Positions 1 through 64,000 of a DNA stretch of 64,000 bases are shown piece after piece; the stretch's first letter is position 1; each line of letters begins with the position of its first letter. The notes under the pieces are model-generated. The model made no database searches and was not told where the DNA came from. It saw only the letters and a list, made by a program, of their open reading frames with translations. Made by a program: the position numbers and the translations under genes. This stretch comes from Hymenoscyphus infarciens (taxonomy: Eukaryota; Ascomycota; Leotiomycetes; Helotiales; Helotiaceae). The stretch is from positions 186,001 through 250,000 of the forward strand of contig LLCB01000012.1 of assembly GCA_001414345.1 (NCBI GenBank), written 5' to 3'.

Positions 1-60
1 GCTAGCCTGGGCGGCGGCGAGGAGTCCGAAGACGGGGAGGAGAGTCTGAACAGTCTTCAT
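1..60 (-). CDS. N-terminus of a secreted protein (partial, runs off the left edge)
   Basis: On the minus strand an ATG at 58-60 opens a frame that stays open to the window edge and encodes MKTVQTLLPVFGLLAAAQAS. This is a textbook signal peptide: a lysine near the N-terminus, a leucine/valine core and an AxA-type cleavage site. The protein should therefore enter the secretory pathway. Only 20 residues are present, so the family cannot be named. The promoter would lie to the right (61 onward), in a stretch with no competing gene. That this is a real gene is inferred from the signal-peptide pattern and the start position; the mature protein lies outside the window. Confidence 0.6.
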   Translation of the reverse strand, partial: MKTVQTLLPVFGLLAAAQAS

Positions 61-3000
61 TTTGGAGGTTGAACGATTGTACGGTTTCTGTAACGAAAGT
101 GGTTTTTGCGGCAGATGCGAGAAAAACAGATCAACGGAAACGGAAACTGGTTGGGTATCGTGATTCTTGTCGTGGAACGAATGTGATGATGGAGGAAGGA
201 AAGAGTTGGAGGTGGTGAGGAGACAGAAGATATATGGCATATGGCAGAGGAAAAGCGGGTCCCCTGTGTGCAAGCCGTGTCCCAAAAGAGAAGGAACGGC
301 CTGCAGGGTGCCTGGGGAGAAGGCAAGAGAGAGGCTAGCACGCACTAGCGAGGCCACTCGAGTGAGGTGAGGCAGAGAATGACGGCAAGAAGAAGCGCAT
401 GGAAATTGAGGAAAGAGCCAGGGGGGAGGGGTGTGATGGCGATGCCGGTGAGGTCAGTAAGGTTATGAGGTTGTTACGAAGTACTCGAGTACCTAGTGTC
501 AGCAATACTATACTGGATGCGAGATTATTTACAGTACCTCGACGAATCCTTCAATAATCCAATTGAACCGTTAATCCAATAATATCATAGGGGATGTCTG
601 TACTTTGCCAGCCGAGAAAGAGAGTGTCAAAGGCACCTCTCTCTTTCCAAAGCACCCGCATACAATACCATACCCAATCCCCTCTCCACTCTCAGGCTCC
701 AAGGACCAAGGAGTGGCATCAACAACCTGATGACATTCACCACCGGCAGCCAAAAGGGATGGATCTGCTCCCAGCATGCATGCCGTGGAATACGAGCGAG
801 CCTTCAAGGTCTTCCCCTCGTCTCTCCTCGCTTCTGGCCTGCCATGGCAACCGGGTACGCCAAGTGGCTAATCTGACCTTGCTTTGGCCTCTGAGTGTCC
901 TGCACTCGAGAGACTGGCAAATAAAGACTCACCGTCGCCCATTTGGGAAGTATTTCATTATCCAGCCTTGTCTTCTCCTGGCAGTCCCTCCGTGATGATC
1001 CAATGATCGTCTAGTCCCACTCGCCAGCGTAGAGGGGTAAACCGTAAAAGGTCGCCCCCATGTCCAATCGACCGTCATATGTTTCTATTTTCGTTCTCCG
1101 TTCATCCCCGTCTCTGCTAAAAGCCTTCCGATAACCATCCCATAACCCCAAATCTGGTAAATTATAGGGCTGGGAAGGTGTCTGATGGGATGCTTCCTGT
1201 TTGCGGAGTGCTTCGAGTCACGTATTTGCCTATCTCAAATTTCCAGTGCTGAAATGTTTGCTGATGGTTGAAATTTAGATGGATTATGCTCGTGTGTCAC
1301 TTACGGGCATGGCTGCACCTAATTGTGACACCTCTTCATCTCCCGTTTTTCATTCGTACGTACCTGACATGTGCTGAAGGAAGCCGTTGAGTGTGCAGAC
1401 GGATGCACCGAAGCTGCCGAACGATCTTCGCATCTTGGGCTGTGCTGTTTATCTACCTAGCGGTGACAAACAGATCTCCAACCTCTGAACCATCAGACCC
1501 AACGTTCCAAACGTCAAATCGATGGTTACATCTGATCTCAACAACGGTCGCCCCATCGTGTTGGCTATCGCTGAAATGTACGGAGAGTAGCCGCCCTAGA
1601 AAGATGGTAGCATCAGGAATTTACTCTGCTCACAAAAATACTTGGCATGATCATGCACCCGGCACAGTCAGCATCACTGAACCAGCCAGCCTCTCCCAAT
1701 TTTCATGTGGCTTCGAAAACCCCTGAGGATGAGTGGTGTGTGGACAGTGTGGTGCGTTGGGCAATACCCGACAGGGAACTCCTTTCCCCTCTCGTCTCCG
1801 GGCCTCTCTTTGGCTGCTTCTGCCTCCACTGGCCTGCCGGCGATACGAGGACCACCCACTCTCAATCCGGTAATGGGCTTGCAGCAAAGGCAAACACCGC
1901 ACAATTGTCCCTTTTTCTGCAAGCATCGCCCGTTTGATACCTTATTCAGGGACATGGCAGGAACCCCATTCCAGAGCACGGAAACACTGGTTTAATTTCC
2001 TCGTAATGGTGGTGGAAATTTGGCATCCCATCGTGGACGTTCAGTTGAATCAGTTCAAAGTAAACACCGGATCTTTCGGTCCCGCCATCGTCATTTTTTT
2101 GACATCGACATCTGCCAACTGGCGAGGCTCGTGGGCTCCACTGTTGCAAGGCGCCAGATTTTTAACATCGGTCTCGGGCCTTCTCATACGAGACCAAGGG
2201 ATTTCTTTCGGCCACTCGGGGCCGTGACCTCACAACCTGCCAATTTTGGGTACGAGCTACAGTACTGTCAACACGACGGGAAGATTTACAAGAGATCAAT
2301 TTCCATACGACGATGGGGAATTACTAAACATCGTGATGTTCGTGTACGAATGAATCACGATTCGTCTCGAGATTGATCGTATCATTAATTTATTTCCGTC
2401 TTTGTCAATTCTCACTGTCTTGATGCGGAAATTTACAGCCTCGTGTTTGTCTTTCGTCGGATACTAATCCGTGAGTAACAAACTACGCATCGCCTCCGTA
2501 GATTATAGTCTCAGACGGCGTACGCAAATATAGGTTTCACTTCACCTCACTTCGTCCAAACGGATCTCTAGCTTCCCGCCTCTTTCTCATCTGTGGTGCT
2601 CAAAAGCCAGCAAGCCAATCGCTAATTCACATCTGACGAATTACATAAACCCTCTCGAGAACATCCTCAAAGCACTAAGTAGGACAAAGCACCTCTATTT
2701 CAAGAATACCGTCTTCCTTCTCACTGGCCAAGAACTCCCCAGATTTACGACCGATACCACAGATCACAACCATTTACCGCTTATCACCTGATTACTACCA
2801 TCACCGCAATACAATTCCTAGGTCCACGGGTTCTTTTGTTGCCAATATTTCTCGCTGACAGCATGAGAAACATGGCCTGGGTACCTACCGAGACCCTACA
2901 GCTGGTGGAAATGAAATCTGACAGTGCTCTGCACAAGCAAGGGAGAAAAAGGGCTGAAGGCTGAGAGTTTCGGGGTATGTGTGCTAAAAATTGTTACCGA

Positions 3001-3472
3001 CTCGCCCAATGCTTTTGTCACACTCGGGTACGGGGGATGATCATACAAAGTTGACGGGTTCTGCTAATTCTAAATGCTTTGTGAGGTTTGATTCGGAAGA
3101 GCATTTTCTTCTTTGGTTTTTTGGGGGATGTGGAATACGTCTGTGTGCTGAAGTATTTGGTATGCTGTCTTTGCTGACGGGTGTCTACCTAGGTATGCAC
3201 TTCGGTCTCTTGCCCCCCCAATGATCCTGGGCTAGCACTCGAAAAACTCTTCACCAAGGTCAACCATCATCACCTGCAGCTCTCAACTTCTTATCCAACG
3301 ATACTCTAACTTAACATGTTCTCCAACCACTCCACTCAATAGTCTGACATCAACGTTCTCACACCATGACTCGATGGGCCACTCCATCACACCAAGATAC
3401 CTTTGCACGAACCTCTATCGGCCCTTCGATTGATTGCCTTTTGGAAAATAGATAGGCAATGATGTTTGTTGC
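61..3472. other. Gene-poor intergenic stretch
   Basis: About 3.4 kb of mixed-composition DNA. It contains only short, mutually overlapping open frames on both strands, with no recognisable domain, signal peptide or splice-linked exon pair. It includes the presumed promoter of the leftward secreted-protein gene. I see no RNA gene or repeat here. Confidence 0.5.
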
Positions 3473-3579
3473 TATCCCCTCAAGTGCGGCAGTGGACGTA
3501 GTGGGTCACTGCAAATCCTTATCTTTCCGTACAGAGATTCGATCTACGTCCACTGCCGCACTTCCAGGTTGAGGGGATA
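3473..3579. repeat. Long imperfect inverted repeat (hairpin)
   Basis: The left arm at 3473-3500 (TATCCCCTCAA then GTGCGGCAGTGGACGTA) is matched by its reverse complement at 3545-3579 (TACGTCCACTGCCGCAC, a 7-nt bulge TTCCAGG, then TTGAGGGGATA). The stem has 28 paired positions, interrupted only by the 7-nt bulge, and the loop is 44 nt. A transcript in either direction would fold into a strong stem. It could be a microRNA-like precursor or the remains of a small inverted-repeat element; nothing in the sequence decides between these. Confidence 0.75.
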
Positions 3580-6500
3580 CCTCACTGCTCTTTTATTCAC
3601 AGGGAGGCGATGCTGTAAGGATTACTCAACAAGCATCATCAACAGATAACCGCCCAATTGCCACCACACTTCGTCGATATGTTGTACGCCATATTCATAT
3701 CGCACCCTTTCATCCGAAGTAGTTGGGCATTGAGTGGGTGACAGAAGACTCTACTTGACGAGTAGGCTGAGGTGTCTGGTCGTTCGAGATAAATGGTTCC
3801 TCTCACTTCTTGATATTGAACCAGTTCTAAGGTTACTCGCCTTCGAATTGCTTGGGACAACATGGGAATTCACAACGTTTCCCTGTGACGACACGACAAC
3901 CTCAAATGCCGACCCATGGCCAAGTCAAGATTCCGATTACTTCCAGCCCCGTACTTACCACTTTTAAGTAACCAAGGCATTCGGGATAAGGTGGCGAGGA
4001 CATGTGAGGGGATTCAACTCGATTCCCGGTTTTCACGTCGGTTGGGAAGCAAGAGAGAGTGCTGAACATAGCAGGAGTGGAATTGAGGTCTCACGCATCA
4101 ACATTTTGTTGAAAATATCCCCATCCACCAGCATCCATCTGCCCATCCATCGTTTCCTTCTATCCATGGTGGAGTCCACGATGGTGGGCTTCTTCTCATC
4201 CGTCATGTGGTTTCTTTTCTTCAGATTTCCCAGCTTGGTTACCCAGCCCAACATTCGATCGATCACATGGGGGAGCTGGTCCAGCCGAGGAACCAAGCCG
4301 CTCCGCTTCTTCCATGCAATCGATAAGAAAAACTTGGCTGGTGCTAGAAGTAGCGCAACCCCGCCGTTCCCGGGGCCGGACCCGGACCCGGGAAATCAAG
4401 CCCGGCGGTCTGGCCCGGTCGGATTCTGACAGAATCTTTCTTTCTTTGGGTGATCACGATGTTTCCCATTCGAGTGTTCAGAACAGTTGGTTCCAGTCTT
4501 TCATCGTCTAATCAAGGTGAGTTGTCCCAGAATGGCCAACGCATGAACCATTCGTGCCTTTTCAAGAAGGAAGGGAAACGAGGGTGAGCAAGCTTCGCTG
4601 TTCCTGTTCCTGAAATTTAGTGCGTTGTGCCTGACCGTCCCGCATGTTAAAAGGCTGGAAGCCCGGCCCTTCCTGACAGACCTTGGAAGGCGGAAATGGT
4701 TTACCCACAAAAAAAGAAACTTTTGACTCGAGAACTGCTCTCATCAAGTGCGGCATTTCTTTGATTCGATCGAGTCAAGAGCATCTCTGCCGTGATAGGT
4801 CGCACAGCACATCGAATCCCTCCTAGTCCATTCTCGAGTCCAGAGTTCCCCCTATTTCCGGATTTTCTTCCCCTCCGCTCTAGCCTTTTGGATGGGGAAT
4901 TGTGGAGTTGAAAAGAAGAGACTCCATTCAATTTCCATGGAAAACTCTGATGCTGTTTCCAATTTGAAAAATGCGAGGTCGATGTTTTTTCAAGTCGGAA
5001 GTCGGAAACGCGACCAGCTTTCCCTCGGACTTTGTCCCGTCAGAAGAATCTTTCAATTTTCAGTAAACCTTGAACGATTTCCAAGGTCACTCTTACTCCA
5101 AGGTCACTCTTACTCCGACCATTCAGATATCAGAACTGAAGTATGTGATGACGAGAACTGTGGATTGATGCAAGGGGAAAAAAGTGTGACCAAGGTCATG
5201 ATTCGTGCTTCTCACCTTTCCAATTTGTTTTTTGTTGTGCTGTCACGCCTTTTCACCTCTTACTTTTCTGGATGCCTGACAAGAATGCCTGACAAAGAAA
5301 TTTCTCACATGCATGAGTCAACAACTGCGGTTCCAAACCAACACAGATTTTGCAGAAATTTCTTGCAGAAAGACTGGGTGAGTGGTCAGTCTATCATGCC
5401 ATGGGTCCCAATCCTAGACCCCACGAACCGGGTGAATCTCAGGCACCAGATTCTTCTCTCAGGAACCTCTGCTTCCTCGGAGACTTTGCAAGCATCTGAG
5501 TGGTTGATGTGCAGGCCACTCATATATTTCTTGCCTTTGCAGCTGTTCCTTCGCCCCGTTTTCGCAAGGCGAGCTCGCATGCCGCATCTGTGTGCACCAT
5601 TTCGGGATTTGTTCCTGCGTCACCACGATTTTACCAGCTGCCACACCTCCCAACAAGGCTTGCTGCGCTGGCTGTTCGCGAAACGAAAAGACCTAAGCTT
5701 AAGGAGTTTCCCTCTTAGATTCTAGATTCAAGAAGGAAACTCTTTATTCTTCCTGGGTAAAAAAAAAAAGTAACGTTGGATTATCTTTTGATACTTTGTA
5801 AGCGTGAGTTGGCCATGGAAGGAGAGTTTCCATCGAGCGGGAACGTTGCGCATCTCCCGCTCAGCCCCCGCGATTGGATCTAAGCCCTGTCGAGATCTCC
5901 ACACCCCCTTCAACTCGCGTACGAATCCTCAACGCCGTCGACGTCGAATTCAAAGGCAAGGCCGGCAAAATTAGAATGGCTCGTCCCTATGCGCGGCGGA
6001 CACATGGCGGCGGTAGTCTCACACCATCTGCCAGCGATTGATCACTTGGGAGTCAGGTACCAGCGTTAGTTGGTTTCCTTTCAACGAATGAGCAACCGAT
6101 CGCAAAGCCATACGCCCCTCATCGACACCGCTTTACGTGGACCAAAGTCTTCCTTCCTCTTCCCTTGCCAGCCTTCTTCTTGGGCAACCCTCCCTCAAGT
6201 TCCTCAACCACCAATGGATGGACCCCACCCCGGGAAAGGCGTCAGCCTGGGCTTTCAGAAAACCCGTGCCTGAAATGAACCTTGTGCAAGTGAGTGGTTC
6301 TCTATGGCGGGAATGTTCCGGTCCTCCCCCTTGGTTTGTTCAGAGCCAACATGACAAGGTACAGTGCCTTTAAAGAAATTTGGAACAGAAACGTTCTCGA
6401 GTCTAGATGCTGTAGATCCTAGTTCCCTCTATCCACCCAAGACCGAGCAGAAGCCGATACGCTGGCTTTGCTTTGGTGGCCATGCCAACAGGACGTAAGG

Positions 6501-6914
6501 TTGAGTGGAAGCCCGTCTGCAGAGGATATGCTTTTCCTATATCAAGGTGGGTGCCCCCTCCCTCAACTTCCTCTCCTCCCCAACCACATTCCTTTGGCCT
6601 ATACTACACGTTTTTCGGTGACGACGAGATTTCTTGCTCCTTCCTTTCAAATACTATCGATCTGTGATCGCGACATCTATCCTTAAGCAACAGCCTTATA
6701 CACAAACAGCTAGCTTTCTGTCCGCGACATCATTGTCTCTACGACAGTCAAGAAATCCTTCGTCACCAGACCATAACTACAGTCTCGACGACTATTACAT
6801 ACGCCTTCAAAGAAATACATACAACACTTACTTGCAAGCAAGTCAACAACATCGATCATCCGATCAACATTCAACAACCGAAAACACACTTTCGAAAAAG
6901 CAAAACAAGCAAAT
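3580..6914. other. Intergenic stretch, no convincing gene apart from one doubtful ORF
   Basis: There are many short open frames, none with a recognisable domain. A 17-bp unit AAGGTCACTCTTACTCC is repeated twice in tandem near 5084-5118. A GC-rich run near 4371-4392 (CCCGGGGCCGGACCCGGACC) has local dyad symmetry. The last 300 bases, rich in CAA/CAACA before 6915, look like the 5' leader of the next gene. Confidence 0.45.
4892..5725 (+). other. Long open frame of doubtful coding status (277 codons)
   Basis: ATG at 4892 opens 277 codons without a stop, which is long for chance at this base composition. The predicted protein is rich in Cys, His, Arg, Ser and Leu with no domain, no signal peptide and no ordered hydrophobic pattern, as expected of a non-coding frame. 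The tandem 17-bp repeat near 5084-5118 lies inside it. I do not recognise it. It is listed only because of its length. Confidence 0.2.
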
Positions 6915-7442
6915 ATGCAATTTTTCAGCACCCTCTTCCTCGCAGCCTCAGCGCTCGCCTCCCTCGCAGCAGCAAACAGCATCCACTTCATAAACCAAGA
7001 CTCCACCCCACGCACCATCATCTTCACGCCCTCCTTGGGCCTCCCTACCATCCCAAAGCTCAAGCTCAAAGGCTCTGGTTCAGCAACCGCAAACTTCCCC
7101 ACGGGCTGGATAGGAAACTGGTACTCAGTCAACACCGGCTCCCCCGAAAATGTCCCGGGTATGTTGGGAGAAGTCCGCTTCGATGGCTTCGCGGGGGCAA
7201 CGTACTTTGATGTGTCGGCGATTGTGAATCCCCAGGATGGAAATGGGGTGAAGATGATCATGCCCAAGACGAAGAGTACGCCTGTCTCTGGGTGTCAAAG
7301 TTTCCCGTGTGACAATGCTTATAATCACGATGATGATGTGAGGACCCTCTCTACACCGGACAATGAGCTCGTCTGTCTTGTTGGAAACGAATCCAAGGCA
7401 CGCAAGAGGGGAATGGTTGCTAGGGCTTTCGTCTTGGAGTAA
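6915..7442 (+). CDS. Small secreted protein, resembles fungal proteins labelled 'DNase1 protein'
   Basis: A single-exon protein of 175 residues. Residues 1-20 form a signal peptide (MQFFSTLFLAASALASLAAA). The mature part starts NSIHFINQDSTPRTIIFTPS and carries GWIGNWYSV, VPGMLGEV and TYFDVSAIVNP, followed by a GCQSFPCDNAY motif with cysteines at 127 and 132 and a third at 154. This pattern matches, from memory, a family of small secreted ascomycete proteins often annotated 'DNase1 protein'. The nuclease activity of that family is not established by anything visible here. The C-terminus has a basic KARKRGMVAR stretch that could be a processing site. The ATG is chosen because it places the signal peptide exactly at the N-terminus; a CA-rich leader precedes it. 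Likely extracellular or wall-associated. Confidence 0.82.
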   Translation: MQFFSTLFLAASALASLAAANSIHFINQDSTPRTIIFTPSLGLPTIPKLKLKGSGSATANFPTGWIGNWYSVNTGSPENVPGMLGEVRFDGFAGATYFDVSAIVNPQDGNGVKMIMPKTKSTPVSGCQSFPCDNAYNHDDDVRTLSTPDNELVCLVGNESKARKRGMVARAFVLE

Positions 7443-8857
7443 ATGACATGCTTCCTTTCTCGATGAGACGAAGGGGGTGATGGCATCTGCGCCGCTTGTG
7501 CGAGCCGCGATGTTGTAGCGATGACTTTACGGCAGGCATGGCTATGGAAACGGATCTACTTGGAGTTTTCCACTTCGACTACACTCGTTTTTCTCCATTT
7601 TGGAACACAACCTTGTGCGAGACAACTTTAGAATGCGTTTTGCTTCTCTTCACTTCTTTTTTTGTATATATTTAGGGATATGGACAGGATAGGATAGGAC
7701 AGGATAGGACAGGACAGGATAACCCCCGGGAAATTGGGGCTAGGAGGAGATTTTTAGATCAGGGTGGTTTGGGGGATTTATATATAAATACCATTCTTTG
7801 TTGGAAATATGAAATACTTACACATACCTACCCACCTATGAACCTGTCACCATCGTGCTCGTCGTGTCTTGGCTCTTACCCTGTGCTTTGATTTGTCGTG
7901 CTCTCGGCTCACGGCTCAACGGGGCTTGCTTTCGCGAACTTTGAAGATAGGCAACCAACCTTCTTTCATCCCCCTCGATTCCATTTCCTAGCATCCTTTG
8001 CGTCGTCGTCCTATTGCCGCTTTCTCGATCCTTCAGACTACTCGTAGTTATTTATATATCTTCAACGTAAATTCCCGAGTACCTTAACGTTTTCTTAACG
8101 TTGGTTGTTGGTATGTTGTGGTAGGTCGTCAAATAACCAACCCCTCCCTCACTCACTCACCCTTGATCCATCGGATATCACAATATACAACATTACAAGC
8201 CCCATGGATCCATCCCATTGGATGTGCCAACCACATTTTACCATTTTACTTCTACTACTTATAGATAATTATTATTTATTCCCATGTTTCTCCTTATGCT
8301 ATATACTGTATGTCTTAGTTAGGATAGGTTGGAATGGGATAGGATAGGATAGGATAGGATAGGATGGGTTAGGATAGAATAGGATAGAATAGAATAGGAT
8401 AGGATGGGATGTGGTTATTTATTATTTAAGCTTTTTATTTTTATTTTTTATTCTTCGTATTATTTATGAAGCGACTTTTGAGAGGGGGTTTTCGTGGGTG
8501 AGGTGTTGGTTTCTATACGCGGAGAGGTGTAAGGAGAGTGTACACGTACTTGTATTTATTGTACTTATATTTTGTGAAACTTGAATTTTGTGAAACTGGA
8601 TTTTTGAGATTGCTGGGGAAAAGTAGAGCTGGAAGATGTAGATGAAAGGGGCCTGCCCCCGGAACTCGCGGGGTTTAGGTTTAGGTTTAGGTTTAGGTTT
8701 AGGTTTAGGTTTAGCTCACCTTTTTATTTTTGGGGGGTTTCAGAGATAGATAGGCTGGACTGGACTAGACTAGACGGGACTGGGTATGAGATATATAAGA
8801 TATATGAGATATAGAGAAGTTGAGATAAGTGTTAAGCCTAGCCTAGAGACTCGTAGA
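7443..8857. repeat. Intergenic strip with simple tandem repeats (GGATA, GGACA and GTTTAG types)
   Basis: After the stop codon there is a GGATA/GGACA cluster at about 7675-7722. A longer GGATA pentanucleotide array with GAATA and GGGTT variants lies at about 8323-8412, and seven perfect GTTTAG units at 8673-8714. A CTGGACTAGA-like degenerate repeat follows at about 8755-8785. No gene is visible between them; short open frames here have no domain. Confidence 0.75.
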
Positions 8858-9655
8858 GATGTTACCTTTACGAAAAGCCAAGGTATAATACGAATAAAGT
8901 ATAAAGTAAGGCCAAATAAGCTATATGCTTTATTATATTATCAAGAGTTTTATTAGCTAATAGGAAGCCTCTATTTCCTATCACGTACTAGCACTTACTT
9001 CGCTTACTCTAGAACTTCTTTCCTAAAACAACATTTTTCTATAATACTACAAATAGCTTAAAGCACTTCTATAATATTACTTCGTTCTAGGCGTAATAAA
9101 GGTTATTCTAATAGAGTAATTACTATAGTTCCGTAGCTTTATACTACTAAAAAACCCTCTAAAAAGTCTATAAAGTAATCCCTAGAATAACCTTTATTTC
9201 GTCTAGGATAAAGTAAACCAAAGAGCCTACTTATATAACCTTAGTTTTAAAGTAAAAGTCTAATTTACTAAGATAAAGAATATTAAAGATGTCGATAAAG
9301 TAATAAAGCGAAATATTAGTTATATAAGTAGTAAAACTAATTAGAATAAAGTAGTATAGAAGTAGAACAGAGAGGATATATTACTAAATAGAGAGGATTT
9401 ACTTCTAGATAATAATATATATAATAAAGACAAAGATAAAGATAATAGAAGTAATAACGAATTTAAGAGTAGCTTTAATTATTCTATATAATTATAATAT
9501 AAATTATCACTTTTTACACTAAAAGGCCATATTTCAGTACTATATTTATACACTTTTATACCTAAAATTTATCCTATAATAACGCTAATAGCTATATTAC
9601 GCTTTACGCTAAATGAGCATTTCGTATTACTTTACGAAACGTAAGAATAAGCATC
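8858..9655. mobile_element. RIP-degraded non-coding element with terminal inverted repeats (about 0.8 kb)
   Basis: Very AT-rich, TpA-dominated sequence. The right end, read on the minus strand, starts GATGCTTATTCTTACG. The left end starts GATGTTACCTTTACG, giving degenerate inverted termini of about 35 bp. The roughly 200 bases inside the right end match, in inverted orientation, the sequence starting at 60893, so this is one family. An internal inverted repeat (about 9087-9113 against 9181-9208, sharing AATAAAGGTTATTCTA) adds a hairpin. No coding frame survives. It may be a MITE or the deleted relic of a larger element. The exact ends and the target duplication are unresolved. Confidence 0.6.
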
Positions 9656-10652
9656 CCTACTAGAGAGATTATTTTAAGTTTAGATTTAAGGAGTGAAGTT
9701 TTAGCACTTGGAGATTTTGATAAAGGGGTAGTATTCGTTTCAAGTTTCATAACTGTTACAGTACTTAAGATATAATGGGATAGGGTTATAATACATTAGT
9801 GATCTTAAGATTAGGATCTTTAGATAACCCTAGTGAGTGCTTAATAGGGGTAGGATTCTCGGTATTTGAGGATCTTTTATTTCAATTGAAGGTTCGTGGG
9901 TTCTAATAACTTTTGAGTGAGAACTTTGTAGAAAGAAAAATAGAAGAGATATAGAATCCTGCCTAATTTTTGATATGAGGGCTATAGGGAGAGCCTAGAA
10001 AGCACTCGCCACGTATCAACACAACGCCTTTGCACGAAAAGAAATCTTCTCGTGGGGAAAAATACACGTCAAAAAACATGGGGAAAAACTCGATGAGATA
10101 TCGTAGGGCTGGAGTTTGAATGGAAAAAGAGCATCTCAAAGGATTTAGGCGCGTTCCTGCTCGTACCGGCTGATGCTCCCCGACCTGTTGACCAAATGGA
10201 GAACCGGGAGGAAGAAGCTTGAAAATCCTTTTCCGTACCTTTGGGACGGTTGGAATGGCGATTCTTAACAATGTTTCTTGAAGCGCCGAGGTTAAAAATA
10301 TAGAGACCGGAGATTTTGAGAGAACTTGCTTTATCGCTCGAGCACTTAAGCCCCTTTTCATTACCCGCCTTGGCATCGCAATACCCATGTATGAGCCAAT
10401 CAGAAGTAGTGGATGTGTACCGAAGAGATCTCCGATTCTTACTTGAACAAAAGGGTTCCTGCACTTCAACTCCATCTTCCATCTTGAAGCGCCGTCCCAC
10501 CAGTGCGATTTTCGCACGTTACACTCCTTGAGTCTATCAATTAATACTAAATGTCTTCTTCACCCTCCTTATAAGATACCACCACAGCTTGTCGTCGCTA
10601 TACGACAAATCACACTCTTTAATTTCTTCGTTTCCCTCGGTTTTGATTCAAG
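9656..10652. other. Intergenic: end of AT-rich block and presumed promoter of the GH16 gene
   Basis: 9656-9960 is AT-rich transition sequence. 9961-10652 has normal composition and contains only antisense open frames without an ATG or domain. A TATAAG box at 10570-10575 lies about 80 bases before the start codon of the GH16 gene. Confidence 0.45.
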
Positions 10653-12208
10653 ATGCGTTTCTCTAGCCTCCTCCTCGGAGCCGCAACCGTTGTTCCAGTT
10701 GTGCTAGCACAAACTTGGACCGACTGTAATCCTCTTAATACGACATGTCCGAATAATCCAGCTCTGGGCACAAATCACACCTTCATTTTCAATTCCAGCT
10801 CCGCAGTCACGGATACCTTCAACATCACCGCTGGAAAACTCAATTATACCGAACAAGGCACCCAATATGCGATCACGAAGCAAGGTGAATCGGCAACGAT
10901 TCAATCGAATTGGCATATCATGTTTGGATCCGTCTCGGTGACGATGAAAGCCGCGACTGGAGTTGGGATCATTTCTTCGATTGTGCTGCAGTCCTCGGAT
11001 TTGGATGAGATTGATTGGGAGTTTATGGGAGGAAATTCGACGCATGCGGAGACAAACTACTTTGGCAAGGGAAATACGACTTCGTACGATCGCGCGGTAT
11101 ACTATCCGGTCTCTTCAGATGTTCGAGCGAATTTCCATAACTACACCATTGTTTGGACGGCCGAGACTTTGGCTTGGATGATTGATGGAGTTACTGTTCG
11201 TGTTCTCAAGTATGACCAGGCATATGGAGGCAAGAATTACCCACAAACACCCATGAATTTGAGAATGGGAATCTGGGCTGGTGGGGATACAACCAAGTTT
11301 CCTCAAGGTACTGTCGAATGGGCTGGAGGCGCGACGGATTTCTCGAAAGCTCCATTTTCTATGTTTGTACGACAGGCTGAGGTCAAGGACTATGGCAGCG
11401 GAAAGGAATACCAATGGACTGACAAGACCGGAGACTGGACGAGCATCAAAGCCATCGCGTAAATATCTCTGTCTTGCCTCCATGAAACATGTCTAACCTT
11501 CAATCCAGCGGAAACTCAACAGCAGCCGAAACAATCAATAAATCCGAGACCCCTGATCTCACAATGTCACAAAAATTTGCAGCCTTACCCCAGACCTCCA
11601 AGATTGCTGTGTACGCCGGTTCTGCGGGATTCGTTGGCGTCGCATTCGCAGCCTTCCTCTTTATCTTCTTACGACAGCGTAAAGCCGGTCGTATCGAACG
11701 CGAAAATTACAATGCAAATATCGAGAAGGAGCGCGAAGAGAAATTCAAGGATCAAATGGAGTTGAAACAAAAGGGACAAGGCGGATGGAACGATCGCGAT
11801 GTAGCAAGCCAAGGTGAAGATGCTCTTGGTGGATGGGGAGCTGCTCATGCTACGCCCGGTCCTGCTGATCGTGGAAGTGACTTCCCACTGCGAAACGAAA
11901 ATGGAAGCCAGCCATCAACACTTTTGGGACAGGTTCCTCTGCGAGCCCACGAATGGACCGGAGGGAACCAAGGCGGGAAAATCCATGAAGCTGGTAATGC
12001 ACGTCAAGGTGCTTACAACGGATCTGAAAGTCCTTCTTTCCCATTCCCAAGACAAGGCTCATCGCATTCAAATGAACGCGGGTTAATTGGTTCTGCACAT
12101 AGTGCTCATTCTGGTGGTTACGCCAGCCCGAACTTCAATAATAGTTTCCCTGTCGCTGGACAGGTACCACAACAAGGACCGATTAGAGGTGGTTACCAGA
12201 GGTTTTAA
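10653..12208 (+). CDS. GH16 Crh-type cell wall transglycosylase with C-terminal membrane anchor
   Basis: Two exons, 10653-11458 and 11509-12208, joined across a 50-nt intron (GTAAAT...CCAG), give 501 residues. Residues 1-19 are a signal peptide. The GH16 domain spans about 45-235. The catalytic motif DEIDWEF is at 118-124, with Glu119 as nucleophile and Glu123 as acid/base by family precedent. Several NxS/T sites suggest glycosylation. Residues about 301-323 (from IAVYAGSAGFVGVAFAAF) form a membrane helix, followed by RQRK and a hydrophilic Gly/Ser/Asn-rich cytosolic tail of about 175 residues. Crh enzymes (yeast Crh1/Utr2) cross-link chitin to beta-glucan in the wall. Many are GPI-anchored; this one appears to be a type I membrane protein instead. 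Without the splice, a TAA at the exon border would end the protein before the anchor. Confidence 0.94.
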
Positions 12209-12508
12209 TGGGATTCAAGGTCCGATTAATTTGTTTATATGCTTGCTTCAATTGTTAATATATACCGGGAGTTGGGGTGTTGCTACATACAGAAACGAAC
12301 TGTATTTATGATCATGACATAGGAGTTGTCTGGCGGGCCTTTGAGGGCTTTTCTTTTTTCGTACTGTGACAATAATACCGCCATGCATTTGCAATGTGCT
12401 GGCTGGATTTGTACCTTAGGTTAGGGCTCGATAGTAATTCGATTGCAGCCTTGAAGCCTTGAGCTACTTACATCCTAATAAACACTGCCCGTTGTTCCCT
12501 CCCTACTC

Positions 12509-13261
12509 TCACCTAATTCCCCCTCCCAAACCATCCAACACCCCCTTCAGCCCCCTAACCTCCTCCACACTAACCATCTCCCCCTCCCCAAGCACCGCAC
12601 TACTATGCACCCACCTCGTCCCCGTCTCCCTAACCGCCGCCTCTACATTTCCCCTTCTCACACCACCACCAATAATCACCTCCAACCCTCCTTCCCTTCC
12701 TTTCTCAACTAACTTCCGTAACAACTCCCACCCTTCCTCTCCGGCTTTTGGTGCTCCACCTGAGGTTAGAAGGTATTTAAACCCTAGCCGGGTCAACATG
12801 TCTAGCTGGAGGAGCATCTCAGAGGGAGGAATGAGATCGAATGCTCGGTGGAATGTACATGGTAAGGGCGACGCGGCTTGAAGAAGGAGGTGGCTGGTCA
12901 GTACATCGAGTTGATTCCTGTCCGATAAGGCACCGAAGACGAATCCTGTTACTCCTTCTTGGGCTTTAAATTCGGCTATTGAGGAAAGCATGGCCTGAAT
13001 ATCGGTTTCCGAGTAGACGAACGAATTAGAGTGGGGTCGGATCATTACGTGGATTGGCGTTGAGTCAAGATTCTGTTGTGTGCTTGTTTGAGAGGGTGTT
13101 CCTGAATTGGATAATAGGCCTCTTAGAATTTTGAAATCGGATAGAGAGGGTGTGAGACCGCCTGAGGAGAGGGAGGTGCAGAATTCTATTCTTGAGGCCC
13201 CGTTTTGGGCGGCGAGGAGGGCGGAGTGGGGGTTGAAGGAGGCGATTTCTAGGTTGGCCAT
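12509..13261 (-). CDS. cutC: CutC family copper homeostasis protein
   Basis: An intronless minus-strand frame of 250 residues, close to the usual 240-270 of the family. It starts MANLEIASFNPHSALLAAQN, then SRIEFCTSLSSGGLTPS, which is the N-terminal strand and signature region of the CutC TIM barrel. Later features are IHVMIRPH (compare the family's RPR/RPH motif), CTFHRAFDL, LLTSGGAPKAGEEGWELL and a glycine-rich IIGGGVRRGN near the C-terminus. CutC proteins are cytosolic and linked to copper tolerance; their biochemical activity is uncertain. The gene converges on the GH16 gene, the two stops being about 300 bases apart. No sequence sign of copper regulation was identified. Confidence 0.92.
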   Translation of the reverse strand: MANLEIASFNPHSALLAAQNGASRIEFCTSLSSGGLTPSLSDFKILRGLLSNSGTPSQTSTQQNLDSTPIHVMIRPHSNSFVYSETDIQAMLSSIAEFKAQEGVTGFVFGALSDRNQLDVLTSHLLLQAASPLPCTFHRAFDLIPPSEMLLQLDMLTRLGFKYLLTSGGAPKAGEEGWELLRKLVEKGREGGLEVIIGGGVRRGNVEAAVRETGTRWVHSSAVLGEGEMVSVEEVRGLKGVLDGLGGGIR

Positions 13262-14166
13262 CTTGGTTGGGGTATTTCAGAAGGTGAATGGTTGGGAGGG
13301 AACTTTGAAACTAGGTATTGGGGTTGGGGGTTGATGCTTGAGGTAGGTCACGCTTTAGTTGAGGCGGGTCACGTGGCTATTCTTGAAAAAGGCAGTGTGG
13401 ACTTGGTTCTCCTTTTTGCGAGGAGTACTGAGCGTACAATCTGTCTTTGGTGGTTGGTATCGCTTTTTGAATTATTTTTAGTTTTGATATGCTAGTTTTT
13501 AGAATTCAGCACATTGCTACGCCATAGTATCAAGTAGTAGGTTTAGTAAGTTAAACTATTTAATCATATTATTGGAAAGTATTGGATGCTCTAAGTTAAT
13601 TAGATAAAGTCTGGTTTATTATAAAAGTAGTGAGTATGAAGTACTCGTCTAAGTAACATATATTCCGTTTAACTACTATAGACAGTTCAGACGACTTAAG
13701 ATATTTCAACAATCTATAACTATTGACCGTAGCGAGTTTAGAGTATATCTAGCTAGACTTGAAAAGCATAGTAGAGCAACGCGTTAGTTGACAGTTCATT
13801 TGTTTGACTAAAGGGATAAAATGCTATAAATACTTCACAGGAGCTTCTTTTGTCAAGGTAAGGCCAGACTTTGATTGGAATTACGTCTTCAGCTAATTGG
13901 CTGGATTATTAGGTACAAAAAGCAGTTTGAGATTTAGGCTTTGGGACCTGTCATTCTTCGAGGCAATCACTGTGATGTGATAAATTCACAAATAATCGAG
14001 TTAATATTGAAAGTGGTATACAAGAAAATGAATTCATTTTAAAATGATTGGCGATTGGTAGGCAAACGATCTAAAGAGGCGTGGTAAAATATAAATAAAG
14101 GAACTGGAGGACCGAAGGGGAGGGGCAAGTTTTAACTTACCAGTTAATCTTACTAGGTAAATTAGC
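13262..14166. other. Intergenic, AT-rich in its second half
   Basis: 13262-13500 is the presumed CutC promoter side. 13500-14160 is AT-rich and TA-rich with no open frame of note, possibly an old mutated repeat, but I find no termini or matching copy in the window. Confidence 0.4.
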
Positions 14167-15462
14167 TTACATCTTCCTCCCAACCTTCTTCACTCTATAC
14201 GTCAACTCAGTTCCCTCATCCTCCTTTCCCTTTCGCTTTCCCTTCGCCTTCTCACTCTGCGTCCGTCGAATCTCTGGGCTACTCCGCGCGGCACTTGGTG
14301 CCGTACCACTGAGAGGGATTGTGAGCGAAGGACTAATACGTAGAGGGTTCTCAGTCGTACTAGCTACACTTTCTTTACTTAGCTGTCCTCTTAGATCTGG
14401 TAGGAATGGTACGGGGGGAGTACGGGTCAACTTCTCCCGGTCTTGAAAGACACTGATTCCTCGTTCCGCGCGTGTAGCTTCAGGAGCTTCAGGAGCTTGG
14501 GGATCTAGGGAAAGTCTTCCAGACATCCATTGGCCTGGTGGGATTACCGTGTTGGAAGTTGACCATCGACGTGCTGTGGCTGTAGCAACGACTTCGTCTG
14601 TTGAGACGGGACTCACTGAGCGGCTGTCCCATTCGTTCGTGCTGGAAAGAGAACTAACGGAGCCGTTTGCGGTCGCTAGACGCGAAGTCACAGACTGGCT
14701 CTCAACTTCTTCGACAGCGGCTTGGAGTGAGTGTGCACTTATCGTCGCTTCCGTGATCTGGGGTTTATGTGCGTTCACGAAAGGCAAAGGGGAGGGTGAT
14801 GCTGGGCGAGGGGTGACTGGTCCGTAACTCTCCAATAACTCCTTGAACGGTCTCGTGCGTGGGACTCGCTCAATCTCGTTTACGGACGGGCTTGCGTTCT
14901 CGTCTTCCTCCTCTTCACTCACGACGAATGTGCCGTCCTCTTCGGGTGGAGTCGCCAATGGGGAACTCTGGTAAGTGAGCCACGTTTGCCCACCACTCCC
15001 GAGAGTCCCGCTGGAATCTCGATACAAGTGAGCAGAGTTTGCAGTGGTAGCAGAGAGAGCGCCAGACATCGTGGGTGTGTTGGGTGATTGTCGGGGTAGT
15101 ACCCCCAAACAACCTAGCATAGTGCCAGTCTCTAGGTCATCGTCTCCTCCTCTGGCAGGAGACTTACCCTTTCTGGCCTTTCTACGTCGGGCACTGAAGT
15201 AAACCCATATTCCCCAAATTGCAACCCCAATTGGAACTAGAGCAAAAACACCCACGAAAGTACTTGTCAGGATGATGGAAACTCGTGACTCTTGCTGACT
15301 CATATCAGCTTTATCCCCAGTGGTTTCAATAAAATCCATAACCTCTTTGGTGAAAGTGTACACCGTTGAAGGTGTAGCTGTTGCTTTCACGGAAGTGGTA
15401 GTGGTGGGCTGAGAGTGGGCAGGCGCTTGCCGTGCCAAGATGGAGATAAAAGTTCTAGACAT
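14167..15462 (-). CDS. Serine/threonine-rich single-pass membrane protein, function unknown
   Basis: An intronless minus-strand frame of 431 residues. The first 60 residues are Ser/Thr-rich without a clear cleaved signal. Residues 61-89 (VSIILTSTFVGVFALVPIGV then AIWGIWVYF) form one strong membrane helix, followed at once by a basic stop-transfer stretch SARRRKARKGK. The rest, about 330 residues, is low-complexity and probably disordered, rich in Ser, Thr, Pro and Glu with an acidic EEEEDE patch and a basic KAKGKRKGKED segment near the end. This is the architecture of fungal type III/I membrane proteins with short O-glycosylated ectodomains and long cytosolic tails, including some wall-stress sensors. 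No cysteine-rich WSC or other domain is present, so a sensor role is only a guess. Confidence 0.75.
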   Translation of the reverse strand: MSRTFISILARQAPAHSQPTTTTSVKATATPSTVYTFTKEVMDFIETTGDKADMSQQESRVSIILTSTFVGVFALVPIGVAIWGIWVYFSARRRKARKGKSPARGGDDDLETGTMLGCLGVLPRQSPNTPTMSGALSATTANSAHLYRDSSGTLGSGGQTWLTYQSSPLATPPEEDGTFVVSEEEEDENASPSVNEIERVPRTRPFKELLESYGPVTPRPASPSPLPFVNAHKPQITEATISAHSLQAAVEEVESQSVTSRLATANGSVSSLSSTNEWDSRSVSPVSTDEVVATATARRWSTSNTVIPPGQWMSGRLSLDPQAPEAPEATRAERGISVFQDREKLTRTPPVPFLPDLRGQLSKESVASTTENPLRISPSLTIPLSGTAPSAARSSPEIRRTQSEKAKGKRKGKEDEGTELTYRVKKVGRKM

Positions 15463-16005
15463 CGTTCTACGAATGCTGTTCGATGTGAATGACTCAAAAA
15501 AGTAAAGGATGTGGTTTATCTACGATGTGTGAGACCTTGTGAGAATACTCGGGTGATCTACTGAGAGGAAGAGGAAATATGACGACTATGATGCAAAGCG
15601 AAAATTTATAGAACACAAGGCCATTGTTGAAAAAAAATCCCTTTGTGCTTCAAACAAATTCAAAAAAGACAAAAGCTTTCTCGTCAGAGGTCTAGGAATT
15701 GTCTCTGATATAAAGGAAAACGTAGAGCGATAAAGAAAGGCCAACTACAAACAATAGCCCCTCGCTTAGTTAAATCAATTCCAGACAAAAGAATAACTTT
15801 GTTTCGACGAGAAGAGTGTGAACAATAGAGACAAAAAACAACTCACTGCCAGTAATTATATCTATTAAATCTGTCTTCATATCTGAAGCCTCAGCTCATC
15901 AGAACTTTTGCGTACGTCTTTAGAAATTAGAGCCAGGACTTTATTTTTCTTTAAAAGACCTACACAGAATCTCCAACAAATAACACTAGAAACCCCTCAA
16001 TTAAA
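15463..16005. promoter_or_regulatory. Shared upstream region of two divergent genes
   Basis: These 543 bases separate the divergent starts at 15462 (minus) and 16006 (plus), so any promoter elements for both genes lie here. I can point to no defined box; the sequence is A-rich on the plus strand with CAAA-type leader sequence before 16006. Confidence 0.45.
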
Positions 16006-17118
16006 ATGGCACCAATCTTCCAAAGTCGCAGGCAATCTGCTCCTAAAGTCTCAACCCTCCGCCCGGTGGATTCTCTCAAAGCCAAGACTGAGATCGTCAC
16101 GGAATATGAGCAGCTCGAGAAACAAAAAACAATCGAGAAATGGATCGAGGAAGTTGAAACCGAAGCAACTTTTGGTGGCGAGATAATTGTCTCTTCTACT
16201 CCAACGATGCGTTCTAATGAACTGGATGACGATGTGTTACTTGTTGTAGAACCAATGTGTAACGAGACAAAAGCGGATGATGTCATTGAGGAAATCGTTG
16301 ACAGCTATTTTCATTCTGAGTCTTGTTATAGCGAGGTAGACACCGATACTGTGACATTAGACGGAGTTGGAGCTGATGCAATGGCTGCTCAGTTCGTTGA
16401 AGCTTTGGAAAAAACAGTCGGTAAGAATCCATTTTCTAAAGAGGGAAGGCCCTCCCTGAGTTTGGTTATCCCAGAACAAGTCATTTCTACTCCAAAGGAG
16501 TCAGCTATTCTGTCTACTGGTCACGCAAAGTGTCATGATGCTCTCCGATTCAAGAACGACATCTTTGATCCAGTGAATCATTTCCCACGGGGAAACTGTA
16601 AGTGTCAAAAATGCTCCTCTTCTCACACAGAGTGCGATATCAGACGAATCATGACTGCACTCCCACGCTCTACAGTTCCTGTGCACCTCCTGGATCTCTT
16701 TGATGCGTACCATGCGCGTCAAATAGAGCGGCAAGAAGACTCGCTACAAGAACCTAGCTATTACCAGCTCGAAACCAATTCGGATCGATGGTATGGTCAG
16801 TTCAGTAAGATCTATGCACGGAGAAAGGGGGGTCAAGACGGCGACTCCTTGATATTTCAAGCTCTGGTTGATTACTTCCAATATGGGCAAGAAATCTCTA
16901 TTGAAGACTTCATTGAAGCTGAATACAAGGAGTGCAAAGATAACAGTAAACCAAGTCAGAAACCAAATCATTCTTTGGAGGCTTTAGAGGCTCAGACAAA
17001 ACAAACGTTGGAAGAGGAGAGAGAGTTGAATGAATTCTACGATCTTTACTTACCAAACTCTCTAGAAGAAAACCCCGTGACCAACCAAGAATCCGACGAC
17101 GAGAGAGGAATTTGGTAA
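16006..17118 (+). CDS. Conserved-looking protein of unknown function with a small Cys/His cluster
   Basis: 370 residues in one exon from an AAAATGG start context. I do not recognise the family. The N-terminal third is charged and helical in character (EYEQLEKQKTIEKWIEEVE). A central segment contains FPRGNCKCQKCSSSHTECD, a tight CxCxxC plus Cys/His group that could bind a metal. The segment after it (LPRSTVPVHLLDLFDAYHAR, then DRWYGQFSKIYARRKGG) looks folded and helical, and the C-terminus is acidic. The stop TAA lies inside GTAAGT, a perfect 5' splice consensus at 17115-17120. A further exon is possible, but the acceptors I tried give only a few extra residues or an immediate stop, so I keep the simple reading. 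Confidence 0.68.
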   Translation: MAPIFQSRRQSAPKVSTLRPVDSLKAKTEIVTEYEQLEKQKTIEKWIEEVETEATFGGEIIVSSTPTMRSNELDDDVLLVVEPMCNETKADDVIEEIVDSYFHSESCYSEVDTDTVTLDGVGADAMAAQFVEALEKTVGKNPFSKEGRPSLSLVIPEQVISTPKESAILSTGHAKCHDALRFKNDIFDPVNHFPRGNCKCQKCSSSHTECDIRRIMTALPRSTVPVHLLDLFDAYHARQIERQEDSLQEPSYYQLETNSDRWYGQFSKIYARRKGGQDGDSLIFQALVDYFQYGQEISIEDFIEAEYKECKDNSKPSQKPNHSLEALEAQTKQTLEEERELNEFYDLYLPNSLEENPVTNQESDDERGIW

Positions 17119-19388
17119 GTAAACGTCTATTTTCCAAGGAGGTATGTACGTCGGAGAACTAATCCAAAGACTGGTTCATTTGATTCTGAATATGGGGTTC
17201 ACAGAAGCCACTTAATTTGATAATAAAAATGCAGTAAAAGAACAAATTATAAATAACTTTTCATAACCCAATCGCAGAACCAGTGAAAACCTTATTGAAT
17301 TAAAAATGAATCTATAGAAATAAGATAAGTGGTGATGTGCTCACTTCGGCACCTACTTTACTAAATTGTTAAGAAGGTTTAGAAGAATCTTAGAGTTGGT
17401 TTCTTGATTCTCCGAAATTCTCCGAAATTCTCCGAAACAATATTTACAGTTGTGCGAGAAGAATCGTACGAGTAGATAGAAGAGTACCAGTTTAGCGCAT
17501 CATCGAGCGCGAGTTCGTTGTATTTCTTATTGTAGTGGGCCTGATGAAAGGCAATAAAAGCCCCTTTTGTGCTTCTTGGTACATTGAAGGAGTGGTGTTT
17601 CAAGTCGCCGCCTTTATTTTCAAGGTATTATGGTGAAGTAAACCCTCATTGACCTAGACTAGTACTTCAAATTATGGGAGAGCTATGGGCTGCCACTTTT
17701 TACTGCCAAACGCGAGGCGAGGAAACAGTGAGGCAAACATCGGCACCAAATTCACCACCCGGCTCCCTAAAAGATACCCAAGTAGCGAAATGGGTAGGTA
17801 GATTGCTCTCAAATCACTTGTTCAATCAGACAGCCCTATAAACTAAGCTTGCTTGGCGTAGTGCAGGTGGGAACGTGGAGGTTGAGGTACACCTTACGAG
17901 GTGCCAGACATACATGTTAAACGAACTAGCGCAGAGCGAATAGACCCTAAAGTATAAACTTCCATTGGCGGCTGGAGGGCTGCCTCTTTCTGAGTCCTTC
18001 CCTTTCCGGGGTTGTAGAGATTTTTTGCCGTTTGTTTTCGCTGTTGTTTTGAGCATGGCGTTGAGGCTGTAACCCCCCCCCCCCCTTTTTTTTGTCAAGC
18101 GAGTATGGATTTTGTACATTAAATTGCTCGAGAACATTTAGCTCAATTAAGCCAATTAAATAAAGTTCTATATGATTTTAAAGTACAGTGAACTAATTAG
18201 ATACTTAACAAGCCTAAAGACCATCTTGTGAAAATGAGTATACAAGAAAATTTTGATCATCTACTAGAGCTTAAGGCTAAGCCATCGATGTATAGCGAAA
18301 AAAAGTGTGTGTCCAGACATGACTGGTCAGTTTTATACTCTGTGAGCAAAGCATACCATCTCCATGCCGGCGGCAATACTTCAACATCATATCTCATTGC
18401 AGACGTGTCATTCATTGTACGGAAACTATTTCTTCTTGAGTGAAGGAAAAGACTCAGCGATATTTCTCTTCCATTCGATGGTTATTTCCGAAGCCGTCAA
18501 TGCTCGTGAGAGTTTACAGAAGAAAAAATAAAACAAACTAGCAGGTTTTACTTTCTCCAAAGCTCTCTTGTATTGTCGCAGCTCTAAGCGAAGCCGCCTT
18601 TTGTCAGCCGAAATACCTCGCCTTTTTGTGCTTGAAAAAAATCAAAATTAAGGTTGCGCAGCACTGAGATAGTTCAACAGCTCTTGCGAATTTTGCCTTT
18701 CTCTTTCTTGTTCCTTCTATTGTGTATATAACGGCGTCTATGTCGTTTTTAAAATGCTGTCTACCTTGGTCAACAAGAGCTAGCGCGCTGTTTTGCAAGG
18801 GCTACATGTTGCTTTGAGGCGGAGCTCTTGAACAACCTGTGGCCCCTTCGAAGAAAAGCTCTGTTTCAGTCTTAGATGTCTGTAGTATACTGGCATGTCC
18901 GGAAATCCACAAGCACTTAGGACACTTCTATCGTCTCTAACGAGCTTTCAAGATGGCTTCTTTGGCTGTGTTTAAATCTGGACTGAGTGAACTAATCTCA
19001 GACGCTCAAGCTAATTTGCGAGTAGTCCATATATCTGGCTTGAATTTCTTTGACCCTTCTATTGTTAACTGAATTAAAGGTTGGAGTAAGTCTCGTGATT
19101 TGCCCAATGTGCACACCCTAGACTTCTTTTCCAATTGAAGGTTCGTAAAGAAACTTTCGGTCTCAGAAGAAAATTCCATATATTCTCTCTGTTGAGTGCA
19201 TCAACTTCCCACTTTCCATCAGTCCTAAGTTTCAGCTTTTGCTCAAAGATCACGTTTTTATAGCCTCCCCAGAGGGTTAGTGTGGTTTGTCAGCACCTCA
19301 AGGTAACTGCTGCGCCCTTTTCATGTCTTCCCATATACATTAATTAGTCGTACTTCTCATATAAAACAGCAATAGTATATCCTAAGGA
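17119..19388. other. Intergenic stretch, no gene seen
   Basis: About 2.3 kb. Local features are three tandem copies of the 10-mer TCTCCGAAAT-type unit near 17409-17440 and a run of 13 C followed by T residues starting at 18073. TATAAAA at about 19361 is close to the next gene's start. Open frames here are short and unsupported. Confidence 0.5.
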
Positions 19389-21655
19389 ATGGAGCCCCCC
19401 AAAGCACTAGAAACCGAAACTCGAAGTCGAGCTTCAAAAAGAAGAGTTGTCACATCGTGCTCCGAATGTAATCGGAGAAAACAACGTGTAAGTCCTGCTT
19501 ATCAACCTTCTTCGAGGGAAGAGTTCGTTCATATCCTTATGTTATTTCACGAATTCTAAAGCCCAACTTTGAAAATAGTGCGATCGAGAATGGCCCTGCA
19601 ATCGCTGTCTCAGCCGTCGAGTTGGCCACCTGTGTCGATATGAAGGAAAACAACAAGGGAGAAAAGTGTATAAAAAAGCATCTCCGACAGTACAATTTCC
19701 CAGCCTTGGGAAAGTTAGAGAAGAATCTCCAAAGTCGGCTCAGGAGGTGGAACTTACGGACGAGAATATCCTAAATGAACTCGGGTCCATGGAGATGATT
19801 ATGGGGAAATTATTGTAAGTGTATACTGTTCTTGCTTTCATTGAGGGGTACTAACAAGAACTAGAATCCAAGAACGATGTACTGGGAAATCTTATTCTGC
19901 AACCAAAATCCAAACCTCTGATCCTCGAAGATCTCGGGATGAGGTATTGAAACATTTCCCCAAACGAAAAGTTGTTGATTTCCTTATTCAGTTCTTTCTC
20001 GAGGAAGTGAACTGGATATACGAACTAGTGTTTGCTCAAACCTTCACGGAAGAATACAAAAATTGGTGGCTCCTACCAGATTACCAGAAAGACCACGATT
20101 TCCAATTTGGTATCCTTATTCTCAGGTTTTGTCTAAACAGTCTCCATTGCCTACCACACGCCGAATACCCCACTGGGGATAGCATAGATGTGTCTTTGGG
20201 TGTTCTGGAGAAGGAATGTGATGAAGCAGCACTTCTCTTGTATTCTTATCCGCCGAAGCCGCCTTCCTTGCTTAGGATTAGAGCTCTTGTTTCGTATATG
20301 ATTTTTCTGAGTAATAATGGGAATACTATCAAGAGCTGCCAAGCTTTTGGTGAAGCTGTAGAGGTTTCACATAGCATCGGACTTTTTAGAGAAGAGTCGT
20401 GGGGAAGTCTTCCAGAATTCGAGAGGGAAGAACGACGGAAGGTGTTTTGGTTTCTGTACATGTGGGATAGGTAAACATGCCATGCACTTCGTTCAATCGA
20501 CTGGTATACATACTGACTTGGTATTACAGAACTGCTTGCACATATCTTGGACGCTGGCCACTCATCCCAGAAGAATACACCGATATCAAAATCCCCTCAG
20601 AAACACCTTATCTCCCTGACACCAACAAATCATGTCCGACACCCATGACCGATGTAATACTCCACATCAAAATCTGTCAGTTTCTGCAATCTTTCATCAG
20701 CGCTCCGGGGAAAAAGCAACAACGACAAGACCCTCAATTTGTAGCATCCGTGATGAAAAGATATCAAACAGAGATCATCGATAAAATTCCTTGCCAATAC
20801 CAGTTGGAAAACCCAGACACTAGTTGGGAATCAAGGTTTCCGAAATTGAAATTGAAACGTATTGGTCTTGCAGCCTGTGTATACGGAGGCATGGCAACTT
20901 TACATCGAGCTTTTGCAGGTCTCACTGTAACCGAGATGTCAAGTCCAGAAACAGAAGTCAATAAGTCGAATTTTGCAGCTGCAGTCGCAAGTCGAAACAC
21001 CCTTATTCGTGCTTGTATAAAAGCAATGTCTGCTATCACCGAGCTCCATCAACTTATGGGAGGTGGTCCGCAGCAATATTTCTATATACCCTTTGTATTG
21101 ATTGAATACTCGACTATTGTGGGGATGTGCACTGCATCTGATCTCATCGCGATGAAAGATTCAAAGAATACGCCGATGACGGATTGTAAATTGCAAAAGG
21201 AGTGTATCGCTTCTTTTCAAAAAGGAGTGGAGTTGATTGAACTTCTTGCTCAGAGATCACCGGTTGCGGAACGGGGTGTAGATATGTTGAGAAGGTTGAA
21301 TAATAAAATCATAGCTGGACAGAAGCATTTGTTTGCTATGAAAGGTCTTACGACCCTGGATTCCGTGGAATCCGCGACGGAAGATATGACGGAAAATTTA
21401 CCTCAAACGAATATTCCGGATCTCGATTTGGAGTTTAATGTTGATCCCCAAATTCTGCATAACCCTGAGGAGGCTTCGGAGAAATTCGATCAACAGATCT
21501 TGATGGATGGGGGATGGGATTCTACGGTCTACGATGGGACTGAAGAGTTGGGAATGGACTATTCTGGGTATTTGGATGATAATTGGATCAATGATTCTCA
21601 GCAGTCTGAGCCCTTGGACTTTGCAGACTTTGCAGAGTTTTTAATTGAACGATAA
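19389..21655 (+). CDS. Zn2Cys6 fungal-specific transcription factor
   Basis: Four exons (19389-19487, 19579-19814, 19865-20470, 20530-21655) keep frame across three short introns and give 688 residues. The binuclear zinc cluster is split by intron 1: Cys24, Cys27, Cys34, Cys40, Cys43 and Cys52, i.e. C-x2-C-x6-C-x5-C-x2-C-x8-C, with the basic SKRR before it and NRRKQR inside it. The middle homology region (fungal_trans type) covers roughly 130-450 and contains the typical EREERRKVFWFLYMWDR segment near 298-314, at the end of exon 3. The C-terminal 100 residues are strongly acidic with aromatic residues, consistent with an activation domain. It acts in the nucleus on DNA, but target genes cannot be read from the sequence. 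No metabolic cluster surrounds it. Confidence 0.93.
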
Positions 21656-22359
21656 GTGGTGACGTACTGGAACCAGTCATAGACGAGAGTTCAAGCAGGT
21701 AGAGGGCGTACACCAACGAAAGGATACATCTATCGCAAATGGAAGAACTAATTTCCATTTACGGATTGGCACTTTGGAAATGAAGTTCGTGCACTATCCG
21801 AGAACCGAATTATTCACCTGTGAATGCCCTCATCAACCTCGCATTTTCCTTCCATTTGAACAACAAAACAATACCTGTTCAGCCGAGGCAATTCTAAAAT
21901 GTGGAGCTCGAAATACTGGCACGTGAATCGTTAACCAATGAACGCGCTCCATCGCCGTGTGCAGGGGTGTCGTAATCCACCCCAAGATACCACCTGCAAT
22001 CTCCCAGGCGTGGCCCCTTTTAGCAAAAACCAGCAAAGTTCATCAACGTCCTTTTCAAACACAAACAACACCTTGTGCAACTTTTTTCCTCGTCTGATCA
22101 GCTTCATTGTTGATCCGTCGACCTTTCTCGTCACTCCTTATCGAGCTCTTCTTCCCATAATTCGTTTTTAATTGTACCCATTCTTCTTTTCCCCTCTTGC
22201 GCAAAGTGACGGGACTTGACCGGAGTTGCACAGTGTTGGTTGAGGTGCTGCTTCCAGCTTTTCCGAAGGCGCGTCGCATTTTGCAGTTGCGACTGCTGTC
22301 TGTCCTCCCAGGTCACAACATCGTCCTTTGCGGCATTCGAATTTCTCTGCAACGCCATT
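21656..22359. other. Intergenic, presumed promoter and leader of the elongase gene
   Basis: About 700 bases of ordinary composition between the transcription factor stop and the elongase start. Pyrimidine-rich tracts occur at about 22060-22200. No gene or repeat is supported; overlapping short frames in both directions are not. Confidence 0.4.
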
Positions 22360-23559
22360 ATGTCTTCTGCCAACGCTGACATCTTCAAATCGATTCCTCT
22401 GCCGAGTCTCGAGCACCCTTTCGGTGTGCAATTATGGCCCCTTTTCGATAAAGCCTTCACGGCCGTGAAGGGCTACCATCCGCAGGATTTCGACTTCCAA
22501 CCTCAAGTGACTCCAATGTCAACTTTGAAAGAAACGGCCGTCACGATTTTCACATACTACGTTGTAATTTTCGGGGGGAGGGAATTGATGAAGAATCGAG
22601 CGGCATTCAAATTGAATGTACCATTCATGATCCACAACTTCTACCTGACAAGCATCAGCGCGATTCTACTTGCACTCTTCATTGAGCAGCTTGTGCCAAC
22701 CCTCGCAAACCATGGCCTCTTCTATACCATCTGCGACGTCAAGGGTGGATGGACGCCTCCTTTGGTCATTCTCTACTACGTGAGCTGGATCTCCTGAGAA
22801 TCAGAAGACATTTTGGTGCTAACATCTGCCAGCTCAACTACCTCACCAAGTACCTCGAATTGATTGATACCGTGTTTCTCGTCTTGAAGAAGAAGCCATT
22901 AAGTATATTCACCCCTAAAAAATAGTACCGAAAAACAATTGCTAACATACATATCTGAAGCCTTCCTCCACTGCTACCACCACGGTGCCACGGCCGCTCT
23001 TTGCTATACACAATTGATTGGTTTGACATCGGTTTCATGGGTCCCAATCACATTGAACTTGATGGTTCACGTTGTGATGTACTGGTACTACTTCCAGAGT
23101 GCGCGTGGAATTCGCATCTGGTGGAAGGAGTGGATCACCCGGCTCCAAATCATCCAGTTCGTCATTGATCTTGGTAAGACTGATACCCCATTTTTCAAAA
23201 TTCAGCTGCTAACTATCGCTTTAGTGTTCGTATACTTTGCGTCATACACCTACTTCACCTCCACCTACTTCCAATGGATGCCAAATGCGGGTAACTGCGC
23301 TGGAGAGGAATTCGCCGCTTTCGCTGGAATGGGCATAATTAGCTCCTACTTGGTCTTGTTCATCTCATTCTACTTTGCCACCTACAAGAAGGATGGAAAG
23401 CGTCCTACTGGTCGCAAAGCTGCTCGCTCTTTGGTCGATGCCAAACTCCCCGACGTTACCGCAATTCTCGATACCAAACCAACTCCATCGAAGAAGAACG
23501 GATCTGCCACGACCACCGGCACCCCAAGCCCAAGAGTCACCCGATCACGCAAGGCCTAA
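22360..23559 (+). CDS. ELO family very-long-chain fatty acid elongase
   Basis: Four exons (22360-22779, 22833-22902, 22961-23173, 23225-23559) give 345 residues, the same size as yeast Elo2/Elo3. The ELO signature is intact: [18 protein letters not shown] at about 149-165, then the histidine box HCYHH at 167-171, which crosses from exon 2 to exon 3. Several hydrophobic membrane segments flank it (for example around [19 protein letters not shown] and [18 protein letters not shown]). The C-terminal tail is Lys/Arg-rich. The enzyme condenses malonyl-CoA with long-chain acyl-CoA in the ER membrane, the first step of each elongation cycle, supplying acyl chains for sphingolipids. Which of the fungal ELO paralogues this is cannot be settled by eye. 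Intron 3 is 51 nt with no stop, so an unspliced reading would add 17 residues. Confidence 0.95.
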
Positions 23560-24633
23560 GCCTCGCCACGAGAACTCGAGTTTCAGTCGAGACGATTTTT
23601 GAGCCTCAAAAGCCGAATTTCGTCGACGCTGTAAAATTCCGATAATGAATGAAATGCGCTGGCTGGATGGGGTTGGGTTCGACCCCTATTGATTCTGCCT
23701 GGAGATGGATTCCTGTGTCTAATTCTCTGTACAATGGAAAAGCTAAATGCGTTTTTCGTTTTTGGCTTTTGCTTCATGGGTCGGGGACTGGGCACATGGG
23801 GCTTGTGTACTTTGCCCCTTTTCTTCATCTGATTCTGGGCGTTTTTCTAGAAGAACAAGATAATGTTGACAGATTAAGAAGCATGGAATAGACGCTGGGA
23901 CAAAATGGTGCTATTTTATATCTTTTTTGTTTGCGATGGCTCTCGCAACACCTTTTCTTTTGTCAATACAAACGCTGTGCATGGTGGTCAAGTGGGCGTG
24001 TTGGGGATATGGAATGGAGTGATGGCCCTTGGGATATTGTGTGTGATAGTGATGGATGGGGGTTAATAGAGACTATACGTAATGCTTGACATGTTTTTAT
24101 GCCCTTCGTGATGGTGTTGGTGGGCTGATGGACGCGTTTCACTGTCAAAGTTGTCGAGTGACACATGTCAATCATTGTACTAGTCAAGATGACAGGTAAC
24201 AACTTTCTAACCTCCAGAAATTGGCTTAAGTGGGGAGAAGCTGGGAGTTAGACAAGATGCAGAGTAAACAAATTAACAGGATAAAGCTAAAAATACCTAC
24301 TGAACCAAACCTACCAACGACTCAAAAGTAGTACAATGCTATTATTCACTTATCTATTGAAACTTTCGCTTGTTCGCTTATAAATAAGTGATACCAACTC
24401 TGAATCCCTGCTCGCGTGTCATCGATGGCTGAGGCTCGAGTCCCGTCTCTCCTGCCGAAGGTGTTTCGTAGCTGAAAGTCCGACAAAGAAGCCAAATAGC
24501 AAACCTCTATTGCATCTCGAAAATTCCCCCCATCGAAACCCCAGCGTACCTCCATCGAGTACCAAATATCCAGTTGCATAATTGTTGAACGCCATCCAAC
24601 TTTGATGCGCTACCATCTGAACACCTCGCCATT
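23560..24633. other. Intergenic, no gene seen
   Basis: About 1.07 kb holding the elongase 3' region and the presumed promoter of the Vps10 gene. Only unsupported short frames are present; I see no repeats or RNA genes. Confidence 0.45.
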
Positions 24634-27600
24634 ATGAGGCTGCAGTGGCGGAACCTGCTCTTGTCCAGCACGCTCCTGGGAGTTGCTTGGGCAAAGAAAG
24701 ATGGCCCCGCGGTCAAGCAAACACCTTTCGATTTTGTACCCTACAATGTAAACTATTTCGAAGATTCCGATGTCGTCCTCTTTATTAATGCCGTCGAATT
24801 GAACGCCTATCGATCAGACGATGCCGGTGCAACATGGGCAGTGGTGGACGATGTTCCAAAGGGGGCGCTGATGGAGCTGATAATGCACCCATTCGATTCC
24901 AAGAGGGCATATATTATTACAAACGAGAAGACTCACTGGTTGACCCAGGACCGGGGCAAGTCGTGGGAGAAGTTCTCGGTGGACTCGGTGGCCAGCATAT
25001 TCCAGTCCCAGGCCTTGACTTTCCACGCTGGCGACCCGAATAGAATTATTTTCAATGGAATGGACTGTACTGGCATATTCTGCGACGAGTTGGTAAGTTG
25101 CTACAAATGGCAGAGGTGTATGGACCAGTAACTAATACCCTTACTCTAGACTTATTATACCACGAATGGATTTGCGAAAACTAACCATCTGCGATCGGAT
25201 ACTATGGGTTGCCACTGGGCAAAATCATCCCCCGAATTCACAACTGGCGACAAAGATACAGATGCCCGCAGAATATTGTGTATTGGAAGGGGAAAATTCT
25301 CCCCATGGAGCAAGGACTATCGATTGGTCGTCTCGGATGACTACTTCAACTCAGCTAGTGGCGGTGCGATCCAGGAATTTGAACCTGAGCTAGAGGCTGG
25401 GAAGTTGGTGAAGGGTGTTGTTAATATGGCAGTGGTCACAAATTACTTGATTGTTGCGACATCTGCTGAGGGCACCGACGAAATGGCTCTGTATATCACA
25501 GACGATACCATCAAATGGCACCGAGCTGTATTCCCCCATGACCACAAACTTACTGAGAAGGCATACACAATTCTCGAGTCCACGAAATACAGCATCCAGA
25601 TCGATGTTTTGACTAGCAGCAGATTTTCTCAACCAATGGGAGTTTTCTTGACGAGTAACTCGAACGGAACCTATTTTACACGAAACATCGAGCATACAAA
25701 TAGGAATAGAGGAGGTATGGTTGATTTTGAAAAGGTGTCCGGCATACAAGGAATCTCTTTGGTCAACACCGTGGACAACTGGGAAGAGGTTGAAAAGGGG
25801 TCCGCCAATAAGAAGCTGAAGACCCAAATCAGTTTCGATGATGGCCGAACCTTCCACGGAATTACTTGCGAAAAGGAGCCTCTACATCTCCATTCCGTCA
25901 CCGAGCTGTCAAATTCTGGACGAGTATTTTCTAGTCCAGCGCCAGGAATTGTTATGGGAATTGGAAATACTGGAGATTCTCTCAAGGCCTACAAAGACGG
26001 GAGTCTATATATTTCCGACGATGCTGGATCGACATGGACATTGGGACTTGAAGGACCTCACAAGTATGAGTTTGGCGACCAGGGTTCCATTTTGGTGGCC
26101 ATCAGCGATAATGGGGCAACCGACGAGATTCAGTACTCTATCAACCATGGCAAAAGCTTCGCACCAGTTAAACTCCCCGAAAAGATTCGACCTGTCCAGT
26201 TGACCACCACACAGGACTCAACTAGTCTCAAATTCTTGTTGGAAGCCGTTGACCCGGAGAAACCAAGAGAGAAGGGTTATATTATCGCCTTGGACTTTGA
26301 CGATATGCACGAGGATCAGTGTAAGAAGGATCAGCTAGAGCTGTGGCCTGCTCGTGTTGACAAAGATGGCAACCCAAAATGTCTCATGGGTCATACTCAA
26401 TCTTTTGAACGACGCAAGAAGGAAGCTGATTGCTTCATGAAGAGCGAATTCAAGGATCCAGAGGTCATTACAGAAGACTGCACTTGCACAGATGACGATT
26501 TTGAGTGCGACTACAATTTTGTTAGAAATGAGGACCGCACGCAGTGCGTGAAAGTGGAAGGCAACCCCTTCGTCCTCCCGGAAGGTGCCTGCAAGGACCC
26601 GGAAAAAGATGAGAAATTCAAAGGTTCTTCTGGCTGGCGAAAAATTCCTGGAAATACCTGCAAGAGAACAGACGGAGCACAGAAGGATGATCCTGTTGAT
26701 AGGGACTGCAAGGACACAATAAATCCCCACAGCCCTTCCTCGGGCAAGATTGCTGTGACTGATTCCAAACTCCCTGGTACAAAGAAGTATCCGGAAGTGT
26801 ATCTCGAACGGACTGATATCAGTCTTGAGGCAGATGAAACAGTTATTGCGCACACTGATAAGGGAGTCTTTTTGTCTCCCGATCATGGCAAAACATGGGA
26901 ACAGATTCTAAAAGACGAGAAGATTGTGGCAGTCTACCCTCATAAGTTCTTCAAAGATGTGGTATTCTTTCTGACGGAAACCTCACAAGTATTTTACTCA
27001 GTGGAGCGAGGAGATAACATCCGAGAGTTTAAGACTAAGGATCCTCCGAACCGCGACGACTTAGTTGTCATGAACTTTCACTGGAAACACAAGGATTGGA
27101 TTCTTTGGGTTGGTGGTCGGGACTGCCCTGGCGAGGACTGTCACAGCGTTGCTTCAGTGAGCAAGGACAGAGGAGATACTTGGAAAACACTACGACGATA
27201 TGTCCGAAAGTGTGAATTCATCAAGGAAGAAAGACGACTTTACACCACACCTGCTGAGCAGCTTGGCAAAGACGACAACGAGCTTGACAATCTTATTTAT
27301 TGCGAGGTTCGAGAACATGAGCGAAAGGATGACAAGGACAACCCCTGGCTATTGGTTTCGAGCGAGGATTTTTTCACGGAAGAGCCCAAGGTACACTTTA
27401 AAAATCTTGTGGACTTCGCAACCATGTCCGAATTCATTGTCGTTGCTACCAGGGATGAAGCCCATTCCACACTCCGAGTCAATGCCAGTGTCGATGGAAG
27501 AACCTTTGCGGGAGCCCAGTTCCCCCATCAGTTCAGCTTCCCGCAAAGTGGATATACTGTTCTTGACAGCTCTACACACTCTGTCTTTTTGCACGTCACT

Positions 27601-29264
27601 GTCAATTCGGAAAAGGATTTTGAGTATGGAAGTATCATCAAAAGTAATTCCAACGGCACTTCCTATGGCCTCAGCTTGGAAGCTGTGGACCGAGATGCAC
27701 CTGGCTACGTCGACTTTGAGAAAACATTTGGTCTAGAAGGTCTCAGCTTGGCCAATATCGTCTCAAATTATGACAACAAGGACTACAAGAAACAGGGCAA
27801 GAGACTGAAAACAGTCATCACTCATAACGATGGTGCGGAATGGGCTCTAATTCCCCCACCAGAGAAGGATGCCGACGGAAAGAAATTCGACTGCAAGGGT
27901 GGTATTGAGAAATGTTCTCTCAACGTTCACGGTTACACTGAACGAGCACACAAATCCCATACATATTCATCCTCATCAGCTATTGGCTTGATGCTGGTGA
28001 CCGGTAGTGTTGGCGAATATCTTGGCAAAGAAGCGGATACATTCATGACCTCCGATGGCGGAATCAGCTGGTTTGCCGTGAAGAAGGGTAAATATATGTG
28101 GGAGTATGGCGACCAGGGCGCAATCGTCATCCTCGTGAAAGAGGGAGCTCCAACGAAAACCATTACCTACTCGACAGATGAAGGTGTTACATGGGACGAC
28201 TTTCAGTTTTCCGATGAAGAGGTCAACGTTGATGATCTCACTACTACTCCAAGTGACAACTCTCGCAATTTCCTTTTGTGGGTCAGAAAGAACGACGAGA
28301 TCCATACAATCAACATTGATTTCACCGGTCTCACAAACAAGAAGTGCGAGCTGAATGAGAAGGAACCCGAAAAATCTCCAGATTATTATCTATGGACACC
28401 AAAGCACCCGAAGCAACAGAACAATTGTCTCTTCGGCCATGTCTCGCAATATATCCGCAAGAAGACCGACAGTGTTTGCTATAATCCACGAGTGATCCCA
28501 GGTCTACATGAAATCAAGGAGAACTGCGAGTGTACGAGACAGGACTTTGAATGGTAAGTTGCACATATTCTCCAATACGGTTTCCGAGCTAACACAATAT
28601 AGTGACTTCAACTATCAACGTCAAGGTGATGGTACTTGTGCCCTTGTCCCTGGCTACTCTCCTCCTGATCATTCCTTGATCTGTAAGGTCGAGACTGAAA
28701 GAGTTGAATATTTCGCTCCTACCGGTTATCGAAAGCTGCCGATGAGTACCTGCCGGAACGGACGGGAATTCGACAAGAGCGAAGCCAAGCCCTGTCCTGG
28801 AAAGGAAGAGGAGTTCAATAAGAAGCACAGCACTTCTGCTATTGGTATCTTCTTTGCTGTTATCATTCCTATTGCCGCAGCTGCGGGTGTGGGTTATTGG
28901 GTATGGCGCAACTGGGCTTCCAATTTTGGACAGATCAGACTTGGGGAACAATGTAAGTCTTCACTCTCCCTCTATCTTCCCCACGGAATATACATGTTAA
29001 AACTTTCTAGCATCATTTGATAGCGAGGCTCCATGGGTCAAATTTCCGGTCCTGGCTGTTGCTGGTATTGTCGCTGTTGCGGCGGCCTTACCACTACTCG
29101 TCAGCAGTCTTTGGCGGTCGGCGAGAACGGCCATGGGTGGAAGTAGGGGCACGAGATTCACGACCAGAGATAGTTTCGCGAGAGGAAGGGGTGATTACGC
29201 TGTGGTTGATGATGATGCTGATGAGCTTTTGGGGGAGGAGAGTGATGATGAGGTTGCGGCTTGA
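24634..29264 (+). CDS. vps10: Vps10/sortilin-type vacuolar sorting receptor
   Basis: Four exons (24634-25092, 25150-28553, 28603-28952, 29011-29264) give 1488 residues, the normal length for fungal Vps10. A signal peptide covers about 1-20. Two luminal Vps10 beta-propeller domains follow, marked by repeated Asp-box motifs of SxDxGxTW type (SDDAGATW, SDDAGSTW, SPDHGKTW, SKDRGDTW, STDEGVTW). Each ends in a cysteine-rich module (ECDYNFVRNED and the matching CDFNYQRQGDGTC). Two hydrophobic segments lie near 1368-1389 and 1416-1438, followed by an acidic tail (DDDADELLGEESDDEVAA). The receptor binds soluble hydrolases such as carboxypeptidase Y in the late Golgi, carries them to the endosome and recycles through retromer. 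The TGG/TAA at the end of exon 2 falls on a GTAAGT donor, which confirms the splice. Confidence 0.96.
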
Positions 29265-30295
29265 GGTTAAGCTCTTTTTGGTGTGAAGCATTACCTAGCA
29301 GCTTTTGGCAGGAGTTTTTTACATTGTCTTGGTAGGGTGGATGGATTGGTGGGGATGGTTAGTAGGATAGGTAGGATATGATAGGATTAGTAGTTATACA
29401 GTCTTTCGCTTTTCTGTTTTGCTTTTGCTCTTTTTTGGCGGCCTAGCGTGTATGGGGCAAGGGGCAAGCGATAAAATAAATGGTGGACTGTCATGGCGGG
29501 TTTTGGCTTGTTTGTATATCAGATATAGAGATGTGGCTCCCAGTCTTTTTTAGCGTAGCGTCTGGCAGAGAAATGAAATGAGAAATTATTTGAAATTCTG
29601 AGAGTGCGATGTTAGTGAGATTCATGGGTGGGGGCTGAGAAGCAATGTGAGTATGATGGGAGCTCAGTATGAAGGCAGTGTGAGATTACGAAGAGACCAA
29701 AGATGTAGACCTAGCATATAAATTAAGTATGATGCCGTGTGGACTTTTGGTGTTGAACTATTTGGGAGCGTGTTGGGAGATTTAGTTCAGTGCATGCGGT
29801 TTTTGAGATTCTCAGATATCAGCAGTGTCAACATGTAAGAGAAGTGGGCAATGCTTTAAATTGCCTTTTAGAAACGGCCTAGAATAATTAAATGTATTGT
29901 TCGAGAAGGGTTGGAAGGGTTGAAAGTTAGGTAGTTTCTCTATTCTCTAACTCAATTGGAACAATACTTGCAAAGGTACAAGTTATACTCTCCACACGTC
30001 ATTTCTCTGTATTCTACTTTTTCTCCTTCTCAAGAGACAATGAACCTAAAACATGGCATTTGTTAAATAGAGCGAATCGCTTACAAGGAAAAACATTCCA
30101 AGTTATAAATGCTAGGTGAATGGCACTTTGCCTATCAATAATAGCACCTACCAGCGTCTTCCGTGATCTTCCGTAAAAATCGGTTCCTGCTCTTGGTAGA
30201 TTTTCAAGCATGATACAACAACAAGTAGGAATATCATCATCTACTCAATATTCTACTCTTTGCTAACATTTATAGAGAACCACCTCCATCCCAAT
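29265..30295. other. Intergenic, no gene seen
   Basis: About 1 kb downstream of vps10. A short GGATAGGTAGGATATGATAG repeat-like patch lies near 29364-29392, and AT-rich sequence toward 29950. No supported gene. Confidence 0.45.
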
Positions 30296-31057
30296 ATGAC
30301 GCGTGGCGTTCATGTCCCTCCTCGCGAGGGTTCCCGTCGTGAGATCCCATGCGGTAGCTGTACAATAGCAGTCATGAACAACAAGTATGTCGGGGGTTGT
30401 TAGGACAATGCAAAGGGCAAAGGCACTCGTTGCTACAGATGTGCGAACGACAACTTGAGAAGATACACCAGCATTTGCGGTCCACTTGCAATTCAACCAG
30501 CGCGTCGACTCATGGAGGCCCTAGAAGCTGGTGGTGGAGAAGATGAGGTATGTTCATGAGAAGTTAAACTAAAAGGGAACTTTCTAAGTAGATGCATAGC
30601 GTGTTCCTGAATTGCATGAAGCCTTGCGTAGTGCGTGGGATAAAGAGAAGCGGAAACCCGAAGAAGAAGTTCAAGAACGAAGCATATCCCGGACTCTCAT
30701 CATGCTCGATCAAGAAGTCGATCACCTACCCCATCCGACTGTGACCGACGAAACGCAAGACGTTATCGAGCTCGCTCACCACAAGACAACCGTAATAGAC
30801 GAGGTAAGTCTCTACAGCGGCTTCAGTAACGAATTTATCCTAACAGATTTCGGGATGGGGAAAGCAACCGAAATGTACAACCACCGCGTGGAAAACATCG
30901 ACACGACTGGCTGGAGGAGCTAAGAGTGCCAAGACAAGAAGACAAGGAAGAAATAGAGGATGATGCGGTTCCTGCCGATGTTGCAGCACGCCGCGCTCGC
31001 CTTAAGCAGCTCATCTTGAACTTCGCAGCTGATTTAGTCGACTTACTCGTCGTTTGA
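30296..31057 (+). pseudogene. Degraded gene for a Cys-cluster protein (in-frame stop and frame break)
   Basis: ATG at 30296 starts a frame with cysteines spaced like a zinc-binding cluster: IPCGSCTIAV, then VGGC, then TRCYRC, then SIC. A TAG at 30401-30403 (codon 36) interrupts it directly after the third cysteine, yet the same frame stays coding-like to 30547. There a GTATGT donor and an acceptor at 30599 join it in phase to RVPELHEALRSAWDKEKRKP. After a second plausible intron (GTAAGT near 30804 to CAG near 30852) the convincing acidic frame (WLEELRVPRQEDKEEIEDD to the TGA at 31055) is one phase off. One nonsense and one frameshift point to a dead copy of a fungal Cys-cluster protein. A sequencing error or an unrecognised splice is the alternative. 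Confidence 0.55.
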
Positions 31058-33675
31058 GTTTAGCAACTACAAGGGGCCTGTCAATAGCACTACTTCAACG
31101 TTGCCCAGCTTACGAAGTATCGGTATCAATACGTGGAATTTTTGTCCTGGTGGCTTCTAAAGCAAGGACTGGGGGGAATGTTAAGTCGTCAGTCAAGCAA
31201 GTTGTATAGCACACAGGATAACGTGACGTACCCAACGCTCCCAAAAAAAAAAACTTCATCATTACATGTTTTTTATGCCACTAACTTAAGAATCCTGAGC
31301 TTTACTCATCTTACATCCCCCTCCCTTCATTGCCCTAGATTTTTTACACAATTTCAACCATTGTACGAGAGCTTCAAGAAGAACCGAGGAGTTGAGTTCC
31401 CGATTCTTCAAAAATTCCTTGGAGAATAACACAATCATCCTAGACTTTCTGGAGCACTACTTGCAAGTGAAGATGTACTTAGAGCAAACCCCCAGTTCTC
31501 TTCCACATGTAACAGGAAATACCCTTTCATGGCATGTTTGTTTTTGGGTAGTCACATCATGCTACTAAGTCATGAAAATCTCCTCGCAAAGACAGGAGCG
31601 GGCAAAATCTGATGCAAGGGTTTACTTCAACGATTTTGGATTGCCAAACTTCACAAAATGGATTAAAACTGCCAGCAATTCAGAATTTCCCTTCAACAAG
31701 ACCCAATTGCAAAACAATAGCTCGCAAACCCAAGACACCACAAACCTCAAAGTCATCAGAGAGAACATTGGTACTCCAGTAGTCCTCAAGACCTAGTAGT
31801 CCCCGGTGCGACAGCCACCTTTACAAGCGCACCCAAAAACATTGCAAGCTAGAAATTGTCAGAGAGAAGCAGAGGGAGAGATGCTGGGGAATCCATACGT
31901 CCATGCCCGCACCAAGGAGTAGGCCAAGTACCATCGCGGCATAGGTTCCACTGCCGAAGATGAGCGCGAATTGTTGATCATGGGGTGGGAGAATTACGTT
32001 TGGGGGGGGGCAACAATCTTGTTCTACTGCGTTTGTAATTGGGACTCGAGCGAGGAGTCCGAGGTGGACTGTGAAGGGAAGGATACATTGTGTTTGGAGG
32101 CGCAATTTGGTGATGAGTGGTGGGTGGTGGGTGGAAGGCTTGATTGTGCTTGTTTGTCTGTTCTTGAATTGGAGAAGAAGAAGGGGAATGATGATTTTGG
32201 TTGCCGAAGCCATGAAGGAACCATCACGAATTTATATAATTTTGGAAGTTTCGCTTTGTCTTTAACTTCATGGTTACCTCGAACGACCGCCGAGAGTGTG
32301 TTGAGAAGGGCTTTCCTTATTTAGAAAAGTCTATTCATGAAATGCACCAGAGGCTGCGGGTTTCGTGACTGAAGTCTGAAGGCACTTGCCCTTCTTATAT
32401 TTGTACTAACTCTTTTGGGAGAAGATTAGAATAATTGTTCAAACTTTTCGAATAGTCGAATTTTGATTTCCGAGTCTTGGTTGAACAATTGAGGGAGCAG
32501 AGCAAAATTATTCTATTCTTAAAAGTTGGTGCAGGTGGTGGCTTCCCAAAAGCCCCAAATAACAGTCGGTGAAGAGGGTGTTTTGAAGCTAAGAAGCATG
32601 TCTCAAATGTTCGACTCGATGAAGAAATGCATTGGCTAAACAAGAGATGTGACCGATATGCCCAATAAATTACTTGCATAACTTTGCGTGTAATGAAGCA
32701 AACACACTTTTATGGAAAACTTGGTTGCAGAAGAGATGGCCGTGGTGCGGACCCAGTTCCAACTTCCAAATCCAAACAGCTCCAGGAAAGCAAACAATGC
32801 CCAAGAAACCGAAAAGTGCTCGAGGGAATCAGATGATGTTGGAAGGCTTTGTGAAAATTGAAGAACCAATGCCCCAAATTCTCCTTGCACAGTGCAGGGG
32901 TCTGGATGAGTTGATGTGCCTTCATGCATCAAAGTGTTGAGTAACAGCGCAGATTCCACTACCGACTTCAAGTAGGTGATACTGAGCATATGTCTCTCTG
33001 TCTGCACCCGGCGGTCATGTCTTGTATGACAAAAGTATCACGAGTATGAATTCGTACCAAATGAAAATATCGGCACTTCATCTCAAGGTCCAGACTTCTA
33101 CTTGTGCATATTTGGATGTTGACGGGTTGTGTTGACGTTGTGTAAATAGTACTTTGCAGGGATAGACAAGTCCGGAGCGACTTCGATCTAGCCGGAGAAC
33201 TATGAAAATGCTCCTGGACGCTGGGGTAAACTAATACAGTTGAGTATTTATGAAGGGTTTCGGAAGCTTTCGGGTTGAGATTTTGACAGCTGTACCAAAG
33301 AGGAGATGGAGCCTGCTTCGTTGTAGAAAAGTTAACATTGTAAGTATTTACATATCCAAATGAGTAAAAAGGCAGTATATAACGTTGAGCTAGCAGAGCA
33401 GAATTGAAGATGAATCTATGAGACCTGAGGTTGAAAGGGAGAGTGACGGAGAAAAAAGGGTGGTTGAGAGTGGATCCCATCTCTCATTGGCTGCGCTTGC
33501 AGGTCTGCCCCGTGACACGCTAATTGCCTGCTGCCGTTCCCGACTCAAGTTCTTCCTTCTCCCAAATCTTGAAGGTTCGACACCAGAACAATTCTCCCAT
33601 CTCAATCTCCTCTCCTTTCAATTGCGTCGGCAATTGATTTCTCATTCCCTCTTCCATACACATACCCTGGCCACC
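31058..33675. other. Intergenic region with one weak minus-strand candidate
   Basis: About 2.6 kb. The only candidate gene is the weak minus-strand frame listed at 31821-32213. The final 250 bases before 33676, pyrimidine-rich with CACACACC-like sequence, are the presumed promoter and leader of the ATP synthase alpha gene. Confidence 0.4.
31821..32213 (-). CDS. Weak candidate: hypothetical protein with a glycine-rich hydrophobic segment
   Basis: A minus-strand frame of 130 codons. Most of it is unremarkable. One stretch, FALIFGSGTYAAMVLGLLLG followed by AGMDVW, looks like a genuine glycine-rich membrane helix, which is uncommon in random frames. It may be one exon of a small membrane protein whose other exons I could not join; a run of nine C/G bases next to it makes frame errors possible. 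I do not recognise the family. It is listed for completeness at low confidence. Confidence 0.25.
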   Translation of the reverse strand: MASATKIIIPLLLLQFKNRQTSTIKPSTHHPPLITKLRLQTQCILPFTVHLGLLARVPITNAVEQDCCPPPNVILPPHDQQFALIFGSGTYAAMVLGLLLGAGMDVWIPQHLSLCFSLTISSLQCFWVRL

Positions 33676-36212
33676 ATGTTCAGAAACGCTCTCCGACAGT
33701 CCAGCCGGACGGTGGGCGCAATCTCTGCATCCGGCAGAGTCGCAGCAGTACGTAGCCAGAATGCCATCCCCGACCTCCTCCCTCCAGCTCGAATCCCATC
33801 GAGATTCATCGTAGCCTGCTCCACGAAATCAATTGGCTCGCTGCGATGATGAAGGTGGATGGGAGAGAGCTGTTGATGAAGCTCCCAACAGCTTGACTTC
33901 GTGTTTTTCGGGCTTCGGCTAACCTCAGGTTTCTCCAGGGACGAACCGCAGCACCAGCAGCATTCAACGCAGCATCAAAACAGATCCGAAGCTACGCTTC
34001 CGCCGACAAAGCGTCCCCAACCGAAGTTTCGTCAATCCTCGAGCAAAGAATTAGAGGTGTTAAGGATGAGGCCGGCCTCGCCGAGACTGGGCGTGTCCTG
34101 TCCGTTGGGTACGTCGATCAACATACAAATGCCTCAATGGTCAACACAGACTACATAATGGGTTTATACAAGGGGATAGAGCGCTGATTGGGTTTATAGT
34201 GATGGTATCGCTCGTGTTCACGGTATGAGCAATGTTCAGGCCGAGGAACTTGTCGAGTAAGTTACACGGATTGGGTTCAGAAGATTCACTTGCTGAATAC
34301 ATATAGGTTCGCATCTGGTGTCAAGGGCATGTGCATGAACTTGGAGGCTGGCCAAGTCGGTGTTGTGCTCTTCGGTTCCGATCGTTTGGTCAAGGAGGGT
34401 GAGACCGTTAAGCGTACCGGAGAAATTGTGAGTAAAAGGAGGTGCCAATTGACCTTGCAGCTACTGATAAACTTCACTCACAGGTCGATGTTCCTGTCGG
34501 AATTGAGATGCTCGGTCGTGTCGTTGATGCTCTCGGAAACCCAATTGATGGCAAGGGACCAATCAAGACCACCGAGAAGCGTCGTGCACAATTGAAGGCT
34601 CCAGGTATTTTGCCTAGACGATCCGTCCACCAAGCCGTCCAGACTGGTCTCAAGTCAGTCGACGCCATGGTTCCAATTGGACGTGGTCAGCGTGAGTTGA
34701 TCATTGGCGATCGTCAAACCGGAAAGACTGCCGTTGCTCTCGACGCCATATTGAACCAAAAGCGATGGAACGACGGAAACGACGAGGAGAAGAAGCTCTA
34801 CTGCGTTTACGTTGCTGTTGGACAAAAGCGATCCACCGTTGCCCAGTTGGTCAAGACCCTTGAGGAGAACGACGCCATGAAGTACTCCATCATCGTTGCC
34901 GCCACTGCCTCCGAAGCAGCTCCTCTCCAATATATTGCTCCTTTCACCGGTTTGTCTTTCCCTTTTTTTTGTGGTGTTCCACTCCTTCCCCCAACGTTCC
35001 TTCCTCAACTCCAGTAGACCGGGCTCAGCACCCACCAAGGCGTGGGTGTCCCTGCCCGATATACTAGAATTGAGGAACGCTGCTCAAGTCCTTCTCAATT
35101 CGGGCGGCGTCCAGGCTCCCCCATCACAAGAGTCAATCCGTGCTCGAAACTTCGCTGCCAAAACCAAGAAGGCAAAGAAGTTCTGGTGCTCTCTCTGCCA
35201 ACATGCTGCTACTGGACCTATGCGCCTCGAAAATCACAAGAACTCCGACGGTCACAAGGAGAAGGCAGAGGCTGCTGCAATAGCAGCTCTTTCTTCTCAA
35301 TAACTTTTCTCATGTCACTGATCTATCATTAACTCGACACCTTATGCTAATCTTTTTGGAATCTAGGCTGTTCTATGGGTGAATGGTTCAGAGATAATGG
35401 AAAGCACGCTGTTATCATCTTCGACGATCTTTCCAAGCAAGCCGTCGCATACCGACAAATGTCCCTCCTTCTCCGTCGTCCACCCGGACGTGAGGCTTAC
35501 CCTGGTGATGTTTTCTACCTCCACTCCCGTCTTTTGGAGCGTGCCGCCAAGATGTCCGAGAAGCACGGAGGTGGTTCTTTGACTGCCCTTCCTATCATCG
35601 AGACTCAAGGTGGTGATGTGTCCGCATACATTCCAACAAACGTTATTTCCATTACCGATGGACAAATTTTCTTGGAGGCCGAGCTTTTCTACAAGGGAGT
35701 GCGACCAGCCATTAACGTCGGTCTTTCTGTGTCCCGTGTCGGTTCCGCTGCCCAACTTAAGGCAATGAAGCAAGTCGCTGGTTCATTGAAGCTTTTCTTG
35801 GCTCAATACCGTGAGGTCGCTGCTTTCGCCCAATTCGGTTCCGATTTGGATGCCGCAACAAAACAAACTCTTAACCGTGGTGAACGTGTAAGTTTTCCCC
35901 GTCTCTACTACTGTAGATACTCGAACCCAGGCTAATCGTTTTATTTTACAGTTGACCGAGCTCCTCAAGCAAAAGCAATACTCACCTATGGCTGTCAACG
36001 AAATGGTTCCTCTCATCTACGCTGGTGTTAACGGTCACTTGGATACCGTCCCTGTTGCCAAGATCCTCACCTGGGAGGCTGACTTCATCTCACACTTGAA
36101 GACCAACGAAGCCGATCTTTTGGCCACAATTGATAAGGAAGGTGCTTTGAGCAAGGATTTGGAAGCAAGATTGAAGGATGTTGTTGTCACCTTCACCAAG
36201 AGCTTCGTATAA
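33676..36212 (+). CDS. atp1: Mitochondrial F1Fo ATP synthase subunit alpha
   Basis: Seven exons (33676-33747, 33939-34108, 34200-34256, 34307-34427, 34484-34949, 35367-35887, 35952-36212) keep frame throughout and encode 555 residues, the standard length. The first ~35 residues, rich in Arg, Ser and Ala, are the mitochondrial targeting peptide, followed by mature sequence around [20 protein letters not shown]. The P-loop GDRQTGKT is at 215-222, and the family signature [17 protein letters not shown] lies in exon 6. The alpha subunit forms the F1 hexamer with beta in the matrix; its nucleotide site is non-catalytic. Introns 1-4 and 6 are about 50-190 nt. Intron 5 (34950-35366) is 417 nt and contains an unrelated zinc-finger-like frame. 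Exon phases at its borders (G before, GC after) restore the invariant GCSMGEW, so the long intron call is firm. Confidence 0.97.
35016..35303 (+). other. Zinc-finger-like open frame nested in intron 5 of atp1
   Basis: Inside the 417-nt intron is a stop-free frame of about 96 codons. It contains [20 protein letters not shown], then a CSLC...ENHKNSDGH pattern, i.e. C-x2-C-x12-H-x5-H. This is the U1/JAZ-like C2H2 zinc finger spacing, followed by KEKAEAAA and a TAA at 35301. It is on the sense strand but not in phase with exon 5, even if the plausible internal acceptor CTCCAG ending at 35014 is used. It could be an exon fragment captured from another gene, an alternative terminal exon expressed from another start, or a nested gene. 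Sense-strand coding character is visible; expression is not. Confidence 0.5.
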
Positions 36213-38087
36213 GGAGGGAAAATTACTATGCTACTCCGTCTATCTTCTCTTTTGTTTTTAGCATGGTTCCACACCGGAACGGTCTGTATTGAATGTGGTG
36301 GATGGGGTAGTTGGTGCTACTAGGGAGGATGGTAGATAGTGTGAGGCTGTAAAATAGAGGCTGAAGGATTTTGAAAGTTAATTAATTCGTCTTTTTCCCG
36401 TGAAGTGACATTGTTTGCTGAATATTTCGCCCATCGGTCTTTCATGTGCCTGGCTCGTAACTGCCAAGTGGCTTGAATTTCTTCGGAGCATGCTCGTGGT
36501 GGACATTACGTTTACCAAATATTTCGGGAAAAAACACCTCTAATAGTCGAGATTGTTCCAAGTATTTAGCATAATTACTTGCATTGCCCTAGAAAGTTTG
36601 AACAACGATCTAGGGAGGCAGGTACGAACTTAAAGTATTTACTGCTGCTTCCAATGCTCATGGCGAGGCGTGTTGGTCTTTAAGAAAGCATGAAGGTTTT
36701 CTTTACTAATATGAAACCATATATATGATGTGTTTCTCCAAGTGGGGTTAGAGGTAATTGGTTTGGTATCTACTTCGTGAAATTGGGTGAAGAAAGAGGG
36801 GATCGATTATTTGGGCCACGACTTAGTATAACTTATGCACAAGGAAAGGACTACTCGGTCGCTAACACGACACTATCGTTAATAAAGTTGTGTACACTAA
36901 GTTAGACTTATATTTATTATAAAGTCTATATATAACTTAATTTAATTCTAACTCTAGTAAGCAACAACGCTTTATGATTTTTAAAACAGATAATATATTC
37001 TGATACATTATCTTTATAGATTTATTATATTAATTAATAAAAATAAAAAGTTATTATTATAATAACTCCTCTATAGAGTTATAGCTGCATAGTTGGTAGG
37101 GCGAGAGATATTGTAGCTGGACCACTTTTTCCGTAGCTTCCACTAATTACAAAACGTGGCCCAAATAATCGTACCTAGAAAGACAACTTGTTGTGGCATT
37201 TTGTCTAGGTGGATACTCTGTTTTCTTCGAGAAGGTTACTTTTTTAACCTTTATGTTTTATTGACAGAGGGGTTTCTTTTCTCTAGACTGCTTTTACTGT
37301 TGAAAGACTTGGGGAGTTGGGGGTTTTCTAGATTTTCATTGAAGATGTTTTGGTTATTTTATGGATTTTTATGGAATCTTTCATCTAGACTTCTGATATA
37401 CGGTGATTGTCCTAGCTTTAGAGTAGAAGTAGTGTTTAAACTTGCAGGTTAGAATAACGACGGGCGCCTGTTCAGTGGTATGCCTAATGACTTTTGTAAG
37501 AACGGTGTCAAATATAGTCTAGATGTTAATAGGGTATTGATGAAGGGCTGTTCTTGTCTTTTCTAGGGTTTATTTGGAGTCTAAGTGAGTCCATATGTGG
37601 CCCTATATTTTTCTTCGGCAGTAAAGATTTACGTGGGAACTGGGGTTTTTATTTTACATAAATGGAGTAAATGATGTTTGAAAACCTGCATCTGCTTGCT
37701 TTTCGTATGGTCAAAGGAAGTTCAGTGGCCATTTGAGATTCGTTGCCCAGCCAGCCCTCGTTGTTTCAACGTTATAAGCCAAATGTATTCTGAACATATT
37801 TTTGGGTTACTGTTCTAGATTGTTCTAAGCGTTCAAACAATCATTTCAAATGTCCGAAAACGTTTAGGCTGATGGAAATTAAGTTATAAAGTCTTGCACT
37901 GTCCATCGCGTGTGTAAGTATCTATATAAATTAAAAAAAGTTCTCAAGGTGGAAACTCATTACTCGCACATGTTAAAATAAATTATTCTATAATTAGAAA
38001 GCATAATTATGTAACATATTGCAATAAGAGCTGCAAGCGACGGAAGCCTTTGGTCGCCCTTCTTCGGCTTTTTCGAGCTTTGCAAGG
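36213..38087. other. Intergenic region with a short RIP-like AT-rich patch
   Basis: 36213-36830 is the 3' flank of atp1. 36840-37090 is AT-rich, TpA-dominated sequence that looks like a RIP-mutated repeat remnant. 37090-38087 has short frames only, one of 98 codons at 37156-37452 being hydrophobic and without support. Confidence 0.4.
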
Positions 38088-38098
38088 TATATAAATAG
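38088..38098 (+). promoter_or_regulatory. TATA box upstream of the NACHT-ankyrin gene
   Basis: TATATAAATAG, a near-perfect TATA box match, lies 219 bases before the ATG at 38317 and is followed by pyrimidine-rich leader sequence. A strong TATA box fits an inducible gene; that is inference only. Confidence 0.5.
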
Positions 38099-38316
38099 AA
38101 GTGTAGAGCTGAAGCTGCTGCTGCAAACTTAGCGACCCAATAGATATACTCGCCAAGACGCGGGATGCGCAGCCTTGATCTTCAGATGCTCTTCTTACGA
38201 GACTCTGCCCTTATTGTAATTATTCCTTCCTCATTTCTCGTCTCAATCTACGACCGGTGATGGCACCCTACATCTATTAGACCGCGGCGGGTATTTACAA
38301 GCTCGGCAGCTCCATC

Positions 38317-41300
38317 ATGGCAGACGACCAAATCTCACGAAATATCAGATCCTTTCGCGACAACGAGCCCCTCTACCAGTCGATAAAAGACGAAATAGAC
38401 AGCTTTTCTGAAGTATTGGGGCAAAAGGGAATTCGACATATATGGGAATCAAGAGTCAAAACACCAGAAAGCCTTGAGGGAAAGCTACGCAAGCGACAGA
38501 AAGAGGGCAAGAGTGGTCTTAGCGGCATTGCAGATCTGGTTGGCGGGAGAATTGTGTTATTGAAGTCAAAGGACTCAGACACCGTCGCGGCTTTGATCAA
38601 GGAGAACTTCGAGCTTGAAGAAGACCCGATACAGCACCCCACCTCCAAAGAGCATAGTGAGCGACTAGGCCAACGGTTTCGTGGGTACGATGGACTCCAC
38701 TTCCGATTTCGCCTCAAAGAGAAACCGAAGTCAGACGTTGTTGTTGAAATACAAGTCGTTCACATCATCATGTGGCTTTATTATCAAGTCGAACATGATT
38801 TGGGCTACAAGGGGGGCCAGAATTCGAGAGAGCTCGAACACGTGCTGGAAAACTTGAAAGGGTTATCGAATTTAAACGCTTCTGCGTTTGAACAATTTGA
38901 GGAGGTTTTGGGAAAGGGGGGGTTGGAAGGAGGCAGAATTGAAGTCACGGGCCCTTTTACCTTGGAGAAACGAGCTGTTGCAAGCCAGATTCAGGTCTTT
39001 CTAGAGAACCATGACTTGTTGGAAACAACATTGAGTAGGTGCAAAATGATTTTGAAATTGAGCTAATATAGTAACGTAAACTAGGAAAAGAGCGACAAGC
39101 CTTGTTCAACTGGATATCCAAGCTTCAGCCCAAGCAAAATCATAAAACAATGGGGAAAGATTTCATGGCGGGTTCGGGGGAGTGGTTGCTAGGTAACACT
39201 TACTTCCAAAAGTGGATAGAACAAAATGAGTCCTCTATACTGTGGCTACATGGCATCCGTACGGATTCCCCTCTGCGCAATAGGAAAGCACTGTCTAACT
39301 TTGCGTAGCTGGCTCGGGGAAGAGTAAGCTTGTGTAGAAGATTCTACCCGAATTATCTTACAAGTGCTAACATCCTTAGATATTCGGTCATTCAACGCCT
39401 CACCAACGAAAAGACACAAAATCCTTCGGCTCCGCCACTTGCGTTTTTCTACTCTGCACGCAATGTATCTGAACCCGAGCGTTCCGACCCGGATGAGATT
39501 ATGCGAAGTATTTTGAAACAGCTATGCTGCACAAAAGTTGATATGCCCGTCAGAGAGCCGCTGGCAACTAGGTATAGAGAGTTAAAAATAGAAAGCCATG
39601 ATGAGGGCTTCGAGGAACCACCTAGGCTCACTTGTGGCGAGTGTGTTGATCTCATTGTTTCTCTGTTGGAATCCAGCCCACTCATAATCGTTCTTGATGC
39701 TCTAGATGAGTGCGATCACGCTCGACGGCACGAACTACTTCTGGCTTTCGATAAGATCATCCAGAATTCAGCAAGTGTTGTAAAGATATTTGTGTCTAGT
39801 CGTGACGATGGAGATATCGTTTGTCATTTGGAAAATTCACCAAACATATATATCAAAGTCAGAGACAACCACAATGATATTGAGCGTTTCGTTTTATCGG
39901 TGGTGAAACAATCTATTGCGGAGAAGAGGTTACTTAAAGGAAAGGTAGCAGATCAGCTGAGAGCACGGATTACGGGAATTCTTGTGGAAAAATCACAAGG
40001 GATGTAGGTAATGCTGTGAAATTTTTGGTGACGAAGTTGCTCATTTTTCCTTAGGTTTCGGTGGGTTAGTCTTCAGATCCAGAATTTATGCGATCCTCAA
40101 CGGATCAAGCACGAAAGGGATGTCATTGAAGAACTTGGGAGACTGCCTAAGACTTTAAATGATTCCTACGAGATCACCTATCGAAGGATACAAGATGCGG
40201 CATCTACAAGTCGTCGCGTTGCAGAGCTCGCGATGACATGGTTGCTATGCGCACTGCGTCCCCTGAGTACACAGGAGTTTGTTACTGCCGTATCCGTCGA
40301 CATCACCGCAGTGGATCCGAAGAAATTATACGTCACTCTGAGCTCATCGCAGCTGTTGGACATTTGCTGCAACATGGTTGTTTTAGACGAAGAAATGGAT
40401 GTCTTTCGATTCGCACATTTATCCGTGCAAGAATATTTCGAAGGAAGAAGAGAGTTCGGCAGGGTTGCGATAAATTACACAGCTATGGAAATATGCACTC
40501 TGATCTGCCATCTTCAACTTAGAACATATCTAGCGTCGTATCGGCTGGCAATCACCCCGCTGCGGTTCATCGATTATGCAATTATATTCTGGCCTGTTCA
40601 TTGCACAGCTGTTGGCAACGAATTGGAATCGAGACTCAAAGATAGGATAATTGGGCTCATCTCCTCGAGCTTCGCGGCGTGGGTATCAGCTGCGAGGATG
40701 GCTGCAAGGCGCGTGGATCCTATAACTTACGAGAAACTCACAACCCCAAACATGTATGATATTCCATCAACGCCCGTGTCTTTTGTTTCCTGTTTTGGAT
40801 TACTTTGGCTTTTAGAGTCTGGGATTGTTGAGTCTTCGTGGAACAAAGAAGACACAAATTCCAGTCCTCTGGAGGTCGCAGCAAAATACGGGCGAAAAGA
40901 GATGGTAATTTTTTTACTTGGAAAAAATGAGTTTGTAAACAAAAACCGAATTCTTGAGAATTCACTTTCACTGGCCATATCGCAAGGACAGCTAGAGATT
41001 GTAGAGCTGCTGCTGCTCCGAGACGACATTGATTTGAACTGCGCGAGTTACCGCTACTCCACTCTATCCTGTGCCTGTACAGTTGGAGCGCTGGAAATCG
41101 TCAAGCTACTACTACAAAAAAAGGAGGTCACTGTCAATAACGGAAGACCTTTGGTTAGAGCTTGCGAGGAGGGACACTTGGAAATCGTTGAATTACTACT
41201 TCAAAGAGACGATATTGATGTAAACTCCAAGGACGAAATGGGCTGTAGCCCATTACTAATTGCCTCTGCGAAAGAGGACCTGGAACTCGTTGCATTACTG

Positions 41301-41588
41301 CTCCAGCACAAGGATATTGAAATAAATGCTACGGATAAAAGAGGCCGTACACCCTTATCAATAGCTTCTGACAAAGGAAATCTGCAATTAGTTATGCTGC
41401 TACTCCAAGAGGAGGATATTGACATAAATTTCGCAGACAAAGACGGTTACACGCCGTTGTCTTTTGCAGCAGGGGGAGGCCAGCCAGAAGTCTATAATCT
41501 ATTGCTTGGAATCCCTGGCATCGTCAAGGATATTAAACTACCACCGAGAGAACCATTGTATTCTGACGAAGATGGAACATTGGATTAG
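38317..41588 (+). CDS. NLR-like protein: RelA/SpoT-like domain, NACHT NTPase, ankyrin repeats
   Basis: Five exons (38317-39034, 39085-39258, 39309-39333, 39380-40003, 40055-41588) join in frame to 1024 residues. Residues ~35-175 match the RelA/SpoT synthetase fold. They contain SRVKTPESLEGKLRKR (45-60, ATP-site basic motif), DLVGGRIV (Asp73), RGYDGLHFRF (Tyr124, His128), VVVEIQ (Glu144) and HDLGYK (160-165), so the expected catalytic residues are all present. A linker QALFNWISKL then SGEWLLGNTYFQKWIE leads to a NACHT domain. Its Walker A is GIPGSGKS (296-303), rebuilt by splicing, and its Walker B is LIIVLDALDECD (407-418). About seven ankyrin repeats follow (~780-1010; for example GHLEIVELLLQRDDIDVN). 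NACHT-ankyrin proteins act in fungal self/non-self recognition and programmed cell death. The N-terminal domain would be the effector, possibly making a (p)ppGpp-like nucleotide. That activity is inferred, not shown. Confidence 0.9.
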
Positions 41589-41719
41589 GATTATGGGGAA
41601 TCTAAGTATAGGGGAGGCGATGACCTCTAGGAAAAAGCGACCGTGTATCCTTTCACGTTGAATACATAGGCTGTCACTTTTCTTTTTCCATCTTCAAACG
41701 TCTAAAGATATCCCTTCCA

Positions 41720-41940
41720 AGTTTGATTTGTACATTTAAAAACGTGCACGATTTTACTCCACTTTTCGATGAAAGCAGCACTTTAAACCAGTGCACCTAC
41801 TGCAATGAGCTTGATGCCACTACACAAACCCACTTTCTAAGCCATTGGGCCTCAAAAAGTGACCACTTTTACCCATTTTTGAGTGCACGTTTGGATATGC
41901 ACGTTTTAAACTTTAAAGGTGTAAATTCCAATCAGCAACC
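41720..41940. repeat. Short inverted-repeat element (MITE-like), tentative
   Basis: TTTAAAAACGTGCAC near 41736-41750 is mirrored by TGCACGTTTTAAA near 41899-41911. Further partly matching inner segments (CACTTTTCG and AAAAAGTGACCACTTTTACC) lie between them. The unit of about 180-200 bases could fold on itself. It sits between the NLR stop codon and the AT-rich island. No target duplication was identified. Confidence 0.4.
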
Positions 41941-41989
41941 AGACGCCTACTAAGTTGGGCTAACAACGTCACCTTCTACTACTCTATCA

Positions 41990-44280
41990 CTTGACAGAGC
42001 TCTAGCTAATACTAGTTATACCTCACTCGAGTCAATTACAGGTATATATACTTTTGCTAGATCTATTCCACTCATAAACCACTTGCGCTATTATCTGCAC
42101 TAGTTGAAGAGGCTCGGCTTTATTTTCGCGTAAAGCAGCGAGGAGAATATTATCTAGGAAGAATATCAGTAGTCTGCATTTTTCTTCTTCTCGTCTAACA
42201 CCTACTTACGCCTAGAGGCAACACAATCGAGTAGTAGTGGAGTATGACCTATTTGCTATATAAGAGTTCTGTAATCATTTGCTATACAACTAAATAATAT
42301 CTAGACGTTTTGAAAGAAGATAAATCTATTATTAGTTTGAGACTTACGAAAAACAGATAGAGTTATAGTTCTAATTATCGGTGTAGCAAGCTAGATAAAG
42401 GAGCTCTAATTAGTTTAAGCACACTCTACGTACGAACCTTGAATATAAGCTTTATTCCTAGGAATTCAAACTATATACTTGAAAATTAACTATATATATA
42501 TAGAATTCAGAATCACTTACTACTTATAAATTTACTAAAAACTAACTCAAGTTTTATATATTTTCCTTTCTATTCTCGTATATCTTTATAATATTACTAT
42601 CTGAAAAATAGAAATATAAAGTATCTTAGTTATAGACGCTTTTTTTATTAGCTCTCTCTTTTTACTCTTAGCTACTCTCTCTATACTCTGCTCTAATTAT
42701 CTCTAATCTACTAATTATAGCTACGGATCTAAAAAGAGCTATATAGCGCTTAAGAGACTTACTTATTATCTTATATTTAAAAAGCTTTACTAAAAGAGTA
42801 GTTATTTTAGTATATATTAGCTTATAATATTAGTATATCTACTTCTACTACTTCTACTATTACTTTTATACTCTTTTATTCTTCTTTCTACTTAATATAT
42901 CTTATCTAAGATATTATAAAACTAATACTACTTCTAATACTAAAAAGTCTACTAAAAAAGCTTTAAAAGCTACTAAAAAAGCTTTTAAAAAGAAGATCTC
43001 TTAGGTATAGCTTAAAAGTAATACTCTATTTATCTCTATACTTAGTATATAACTTCTGCTAAAAGAGTATTCTATTAGTATAGAATATAAAGAAATAAAC
43101 TTTTAAGTAAATTACTCTATCTATCTTATTATAATAGCTTACTACTCTGAATTACTAGTATTTATAAAACTACTAATTTCTATAAACTAAGAGTATAAAT
43201 TACTAATACTTATATAACTAAAAGTACTAAAGATATTAATATCTAATATTAATATATAAAAAAATTAAAGTTCGAATATTATATAGTTAGCTTTTTAGCT
43301 CTTATTATTTAGTATTAGCTATATTAGATAAGACTTAGTTATTATTATTATTAGACCTTAGTAGTTTCTAATCTCTTATATATAGATACTTATAATTAGT
43401 ATAGAAGAGAGATAGTTTTTTCTTTTCTTCTATATTAGAGCTTAGTATTTATATATATTATTCTACCTCGAATATACTATTATATATCTCTTTATTAGTA
43501 GTATATATTTCGTACTATTATAATATAAAGACTTTTTAAAAGTAGTATAATATATATTTATTTATTATCTAATTATTTAGATAATATATTTAGTAATTGT
43601 TTAGCTTATATATCTAATATCGTAGAGCTAGTATTTAGTCTTAGATTAGTATACTAGCGTAAGTAAAGAAGATAAGATTTACTAGAATATATTCTAATTA
43701 TTATAGTTTTAGTAATAATAGAATAATAATCTTTTCTTAGTAAGAATAATCTTTTATATAAAAATTAGATTATATTACTAAATAATCTAGCTTAAGAAAT
43801 ATATAAGCTAAACGAATTAGTATATATTAAAGTATTAAATATATTAAATTATCTAGTAGTTTTATAACGCCTTTTTAGTAGTATATATACTAAACTATTC
43901 AAAAAATATACTAGCTAAATAGGCTCTAAATAAAGAGATAGAAAGAATTATAAGCTATTAAATAATCTCTTTTCTCTTTTAAATAGCTTAAATTTAGCTT
44001 TTACTCTCTTAGTACTTCTAAATTAGTTTAGTAGTATTATAGTTTAAAGCTACTTAGGTTTTAGTCTAAAACTATCTTAAATAAGAGTAGTTCCTAACTA
44101 GACTACTAAATACGTCTATATATAGAGTTTAAGAATAGCTAAAAGAATAGTATATATAAATACTTACTAGCCTTTATAGAATAACTAAGAGTAATATATT
44201 AAACTTAATAAAGAAGAAGAAGAGAAAGTAAAGAGAGATAATAGTAGTAGACTATATTTTAAGCCTAGTTCTTTAGAATA
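41990..44280. other. RIP-mutated AT-rich repeat sequence, left part of the transposon island
   Basis: Extremely TA-rich sequence with stops in all frames and few CpA/TpG dinucleotides. It is the older DNA into which the copia element inserted, since its last bases (GAATA, 44276-44280) are duplicated after that element. I cannot assign the original element type. Confidence 0.7.
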
Positions 44281-44450
44281 TGTCGGTATATATTTAAGAG
44301 TAAATAGCGATTCGGATTAGTATACGTGAGCACACGTGCTTCTTACTTAAGAGCTACTTAAGTAAGTATTATAGCTAGCTTTACTTAGTATATACGAACG
44401 ATAATATAACTCTTTTTATATTGCTTTTATAACTATAAGTTATACTAATA
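44281..44450 (+). repeat. Left LTR of the copia element
   Basis: 170 bases. By hand comparison it differs from the right LTR at 21 positions, 20 of them transitions, as expected of RIP rather than neutral drift. Its last bases (AATA) differ from the right LTR's AACA by one such change. Confidence 0.93.
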
Positions 44451-45279
44451 CTAATTAGTAGACGTATAGATTAGATTAGATACTTAGTTACTTTATATAT
44501 TTCTACTATAGATATACTTATATAAAAGTAAACTCGATATTACTAGTAGACTCCTCTTCTCTAATCGTGACTTCTTCTACTGTTTAATAACTTTAATAAT
44601 ATATTATAAACGCTTCTTAAGATAAGAAGTGCTAATTATAAATACTAACCCCCTTTTATCTACTAAGACAATTTATACTCTCTAAGACACCTATTTACCT
44701 AAAACCCGAATTCTCTTTTACTTACTAAGTAGAGTATAAACGGACTTTTAATAATATCTAAATTTAATTTAAATAATAATAATACTTATAATATAATAGA
44801 CTTACTAATATTAATTCTAATAACTTTAGAAGCTTTAACTTCGATACTAACTTTAGTACTAAAACAGGCTCTAAAGCTAGTACTAAAGCTAAAGTCGATA
44901 TAGATAGAAGAGACGATTTTTGCTACTAAAAGAGAAGAGGAGTATACTAAAGAAGAGAACGAAGACCTTCTTTTTTAAGACGAATTTTAAGTAGACTTTA
45001 AAAGATAGGATTAAGATAAATTCGCTAAAATCTACTAATCTACTGCTACTAAGTTATAACGAATACTTTATAGAAGAGGTATATAGGTTAAGATAGATAG
45101 ATATAAGATACTTATATCTTAAGTACTATATAATACTACTACTAAGGTTAACTAAACTAAGTAGTTAGACAAAGAATTAAAAGATATAGTATTAAGAGAA
45201 GCTAGTACTAAAGACTTTAGTTCCTTTTATAAATATATAATAGAATATGCTAAAAGATAATAAAAGCTATAGTAATAAT

Positions 45280-45345
45280 AACTATAACCTCTATAACCTC
45301 TATAACCTCTATAACCTCTATAATAATAACCTCTAGCTGAAAATA
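45280..45345 (+). repeat. 9-bp tandem repeat inside the copia Gag region
   Basis: Five near-perfect copies of ATAACCTCT lie head to tail, then trail into ATA repeats. In the mutated Gag frame this would have been a Gln/Pro-type repeat; that is a guess from RIP reversal logic. Confidence 0.6.
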
Positions 45346-48300
45346 TTACTTAAAATACTTAATCTAAGATAAAGGCTAGAGACGAAGCTTTATAAGCCTC
45401 TACTATATAATAATAATAATAATAATAACTAATATAATAACCGATATCTTTAATAACCTTAATCTTACTAACTAAAAGGAAAGACTTAAGTAATCTAGTA
45501 TAACCTCTAATCTAACTTTTAGGTCTACTAAAAGACAACTAGACCTCCTTCTTTATATCTTATTAATTTAGTAAAGATACTAGTAGTAACAATTTTAACA
45601 ATGCTTCTAAGTATCTAGAACATAATTAGTAATAGGATAATCTTAGTAGAAGACTACTAGTATAAATAAATATAGTATATTTTAAACTAGAGTTAACTTT
45701 ACAAAATTCTTAAAAGAGTTAAGACTACTTATATATATTAAGTATACTTATAAAAGTATATAAAGACAACTAAAAGTATAGTAGAAAAGAAGATAACTTT
45801 ATAATTAAAGTTATAATATTTAAGAATATATATAAGAGAAGTAAGGTATTACTAGTAATTTACTCTCTTATCTTCTCTATTATACTAAAAGGTAACGCTT
45901 TAAATTACTTTTATACTACGCTTTTTAATAAGTATAATAATTAATCTTTTAAAGTTTTATTTATATCTATATAATAATATTTTAAAGATAAACTTTATAA
46001 AAGAGGCTAATTATCTAAGTAGAATAATATTAATTTATAAGAAATAATATAAATATCTAGAATATTAATATTAAAGTCTTTTAAAGATATATTATTAAGA
46101 CTTAATTTATTAAGATTTTCCCTCTCTACTAACTTTTATACTAATAGTCAGTTTTTAAATAAGCTAATTTTAGTATATAAGAAGGTCCTAGATTATACTA
46201 TTATAATATTAACCTTATCTTAAGACTCTTTAATTTCTAATACTATTACTCTTCTATAAAGTTCAATCTAATTCTATTTAAAAGTCTACCTAGAGATAGT
46301 TATAAACAAAACTATAATAACTAAAAAACACTTCTATAAAAGTAGATAATATAGTATAAACAATTTTAATAATATAGATTAATATAAGAAGAAGAAGACA
46401 TATTATATATATAGAAAAGACAACTATTTATCTTAGGATTATAGTTAAGAAGAGTAAGACTATTACTTTACTAAATAGACTAATAAGAATTCTAAACACT
46501 TTAAAGGTAAGTAAGATAGGTATACTAGAAAGGTATATAATATAAATATAGTATATATTTAAGGTATATAAGAGAAGGAGATATTAGAGATACTTTATAC
46601 TATTGCTTTATTAAAAGAAGATAGTTACTTATTAGACACTAGCTTAGATAACGAAGTTATCTATTATAATATTACTTTCATAAGATTTATTAATAACTTA
46701 AATACTAAACATCTTACTATAAATTTAATAAGTTTAATACAAAAACACACTATTAATAGATATATCTTATAAAACCTAAATAATCTAAATAACACTTCTA
46801 ATATTATATATAAATTTATAAAGAAGGTGTTTATAATAATAGTTAAAAGATATATAAAAGAGAACTTTTTTAGCGTAATAATTAATACTAGAGTAGCTTA
46901 AAAGTTAAGTATAGAATATAACTAATATCTTATATATATTAGACTTATTAAAAGCATTCTAATTAACGAAGATATAAAGAGTTAATTTAATATCTAATTT
47001 AATAAGAGATATACTCTATCTTTAGAATTAATAATAATTAATATACTAATTAGAAAAGCTAAATTCTATATAGTATAATCTAATACCTCTTTTATCCTTT
47101 ATATTAATAATATAGATAACTTGAATATTACTTTAAATAATCTTTAAAATATACTTATCTAAGAGAATAAGAAAGGGATAGAAGTTAAAAGGTTCTCTAT
47201 TATATAACGATTTAGATACTCTTTTCTACTCTAGGATAAAGCTATATATAACTTTATATAGAAGTACTCGACATTTCTTATAGATGTTAATATTTAATAA
47301 CTTTATAAGTAATTTAGCTACTTATTAGTACTAAGATTATAACATATATTAGAAAGAGCTAAGTATCGTATTAACTAAGGTATTCTTTAATATCTTACTA
47401 AATTTTACGAATACTATTAAAAGTACAGAAGTTCGCCTAGCTAATTTAAGTTCACTCTTTATAATAATCTTAAATTTAATTATAGTATTTTAATTAATAC
47501 TTTCTTTCTTAATAAGTAGGCGGTCTTATACTATATAGACGAAGTAATAAAGTATTAAGTAGGTAACTTTTTACTAGATATAAAAGTAATAACTATATAA
47601 GAGGTCTTCTAAAGATATTAGATTAATATATATCTTAGACCTCTTAATTATATTATTATAGATACTAGGATAAACTTTATTAGAAAAGACTTTATATACT
47701 CTGCTGCTAGAATAGGTACTATAGTGAAAACTATACTAGTTAAGGTATATAATTTAATTAGTATAGTAGAACGTTATTATAAACTAATTTAATAGATATA
47801 TAATATTATATATAAATAAGAGCTCTATCTCTTATAAAGTTTAGTACTTTAAATAGCTTTTAAAGTAATTAACGATATAGTAGGCTTAAATAGACTAGTC
47901 TCTATTTTATTAGTATATAGAGTATATACTTAAATAACTATAACTAATATACCTTTATAACTAATTTCTATAAGGTCTAAGACTTATAAAAAGGCTACTT
48001 AAGAGGTATAAAAGTAGATTATATCTTCTTAAGTTAAAGAAGCTCTTAATATACGAAATAGACTAATTAACTAAGTTAAGAACTTACTCTTAAATTTAAA
48101 CGTTTTAGTATAAAGAGAGTATATAAAGTCTTAGATAGAACCTTTTATTCTTTAAGGAATTAAGAATAAGAACTATATTATAGTATTACTAAGCGGTCTT
48201 ATAAAGTTTTAATCTATAGTTATAAAGCTATACTTTATTAAAACTTTTAAAACTTCTAGAATAGTACTAGTAACTAAGGAAGTTTCTAGTATAGCACTAT

Positions 48301-50320
48301 CTAAAATAATACTATAACTCTATAAAAAAGAAGGAACTTTTAAGTAATAGAGTAAGTAAGATATTAAATAATATTTACCTTCTCTCTAATACTAACTTTA
48401 ATAGTTATAAATCTACTAAAATACTAATATTCTAGAAACTATACTAAAACCTCTTTAGAAGCGTAGACGTGAATAGCTTTAAAAGTATTCAAGGCCTCTA
48501 AGTAATATTAAAGTATTATTTTAGTAGTTAAATACTTTTATTAATAATATTAATTATATTACTTTTAAAGATATTAAAACTTTTTTTACTAATTTAAGCA
48601 AACCTTATAATATTAAAGTCTTTATAACTAATAATAGTATAAAATATATTAAATTATAATAAAAGGAGATTAATAGATTAACTAATTATAGTGTTTTTAA
48701 GATTATTACTTAGAAGGAAGTACCTCTTAATACTAGAATATTTAGATTACGCTTTATAAATATTAAAATTAAGAGTATAGTACTTACTTTTATAAAGTTA
48801 AGATTAGTAATCTAAGTATATAATAATATTAGAAAGTTACTAGTGCTTACTTAAACGCTTATAATTTAGAGAGTAAGCTAGAGAATAATTCTTATACTTA
48901 TTATAATACTTCTAGGTTTATAAGTATTTATTTAGAATATTATATAAGTATATATATAATTATTAACTAACTTAAATTAGAAATTCTTTATACGCTTTTC
49001 TAAAGGTTATTCTTAATAAGAGAATATATTCTTTAAAGTAATTAGGCTATTATATAGTATTCTAGAAGCTAGTAACTATTAGTTTATAATATATTATAAA
49101 TACTATATTATAAAGCTTATAATAAAATAGTTAATATTCGACCTCTGTCTTTTATATACTAAGTTCTACTAATATAACGAGTAAGTAAAATTGAATACCT
49201 CTTTTAGTATAGTAGGCTATTAAACTAACGATACTCTTATACTTACTAATAACGCCTTTATTAATAAAGAGGAGGTTACTATTAATAAGACTGGTTTTAT
49301 GTCTAAAAAAAGAGAAGAGCTTACTATTAACTATCTAATTAAATTTAATAGAGAGCTAATTACTAAGTATTAAGATAGCTTTATATCTCTTATTTAAGAT
49401 TATATTAAATACTTAAATTTAATATAAGAAGTTTTAACTAAGATATCTAATATAAAAGAAGTATTATATATAGTAGATACTAAAGATTAATATATTATAT
49501 AATATACTAGAGAAGTATACTTAGCTATGTTATCTTAACCTAAGGCTGCTTTTGACTTATTATATACTACTTAAACTATTAATTCTTAAGATAATAATAT
49601 TTCTCTTTTTAATAAACGAATTTAGTAGTAAATTAATAATATTATAAGAAGACTTAAATTTATTAAGTTAAATAAATCTTTTCTAAAGTTATACGCTTTT
49701 ACTAATAAATCATTTACTAATAATAAGAACTTATTATTATAAATCAGATATATTATTACTCTTATAAATAAGAATAATAATACTAATATCTTATATTAGT
49801 CTTCTACTAAATATAAGAGAGTTATTTATAGTGTTTTAGCATTAGAATTATATATAATAAGCTCTAGATTTAATACTATAGCTTTAATAAAATTAACTTT
49901 TAAAAGTATCTTAGAATTTAAAGTACTACTTATAATATATACTAATTTAAGGTCTATTTACAAATATATAGCTAAACTAAGTATAATTAAAGAGAAGTAA
50001 CTAATAATTAATATTATATATCTATAAGAAGTATATAAATTAAAAGAGATTAATAAGATTAAATAGATTAATAATAAGAGTAATTCTATAGATACTATAA
50101 CTAAAAAGAGTTGTTATAATACTCTATAAAAGTTAATTAATACTAATAAGCTAGATATTAATCTTATAAAATAGGTAGAACGAAATAAGAGATAATAGAG
50201 GAACTAAAATAGAGCCTTCTTATTAGTCGACGATAGAGAATAGAGGGCTCTAATTAGTTAGATTAGATAGGAGATTTTAATAATTTTTAAGTAACTTTTG
50301 TCGTTTTAAAGAAGTACTAG

Positions 50321-50490
50321 TGTTAGTATATATTTAAGAGTAAATAGCGATTTAGATTAGTATACGTAGGTACACGTGCTTCTCGCTTAAGAGCTACTTA
50401 AGTAGACATCGTAGCTAGCTTTACTTAGTATATACGAACGATAATATAACTCTTTTTACATCGCTTTTACAACTATATATTATATTAACA
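50321..50490 (+). repeat. Right LTR of the copia element
   Basis: 170 bases from TGTTAGTATA to TATATTAACA, followed by the target duplication GAATA. It retains the canonical TG...CA ends. Confidence 0.94.
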
Positions 50491-50495
50491 GAATA

Positions 50496-50804
50496 AGTAG
50501 ATTTTAAGTTATTTAGAGTTTTATTAGAAGAAGAGAAAATACTAGTTTCAAAGTACTAATAATACTATAATTTATAAAATATAGCACTTTTAGTATATCT
50601 AAATAGCTTTAATATATAATTATTATCGAAGTATAAGTAAGTATAAAAAGTAGTAGTAGAGTATATTAAATTATAATATATTTAGATATAAGAAGTCGAT
50701 TTTCTAGAATATCTAAGAGAGGCTACTATAGTATCTTCTATACCTGGTAATATTTTTTCTTTTGTTTTTACGATTTTTCTACCTAGAGTTATTTAACGCT
50801 ATAG
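50496..50804. other. RIP-mutated AT-rich sequence between two retroelements
   Basis: This is the continuation of the older repeat interrupted by the copia element at 44280. No coding frame or terminus is visible. Confidence 0.6.
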
Positions 50805-50809
50805 AGTTT

Positions 50810-52562
50810 TATAACGTATTTTTAGGTTGAAAACGCTCTGAGAAGCTTGAATTTAGAAGGTGAAAACTCTGCTATATATATAGGGAAAAGGGGTTACGTA
50901 AGACCCTCTTTTTCTGTAATATATCTCTTAGGTCTAGGAGAGACAGCTTCCTAGGCCTATAAACTCAAACTAGATTATAAAAGAACCTCTTAACTATATC
51001 GCCCTCTATTCCTGCTATAGAGAAAACCTACAGAGCTATGTATATTACTTTAAACTCCTGAACAGCGATTCCGTAGTATTCAAGGGTAAATTCCCACTCC
51101 TAGATCCTGTCCAACTTCCTCTCTTATTTTGGTGAAGACAGCGGGTGGCGTTCGTAAGATATAGTGGCTCGTAGTCAGCGTTGTATACTAGCTTCGTAGA
51201 GTACTAGGCTTCCGAATTCGAATATATCTTCGAGCACCTCTTAGAGTGAGCCAGCGCGCCGCTGGGCTTCCGGTTTTGAATACACCCCTGAGAGTGGCGG
51301 TGGCCAGCTTCGTAGCTGGGCTTTGTGCGAGCTCTTCAAGAGTGAGCTGCCGATTGAAGTGTGCCTACTCGTAGTCGTAGTAGAGCTTTCGCTATATTCG
51401 AAGTTGAGAGAGTCCTGTGGGAGAGTCTCGTCTACGCTTATTAAAAGAGTCCTTATTCGTGCTTATTAAGAAAGTCTCGTATTCGAAGTTAGAAGAGCCC
51501 TACTTCAATCGTAGTAGAGCTTTTAAGTACTCGTCGAACGTAAGTATTAAGAGGTTAGTTATACTAGCTAATAGCGGAGAGCGTTCTAAATACGTTGTAA
51601 TACGTTGAATATATAAGCAGAAGTTATAGAGTATACTATATATATAAACCAGGCTTATAATTATAACGTATTTTTAGGTTAAAAACGCTCTAAGAAGCTT
51701 GAATTTAGGAGGTGAAAACTCTACTATATATATAGAGAAAAGGGGTTACGTAAGACCTCTCTTTTTCCGTGATATACCTCTTAGGTCTAGGAGATAGCTT
51801 CCTAGGCCTATAAACTTAAACTAGATTATAAAAGAACCTCTTAACTATATCGCCTCCTATTCCTGCTCTAAGTTCTATAGAGCTATGTATATTACTTCAA
51901 ACTCTTGAATAGCGATCCTAGATAACATTTAAGAGTAAAGTCTCACTCCTAGATCTTGTCCAACTTCCTCTCTTATACTCTAGCACGTTATTAGCTCTGG
52001 CTTTGGTAAAGACAGCGGGTAGCGTTCGTGGATATAGTAGCTCGTAGTTAGCGTTGTATTTATACCAGCTTCGTAGAATACTAGGCTTCCAGATCGTCTT
52101 AATCGAGCACCTCTTAGAGTGAGCCAGCGCGTCGCTAGGCTTCCGGTTCGTAATACCTACTCGTAGTAGAGCTTTCGCCATATTCGAAGTTGAGAGAGTC
52201 CCGTAAGAGAGTCTCGTCCACGCTTATTAAGAGAGTCCTTATTCGCACTCGTTAGAAGAGTCTTATATTCGAAGTTAGGAGAGCTCTACTTCGATCGTAG
52301 TAGAGCTTTCGAGTACTTATTAAACGTAAGTATCAAGAGGTTAGTTATACTAACTCTAATAGTAGAGAGCGTTCTAAATACGTCGTAATACGTTGAATAT
52401 ATAAGCAGAAGTTGTAGATTACACTCTAAGTATAAACCAGGCTTATAACTATAATATATTTTTAGGTTAAAAACGCTCTAAAGAGCTTGAATTTAGGAGG
52501 TGAAAACTCTACTATATATACAGGGAAAAGGGGTCACGTGAGACCCCCCTTTTTCCGTGACA
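50810..52562. mobile_element. Non-coding miniature LTR retroelement (TRIM-like) with three LTRs and two internal units
   Basis: The order is LTR (50810-50921), internal unit (50922-51661), LTR (51662-51774), internal unit (51775-52449), LTR (52450-52562). The LTRs are about 113 bp. The best-preserved end reads CCGTGACA and the starts read TATAACG, consistent with original TGTCACG...CGTGACA inverted ends after RIP. The 5-bp target duplication AGTTT is at 50805-50809 and 52563-52567. The two internal units (740 and 675 bp) are homologous over their length, with one lacking part of the middle. Neither carries a protein frame of note. This is the structure of a terminal-repeat retrotransposon in miniature that has been tandemised by recombination. 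It is less mutated than the neighbouring copia element, so it is probably younger. Confidence 0.82.
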
Positions 52563-53693
52563 AGTTTTATAAGGTTACTATTTACTACTACTTTTTCTAT
52601 CCCAGTAGCCGCTTTTAAGCATAAAGCTTTTGATAAGATACCCCACTTATACGAGAATAAGTCTTCTCTTTAATAAACAAGAATCCTTCAAGTCTAACTA
52701 ACTAATAAGTCTCTAAACCAACAACTACCAATCCTCTGCCCCTCTTTCTCCTCCCCTCCGCCCGAAACCATCTGCCTAGCATCTACATCAAACCACTAAA
52801 CCAACCAACCAACAGCAACCCCCAAAAATCCCCACCACCCCACCCCCCTCGGCACCTCTCTGCGTATAGCGATGGAGCAGCGGATCTTAGCACCAGCTTC
52901 AACAGAAAAACGCAAAAATCAATCTAAAATTCGAGAATATCTAGCAGCTGCTAATTAATCTTAACATCGAATCTTATAAGTTTTTAGGTTATAGTTGTTT
53001 TTTTATCAGAGTTTTGCAACTATATCTCAAGTACTAAAATCCGCCGCTCTTTCGCTATATATAGAGCCTCTCACCCCCAACACCCCCAACACCAACACCA
53101 ACTCACTCCCACCCTAAAACCCTCACGTAGCCTTATCGTAGCCTGAAACAATTCCTACTACCATATCCACCAAATCCACTAAATCCTACTCACAAACTCA
53201 CAAACTCACTCAGCCATCCAACCACCTAACCAGCCCATCTAACCATCTAACCATCTAACTAACTCCAAAATCCTCTCAAAAAACTCACATACCTCTCACC
53301 AAAATCTCACAGCCCCTAACATACACCCTCACAGCCCACTCACAGCCCACTCCCAACCCCCCTCTCACCTCCAACAATTATAATTCGCTAAAAAAAAACG
53401 AAAACCCCCCAAAAAACCACCACCCAACACAAAAGGATTCCCTCAGCTGCATCATCCTAGCCCAAGCATCATCCTAACCCAAGCATCATCCAAACATAAC
53501 CCTCTATTCGTATCTTTCCAGATCTATCTCACAAAGTGGCGAAACCTCACCGCTGACCTGACTACGGAACCCTGACTCCTGAGCTCGCGAATTGCTATTA
53601 CCAAGCCTCATCAGCTCAGCTCAACTCAACTCAGCTCAGCAACTTTTTCTTCTTCCTAATTTTCCAACCAGCTAATAATCGTTCGGCTCCACT
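52563..53693. other. Gene-free stretch with strong strand asymmetry (C-rich, G-poor on the plus strand)
   Basis: From about 52700 to 53560 the plus strand consists largely of C, A and T with very few G, with runs such as CACCCCCAACACCCCCAACA and CACAGCCCACTCACAGCCCA. No gene, inverted terminus or RNA is recognised. Toward 53600 there is a short CTCAGCTCAACTCAACTCAG repeat. Confidence 0.6.
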
Positions 53694-54427
53694 TCTCACC
53701 TAATCCGCTTCGCGTATTAGGTAAGGGAGGGGTAATACGATAAAACCAGCAACACGACCACTTTTAGTTTACACCAAAATCGCCTTAACTAGCCTCTAAT
53801 AACTCCCTACACTTACTACTAAAAATACTCTAATAGGCTCCACCAGGGGGTGTTAGAACTCGTGGGCCGGCGATTTCCCACTAAATTATATACTAAGAAT
53901 ACTATAAAGAATAATATTGAAAAAATAAACTAGATAGGCCTAGATATTAGAGTATATTCAAGAATACTATTACTTTAGAGTTCTAATAACAAGTTATAGT
54001 GTTAAGGAAAGTAAGTTATAACTTATTAACTTTTAGTAGGCTTTTAGCGACTAGCTTACGAGTTTAGACACTTCTTAGTACTTCTACTTTTAAATATATA
54101 TCTTAAACTTATATTTAATCTTTAAAAATATAATTCTATCTTCTATATTCTAGGTTTTACTAAAAAAAAAAAAAAAAATCTTTAGAGATTTAGTAGTAGC
54201 TTTCTTAGAAGTGAGATTTAAGAACTAGAGAGATAAACCTTACTTTATATTTCTATTTATTAAGTTGAAAATAAGAGATTCTGATTAAAATTAGAAGATA
54301 ATAAAGTATTATTATTTTAATATATATTTTTAAAGACAACGTATTTTAGTATCAACTAAAATAGTCGTATTACTAGTTTTATTATAATACCCTCTCTCAC
54401 CTAATACGCGAAGCGGATTAGGTGAGA
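53694..54427. mobile_element. 734-bp element with 88-bp terminal inverted repeats that are themselves palindromic
   Basis: The sequence from 53694 (TCTCACCTAATCCGCTTCGC...) matches the reverse complement of the sequence ending at 54427 over about 88 bp (53694-53781 and 54340-54427). Most mismatches are C-to-T in the right copy, i.e. RIP. The outer end of each repeat contains ACCTAATCCGC-TTC-GCGTATTAGGT, an imperfect palindrome able to form its own hairpin. The interior is AT-rich, stop-filled and includes a run of about 15 A. It is probably a non-autonomous DNA transposon (MITE-like). No target duplication could be identified, so the superfamily is open. Confidence 0.75.
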
Positions 54428-55629
54428 GCGTGGACCGAGCGATTAACTAAACCACCAAACCACCAAACCACTAAACCACTAAACCACCAAACAACTAATC
54501 TCGTATAGTATACAACCGCCCCTCCCCCTCCTCAAAAAAAAAAACCAAAAAAAAACCAAAAAAAAAACCAGAAAGAAAGAAAGAAAGAAAGAAGAAAAAA
54601 ACTTAACCCGAACGCCGTGGGGATTTTTGTTTTTCTTTTGTTTTCTTGGTTATACAAGAATTAAGTGTTGGGTATACATGAATTCAGTGTGGGTTAGGTA
54701 GAGTAGAGTAAAGTAAAGTAATGGCGGATTGTGGATTATAATCCTTAGCGTTGAGGTGGGGGTAGCTGGGGGAGTTCCATTGTGAAGAGGGCGGGAGGAT
54801 GGGGAACCCGCTCGGGTTTTCTGGTTGGTGATATAGAATGCAGAACGCAGAACACAGAACGTAGAACACAGAACACAGAACGTAGAACCAACACCAACAG
54901 AGTAATAACCCAGAGAGGACCCAGAGGACCCAAATTCTTCCCCAGTCCCCGGTAACATAGAGAAAGAGAAAGACCAACAGCAAGGACCAACAGCAAGGAC
55001 CAACAGCGAGGACCACCACCAGAGGCAGGAACGAAAGACCCCGAAGGAAAGAGGAAGCGAGAGATTCGTGTTTCGTGTTAGATATATACCCCGGAACACA
55101 TCACCAAAACCGCCATTCAGTAAATATCAATTGAAACCAGGCGAGGAGGACGAGGTAAGCAAGCAGTCAAGGATCAGCCAAGGCAAGACAATGCAGGTAG
55201 ACGATTCAAAAGAGTATCATTCATATTCCTCCCTCTCTCCTGAACCTTCCAGGATCTCATAGAATAGAAACACCATCTACCTAGCTAGCTAGGACAGGTC
55301 TAGGGGTAGTAGTAGAGTAATACAAACTTCCAAGACCACAAAAAAAAAACATTGAGACAAGAGCCAAAAGCCAAAGAATTCCTCCTTTGCGCCCTCGCAT
55401 TTTGTAGATATAAAAAAACGAACATGTGGTATATCATATACTCCATAATGCCCTCCCAAAAGCAGTTGAAACCCCCTGAGAAACGCCAATGCCCAAAAAT
55501 GCCCCGATGGAGAGAAAAATTACCGGAATTAGAACGGAAGCTGTAAAACGCTCGCTAAAACAAAAGTAGAAAAGGGAAACAAGGAGAGGTATATACAAAG
55601 ATAGAGTGGTGTGGGTTTTAAGAGACCAT
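54428..55629. repeat. Intergenic with several minisatellite-like repeats
   Basis: It contains an ACCACCAAACCACTAA-type array (about 54445-54495) and A-rich and GAAA repeats (54533-54598). A GCAGAACACAGAACGTAGAA array lies at about 54838-54893, and a 13-bp unit of GGACCAACAGCAA type at about 54972-55012. The rest is the 3' flank of the minus-strand gene ending at 55630. No supported gene. Confidence 0.6.
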
Positions 55630-57006
55630 TTAAGCTCTCACGCTTTTCCGTCGACCGAGGCCTAAGATGCTTTTCCCCTTTGCGGGACTAGCACCCTTCT
55701 GCGGCGGCGGCGAATGGATGACATTCTTCATTACGTCCTGATATCTCAGTGGCCCATCGTGGGGATTTCGAGGCGTCGATGGCATCGGAGGAATCGAAGA
55801 TTCGGGTACTGAAGCTTGTGTAGGGAAAGCGAGGGACCTTCGTCGCTGTCGGGCGGCAGAGGGATCGGGTATGGGTTGGGAGGCTGGTGTTGCGGTTGTG
55901 GAGAGGTTGAGCATCGAGGAGTTGCGACTTGTGAATGAGGAGTTTAGTTTTTGGAGAGAGGGTTTGCGTGCGCGGTGGAGGGAGCGGGAGAGGCCCTTTT
56001 TGAAAGCTGCTGCTGCCATGCTCGTTGGAGTTTTTGGGGTTTCTGGGCGGTCGTTTTCTTGGGGTGGGAGTGCGGGTGAGGATTGTGCGGATGGGAAGGG
56101 GTCTGTGGAGAGGAAGGCGTGGGAGGAGGTTTTGTGGAGGGAGTGAGTTACTAGAGAGGCGAGGTTGGCCATTCTTGTAGATTTTCGGTTGGAGGACTTC
56201 ATTGAAGGGGCTGCGCTGGAGGAGTTTGTGGAGGTTTGTGTGAGGGAGGCTATTGAGGAGACGGACATTCTGCGAATGGAGCTGGTGTGTAGCTTCAAAG
56301 GCGACGGTCGACGAGGTGCTGGTCTCGAAGGGGAACCAGATCTCGTTTGTGTAGAGTTTGCTTCGATTATGGAGGAAGGTCTCGACCGCATGTGTGATTC
56401 AAAGGCAGAAGAGGCAGGTCGAGGGGGTGTGCAAGGCGAGGTATTCGTACTAGGTGAGATGTCGACAATCATGGGTCTGACCATAATAAAAGAGACCGCT
56501 CTCGCTGTAACCTCTTGTGACTTCCTACTCGATCCCCTCGACGCTGGCACCTTCAACTCTGCTTCCAATTCCTGTCCCTCCAAAGGTTCAAAGTCGACGA
56601 GGGAATCCGAATCCTCATAGTCCGACAGCGAGGCATCTTCCTCACTCGACAGGTACAACTCGTGAGGATCCTTCTCTTCGACCATTGGCACCTCCTCCAC
56701 ATCCTTTACTCTTGAGCCGTCCAAGTTCTGCAACTCCAACATGACATCCTTCAACATTGCTGATGCTCTCTTCTCACTTCTGGCAGGAAGTGCGGGGGCT
56801 CGGACAACCTTCTTCGGTCTGGCACGGTGTAGAATGGAACCTTCCATGTCGCTGTCCACGCACTCGTCGTTGTTGTATTCCTCAAAGCCTTCGTAACCAC
56901 TGTCCTTGGAGCGAGATCGGGGTACATGCAACGAGGCATCGCTGGCGTTCATATTCATAGCCATCTCTCTCTCTCTCATCTGGTGTAATTTCGCCATCAG
57001 GGGCAT
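55630..57006 (-). CDS. Serine-rich, largely disordered protein of unknown function
   Basis: An intronless minus-strand frame of 458 residues. There is no enzyme domain. Visible features are an N-terminal basic/acidic stretch (SRSKDSGYEGFEEYNNDECV), a conserved-looking acidic motif HELYLSSEEDASLSDYEDSD near 115-134, then VSFIMVRPMIVDIS. A long Ser/Pro/Arg-rich tail follows, ending GKSILGLGRRKSVRA. Proteins with an LYLSSEEDAS-type motif recur in filamentous ascomycetes, from memory, without a defined role. The many SP/RRxS sites suggest phosphorylation. The start is the first ATG of the frame, although Met10, Met15 or Met17 are alternatives and an upstream exon cannot be excluded. Confidence 0.78.
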   Translation of the reverse strand: MPLMAKLHQMREREMAMNMNASDASLHVPRSRSKDSGYEGFEEYNNDECVDSDMEGSILHRARPKKVVRAPALPARSEKRASAMLKDVMLELQNLDGSRVKDVEEVPMVEEKDPHELYLSSEEDASLSDYEDSDSLVDFEPLEGQELEAELKVPASRGSSRKSQEVTARAVSFIMVRPMIVDISPSTNTSPCTPPRPASSAFESHMRSRPSSIIEANSTQTRSGSPSRPAPRRPSPLKLHTSSIRRMSVSSIASLTQTSTNSSSAAPSMKSSNRKSTRMANLASLVTHSLHKTSSHAFLSTDPFPSAQSSPALPPQENDRPETPKTPTSMAAAAFKKGLSRSLHRARKPSLQKLNSSFTSRNSSMLNLSTTATPASQPIPDPSAARQRRRSLAFPTQASVPESSIPPMPSTPRNPHDGPLRYQDVMKNVIHSPPPQKGASPAKGKSILGLGRRKSVRA

Positions 57007-58273
57007 GGCTACGTTCTCGTACTATATGTGGGTGATTCGAATAAAGTAGATTTTGGTTGCGCGCAGGAAGGCCGGGGATTTTCCCTAAAGAGACCCTGAT
57101 AAATGGGTCTGGAATGCTACTTTCCCAACCACGTGGAAAGCGAATTGGCCGTGATAGATTTTCCCGGTCGAGCGTGGGAGAAAGATTTTTGAGATTGAAT
57201 TTCTTTTCCCCCCTTTTGGCGCCAAATGCGAGAGGATGGGGCCCGGGTAATATATCTGTCGTTGCTGGTGGTGGCTGCTGCTGCTGCTGCTGCTGTTCTG
57301 GGTTGTGGGTGGGCTCGGAGTGGAGTGGAGAGGGGTAGGATTTAGGATTGGGAGCTTTGCCCTGGGTGGTGGACCTGTGGTGGTTGACAGGCACGGGTAG
57401 AAATGTGCAGGAGGTGTTGTGTTGTTTCACCTTGACACTCCGGCGTTCTTTGGGAGCTTAACGAAACATGGATGCACAATGGTCTTGCAGAAGCGGTCAA
57501 AGGAGGAGAACTTTCAACGCGGGAGATGTTTTGGAAAGGAAGAAAGACCAAAGTAGTGAAAGTGTCCGTAGAGGAGAGGAGAGGAGGGGAGGGGAGGGGA
57601 GAGAAGAAGAGGGTATGGAGGGTTTATGTGGTTGAAGAGTATCAGGTATCAGGTATCAGGTATCAGGGTCTCTTTTCAGGTATCAGGGTCAGGGTCAGGG
57701 CAGGAGCAGACGGGAGTTGGTCATAAGTCCCTGGCTGTACAGTACCTAGGTACATACTGTAACTGTATCCGTACAGTGGTACATACTGTAACTGTATCCG
57801 TACAGTAAGTACCTAGAGGGAGGAATGGGAATGTAAAGTATGTAAGGTTGGCGGCAGGGTTCTTGATATGGAGGTGGAGGTTAAGGTAGGCTGTAGGCCG
57901 GTCTCGGGAGGATTTGAAGGATGTGAGGGAGTCAGTCACTGTAATGTAATGGTGGAGTGAGGTGAGGTGAGGTCGTGGTAGGCGCAGACTCACCTAAAGT
58001 CGTGGTAGGTAAATGAGTAGATGAGTAGATGAGCAAATCCTGTTTGTAGGAGCAGCTTAATCTCTAGTTTACGATTTCTAGCATCATCACCACCAACATC
58101 ATCACCACCAACACCACCAACACCACCACCACCACCACCACCACCAACCGCCATCATCATGAACCTTGATCCCGTGTCGTAAGTGCTCGTCGTGGTCCTG
58201 TCCTGCCCGCCTCTTGCATCGTGGGATGACGATGGTCGCGTTCCTGTTCAAGCATGCCATTGCCCTGCTTTTT

Positions 58274-58308
<35 letters not shown>

Positions 58309-60892
58309 CCGCTGCCGCTGCCGCTCCTGCGTGTCCTCGCTGGTCCTGCTTGATGCGAGTCTTGCCAGCTTGTTGGCCTAGCATAGCATGATGATGGAGG
58401 TGCATGGCATGGCATAACATGGCGAAGTCTCCCCACCAGGTTTAGCTCGGTGAGGTTAGGTGTAGGTACAGGTAGGTACCTGACCAAATACACCAACCAT
58501 AGCCCGCCAAACTGCCAGCTGGGAATCAGCGGCAACGCCAGCTTGTCACTCTTGACAGTGGAGGTGCACTTTTTTCATCCCGTAAAGCGTGGCGGCATAG
58601 CCAACCGGCCGGTTATCATCATGGTGACCACCCTTTTCCATTACCGGGCTGAGCGTGTAGACTCTAGAGGCTGTAAAAACTGTCAGAAGCTCACTTGTCA
58701 AAAAGTAGTCTAGTCTAAATGATGAGAGAAACTGGTGATTGGCCTCCTCTCCGAACCAATGGAACTTACCGACGCACAGAACACTCTTCGAACCTGACGA
58801 ATGGCACCTGGCACCCAGGCACTGAAGCTCCATCAACGTTCAACGCCACCCCCCAAAAACTATTCCTGGCATATCCGCCAAAAACTGAAATCAGCGCTTG
58901 ATTGGCCGCTGAATAACAGCCTGAGACCGCTTTCCACGCCCAGGCTGAACGGCAGAAAAGAGCACCGGCCGCATCGCCGAATGAGAGGTGTCGCCTAGCT
59001 GTGTTTGGGATAGATGGGACGAAGACTAAACAATCTACCTATGAACCGATCAACCCTACCATTCCCCATTTTCTCACCGGGCATTGGGTGATGGGGAGAA
59101 AGATTCCACTCCTAAAGAGCCCATCCAATTGAGTTGATTGAGGCATGATGGCGTGGCATAGGCCGCCAGGTTCAATTGGAAGCGAGGATCGCTGATCGCC
59201 ATCCTGTCTATCTTCCACTCCCCTGTGGAATTCGAGGAACATCCAAGTGGGATTATGGGATATCGATGGATGAGAGATATTCAGGGGAAAGGTGTGTATT
59301 GAGAAGGGAGGAGAAGAGAGTCAATCCCTCGCATCCATCATGACGTTCACTTTTGATCCTAAAAGCCCGGTATCACTGGTATGTAACTGTGTACGAGTAT
59401 TACATATCTACAAGTCTGTTCTTCGTATCACCAAATTGAACTGACACCTTGGCATAAGTTCATAACGTTGCAAGTCTTACCCTAATTCCGGGTCTGCACG
59501 GGATGAAGAAAATCCCTCCCAATCTAAAGAACCTCGAGTTACCAATCTACATGACAAAACGATGCCAACACCAACACGCTACTGTATAGAATAAAGCTGC
59601 ACCTCCGCTTCTAGCGGCCTCAACCGCCAGCTAGTGCCCGGCCAGGTCATATGGAATCTATGCACACATAAAGCTGAATAGCGCCATTCCATGCATATCT
59701 CAGCCGCCCAATGGACCTCGCACACCAGGCATCGCACTCGCACATTCCGAGAATCGAATTCGATTCTTCATCCGTTCTCGACAACCAACCAACTCAGTCC
59801 CATCCTCACCCTCTCAAACCCCTCTCCTCTTCCCTTCTGCGTTTCCCCTCTTCCCTTTTTCGTTCCCCCTCTCCCCCTTTTCACAAAAAAAATGCGGAAA
59901 ACGGAATCGAAATTCTCAACCCTCCATCCCAACCGGGCGGGCTTTCAGAAAACGAAAACTGGAGCCTCGATATTCCCAACCTAACACGGGCGAGTCAACC
60001 CCCCGGTAACCCATCCATCGGGCCCAAAGTGGCAAAAGGGGAATACCCAAAAGGGGACCAAACGTGCCTCACCATCTCATCCCGACTTCAGAAGAAACAC
60101 GCACCGAAGAATCCGTGCCACAGGTAAGTACAGTACTTACTTGACCTTACTTTATTCCTCAGTGCTGTTGTTTCAGGGTGATGACTGAGCGCCGAGGCTA
60201 CTGCAGAGAGGGGGGAAGTGACACAGTTAACACACAGACCGAACCCGTTGATCGAAAACAGATATCGATTGAGAATTCTCCCATATCGATTGAACTCCGT
60301 GTTTGTGGTATCCCGAGTCCCGACGGGATACAAAGCGAAACCGTTGAAAAAAGGTTACTACTGTATCTCCGTACCGTCTCAAACTCTGGAATCCCCGTGC
60401 GTACTAGTACAGCAGGAGAGAGAGGGAGGTACCCCCATAAACCTGGAAGCTTGGGATAAACCTGGCCTACCTGCAACGGTTCGGGTTATGAAACCTTTTA
60501 TATCTATTTATTCAAACTGTGCTGCACTCTTATCACAACCTCCTCCTACTATTACTACTACTACTACTATTACTACTACTACTATTACTACTACTATAAT
60601 TAATTACATCCTTATTCCCAAGGTTCCTTCATTCTCTTTCCCCACCACCTCTCTCGTTCTTAGTAACGAAAGGAACTATACTCCTCTCTCTCTCTATCAA
60701 GTCTCTTCTAAAAAAACAAAACAAAATAAGAAATTTAAAGTTTAATCATTGAAATCCTCTTCTATTCCTTCCTCGGGGTCTTCTTTCAAGACCCTTCGCT
60801 CACCGCTTTTATCTTTTCAGTTTTCCTCTCTCTCTCTTTTTTTTTTTACGAATTAGGAAGGTAGATAGGTAGGTGGAGGACTTTTCTCTAGA
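57007..60892. other. Gene-free region rich in microsatellites
   Basis: About 3.9 kb upstream of the disordered-protein gene. The repeats are CTG at about 57274-57295, AGGTATC at about 57642-57690, a 29-bp direct repeat at 57749-57806, CAC/CAT at about 58081-58160, TGC at about 58276-58307, and ACT/ATT at about 60543-60597. Open frames crossing these repeats exist on both strands but are products of the repeats. I see no tRNA or other RNA gene. Confidence 0.5.
57749..57806. repeat. 29-bp tandem direct repeat with internal dyads
   Basis: Two perfect copies of a 29-bp unit (starting GGTACATACTG and ending CCGTACAGT) lie head to tail, flanked by CAGTACCTAGG on the left and CAGTAAGTACCTAGAG on the right. 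TACAGT/ACTGTA segments inside the unit are mutually inverted, so it could form local hairpins. Confidence 0.75.
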
Positions 60893-61109
60893 GATGCTTA
60901 TTCTTACGTTTCGTAAAGTAATACGAAACGCTTATTTAGCGTAAAGCGTAATATAGCTATTAGCGTTATTATAGGATAGATTTTAGGTATAAAAGTATAT
61001 AAATATAGTACTGAAATATAGCCTTTTAGTATATATTATAATTATATAGAATAATTAAAGCTATTCCTAGAATCGTTATCGCTCTTATTATCTTTATCTT
61101 TATAATAAT

Positions 61110-61432
61110 ACGAAATATATATAACTATAGAAGAGATATATAAGAGTACGTTTAGTAGAATAACGTATATAAATACTAGGCTCTAATATAGAAGAAAAGG
61201 CTAAACTAGTCTTTTCAGAAGAGTAGACTACTATATATAAGAGGTTTAGACGATATAAAAGAGATATAAAACTAAATAACGATATATATTAGCTAATATA
61301 AAAGCCTGAACCTTATAAAGTATATCTGAAAGTCTAGATAGATATATATAACCTTTCTAAATTAGATAATATAAACTAATAATAGCTGAAAGCTAAATAT
61401 ATAGCTAAACTTTATATATAGTAGATACTCTT
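61110..61432 (+). repeat. 320-bp direct repeat, copy 1
   Basis: It shares nearly all its length with 63677-64000, including AGAAGAAAAGGCTAAACTAG and AGGTTTAGACGATATAAAAG. The spacing between copies is about 2.57 kb. The copies may be long terminal repeats of a degraded retroelement or a segmental duplication of a tandem unit. Confidence 0.7.
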
Positions 61433-63676
61433 AGCTATCTAGAATAGCTTAGGTAATAAGCTATTCTATTCTCTTCTCTTGAAAAAGACTTATTTTAAGT
61501 CTTTGCTCTTTTATTATTTAGAGCTAAATTAGAATAGTATAAGTATTATATTTATTATATTTATTATAAGTAAGAAAGTTAATTAGAGTCTAAATCGTAG
61601 CTAACCTAGGTTTAAAGATGCTTTATTTATTATAATATTATAAGCGAGATAAGATATTAAGATATTAGTTTTAAATTATATTTATAAATACTTATAAAAG
61701 AGACTTCGGTTCTAATTCTTTAATATTAAAAGTAAGTATTTGTATTTACTAAAAGAGTATAGTCTAATCTATCTAGTAGATTAGAGAAAGTTTAAAGTAA
61801 AATTAGAAAAAGTTTAAAAGTTAAAGATAAATTTAGAGTAGAGTTAGAAGTTATTTAGTTATAATTAGTAATAATAACTTAGTTAAGAGCTTATTTTAAG
61901 AGTTTACTAATTTATATCTAATTTAAATTCGAATAGAAAAAGAACTTCTAGCTTAGCTAGAAGTAAAAGAAAGTAAGAAAGACTTCTTATTAGAGTTAGT
62001 AGAGTTTTAACTAGTTAAAAGAGTTTATTACTAAATACTATTAAAGTTAAAAATATAAATATTAAAAATACTATTCTAATTTTAGAGATAATAAAAAGAA
62101 TAGTTTTAGCTAGTTAAAAGTGAAATTATTATTAAAGTTATTATATTACTTTATTCCTCTCTTTTATAATTTAGGTTTAAATTAAAGCTTATTTATATTT
62201 GTCTTTATCTTTATCTTTATCTTCTGATTTCGATTCTACTTCTAAAGTAGAGAACGATTTACTATTATATTATAGAGAGTTTAAAGCTAAAATAGATAAG
62301 AAGAGAGTATTTTAGACTATAATACTAATATCTTATAACTTAGTATTTTAGCGTGTCTTCTTATCTATAGTTAAAAGATTAGATACTATTCTAGTAAAGT
62401 TGTTTTTCTAATCTCTCTTCTTTATAATAACTAAGTTTTAAAGCTAAGATATAATCTTATTCTATATATAGAAGAACCTATCTAATTCCTATACTTCTCT
62501 AAGTATAGCTATACTTAAGAAGCGACTTTTAAAATCAGTAAAGGTTTCTTTAGTATTATCTTCTCTATCTATTTATAAGGATTTAAAAGTATTCTAAGTA
62601 TTCTCTATCTTTTAACTAGTTAAAAAGTAGATATCTTAAAAAGCAACTATCTTATCTTAATCTTAGAAAGTATTCTAAACTAAGTCTAACTTATATCTAA
62701 GCTTTAGATAGTTTCTAGCTAGTCTAGTTATTATACTCTAAATAAGAGCTTTATATATTAGAGGTAAACTATAGTAGTTAGTATTTATATAGAGTTTATC
62801 TTATACTAATATTATCTATTATTAGTATATAAGTAAAATATTATTATCTAATAGTTTAATCTTTTCAGTTATCTTACTTTTTTAAAAACAGAGGTTATTT
62901 AAAAAGGCTTTAGAGCTATATTAAGTAAGAGCGGATTATTAGAAAGTATTAAGAGTAGCTACGTCTCTTTACTAAAAGAGATATAAATTTAGACTTAGAA
63001 GTAGAAGAGAGTTTAATTAGAGAGAGTTTAGAGACGAAGCGAGTTATTAACTTTGAAATATAAGCTCGTTTATCTCTCTTTCTAGCTTAGCTAGCTAATT
63101 CCTTATTTCTTGATTTTCTACTTCTAAAGCTTATATAACCGACTATATTTAGTCTATATTTAAGAAGTTCTACTAGTCTCTTTAACTATTATTTTATTAG
63201 AATCTTCTAGATCTTAGTATATAGGTATTATTTAGACAGCTTTTAGAAAGAGAGATAGCCTTAGAAAGGCGTTTAACACCTTATAGTAGAACTAAGTTCG
63301 ATATTTCGAAGATGTCGATTTTAGAGAAGAGAGAGAGTAAGATTAGATTTAGAAGCTTTTATAATAACTATAGTATATTAACTTATTTACTAAATCTAGA
63401 GTTATTAGAAGCTTCGAGAATACTTAGTATATCCTACTTTCTTAATATATCTATAATACGATTTTTACTAGCTATTTATATAAATACTAAACTCTAGTAT
63501 TACTAGCTATCTAAGTAGTCTTTAATTATCTAGCTATTTAAGAAGTTACTATAACTAATCTAATTCTAAGCTAAGTTAACTTTAAAATAAAAATATATAG
63601 TAGATATACTTGAAAAGAGATATTATTTATACTATTACTAGTAAAGAAGAGTTTAGCCTTTTTATATAATAGTATA

Positions 63677-64000
63677 AAATATATATAACTATAAAAGAGA
63701 TATATAGAAGTATGTTTAGTAGAATAATATATATAAATACTAGGCTTTAATATAGAAGAAAAGGCTAAACTAGCCTTTTCTAACTCTAGGAAAGTAAGCT
63801 ACTATATATAAGAGGTTTAGACGATATAAAAGAGATACGAAACCGAATAATAATATATATTAACTAATATAAAAGCTCGAACTCTATAAAGTATATCTAA
63901 AAGTCTAGATAAACGTATATAACCTTTCTAAATTAGATAATATAAAATAATAATAGCTGAAAGCTAAATATATAGCTGAATCTTATATATAGTAGATACT
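63677..64000 (+). repeat. 320-bp direct repeat, copy 2 (cut by the window edge)
   Basis: It matches copy 1 in the same orientation with mostly C/T and G/A differences. It is still matching at base 64000, so its true end is unknown. Confidence 0.7.

What the first reader, a model, noticed from the sequence alone, without database searches (positions are those of the whole stretch)
38317..41588. A fungal NLR-type protein whose effector is a RelA/SpoT-like alarmone synthetase domain
Seen: one spliced gene joins a RelA/SpoT-like domain, with its presumed ATP-, metal- and nucleotide-binding residues retained (SRVKTPESLEGK, Asp73, Tyr124, Glu144), to a NACHT NTPase with intact Walker A and B and about seven regular ankyrin repeats. 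Known: NACHT proteins with ankyrin, WD40 or TPR repeats act in fungal non-self recognition and regulated cell death through their N-terminal effector. In bacteria, small alarmone synthetases fused to sensors act as toxins in phage defence. Inference: ligand sensing by the ankyrin repeats could switch on synthesis of a (pp)pNpp-type nucleotide, or pyrophosphorylation of another target, as a growth-arrest or death signal. RelA/SpoT-type N-terminal domains may already be catalogued in fungal NLR surveys; the enzymology of this one is, to my knowledge, open.
Basis: partly seen in the sequence, partly recalled or inferred. Interest (0 to 1): 0.9.

Follow-up and report, generated by a model that had tools for sequence, protein, structure and literature searches.

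The report
Fungal immune receptor with alarmone-synthetase head
This predicted fungal gene joins an immune-receptor-type core to a bacterial-type alarmone synthetase domain that keeps its active-site residues and would likely make a growth-stopping nucleotide when the receptor fires; the layout is already catalogued in fungi, but my searches found no report of what the enzyme makes.

The parts
38317..41588 (+). whole gene: RelA/SpoT-NACHT-WHD-ankyrin NLR-type protein, 1024 aa, five exons
   Evidence: splice model; Pfam; relative P0003
38317..39034 (+). exon 1; residues 1-200 (38317-38916) form the small-alarmone-synthetase domain, residues about 201-239 a low-confidence linker
   Evidence: PF04607 E 1.8e-9; model pLDDT 83; fold matches
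38449..38484 (+). ATP-donor motif S45-R46-V-K48-T-P-E-S52-L-E-G-K56
   Evidence: residue roles from PMC11782079 passages
38533..38550 (+). metal-binding Asp73 and adenine-stacking Arg78 (DLVGGR)
   Evidence: roles
38674..38706 (+). acceptor (G-) loop and following strand, RFRGYDGLHFR (residues 120-130), with Tyr124; RFRGYDGxHxR occurs in the nine NLR-type domains and in no other of 80 aligned sequences
   Evidence: Tyr role from PMC5794853
38746..38754 (+). catalytic Glu144 and Gln146 (EIQ)
   Evidence: roles
39035..39084 (+). intron 1 (50 nt, GTAGGT..ACTAG)
39085..39258 (+). exon 2: start of the NACHT module and first half of Walker A
39259..39308 (+). intron 2 (50 nt), inside Walker A
   Evidence: frame continuity with P0003
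39309..39333 (+). exon 3 (25 nt): rest of Walker A and SKL
39334..39379 (+). intron 3 (46 nt)
39380..40003 (+). exon 4: NACHT core; Walker B IIVLDALDECD at about 39684-39716
40004..40054 (+). intron 4 (51 nt)
40055..41588 (+). exon 5: winged helix (about 40200-40439), ankyrin repeats (about 40866-41507 by the model's helix pairs), stop codon TAG
   Evidence: model pLDDT 88.5

Best explanation
The gene is a predicted fungal NLR-type receptor whose N-terminal effector is a small-alarmone-synthetase-like domain with its mapped active-site residues kept, and it likely works by ligand-triggered NACHT assembly that switches on transfer of pyrophosphate from ATP to a purine nucleotide, which would arrest or kill the cell. 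Shown from sequence: the domain order, the intact Walker motifs, the ankyrin array and the retained synthetase positions. Predicted: the RelQ/RelP-like fold. Inferred: a ligand binds the ankyrin repeats, the NACHT module exchanges nucleotide and oligomerises, and the clustered or released synthetase heads become active. The product would most likely be a (p)ppNpp-type nucleotide, with GDP/GTP or ATP as acceptor. Damage would come from the product itself and from drain on ATP and the acceptor pool. Because no HD_4-type hydrolase was detected in this genome, the signal would be hard to reverse.
Against: No enzymatic, genetic or RNA evidence for this gene. Identity to solved synthetases is 14-21% in the ten best structural matches. 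The acceptor loop differs from RelQ/RelP, so the acceptor may not be a guanosine nucleotide; of its three arginines, R120 and R130 are common in the wider family (70 and 75 of 80) and only R122 marks the clade (9 of 80). RelQ's allosteric Asn148 aligns with Trp153, so RelQ-type activation does not carry over. A fifth triphosphate-binding basic residue (FaRel2 Arg77) has no exact invariant counterpart: position 59 varies; neighbouring R60 is kept in 8 of 9. The nearest YjbM model is far below its cut-off (21.5 against 320 bits). The linker before NACHT is about 30 residues shorter than in H. albidus P0003. The HD_4 search reads six frames exon by exon and its 14 control genomes are prokaryotes, so a Mesh1 gene split by introns could be missed; other hydrolases such as Nudix enzymes were not searched.
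Confidence: 0.6

Rival explanations
1. [quoted passage not shown]
Against: By sequence and fold the domain is nearer to nucleotide-directed RelQ/RelP. The acceptor loop carries conserved arginines, in line with the large positive patch of alarmone synthetases rather than the small one of FaRel2. Neither point decides the substrate.
Confidence: 0.2
2. The alarmone is aimed at bacteria: the fungus makes ppGpp to manipulate bacterial competitors, pathogens or symbionts (suggested by Dyrka et al. 2014).
For: Proposed in PMC4986451.
Against: No export route is apparent (no signal-peptide tool was run). In Podospora the class's one gene is up in vegetative incompatibility and in neither of two bacterial confrontations (PMC4835503 table). 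ppGpp harms a fungal cell directly.
Confidence: 0.07
3. Pseudo-enzyme or adaptor: the domain has lost catalysis and only binds nucleotides or partners.
For: No activity has been measured; position 59 does not match FaRel2 Arg77.
Against: All nine mapped positions are invariant across nine divergent relatives.
Confidence: 0.08
4. Gene-model artefact or decaying gene: the synthetase exon and the NLR exons are separate transcripts, or this copy is dead.
For: No RNA data; the linker is shorter than in P0003; a RIP-like AT-rich block starts about 0.5 kb downstream.
Against: Four canonical introns restore one frame; P0001 and P0002 carry the whole domain and P0003 its end in one protein with the receptor; the gene itself shows no RIP signature (TpA/ApT 0.72 against 1.42-1.93 in the block at 42-51 kb).
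Confidence: 0.05

Closest known systems
Fungal NLRs with RelA_SpoT N-terminal domain (Podospora anserina NWD5/Pa_5_1230; Gaeumannomyces graminis NLRs; the RelA_SpoT class of Dyrka 2014 and the 2025 Sordariales survey)
   Same: PF04607 at the N terminus of a NACHT NLR with a C-terminal repeat domain; Podospora NWD5 and two of three listed G. graminis proteins are RelA_SpoT-NACHT-WD40
   Different: Here the repeats are ankyrin. I saw no RelA_SpoT-NACHT-ANK entry in the passages read, but did not see the papers' supplements. I saw no biochemistry for any of them in what I read.
P0001, P0002 (Coleophoma crateriformis) and P0003 (Hymenoscyphus albidus), both Helotiales
   Same: Synthetase domain 45% (P0001) and 44% (P0002) identical, joined to an NLR-type body; P0003 shares NACHT-ANK (63% over 68% of the query) and the C-terminal end of the synthetase domain
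   Different: P0001 has WD40 repeats; P0002 has a STAND-like NTPase (matches below cut-off) and TPR repeats; the P0003 model starts inside the synthetase domain and has a longer linker
Small alarmone synthetases RelQ/SAS1 (YjbM) and RelP/SAS2 (YwaC)
   Same: Predicted fold and nine mapped active-site positions
   Different: Stand-alone bacterial homotetramers (PMC5794853); 14-21% identity; different acceptor loop; RelQ's allosteric Asn148 is Trp153 here
toxSAS effectors (FaRel2, CapRel, Tas1)
   Same: Same core fold at lower scores; CapRel fuses a synthetase to its own antitoxin part, a functional parallel
   Different: No antitoxin-like domain found here by Pfam; control would be by a NACHT-ankyrin receptor; described from bacteria and phages
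Stand-alone RelA_SpoT genes of the same genome (C57, 358 aa from the first ATG; C5, 745 aa from the first ATG)
   Same: PF04607 with 8 of the 9 mapped positions in both and the ninth, Ser52, in C57; C57 groups with the NLR-type domains (split support 0.994)
   Different: No NACHT or ankyrin match by Pfam; low-complexity or unannotated extra parts; C5 has Arg at position 52; neither has the RFRGYDGxHxR loop

Membership tests
Fungal NLR with RelA_SpoT effector | PF04607 domain N-terminal to the nucleotide-binding module | tested here: met
   residues 45-168, 38.3 bits (cut-off 27), before NACHT at 269
Fungal NLR with RelA_SpoT effector | NACHT or NB-ARC NTPase with intact Walker A/B | tested here: met
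   GIPGSGKS and IIVLDALDECD; NPHP3_N E 4e-34, NACHT E 2.7e-6
Fungal NLR with RelA_SpoT effector | C-terminal ANK, WD40 or TPR repeats | tested here: met
   Ank_2 E 5.7e-37, Ank E 4.6e-31; model
Fungal NLR with RelA_SpoT effector | Role in non-self recognition or regulated cell death | not testable with these tools
   needs genetics; only a relative has expression data
Small alarmone synthetase (RelQ/RelP type) | Synthetase fold without the HD hydrolase domain | tested here: met
   (predicted fold)
Small alarmone synthetase (RelQ/RelP type) | ATP-donor, metal and acceptor-base residues (R, K, S, K, D, R, Y, E, Q) | tested here: met
   9 of 9; the FaRel2 Arg77 equivalent is not exact
Small alarmone synthetase (RelQ/RelP type) | RelQ allosteric pppGpp site (Asn148) | tested here: not met
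   Trp153 aligns with it; so not filed as RelQ
Small alarmone synthetase (RelQ/RelP type) | NCBIfam equivalog YjbM cut-off | tested here: not met
   21.5 bits against a cut-off of 320
Small alarmone synthetase (RelQ/RelP type) | (p)ppGpp synthesis | not testable with these tools
   needs enzymology
toxSAS (tRNA pyrophosphokinase) | Closest structural kinship to FaRel2/CapRel | tested here: inconclusive
   matched, but below RelQ/RelP in rank; rank does not decide the substrate
toxSAS (tRNA pyrophosphokinase) | tRNA 3'-CCA modification | not testable with these tools
   needs biochemistry

The most novel reading that the evidence does not exclude
The NLR-type RelA/SpoT domains are a distinct eukaryotic synthetase subfamily with their own acceptor site (RFRGYDGxHxR), shuffled between NACHT-ankyrin, NACHT-WD40 and STAND-TPR receptors. 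They make a death or growth-arrest nucleotide (or modify an RNA) in the fungal cytosol that is not classical (p)ppGpp, in genomes that lack an RSH hydrolase to undo it: a nucleotide-poison arm of fungal immunity parallel to the PNP_UDP effectors.
Probability: 0.3. Interest if true: 0.8.

Novelty: new member of a known kind. Interest (0 to 1): 0.42.

Why it matters
RelA_SpoT has been a named effector class of fungal NLRs for over a decade, but in the passages I read and the searches I ran (of an open-licence library that lacks most subscription journals) I found no report of what the domain makes, whether it kills, or how the receptor controls it. This copy has its mapped active-site positions intact, and the same genome holds a related stand-alone gene. 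With the published yeast ppGpp/Mesh1 system the question becomes a short experiment: does the domain stop yeast growth, and does Mesh1 rescue it? If it makes an alarmone or modifies tRNA, a eukaryotic immune receptor would be shown to use the chemistry of bacterial stringent response and phage defence.

Tried and rejected
Sequence-only search of the domain against PDB gave no hit even at E 10; the profile search was needed. The first protein search listed only three relatives, because its candidates must share exact words and fall within a length range; searching with an alignment gave 1509 at E<=1e-4. PADLOC gave only a candidate model, PDC-S33 (E 2.2e-6), and PHROGs a family of unknown function, phrog_9640 (E 1.9e-14); neither says more than RelA_SpoT-like. 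ARAGORN found no tRNA and Rfam no match at gathering score in the window. I first took RelQ Asn148 for a guanine-contacting residue (recalled); PMC5794853 describes it as part of the allosteric site, so I dropped the idea that Trp153 by itself changes base choice. I considered whether the short linker marks a broken allele: P0004 appears to share the short form, so I do not claim damage. An LHD-type motif stands upstream of Walker A in 25 of the 105 NACHT relatives where a Walker A pattern was found (117 examined), so it is not universal. The bacterial loci were not used further.

Rows dropped before counts: A3 holds 77 of the 123 P proteins then in hand, plus the window domain and two loci. 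The clade called NLR-type has nine members; three (window, P0001, P0002) are seen joined to an NLR-type body, the other six (P0004-P0007, P0013, P0014) are metagenomic single-domain models. P0003 was left out of the tree because its model starts inside the domain. The tree is midpoint-rooted, so a sister relation holds only if the root lies outside that group. Relatives were found by shared words or profiles, which favours conserved motifs, and the P value treats columns as independent and sequences as unrelated. In one search only the best 120 of 169 rows were listed; PF17100 is shown for 71 of the 120 and RelA_SpoT for 3 (P0001, P0004, P0005), counted by hand; one domain list (P0001) is cut off in the output and many rows are fragments.

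Papers: passages only (find) for PMC4986451, PMC12258605, PMC9815663, PMC3689799, PMC3153485, PMC11559606, PMC10197012, PMC4835503, PMC3321046, PMC11782079 and PMC5527313 (for some of these the passages include abstract text, and abstract beginnings were seen in listings); abstract plus passages for PMC5794853. All others were seen as listing entries only. Supplements were not available. The parallel with PNP_UDP effectors rests on one sentence and a reference in PMC10197012.

Full report
What is there. The + strand from 38317 to 41588 carries a five-exon gene model. Splicing four GT..AG introns of 46-51 nt yields a single 1024-residue frame. Pfam places RelA_SpoT at residues 45-168 (E 1.8e-9, over its cut-off), NPHP3_N/NACHT at 269-457, a GPIID-type winged helix at 563-642 and ankyrin repeats in the C-terminal part (PF00023 in seven stretches at the lenient E 10 of that call; best Ank_2 stretch 818-907). 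Walker A (GIPGSGKS, split by intron 2) and Walker B (IIVLDALDECD) are intact. A model of exon 5 (pLDDT 88.5) shows seven to eight ankyrin-like helix pairs. The H. albidus protein P0003 continues in the splice frame across introns 2-4 and begins inside the synthetase domain, so the same fusion exists in a second genome.

A clade of its own. In a midpoint-rooted FastTree of 80 sequences the nine NLR-type domains group together (local support 0.937), next to a stand-alone protein of the same genome (C57; split support 0.994). A second stand-alone gene (C5) falls with five metagenomic proteins and one from the fungus Thozetella (0.883). The stretch RFRGYDGxHxR occurs in the nine NLR-type domains and in none of the other 71 aligned sequences, the two stand-alone genes included; R122, D125 and H149 are found only in the nine, while R120 and R130 are common in the family (70 and 75 of 80). 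Alarmone synthetases are reported to have a large positive acceptor patch that is small in tRNA-directed FaRel2 (PMC11782079); the arginines therefore lean towards a nucleotide acceptor, but this does not settle it. The head is found on three receptor bodies: NACHT-ankyrin (window), NACHT-WD40 (P0001) and a STAND-like NTPase with TPR repeats (P0002; its NTPase matches lie below the Pfam cut-off). Conversely, 71 of the 120 listed relatives of the RelA-NACHT query carry PF17100, and 3 carry RelA_SpoT (hand count). The best-matching NACHT gene elsewhere in this genome (C109) has a marginal PF17100 match upstream (29.4 bits, 31 with its neighbours, against 30). This fits the combinatorial assortment described by Dyrka et al..

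How it likely works. Shown: architecture, intact motifs, active-site conservation. Predicted: fold. Inferred: ligand binding to ankyrin repeats, NACHT assembly, activation of the synthetase head, transfer of pyrophosphate from ATP to a purine nucleotide, growth arrest or death. Support for the last step comes from outside: a bacterial relA fragment expressed in S. cerevisiae makes ppGpp and inhibits growth, and human Mesh1 abolishes both (PMC5527313). No HD_4 domain was detected in the 65.6-Mb genome (the control rang in 10 of 14 prokaryote genomes, and no intron-rich control was available). Atkinson et al. likewise found Mesh1 in no fungus other than Cryptococcus neoformans, and divergent synthetases in two Aspergillus species and Gibberella (PMC3153485). 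A signal without its eraser suits a one-way effector (inference).

What was already known. NWD5 of Podospora was described in 2012 as having a RelSpo-like N-terminal domain (PMC3321046). It is induced 3.62-fold in incompatibility (PMC3689799), and the class's one Podospora gene is counted as up in incompatibility but in neither bacterial confrontation (PMC4835503). Dyrka et al. 2014 list RelA_SpoT among 12 effector classes with 'ppGpp synthesis' as putative function and propose manipulation of bacteria. The 2022 survey uses RelA_SpoT as one of 19 starting profiles (PMC9815663). The 2025 Sordariales survey counts 14 RelA_SpoT NLRs of the T-NACHT type, 82% of its RelA_SpoT NLRs (PMC12258605). 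A 2023 review calls the class minor yet intriguing and the role of (p)ppGpp in fungi poorly documented (PMC10197012). So the architecture class is not new. In the passages read I saw WD40 members but no RelA_SpoT-NACHT-ankyrin entry; without supplements I cannot say that it is absent from the surveys. A search for toxSAS with fungal found no paper in the held library.

Surroundings. The gene lies between an ATP synthase alpha/beta-family gene (part seen at 35351-35932) and a strongly AT-rich block (42-51 kb, 18.5-28% GC) with RIP-like dinucleotide ratios (TpA/ApT 1.42-1.93). The gene itself does not show this signature (0.72), so it sits next to a decayed-looking island but is not itself mutated in that way. 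Three RelA_SpoT places were detected in the genome, of which one is this gene, and 58 NPHP3_N stretches, which are exon pieces and a lower bound.

Limits. No RNA, no enzymology, no ligand. The host is an unnamed fungus; its best named relatives are Hymenoscyphus and Coleophoma, both Helotiales. The acceptor remains open, and with it the choice between alarmone synthesis and RNA modification.

Noticed in passing
G000:C5:143891-146239 (L004:3192-5540): Stand-alone RelA_SpoT gene (782-aa open frame; long, partly proline-rich C-terminal part) outside the NLR-type clade; about 0.6 kb downstream on the same strand lies a NACHT/NPHP3_N stretch with three in-frame stops (C5:146883-147218). Separate decayed NLR or broken fusion is open.
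   Followed up: partly
G000:C57 (L005:3397-4533, - strand): Single-frame RelA_SpoT protein (358 aa) with a roughly 150-residue low-complexity N-terminal tail and the mapped synthetase positions; groups next to the NLR-type domains.
   Followed up: partly
P0015, P0051, P0053, P0055, P0116: Bacterial-type proteins of about 420-460 aa: RelA_SpoT domain plus some 200-250 residues without a precomputed Pfam domain; those tested match PADLOC candidate PDC-S33 (P0051, P0053, P0055) and phrog_9640 (P0053). Function unknown.
   Followed up: no
window 42000-51000: AT-rich block (18.5-28% GC) with strong RIP-like ratios (TpA/ApT 1.42-1.93; (CpA+TpG)/(ApC+GpT) 0.06-0.46) directly downstream of the gene.
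   Followed up: partly
window 39020-39090 (linker before NACHT): About 30 residues, including an LHDSLK-type stretch seen in P0003 and some NACHT relatives, are missing here; P0004 appears to share the short form.
   Followed up: partly
window 10647-11459, 12512-13276, 22903-23556, 25150-28554: Ordinary neighbours by Pfam: GH16 enzyme, CutC, ELO fatty-acid elongase, Vps10/sortilin receptor.
   Followed up: no
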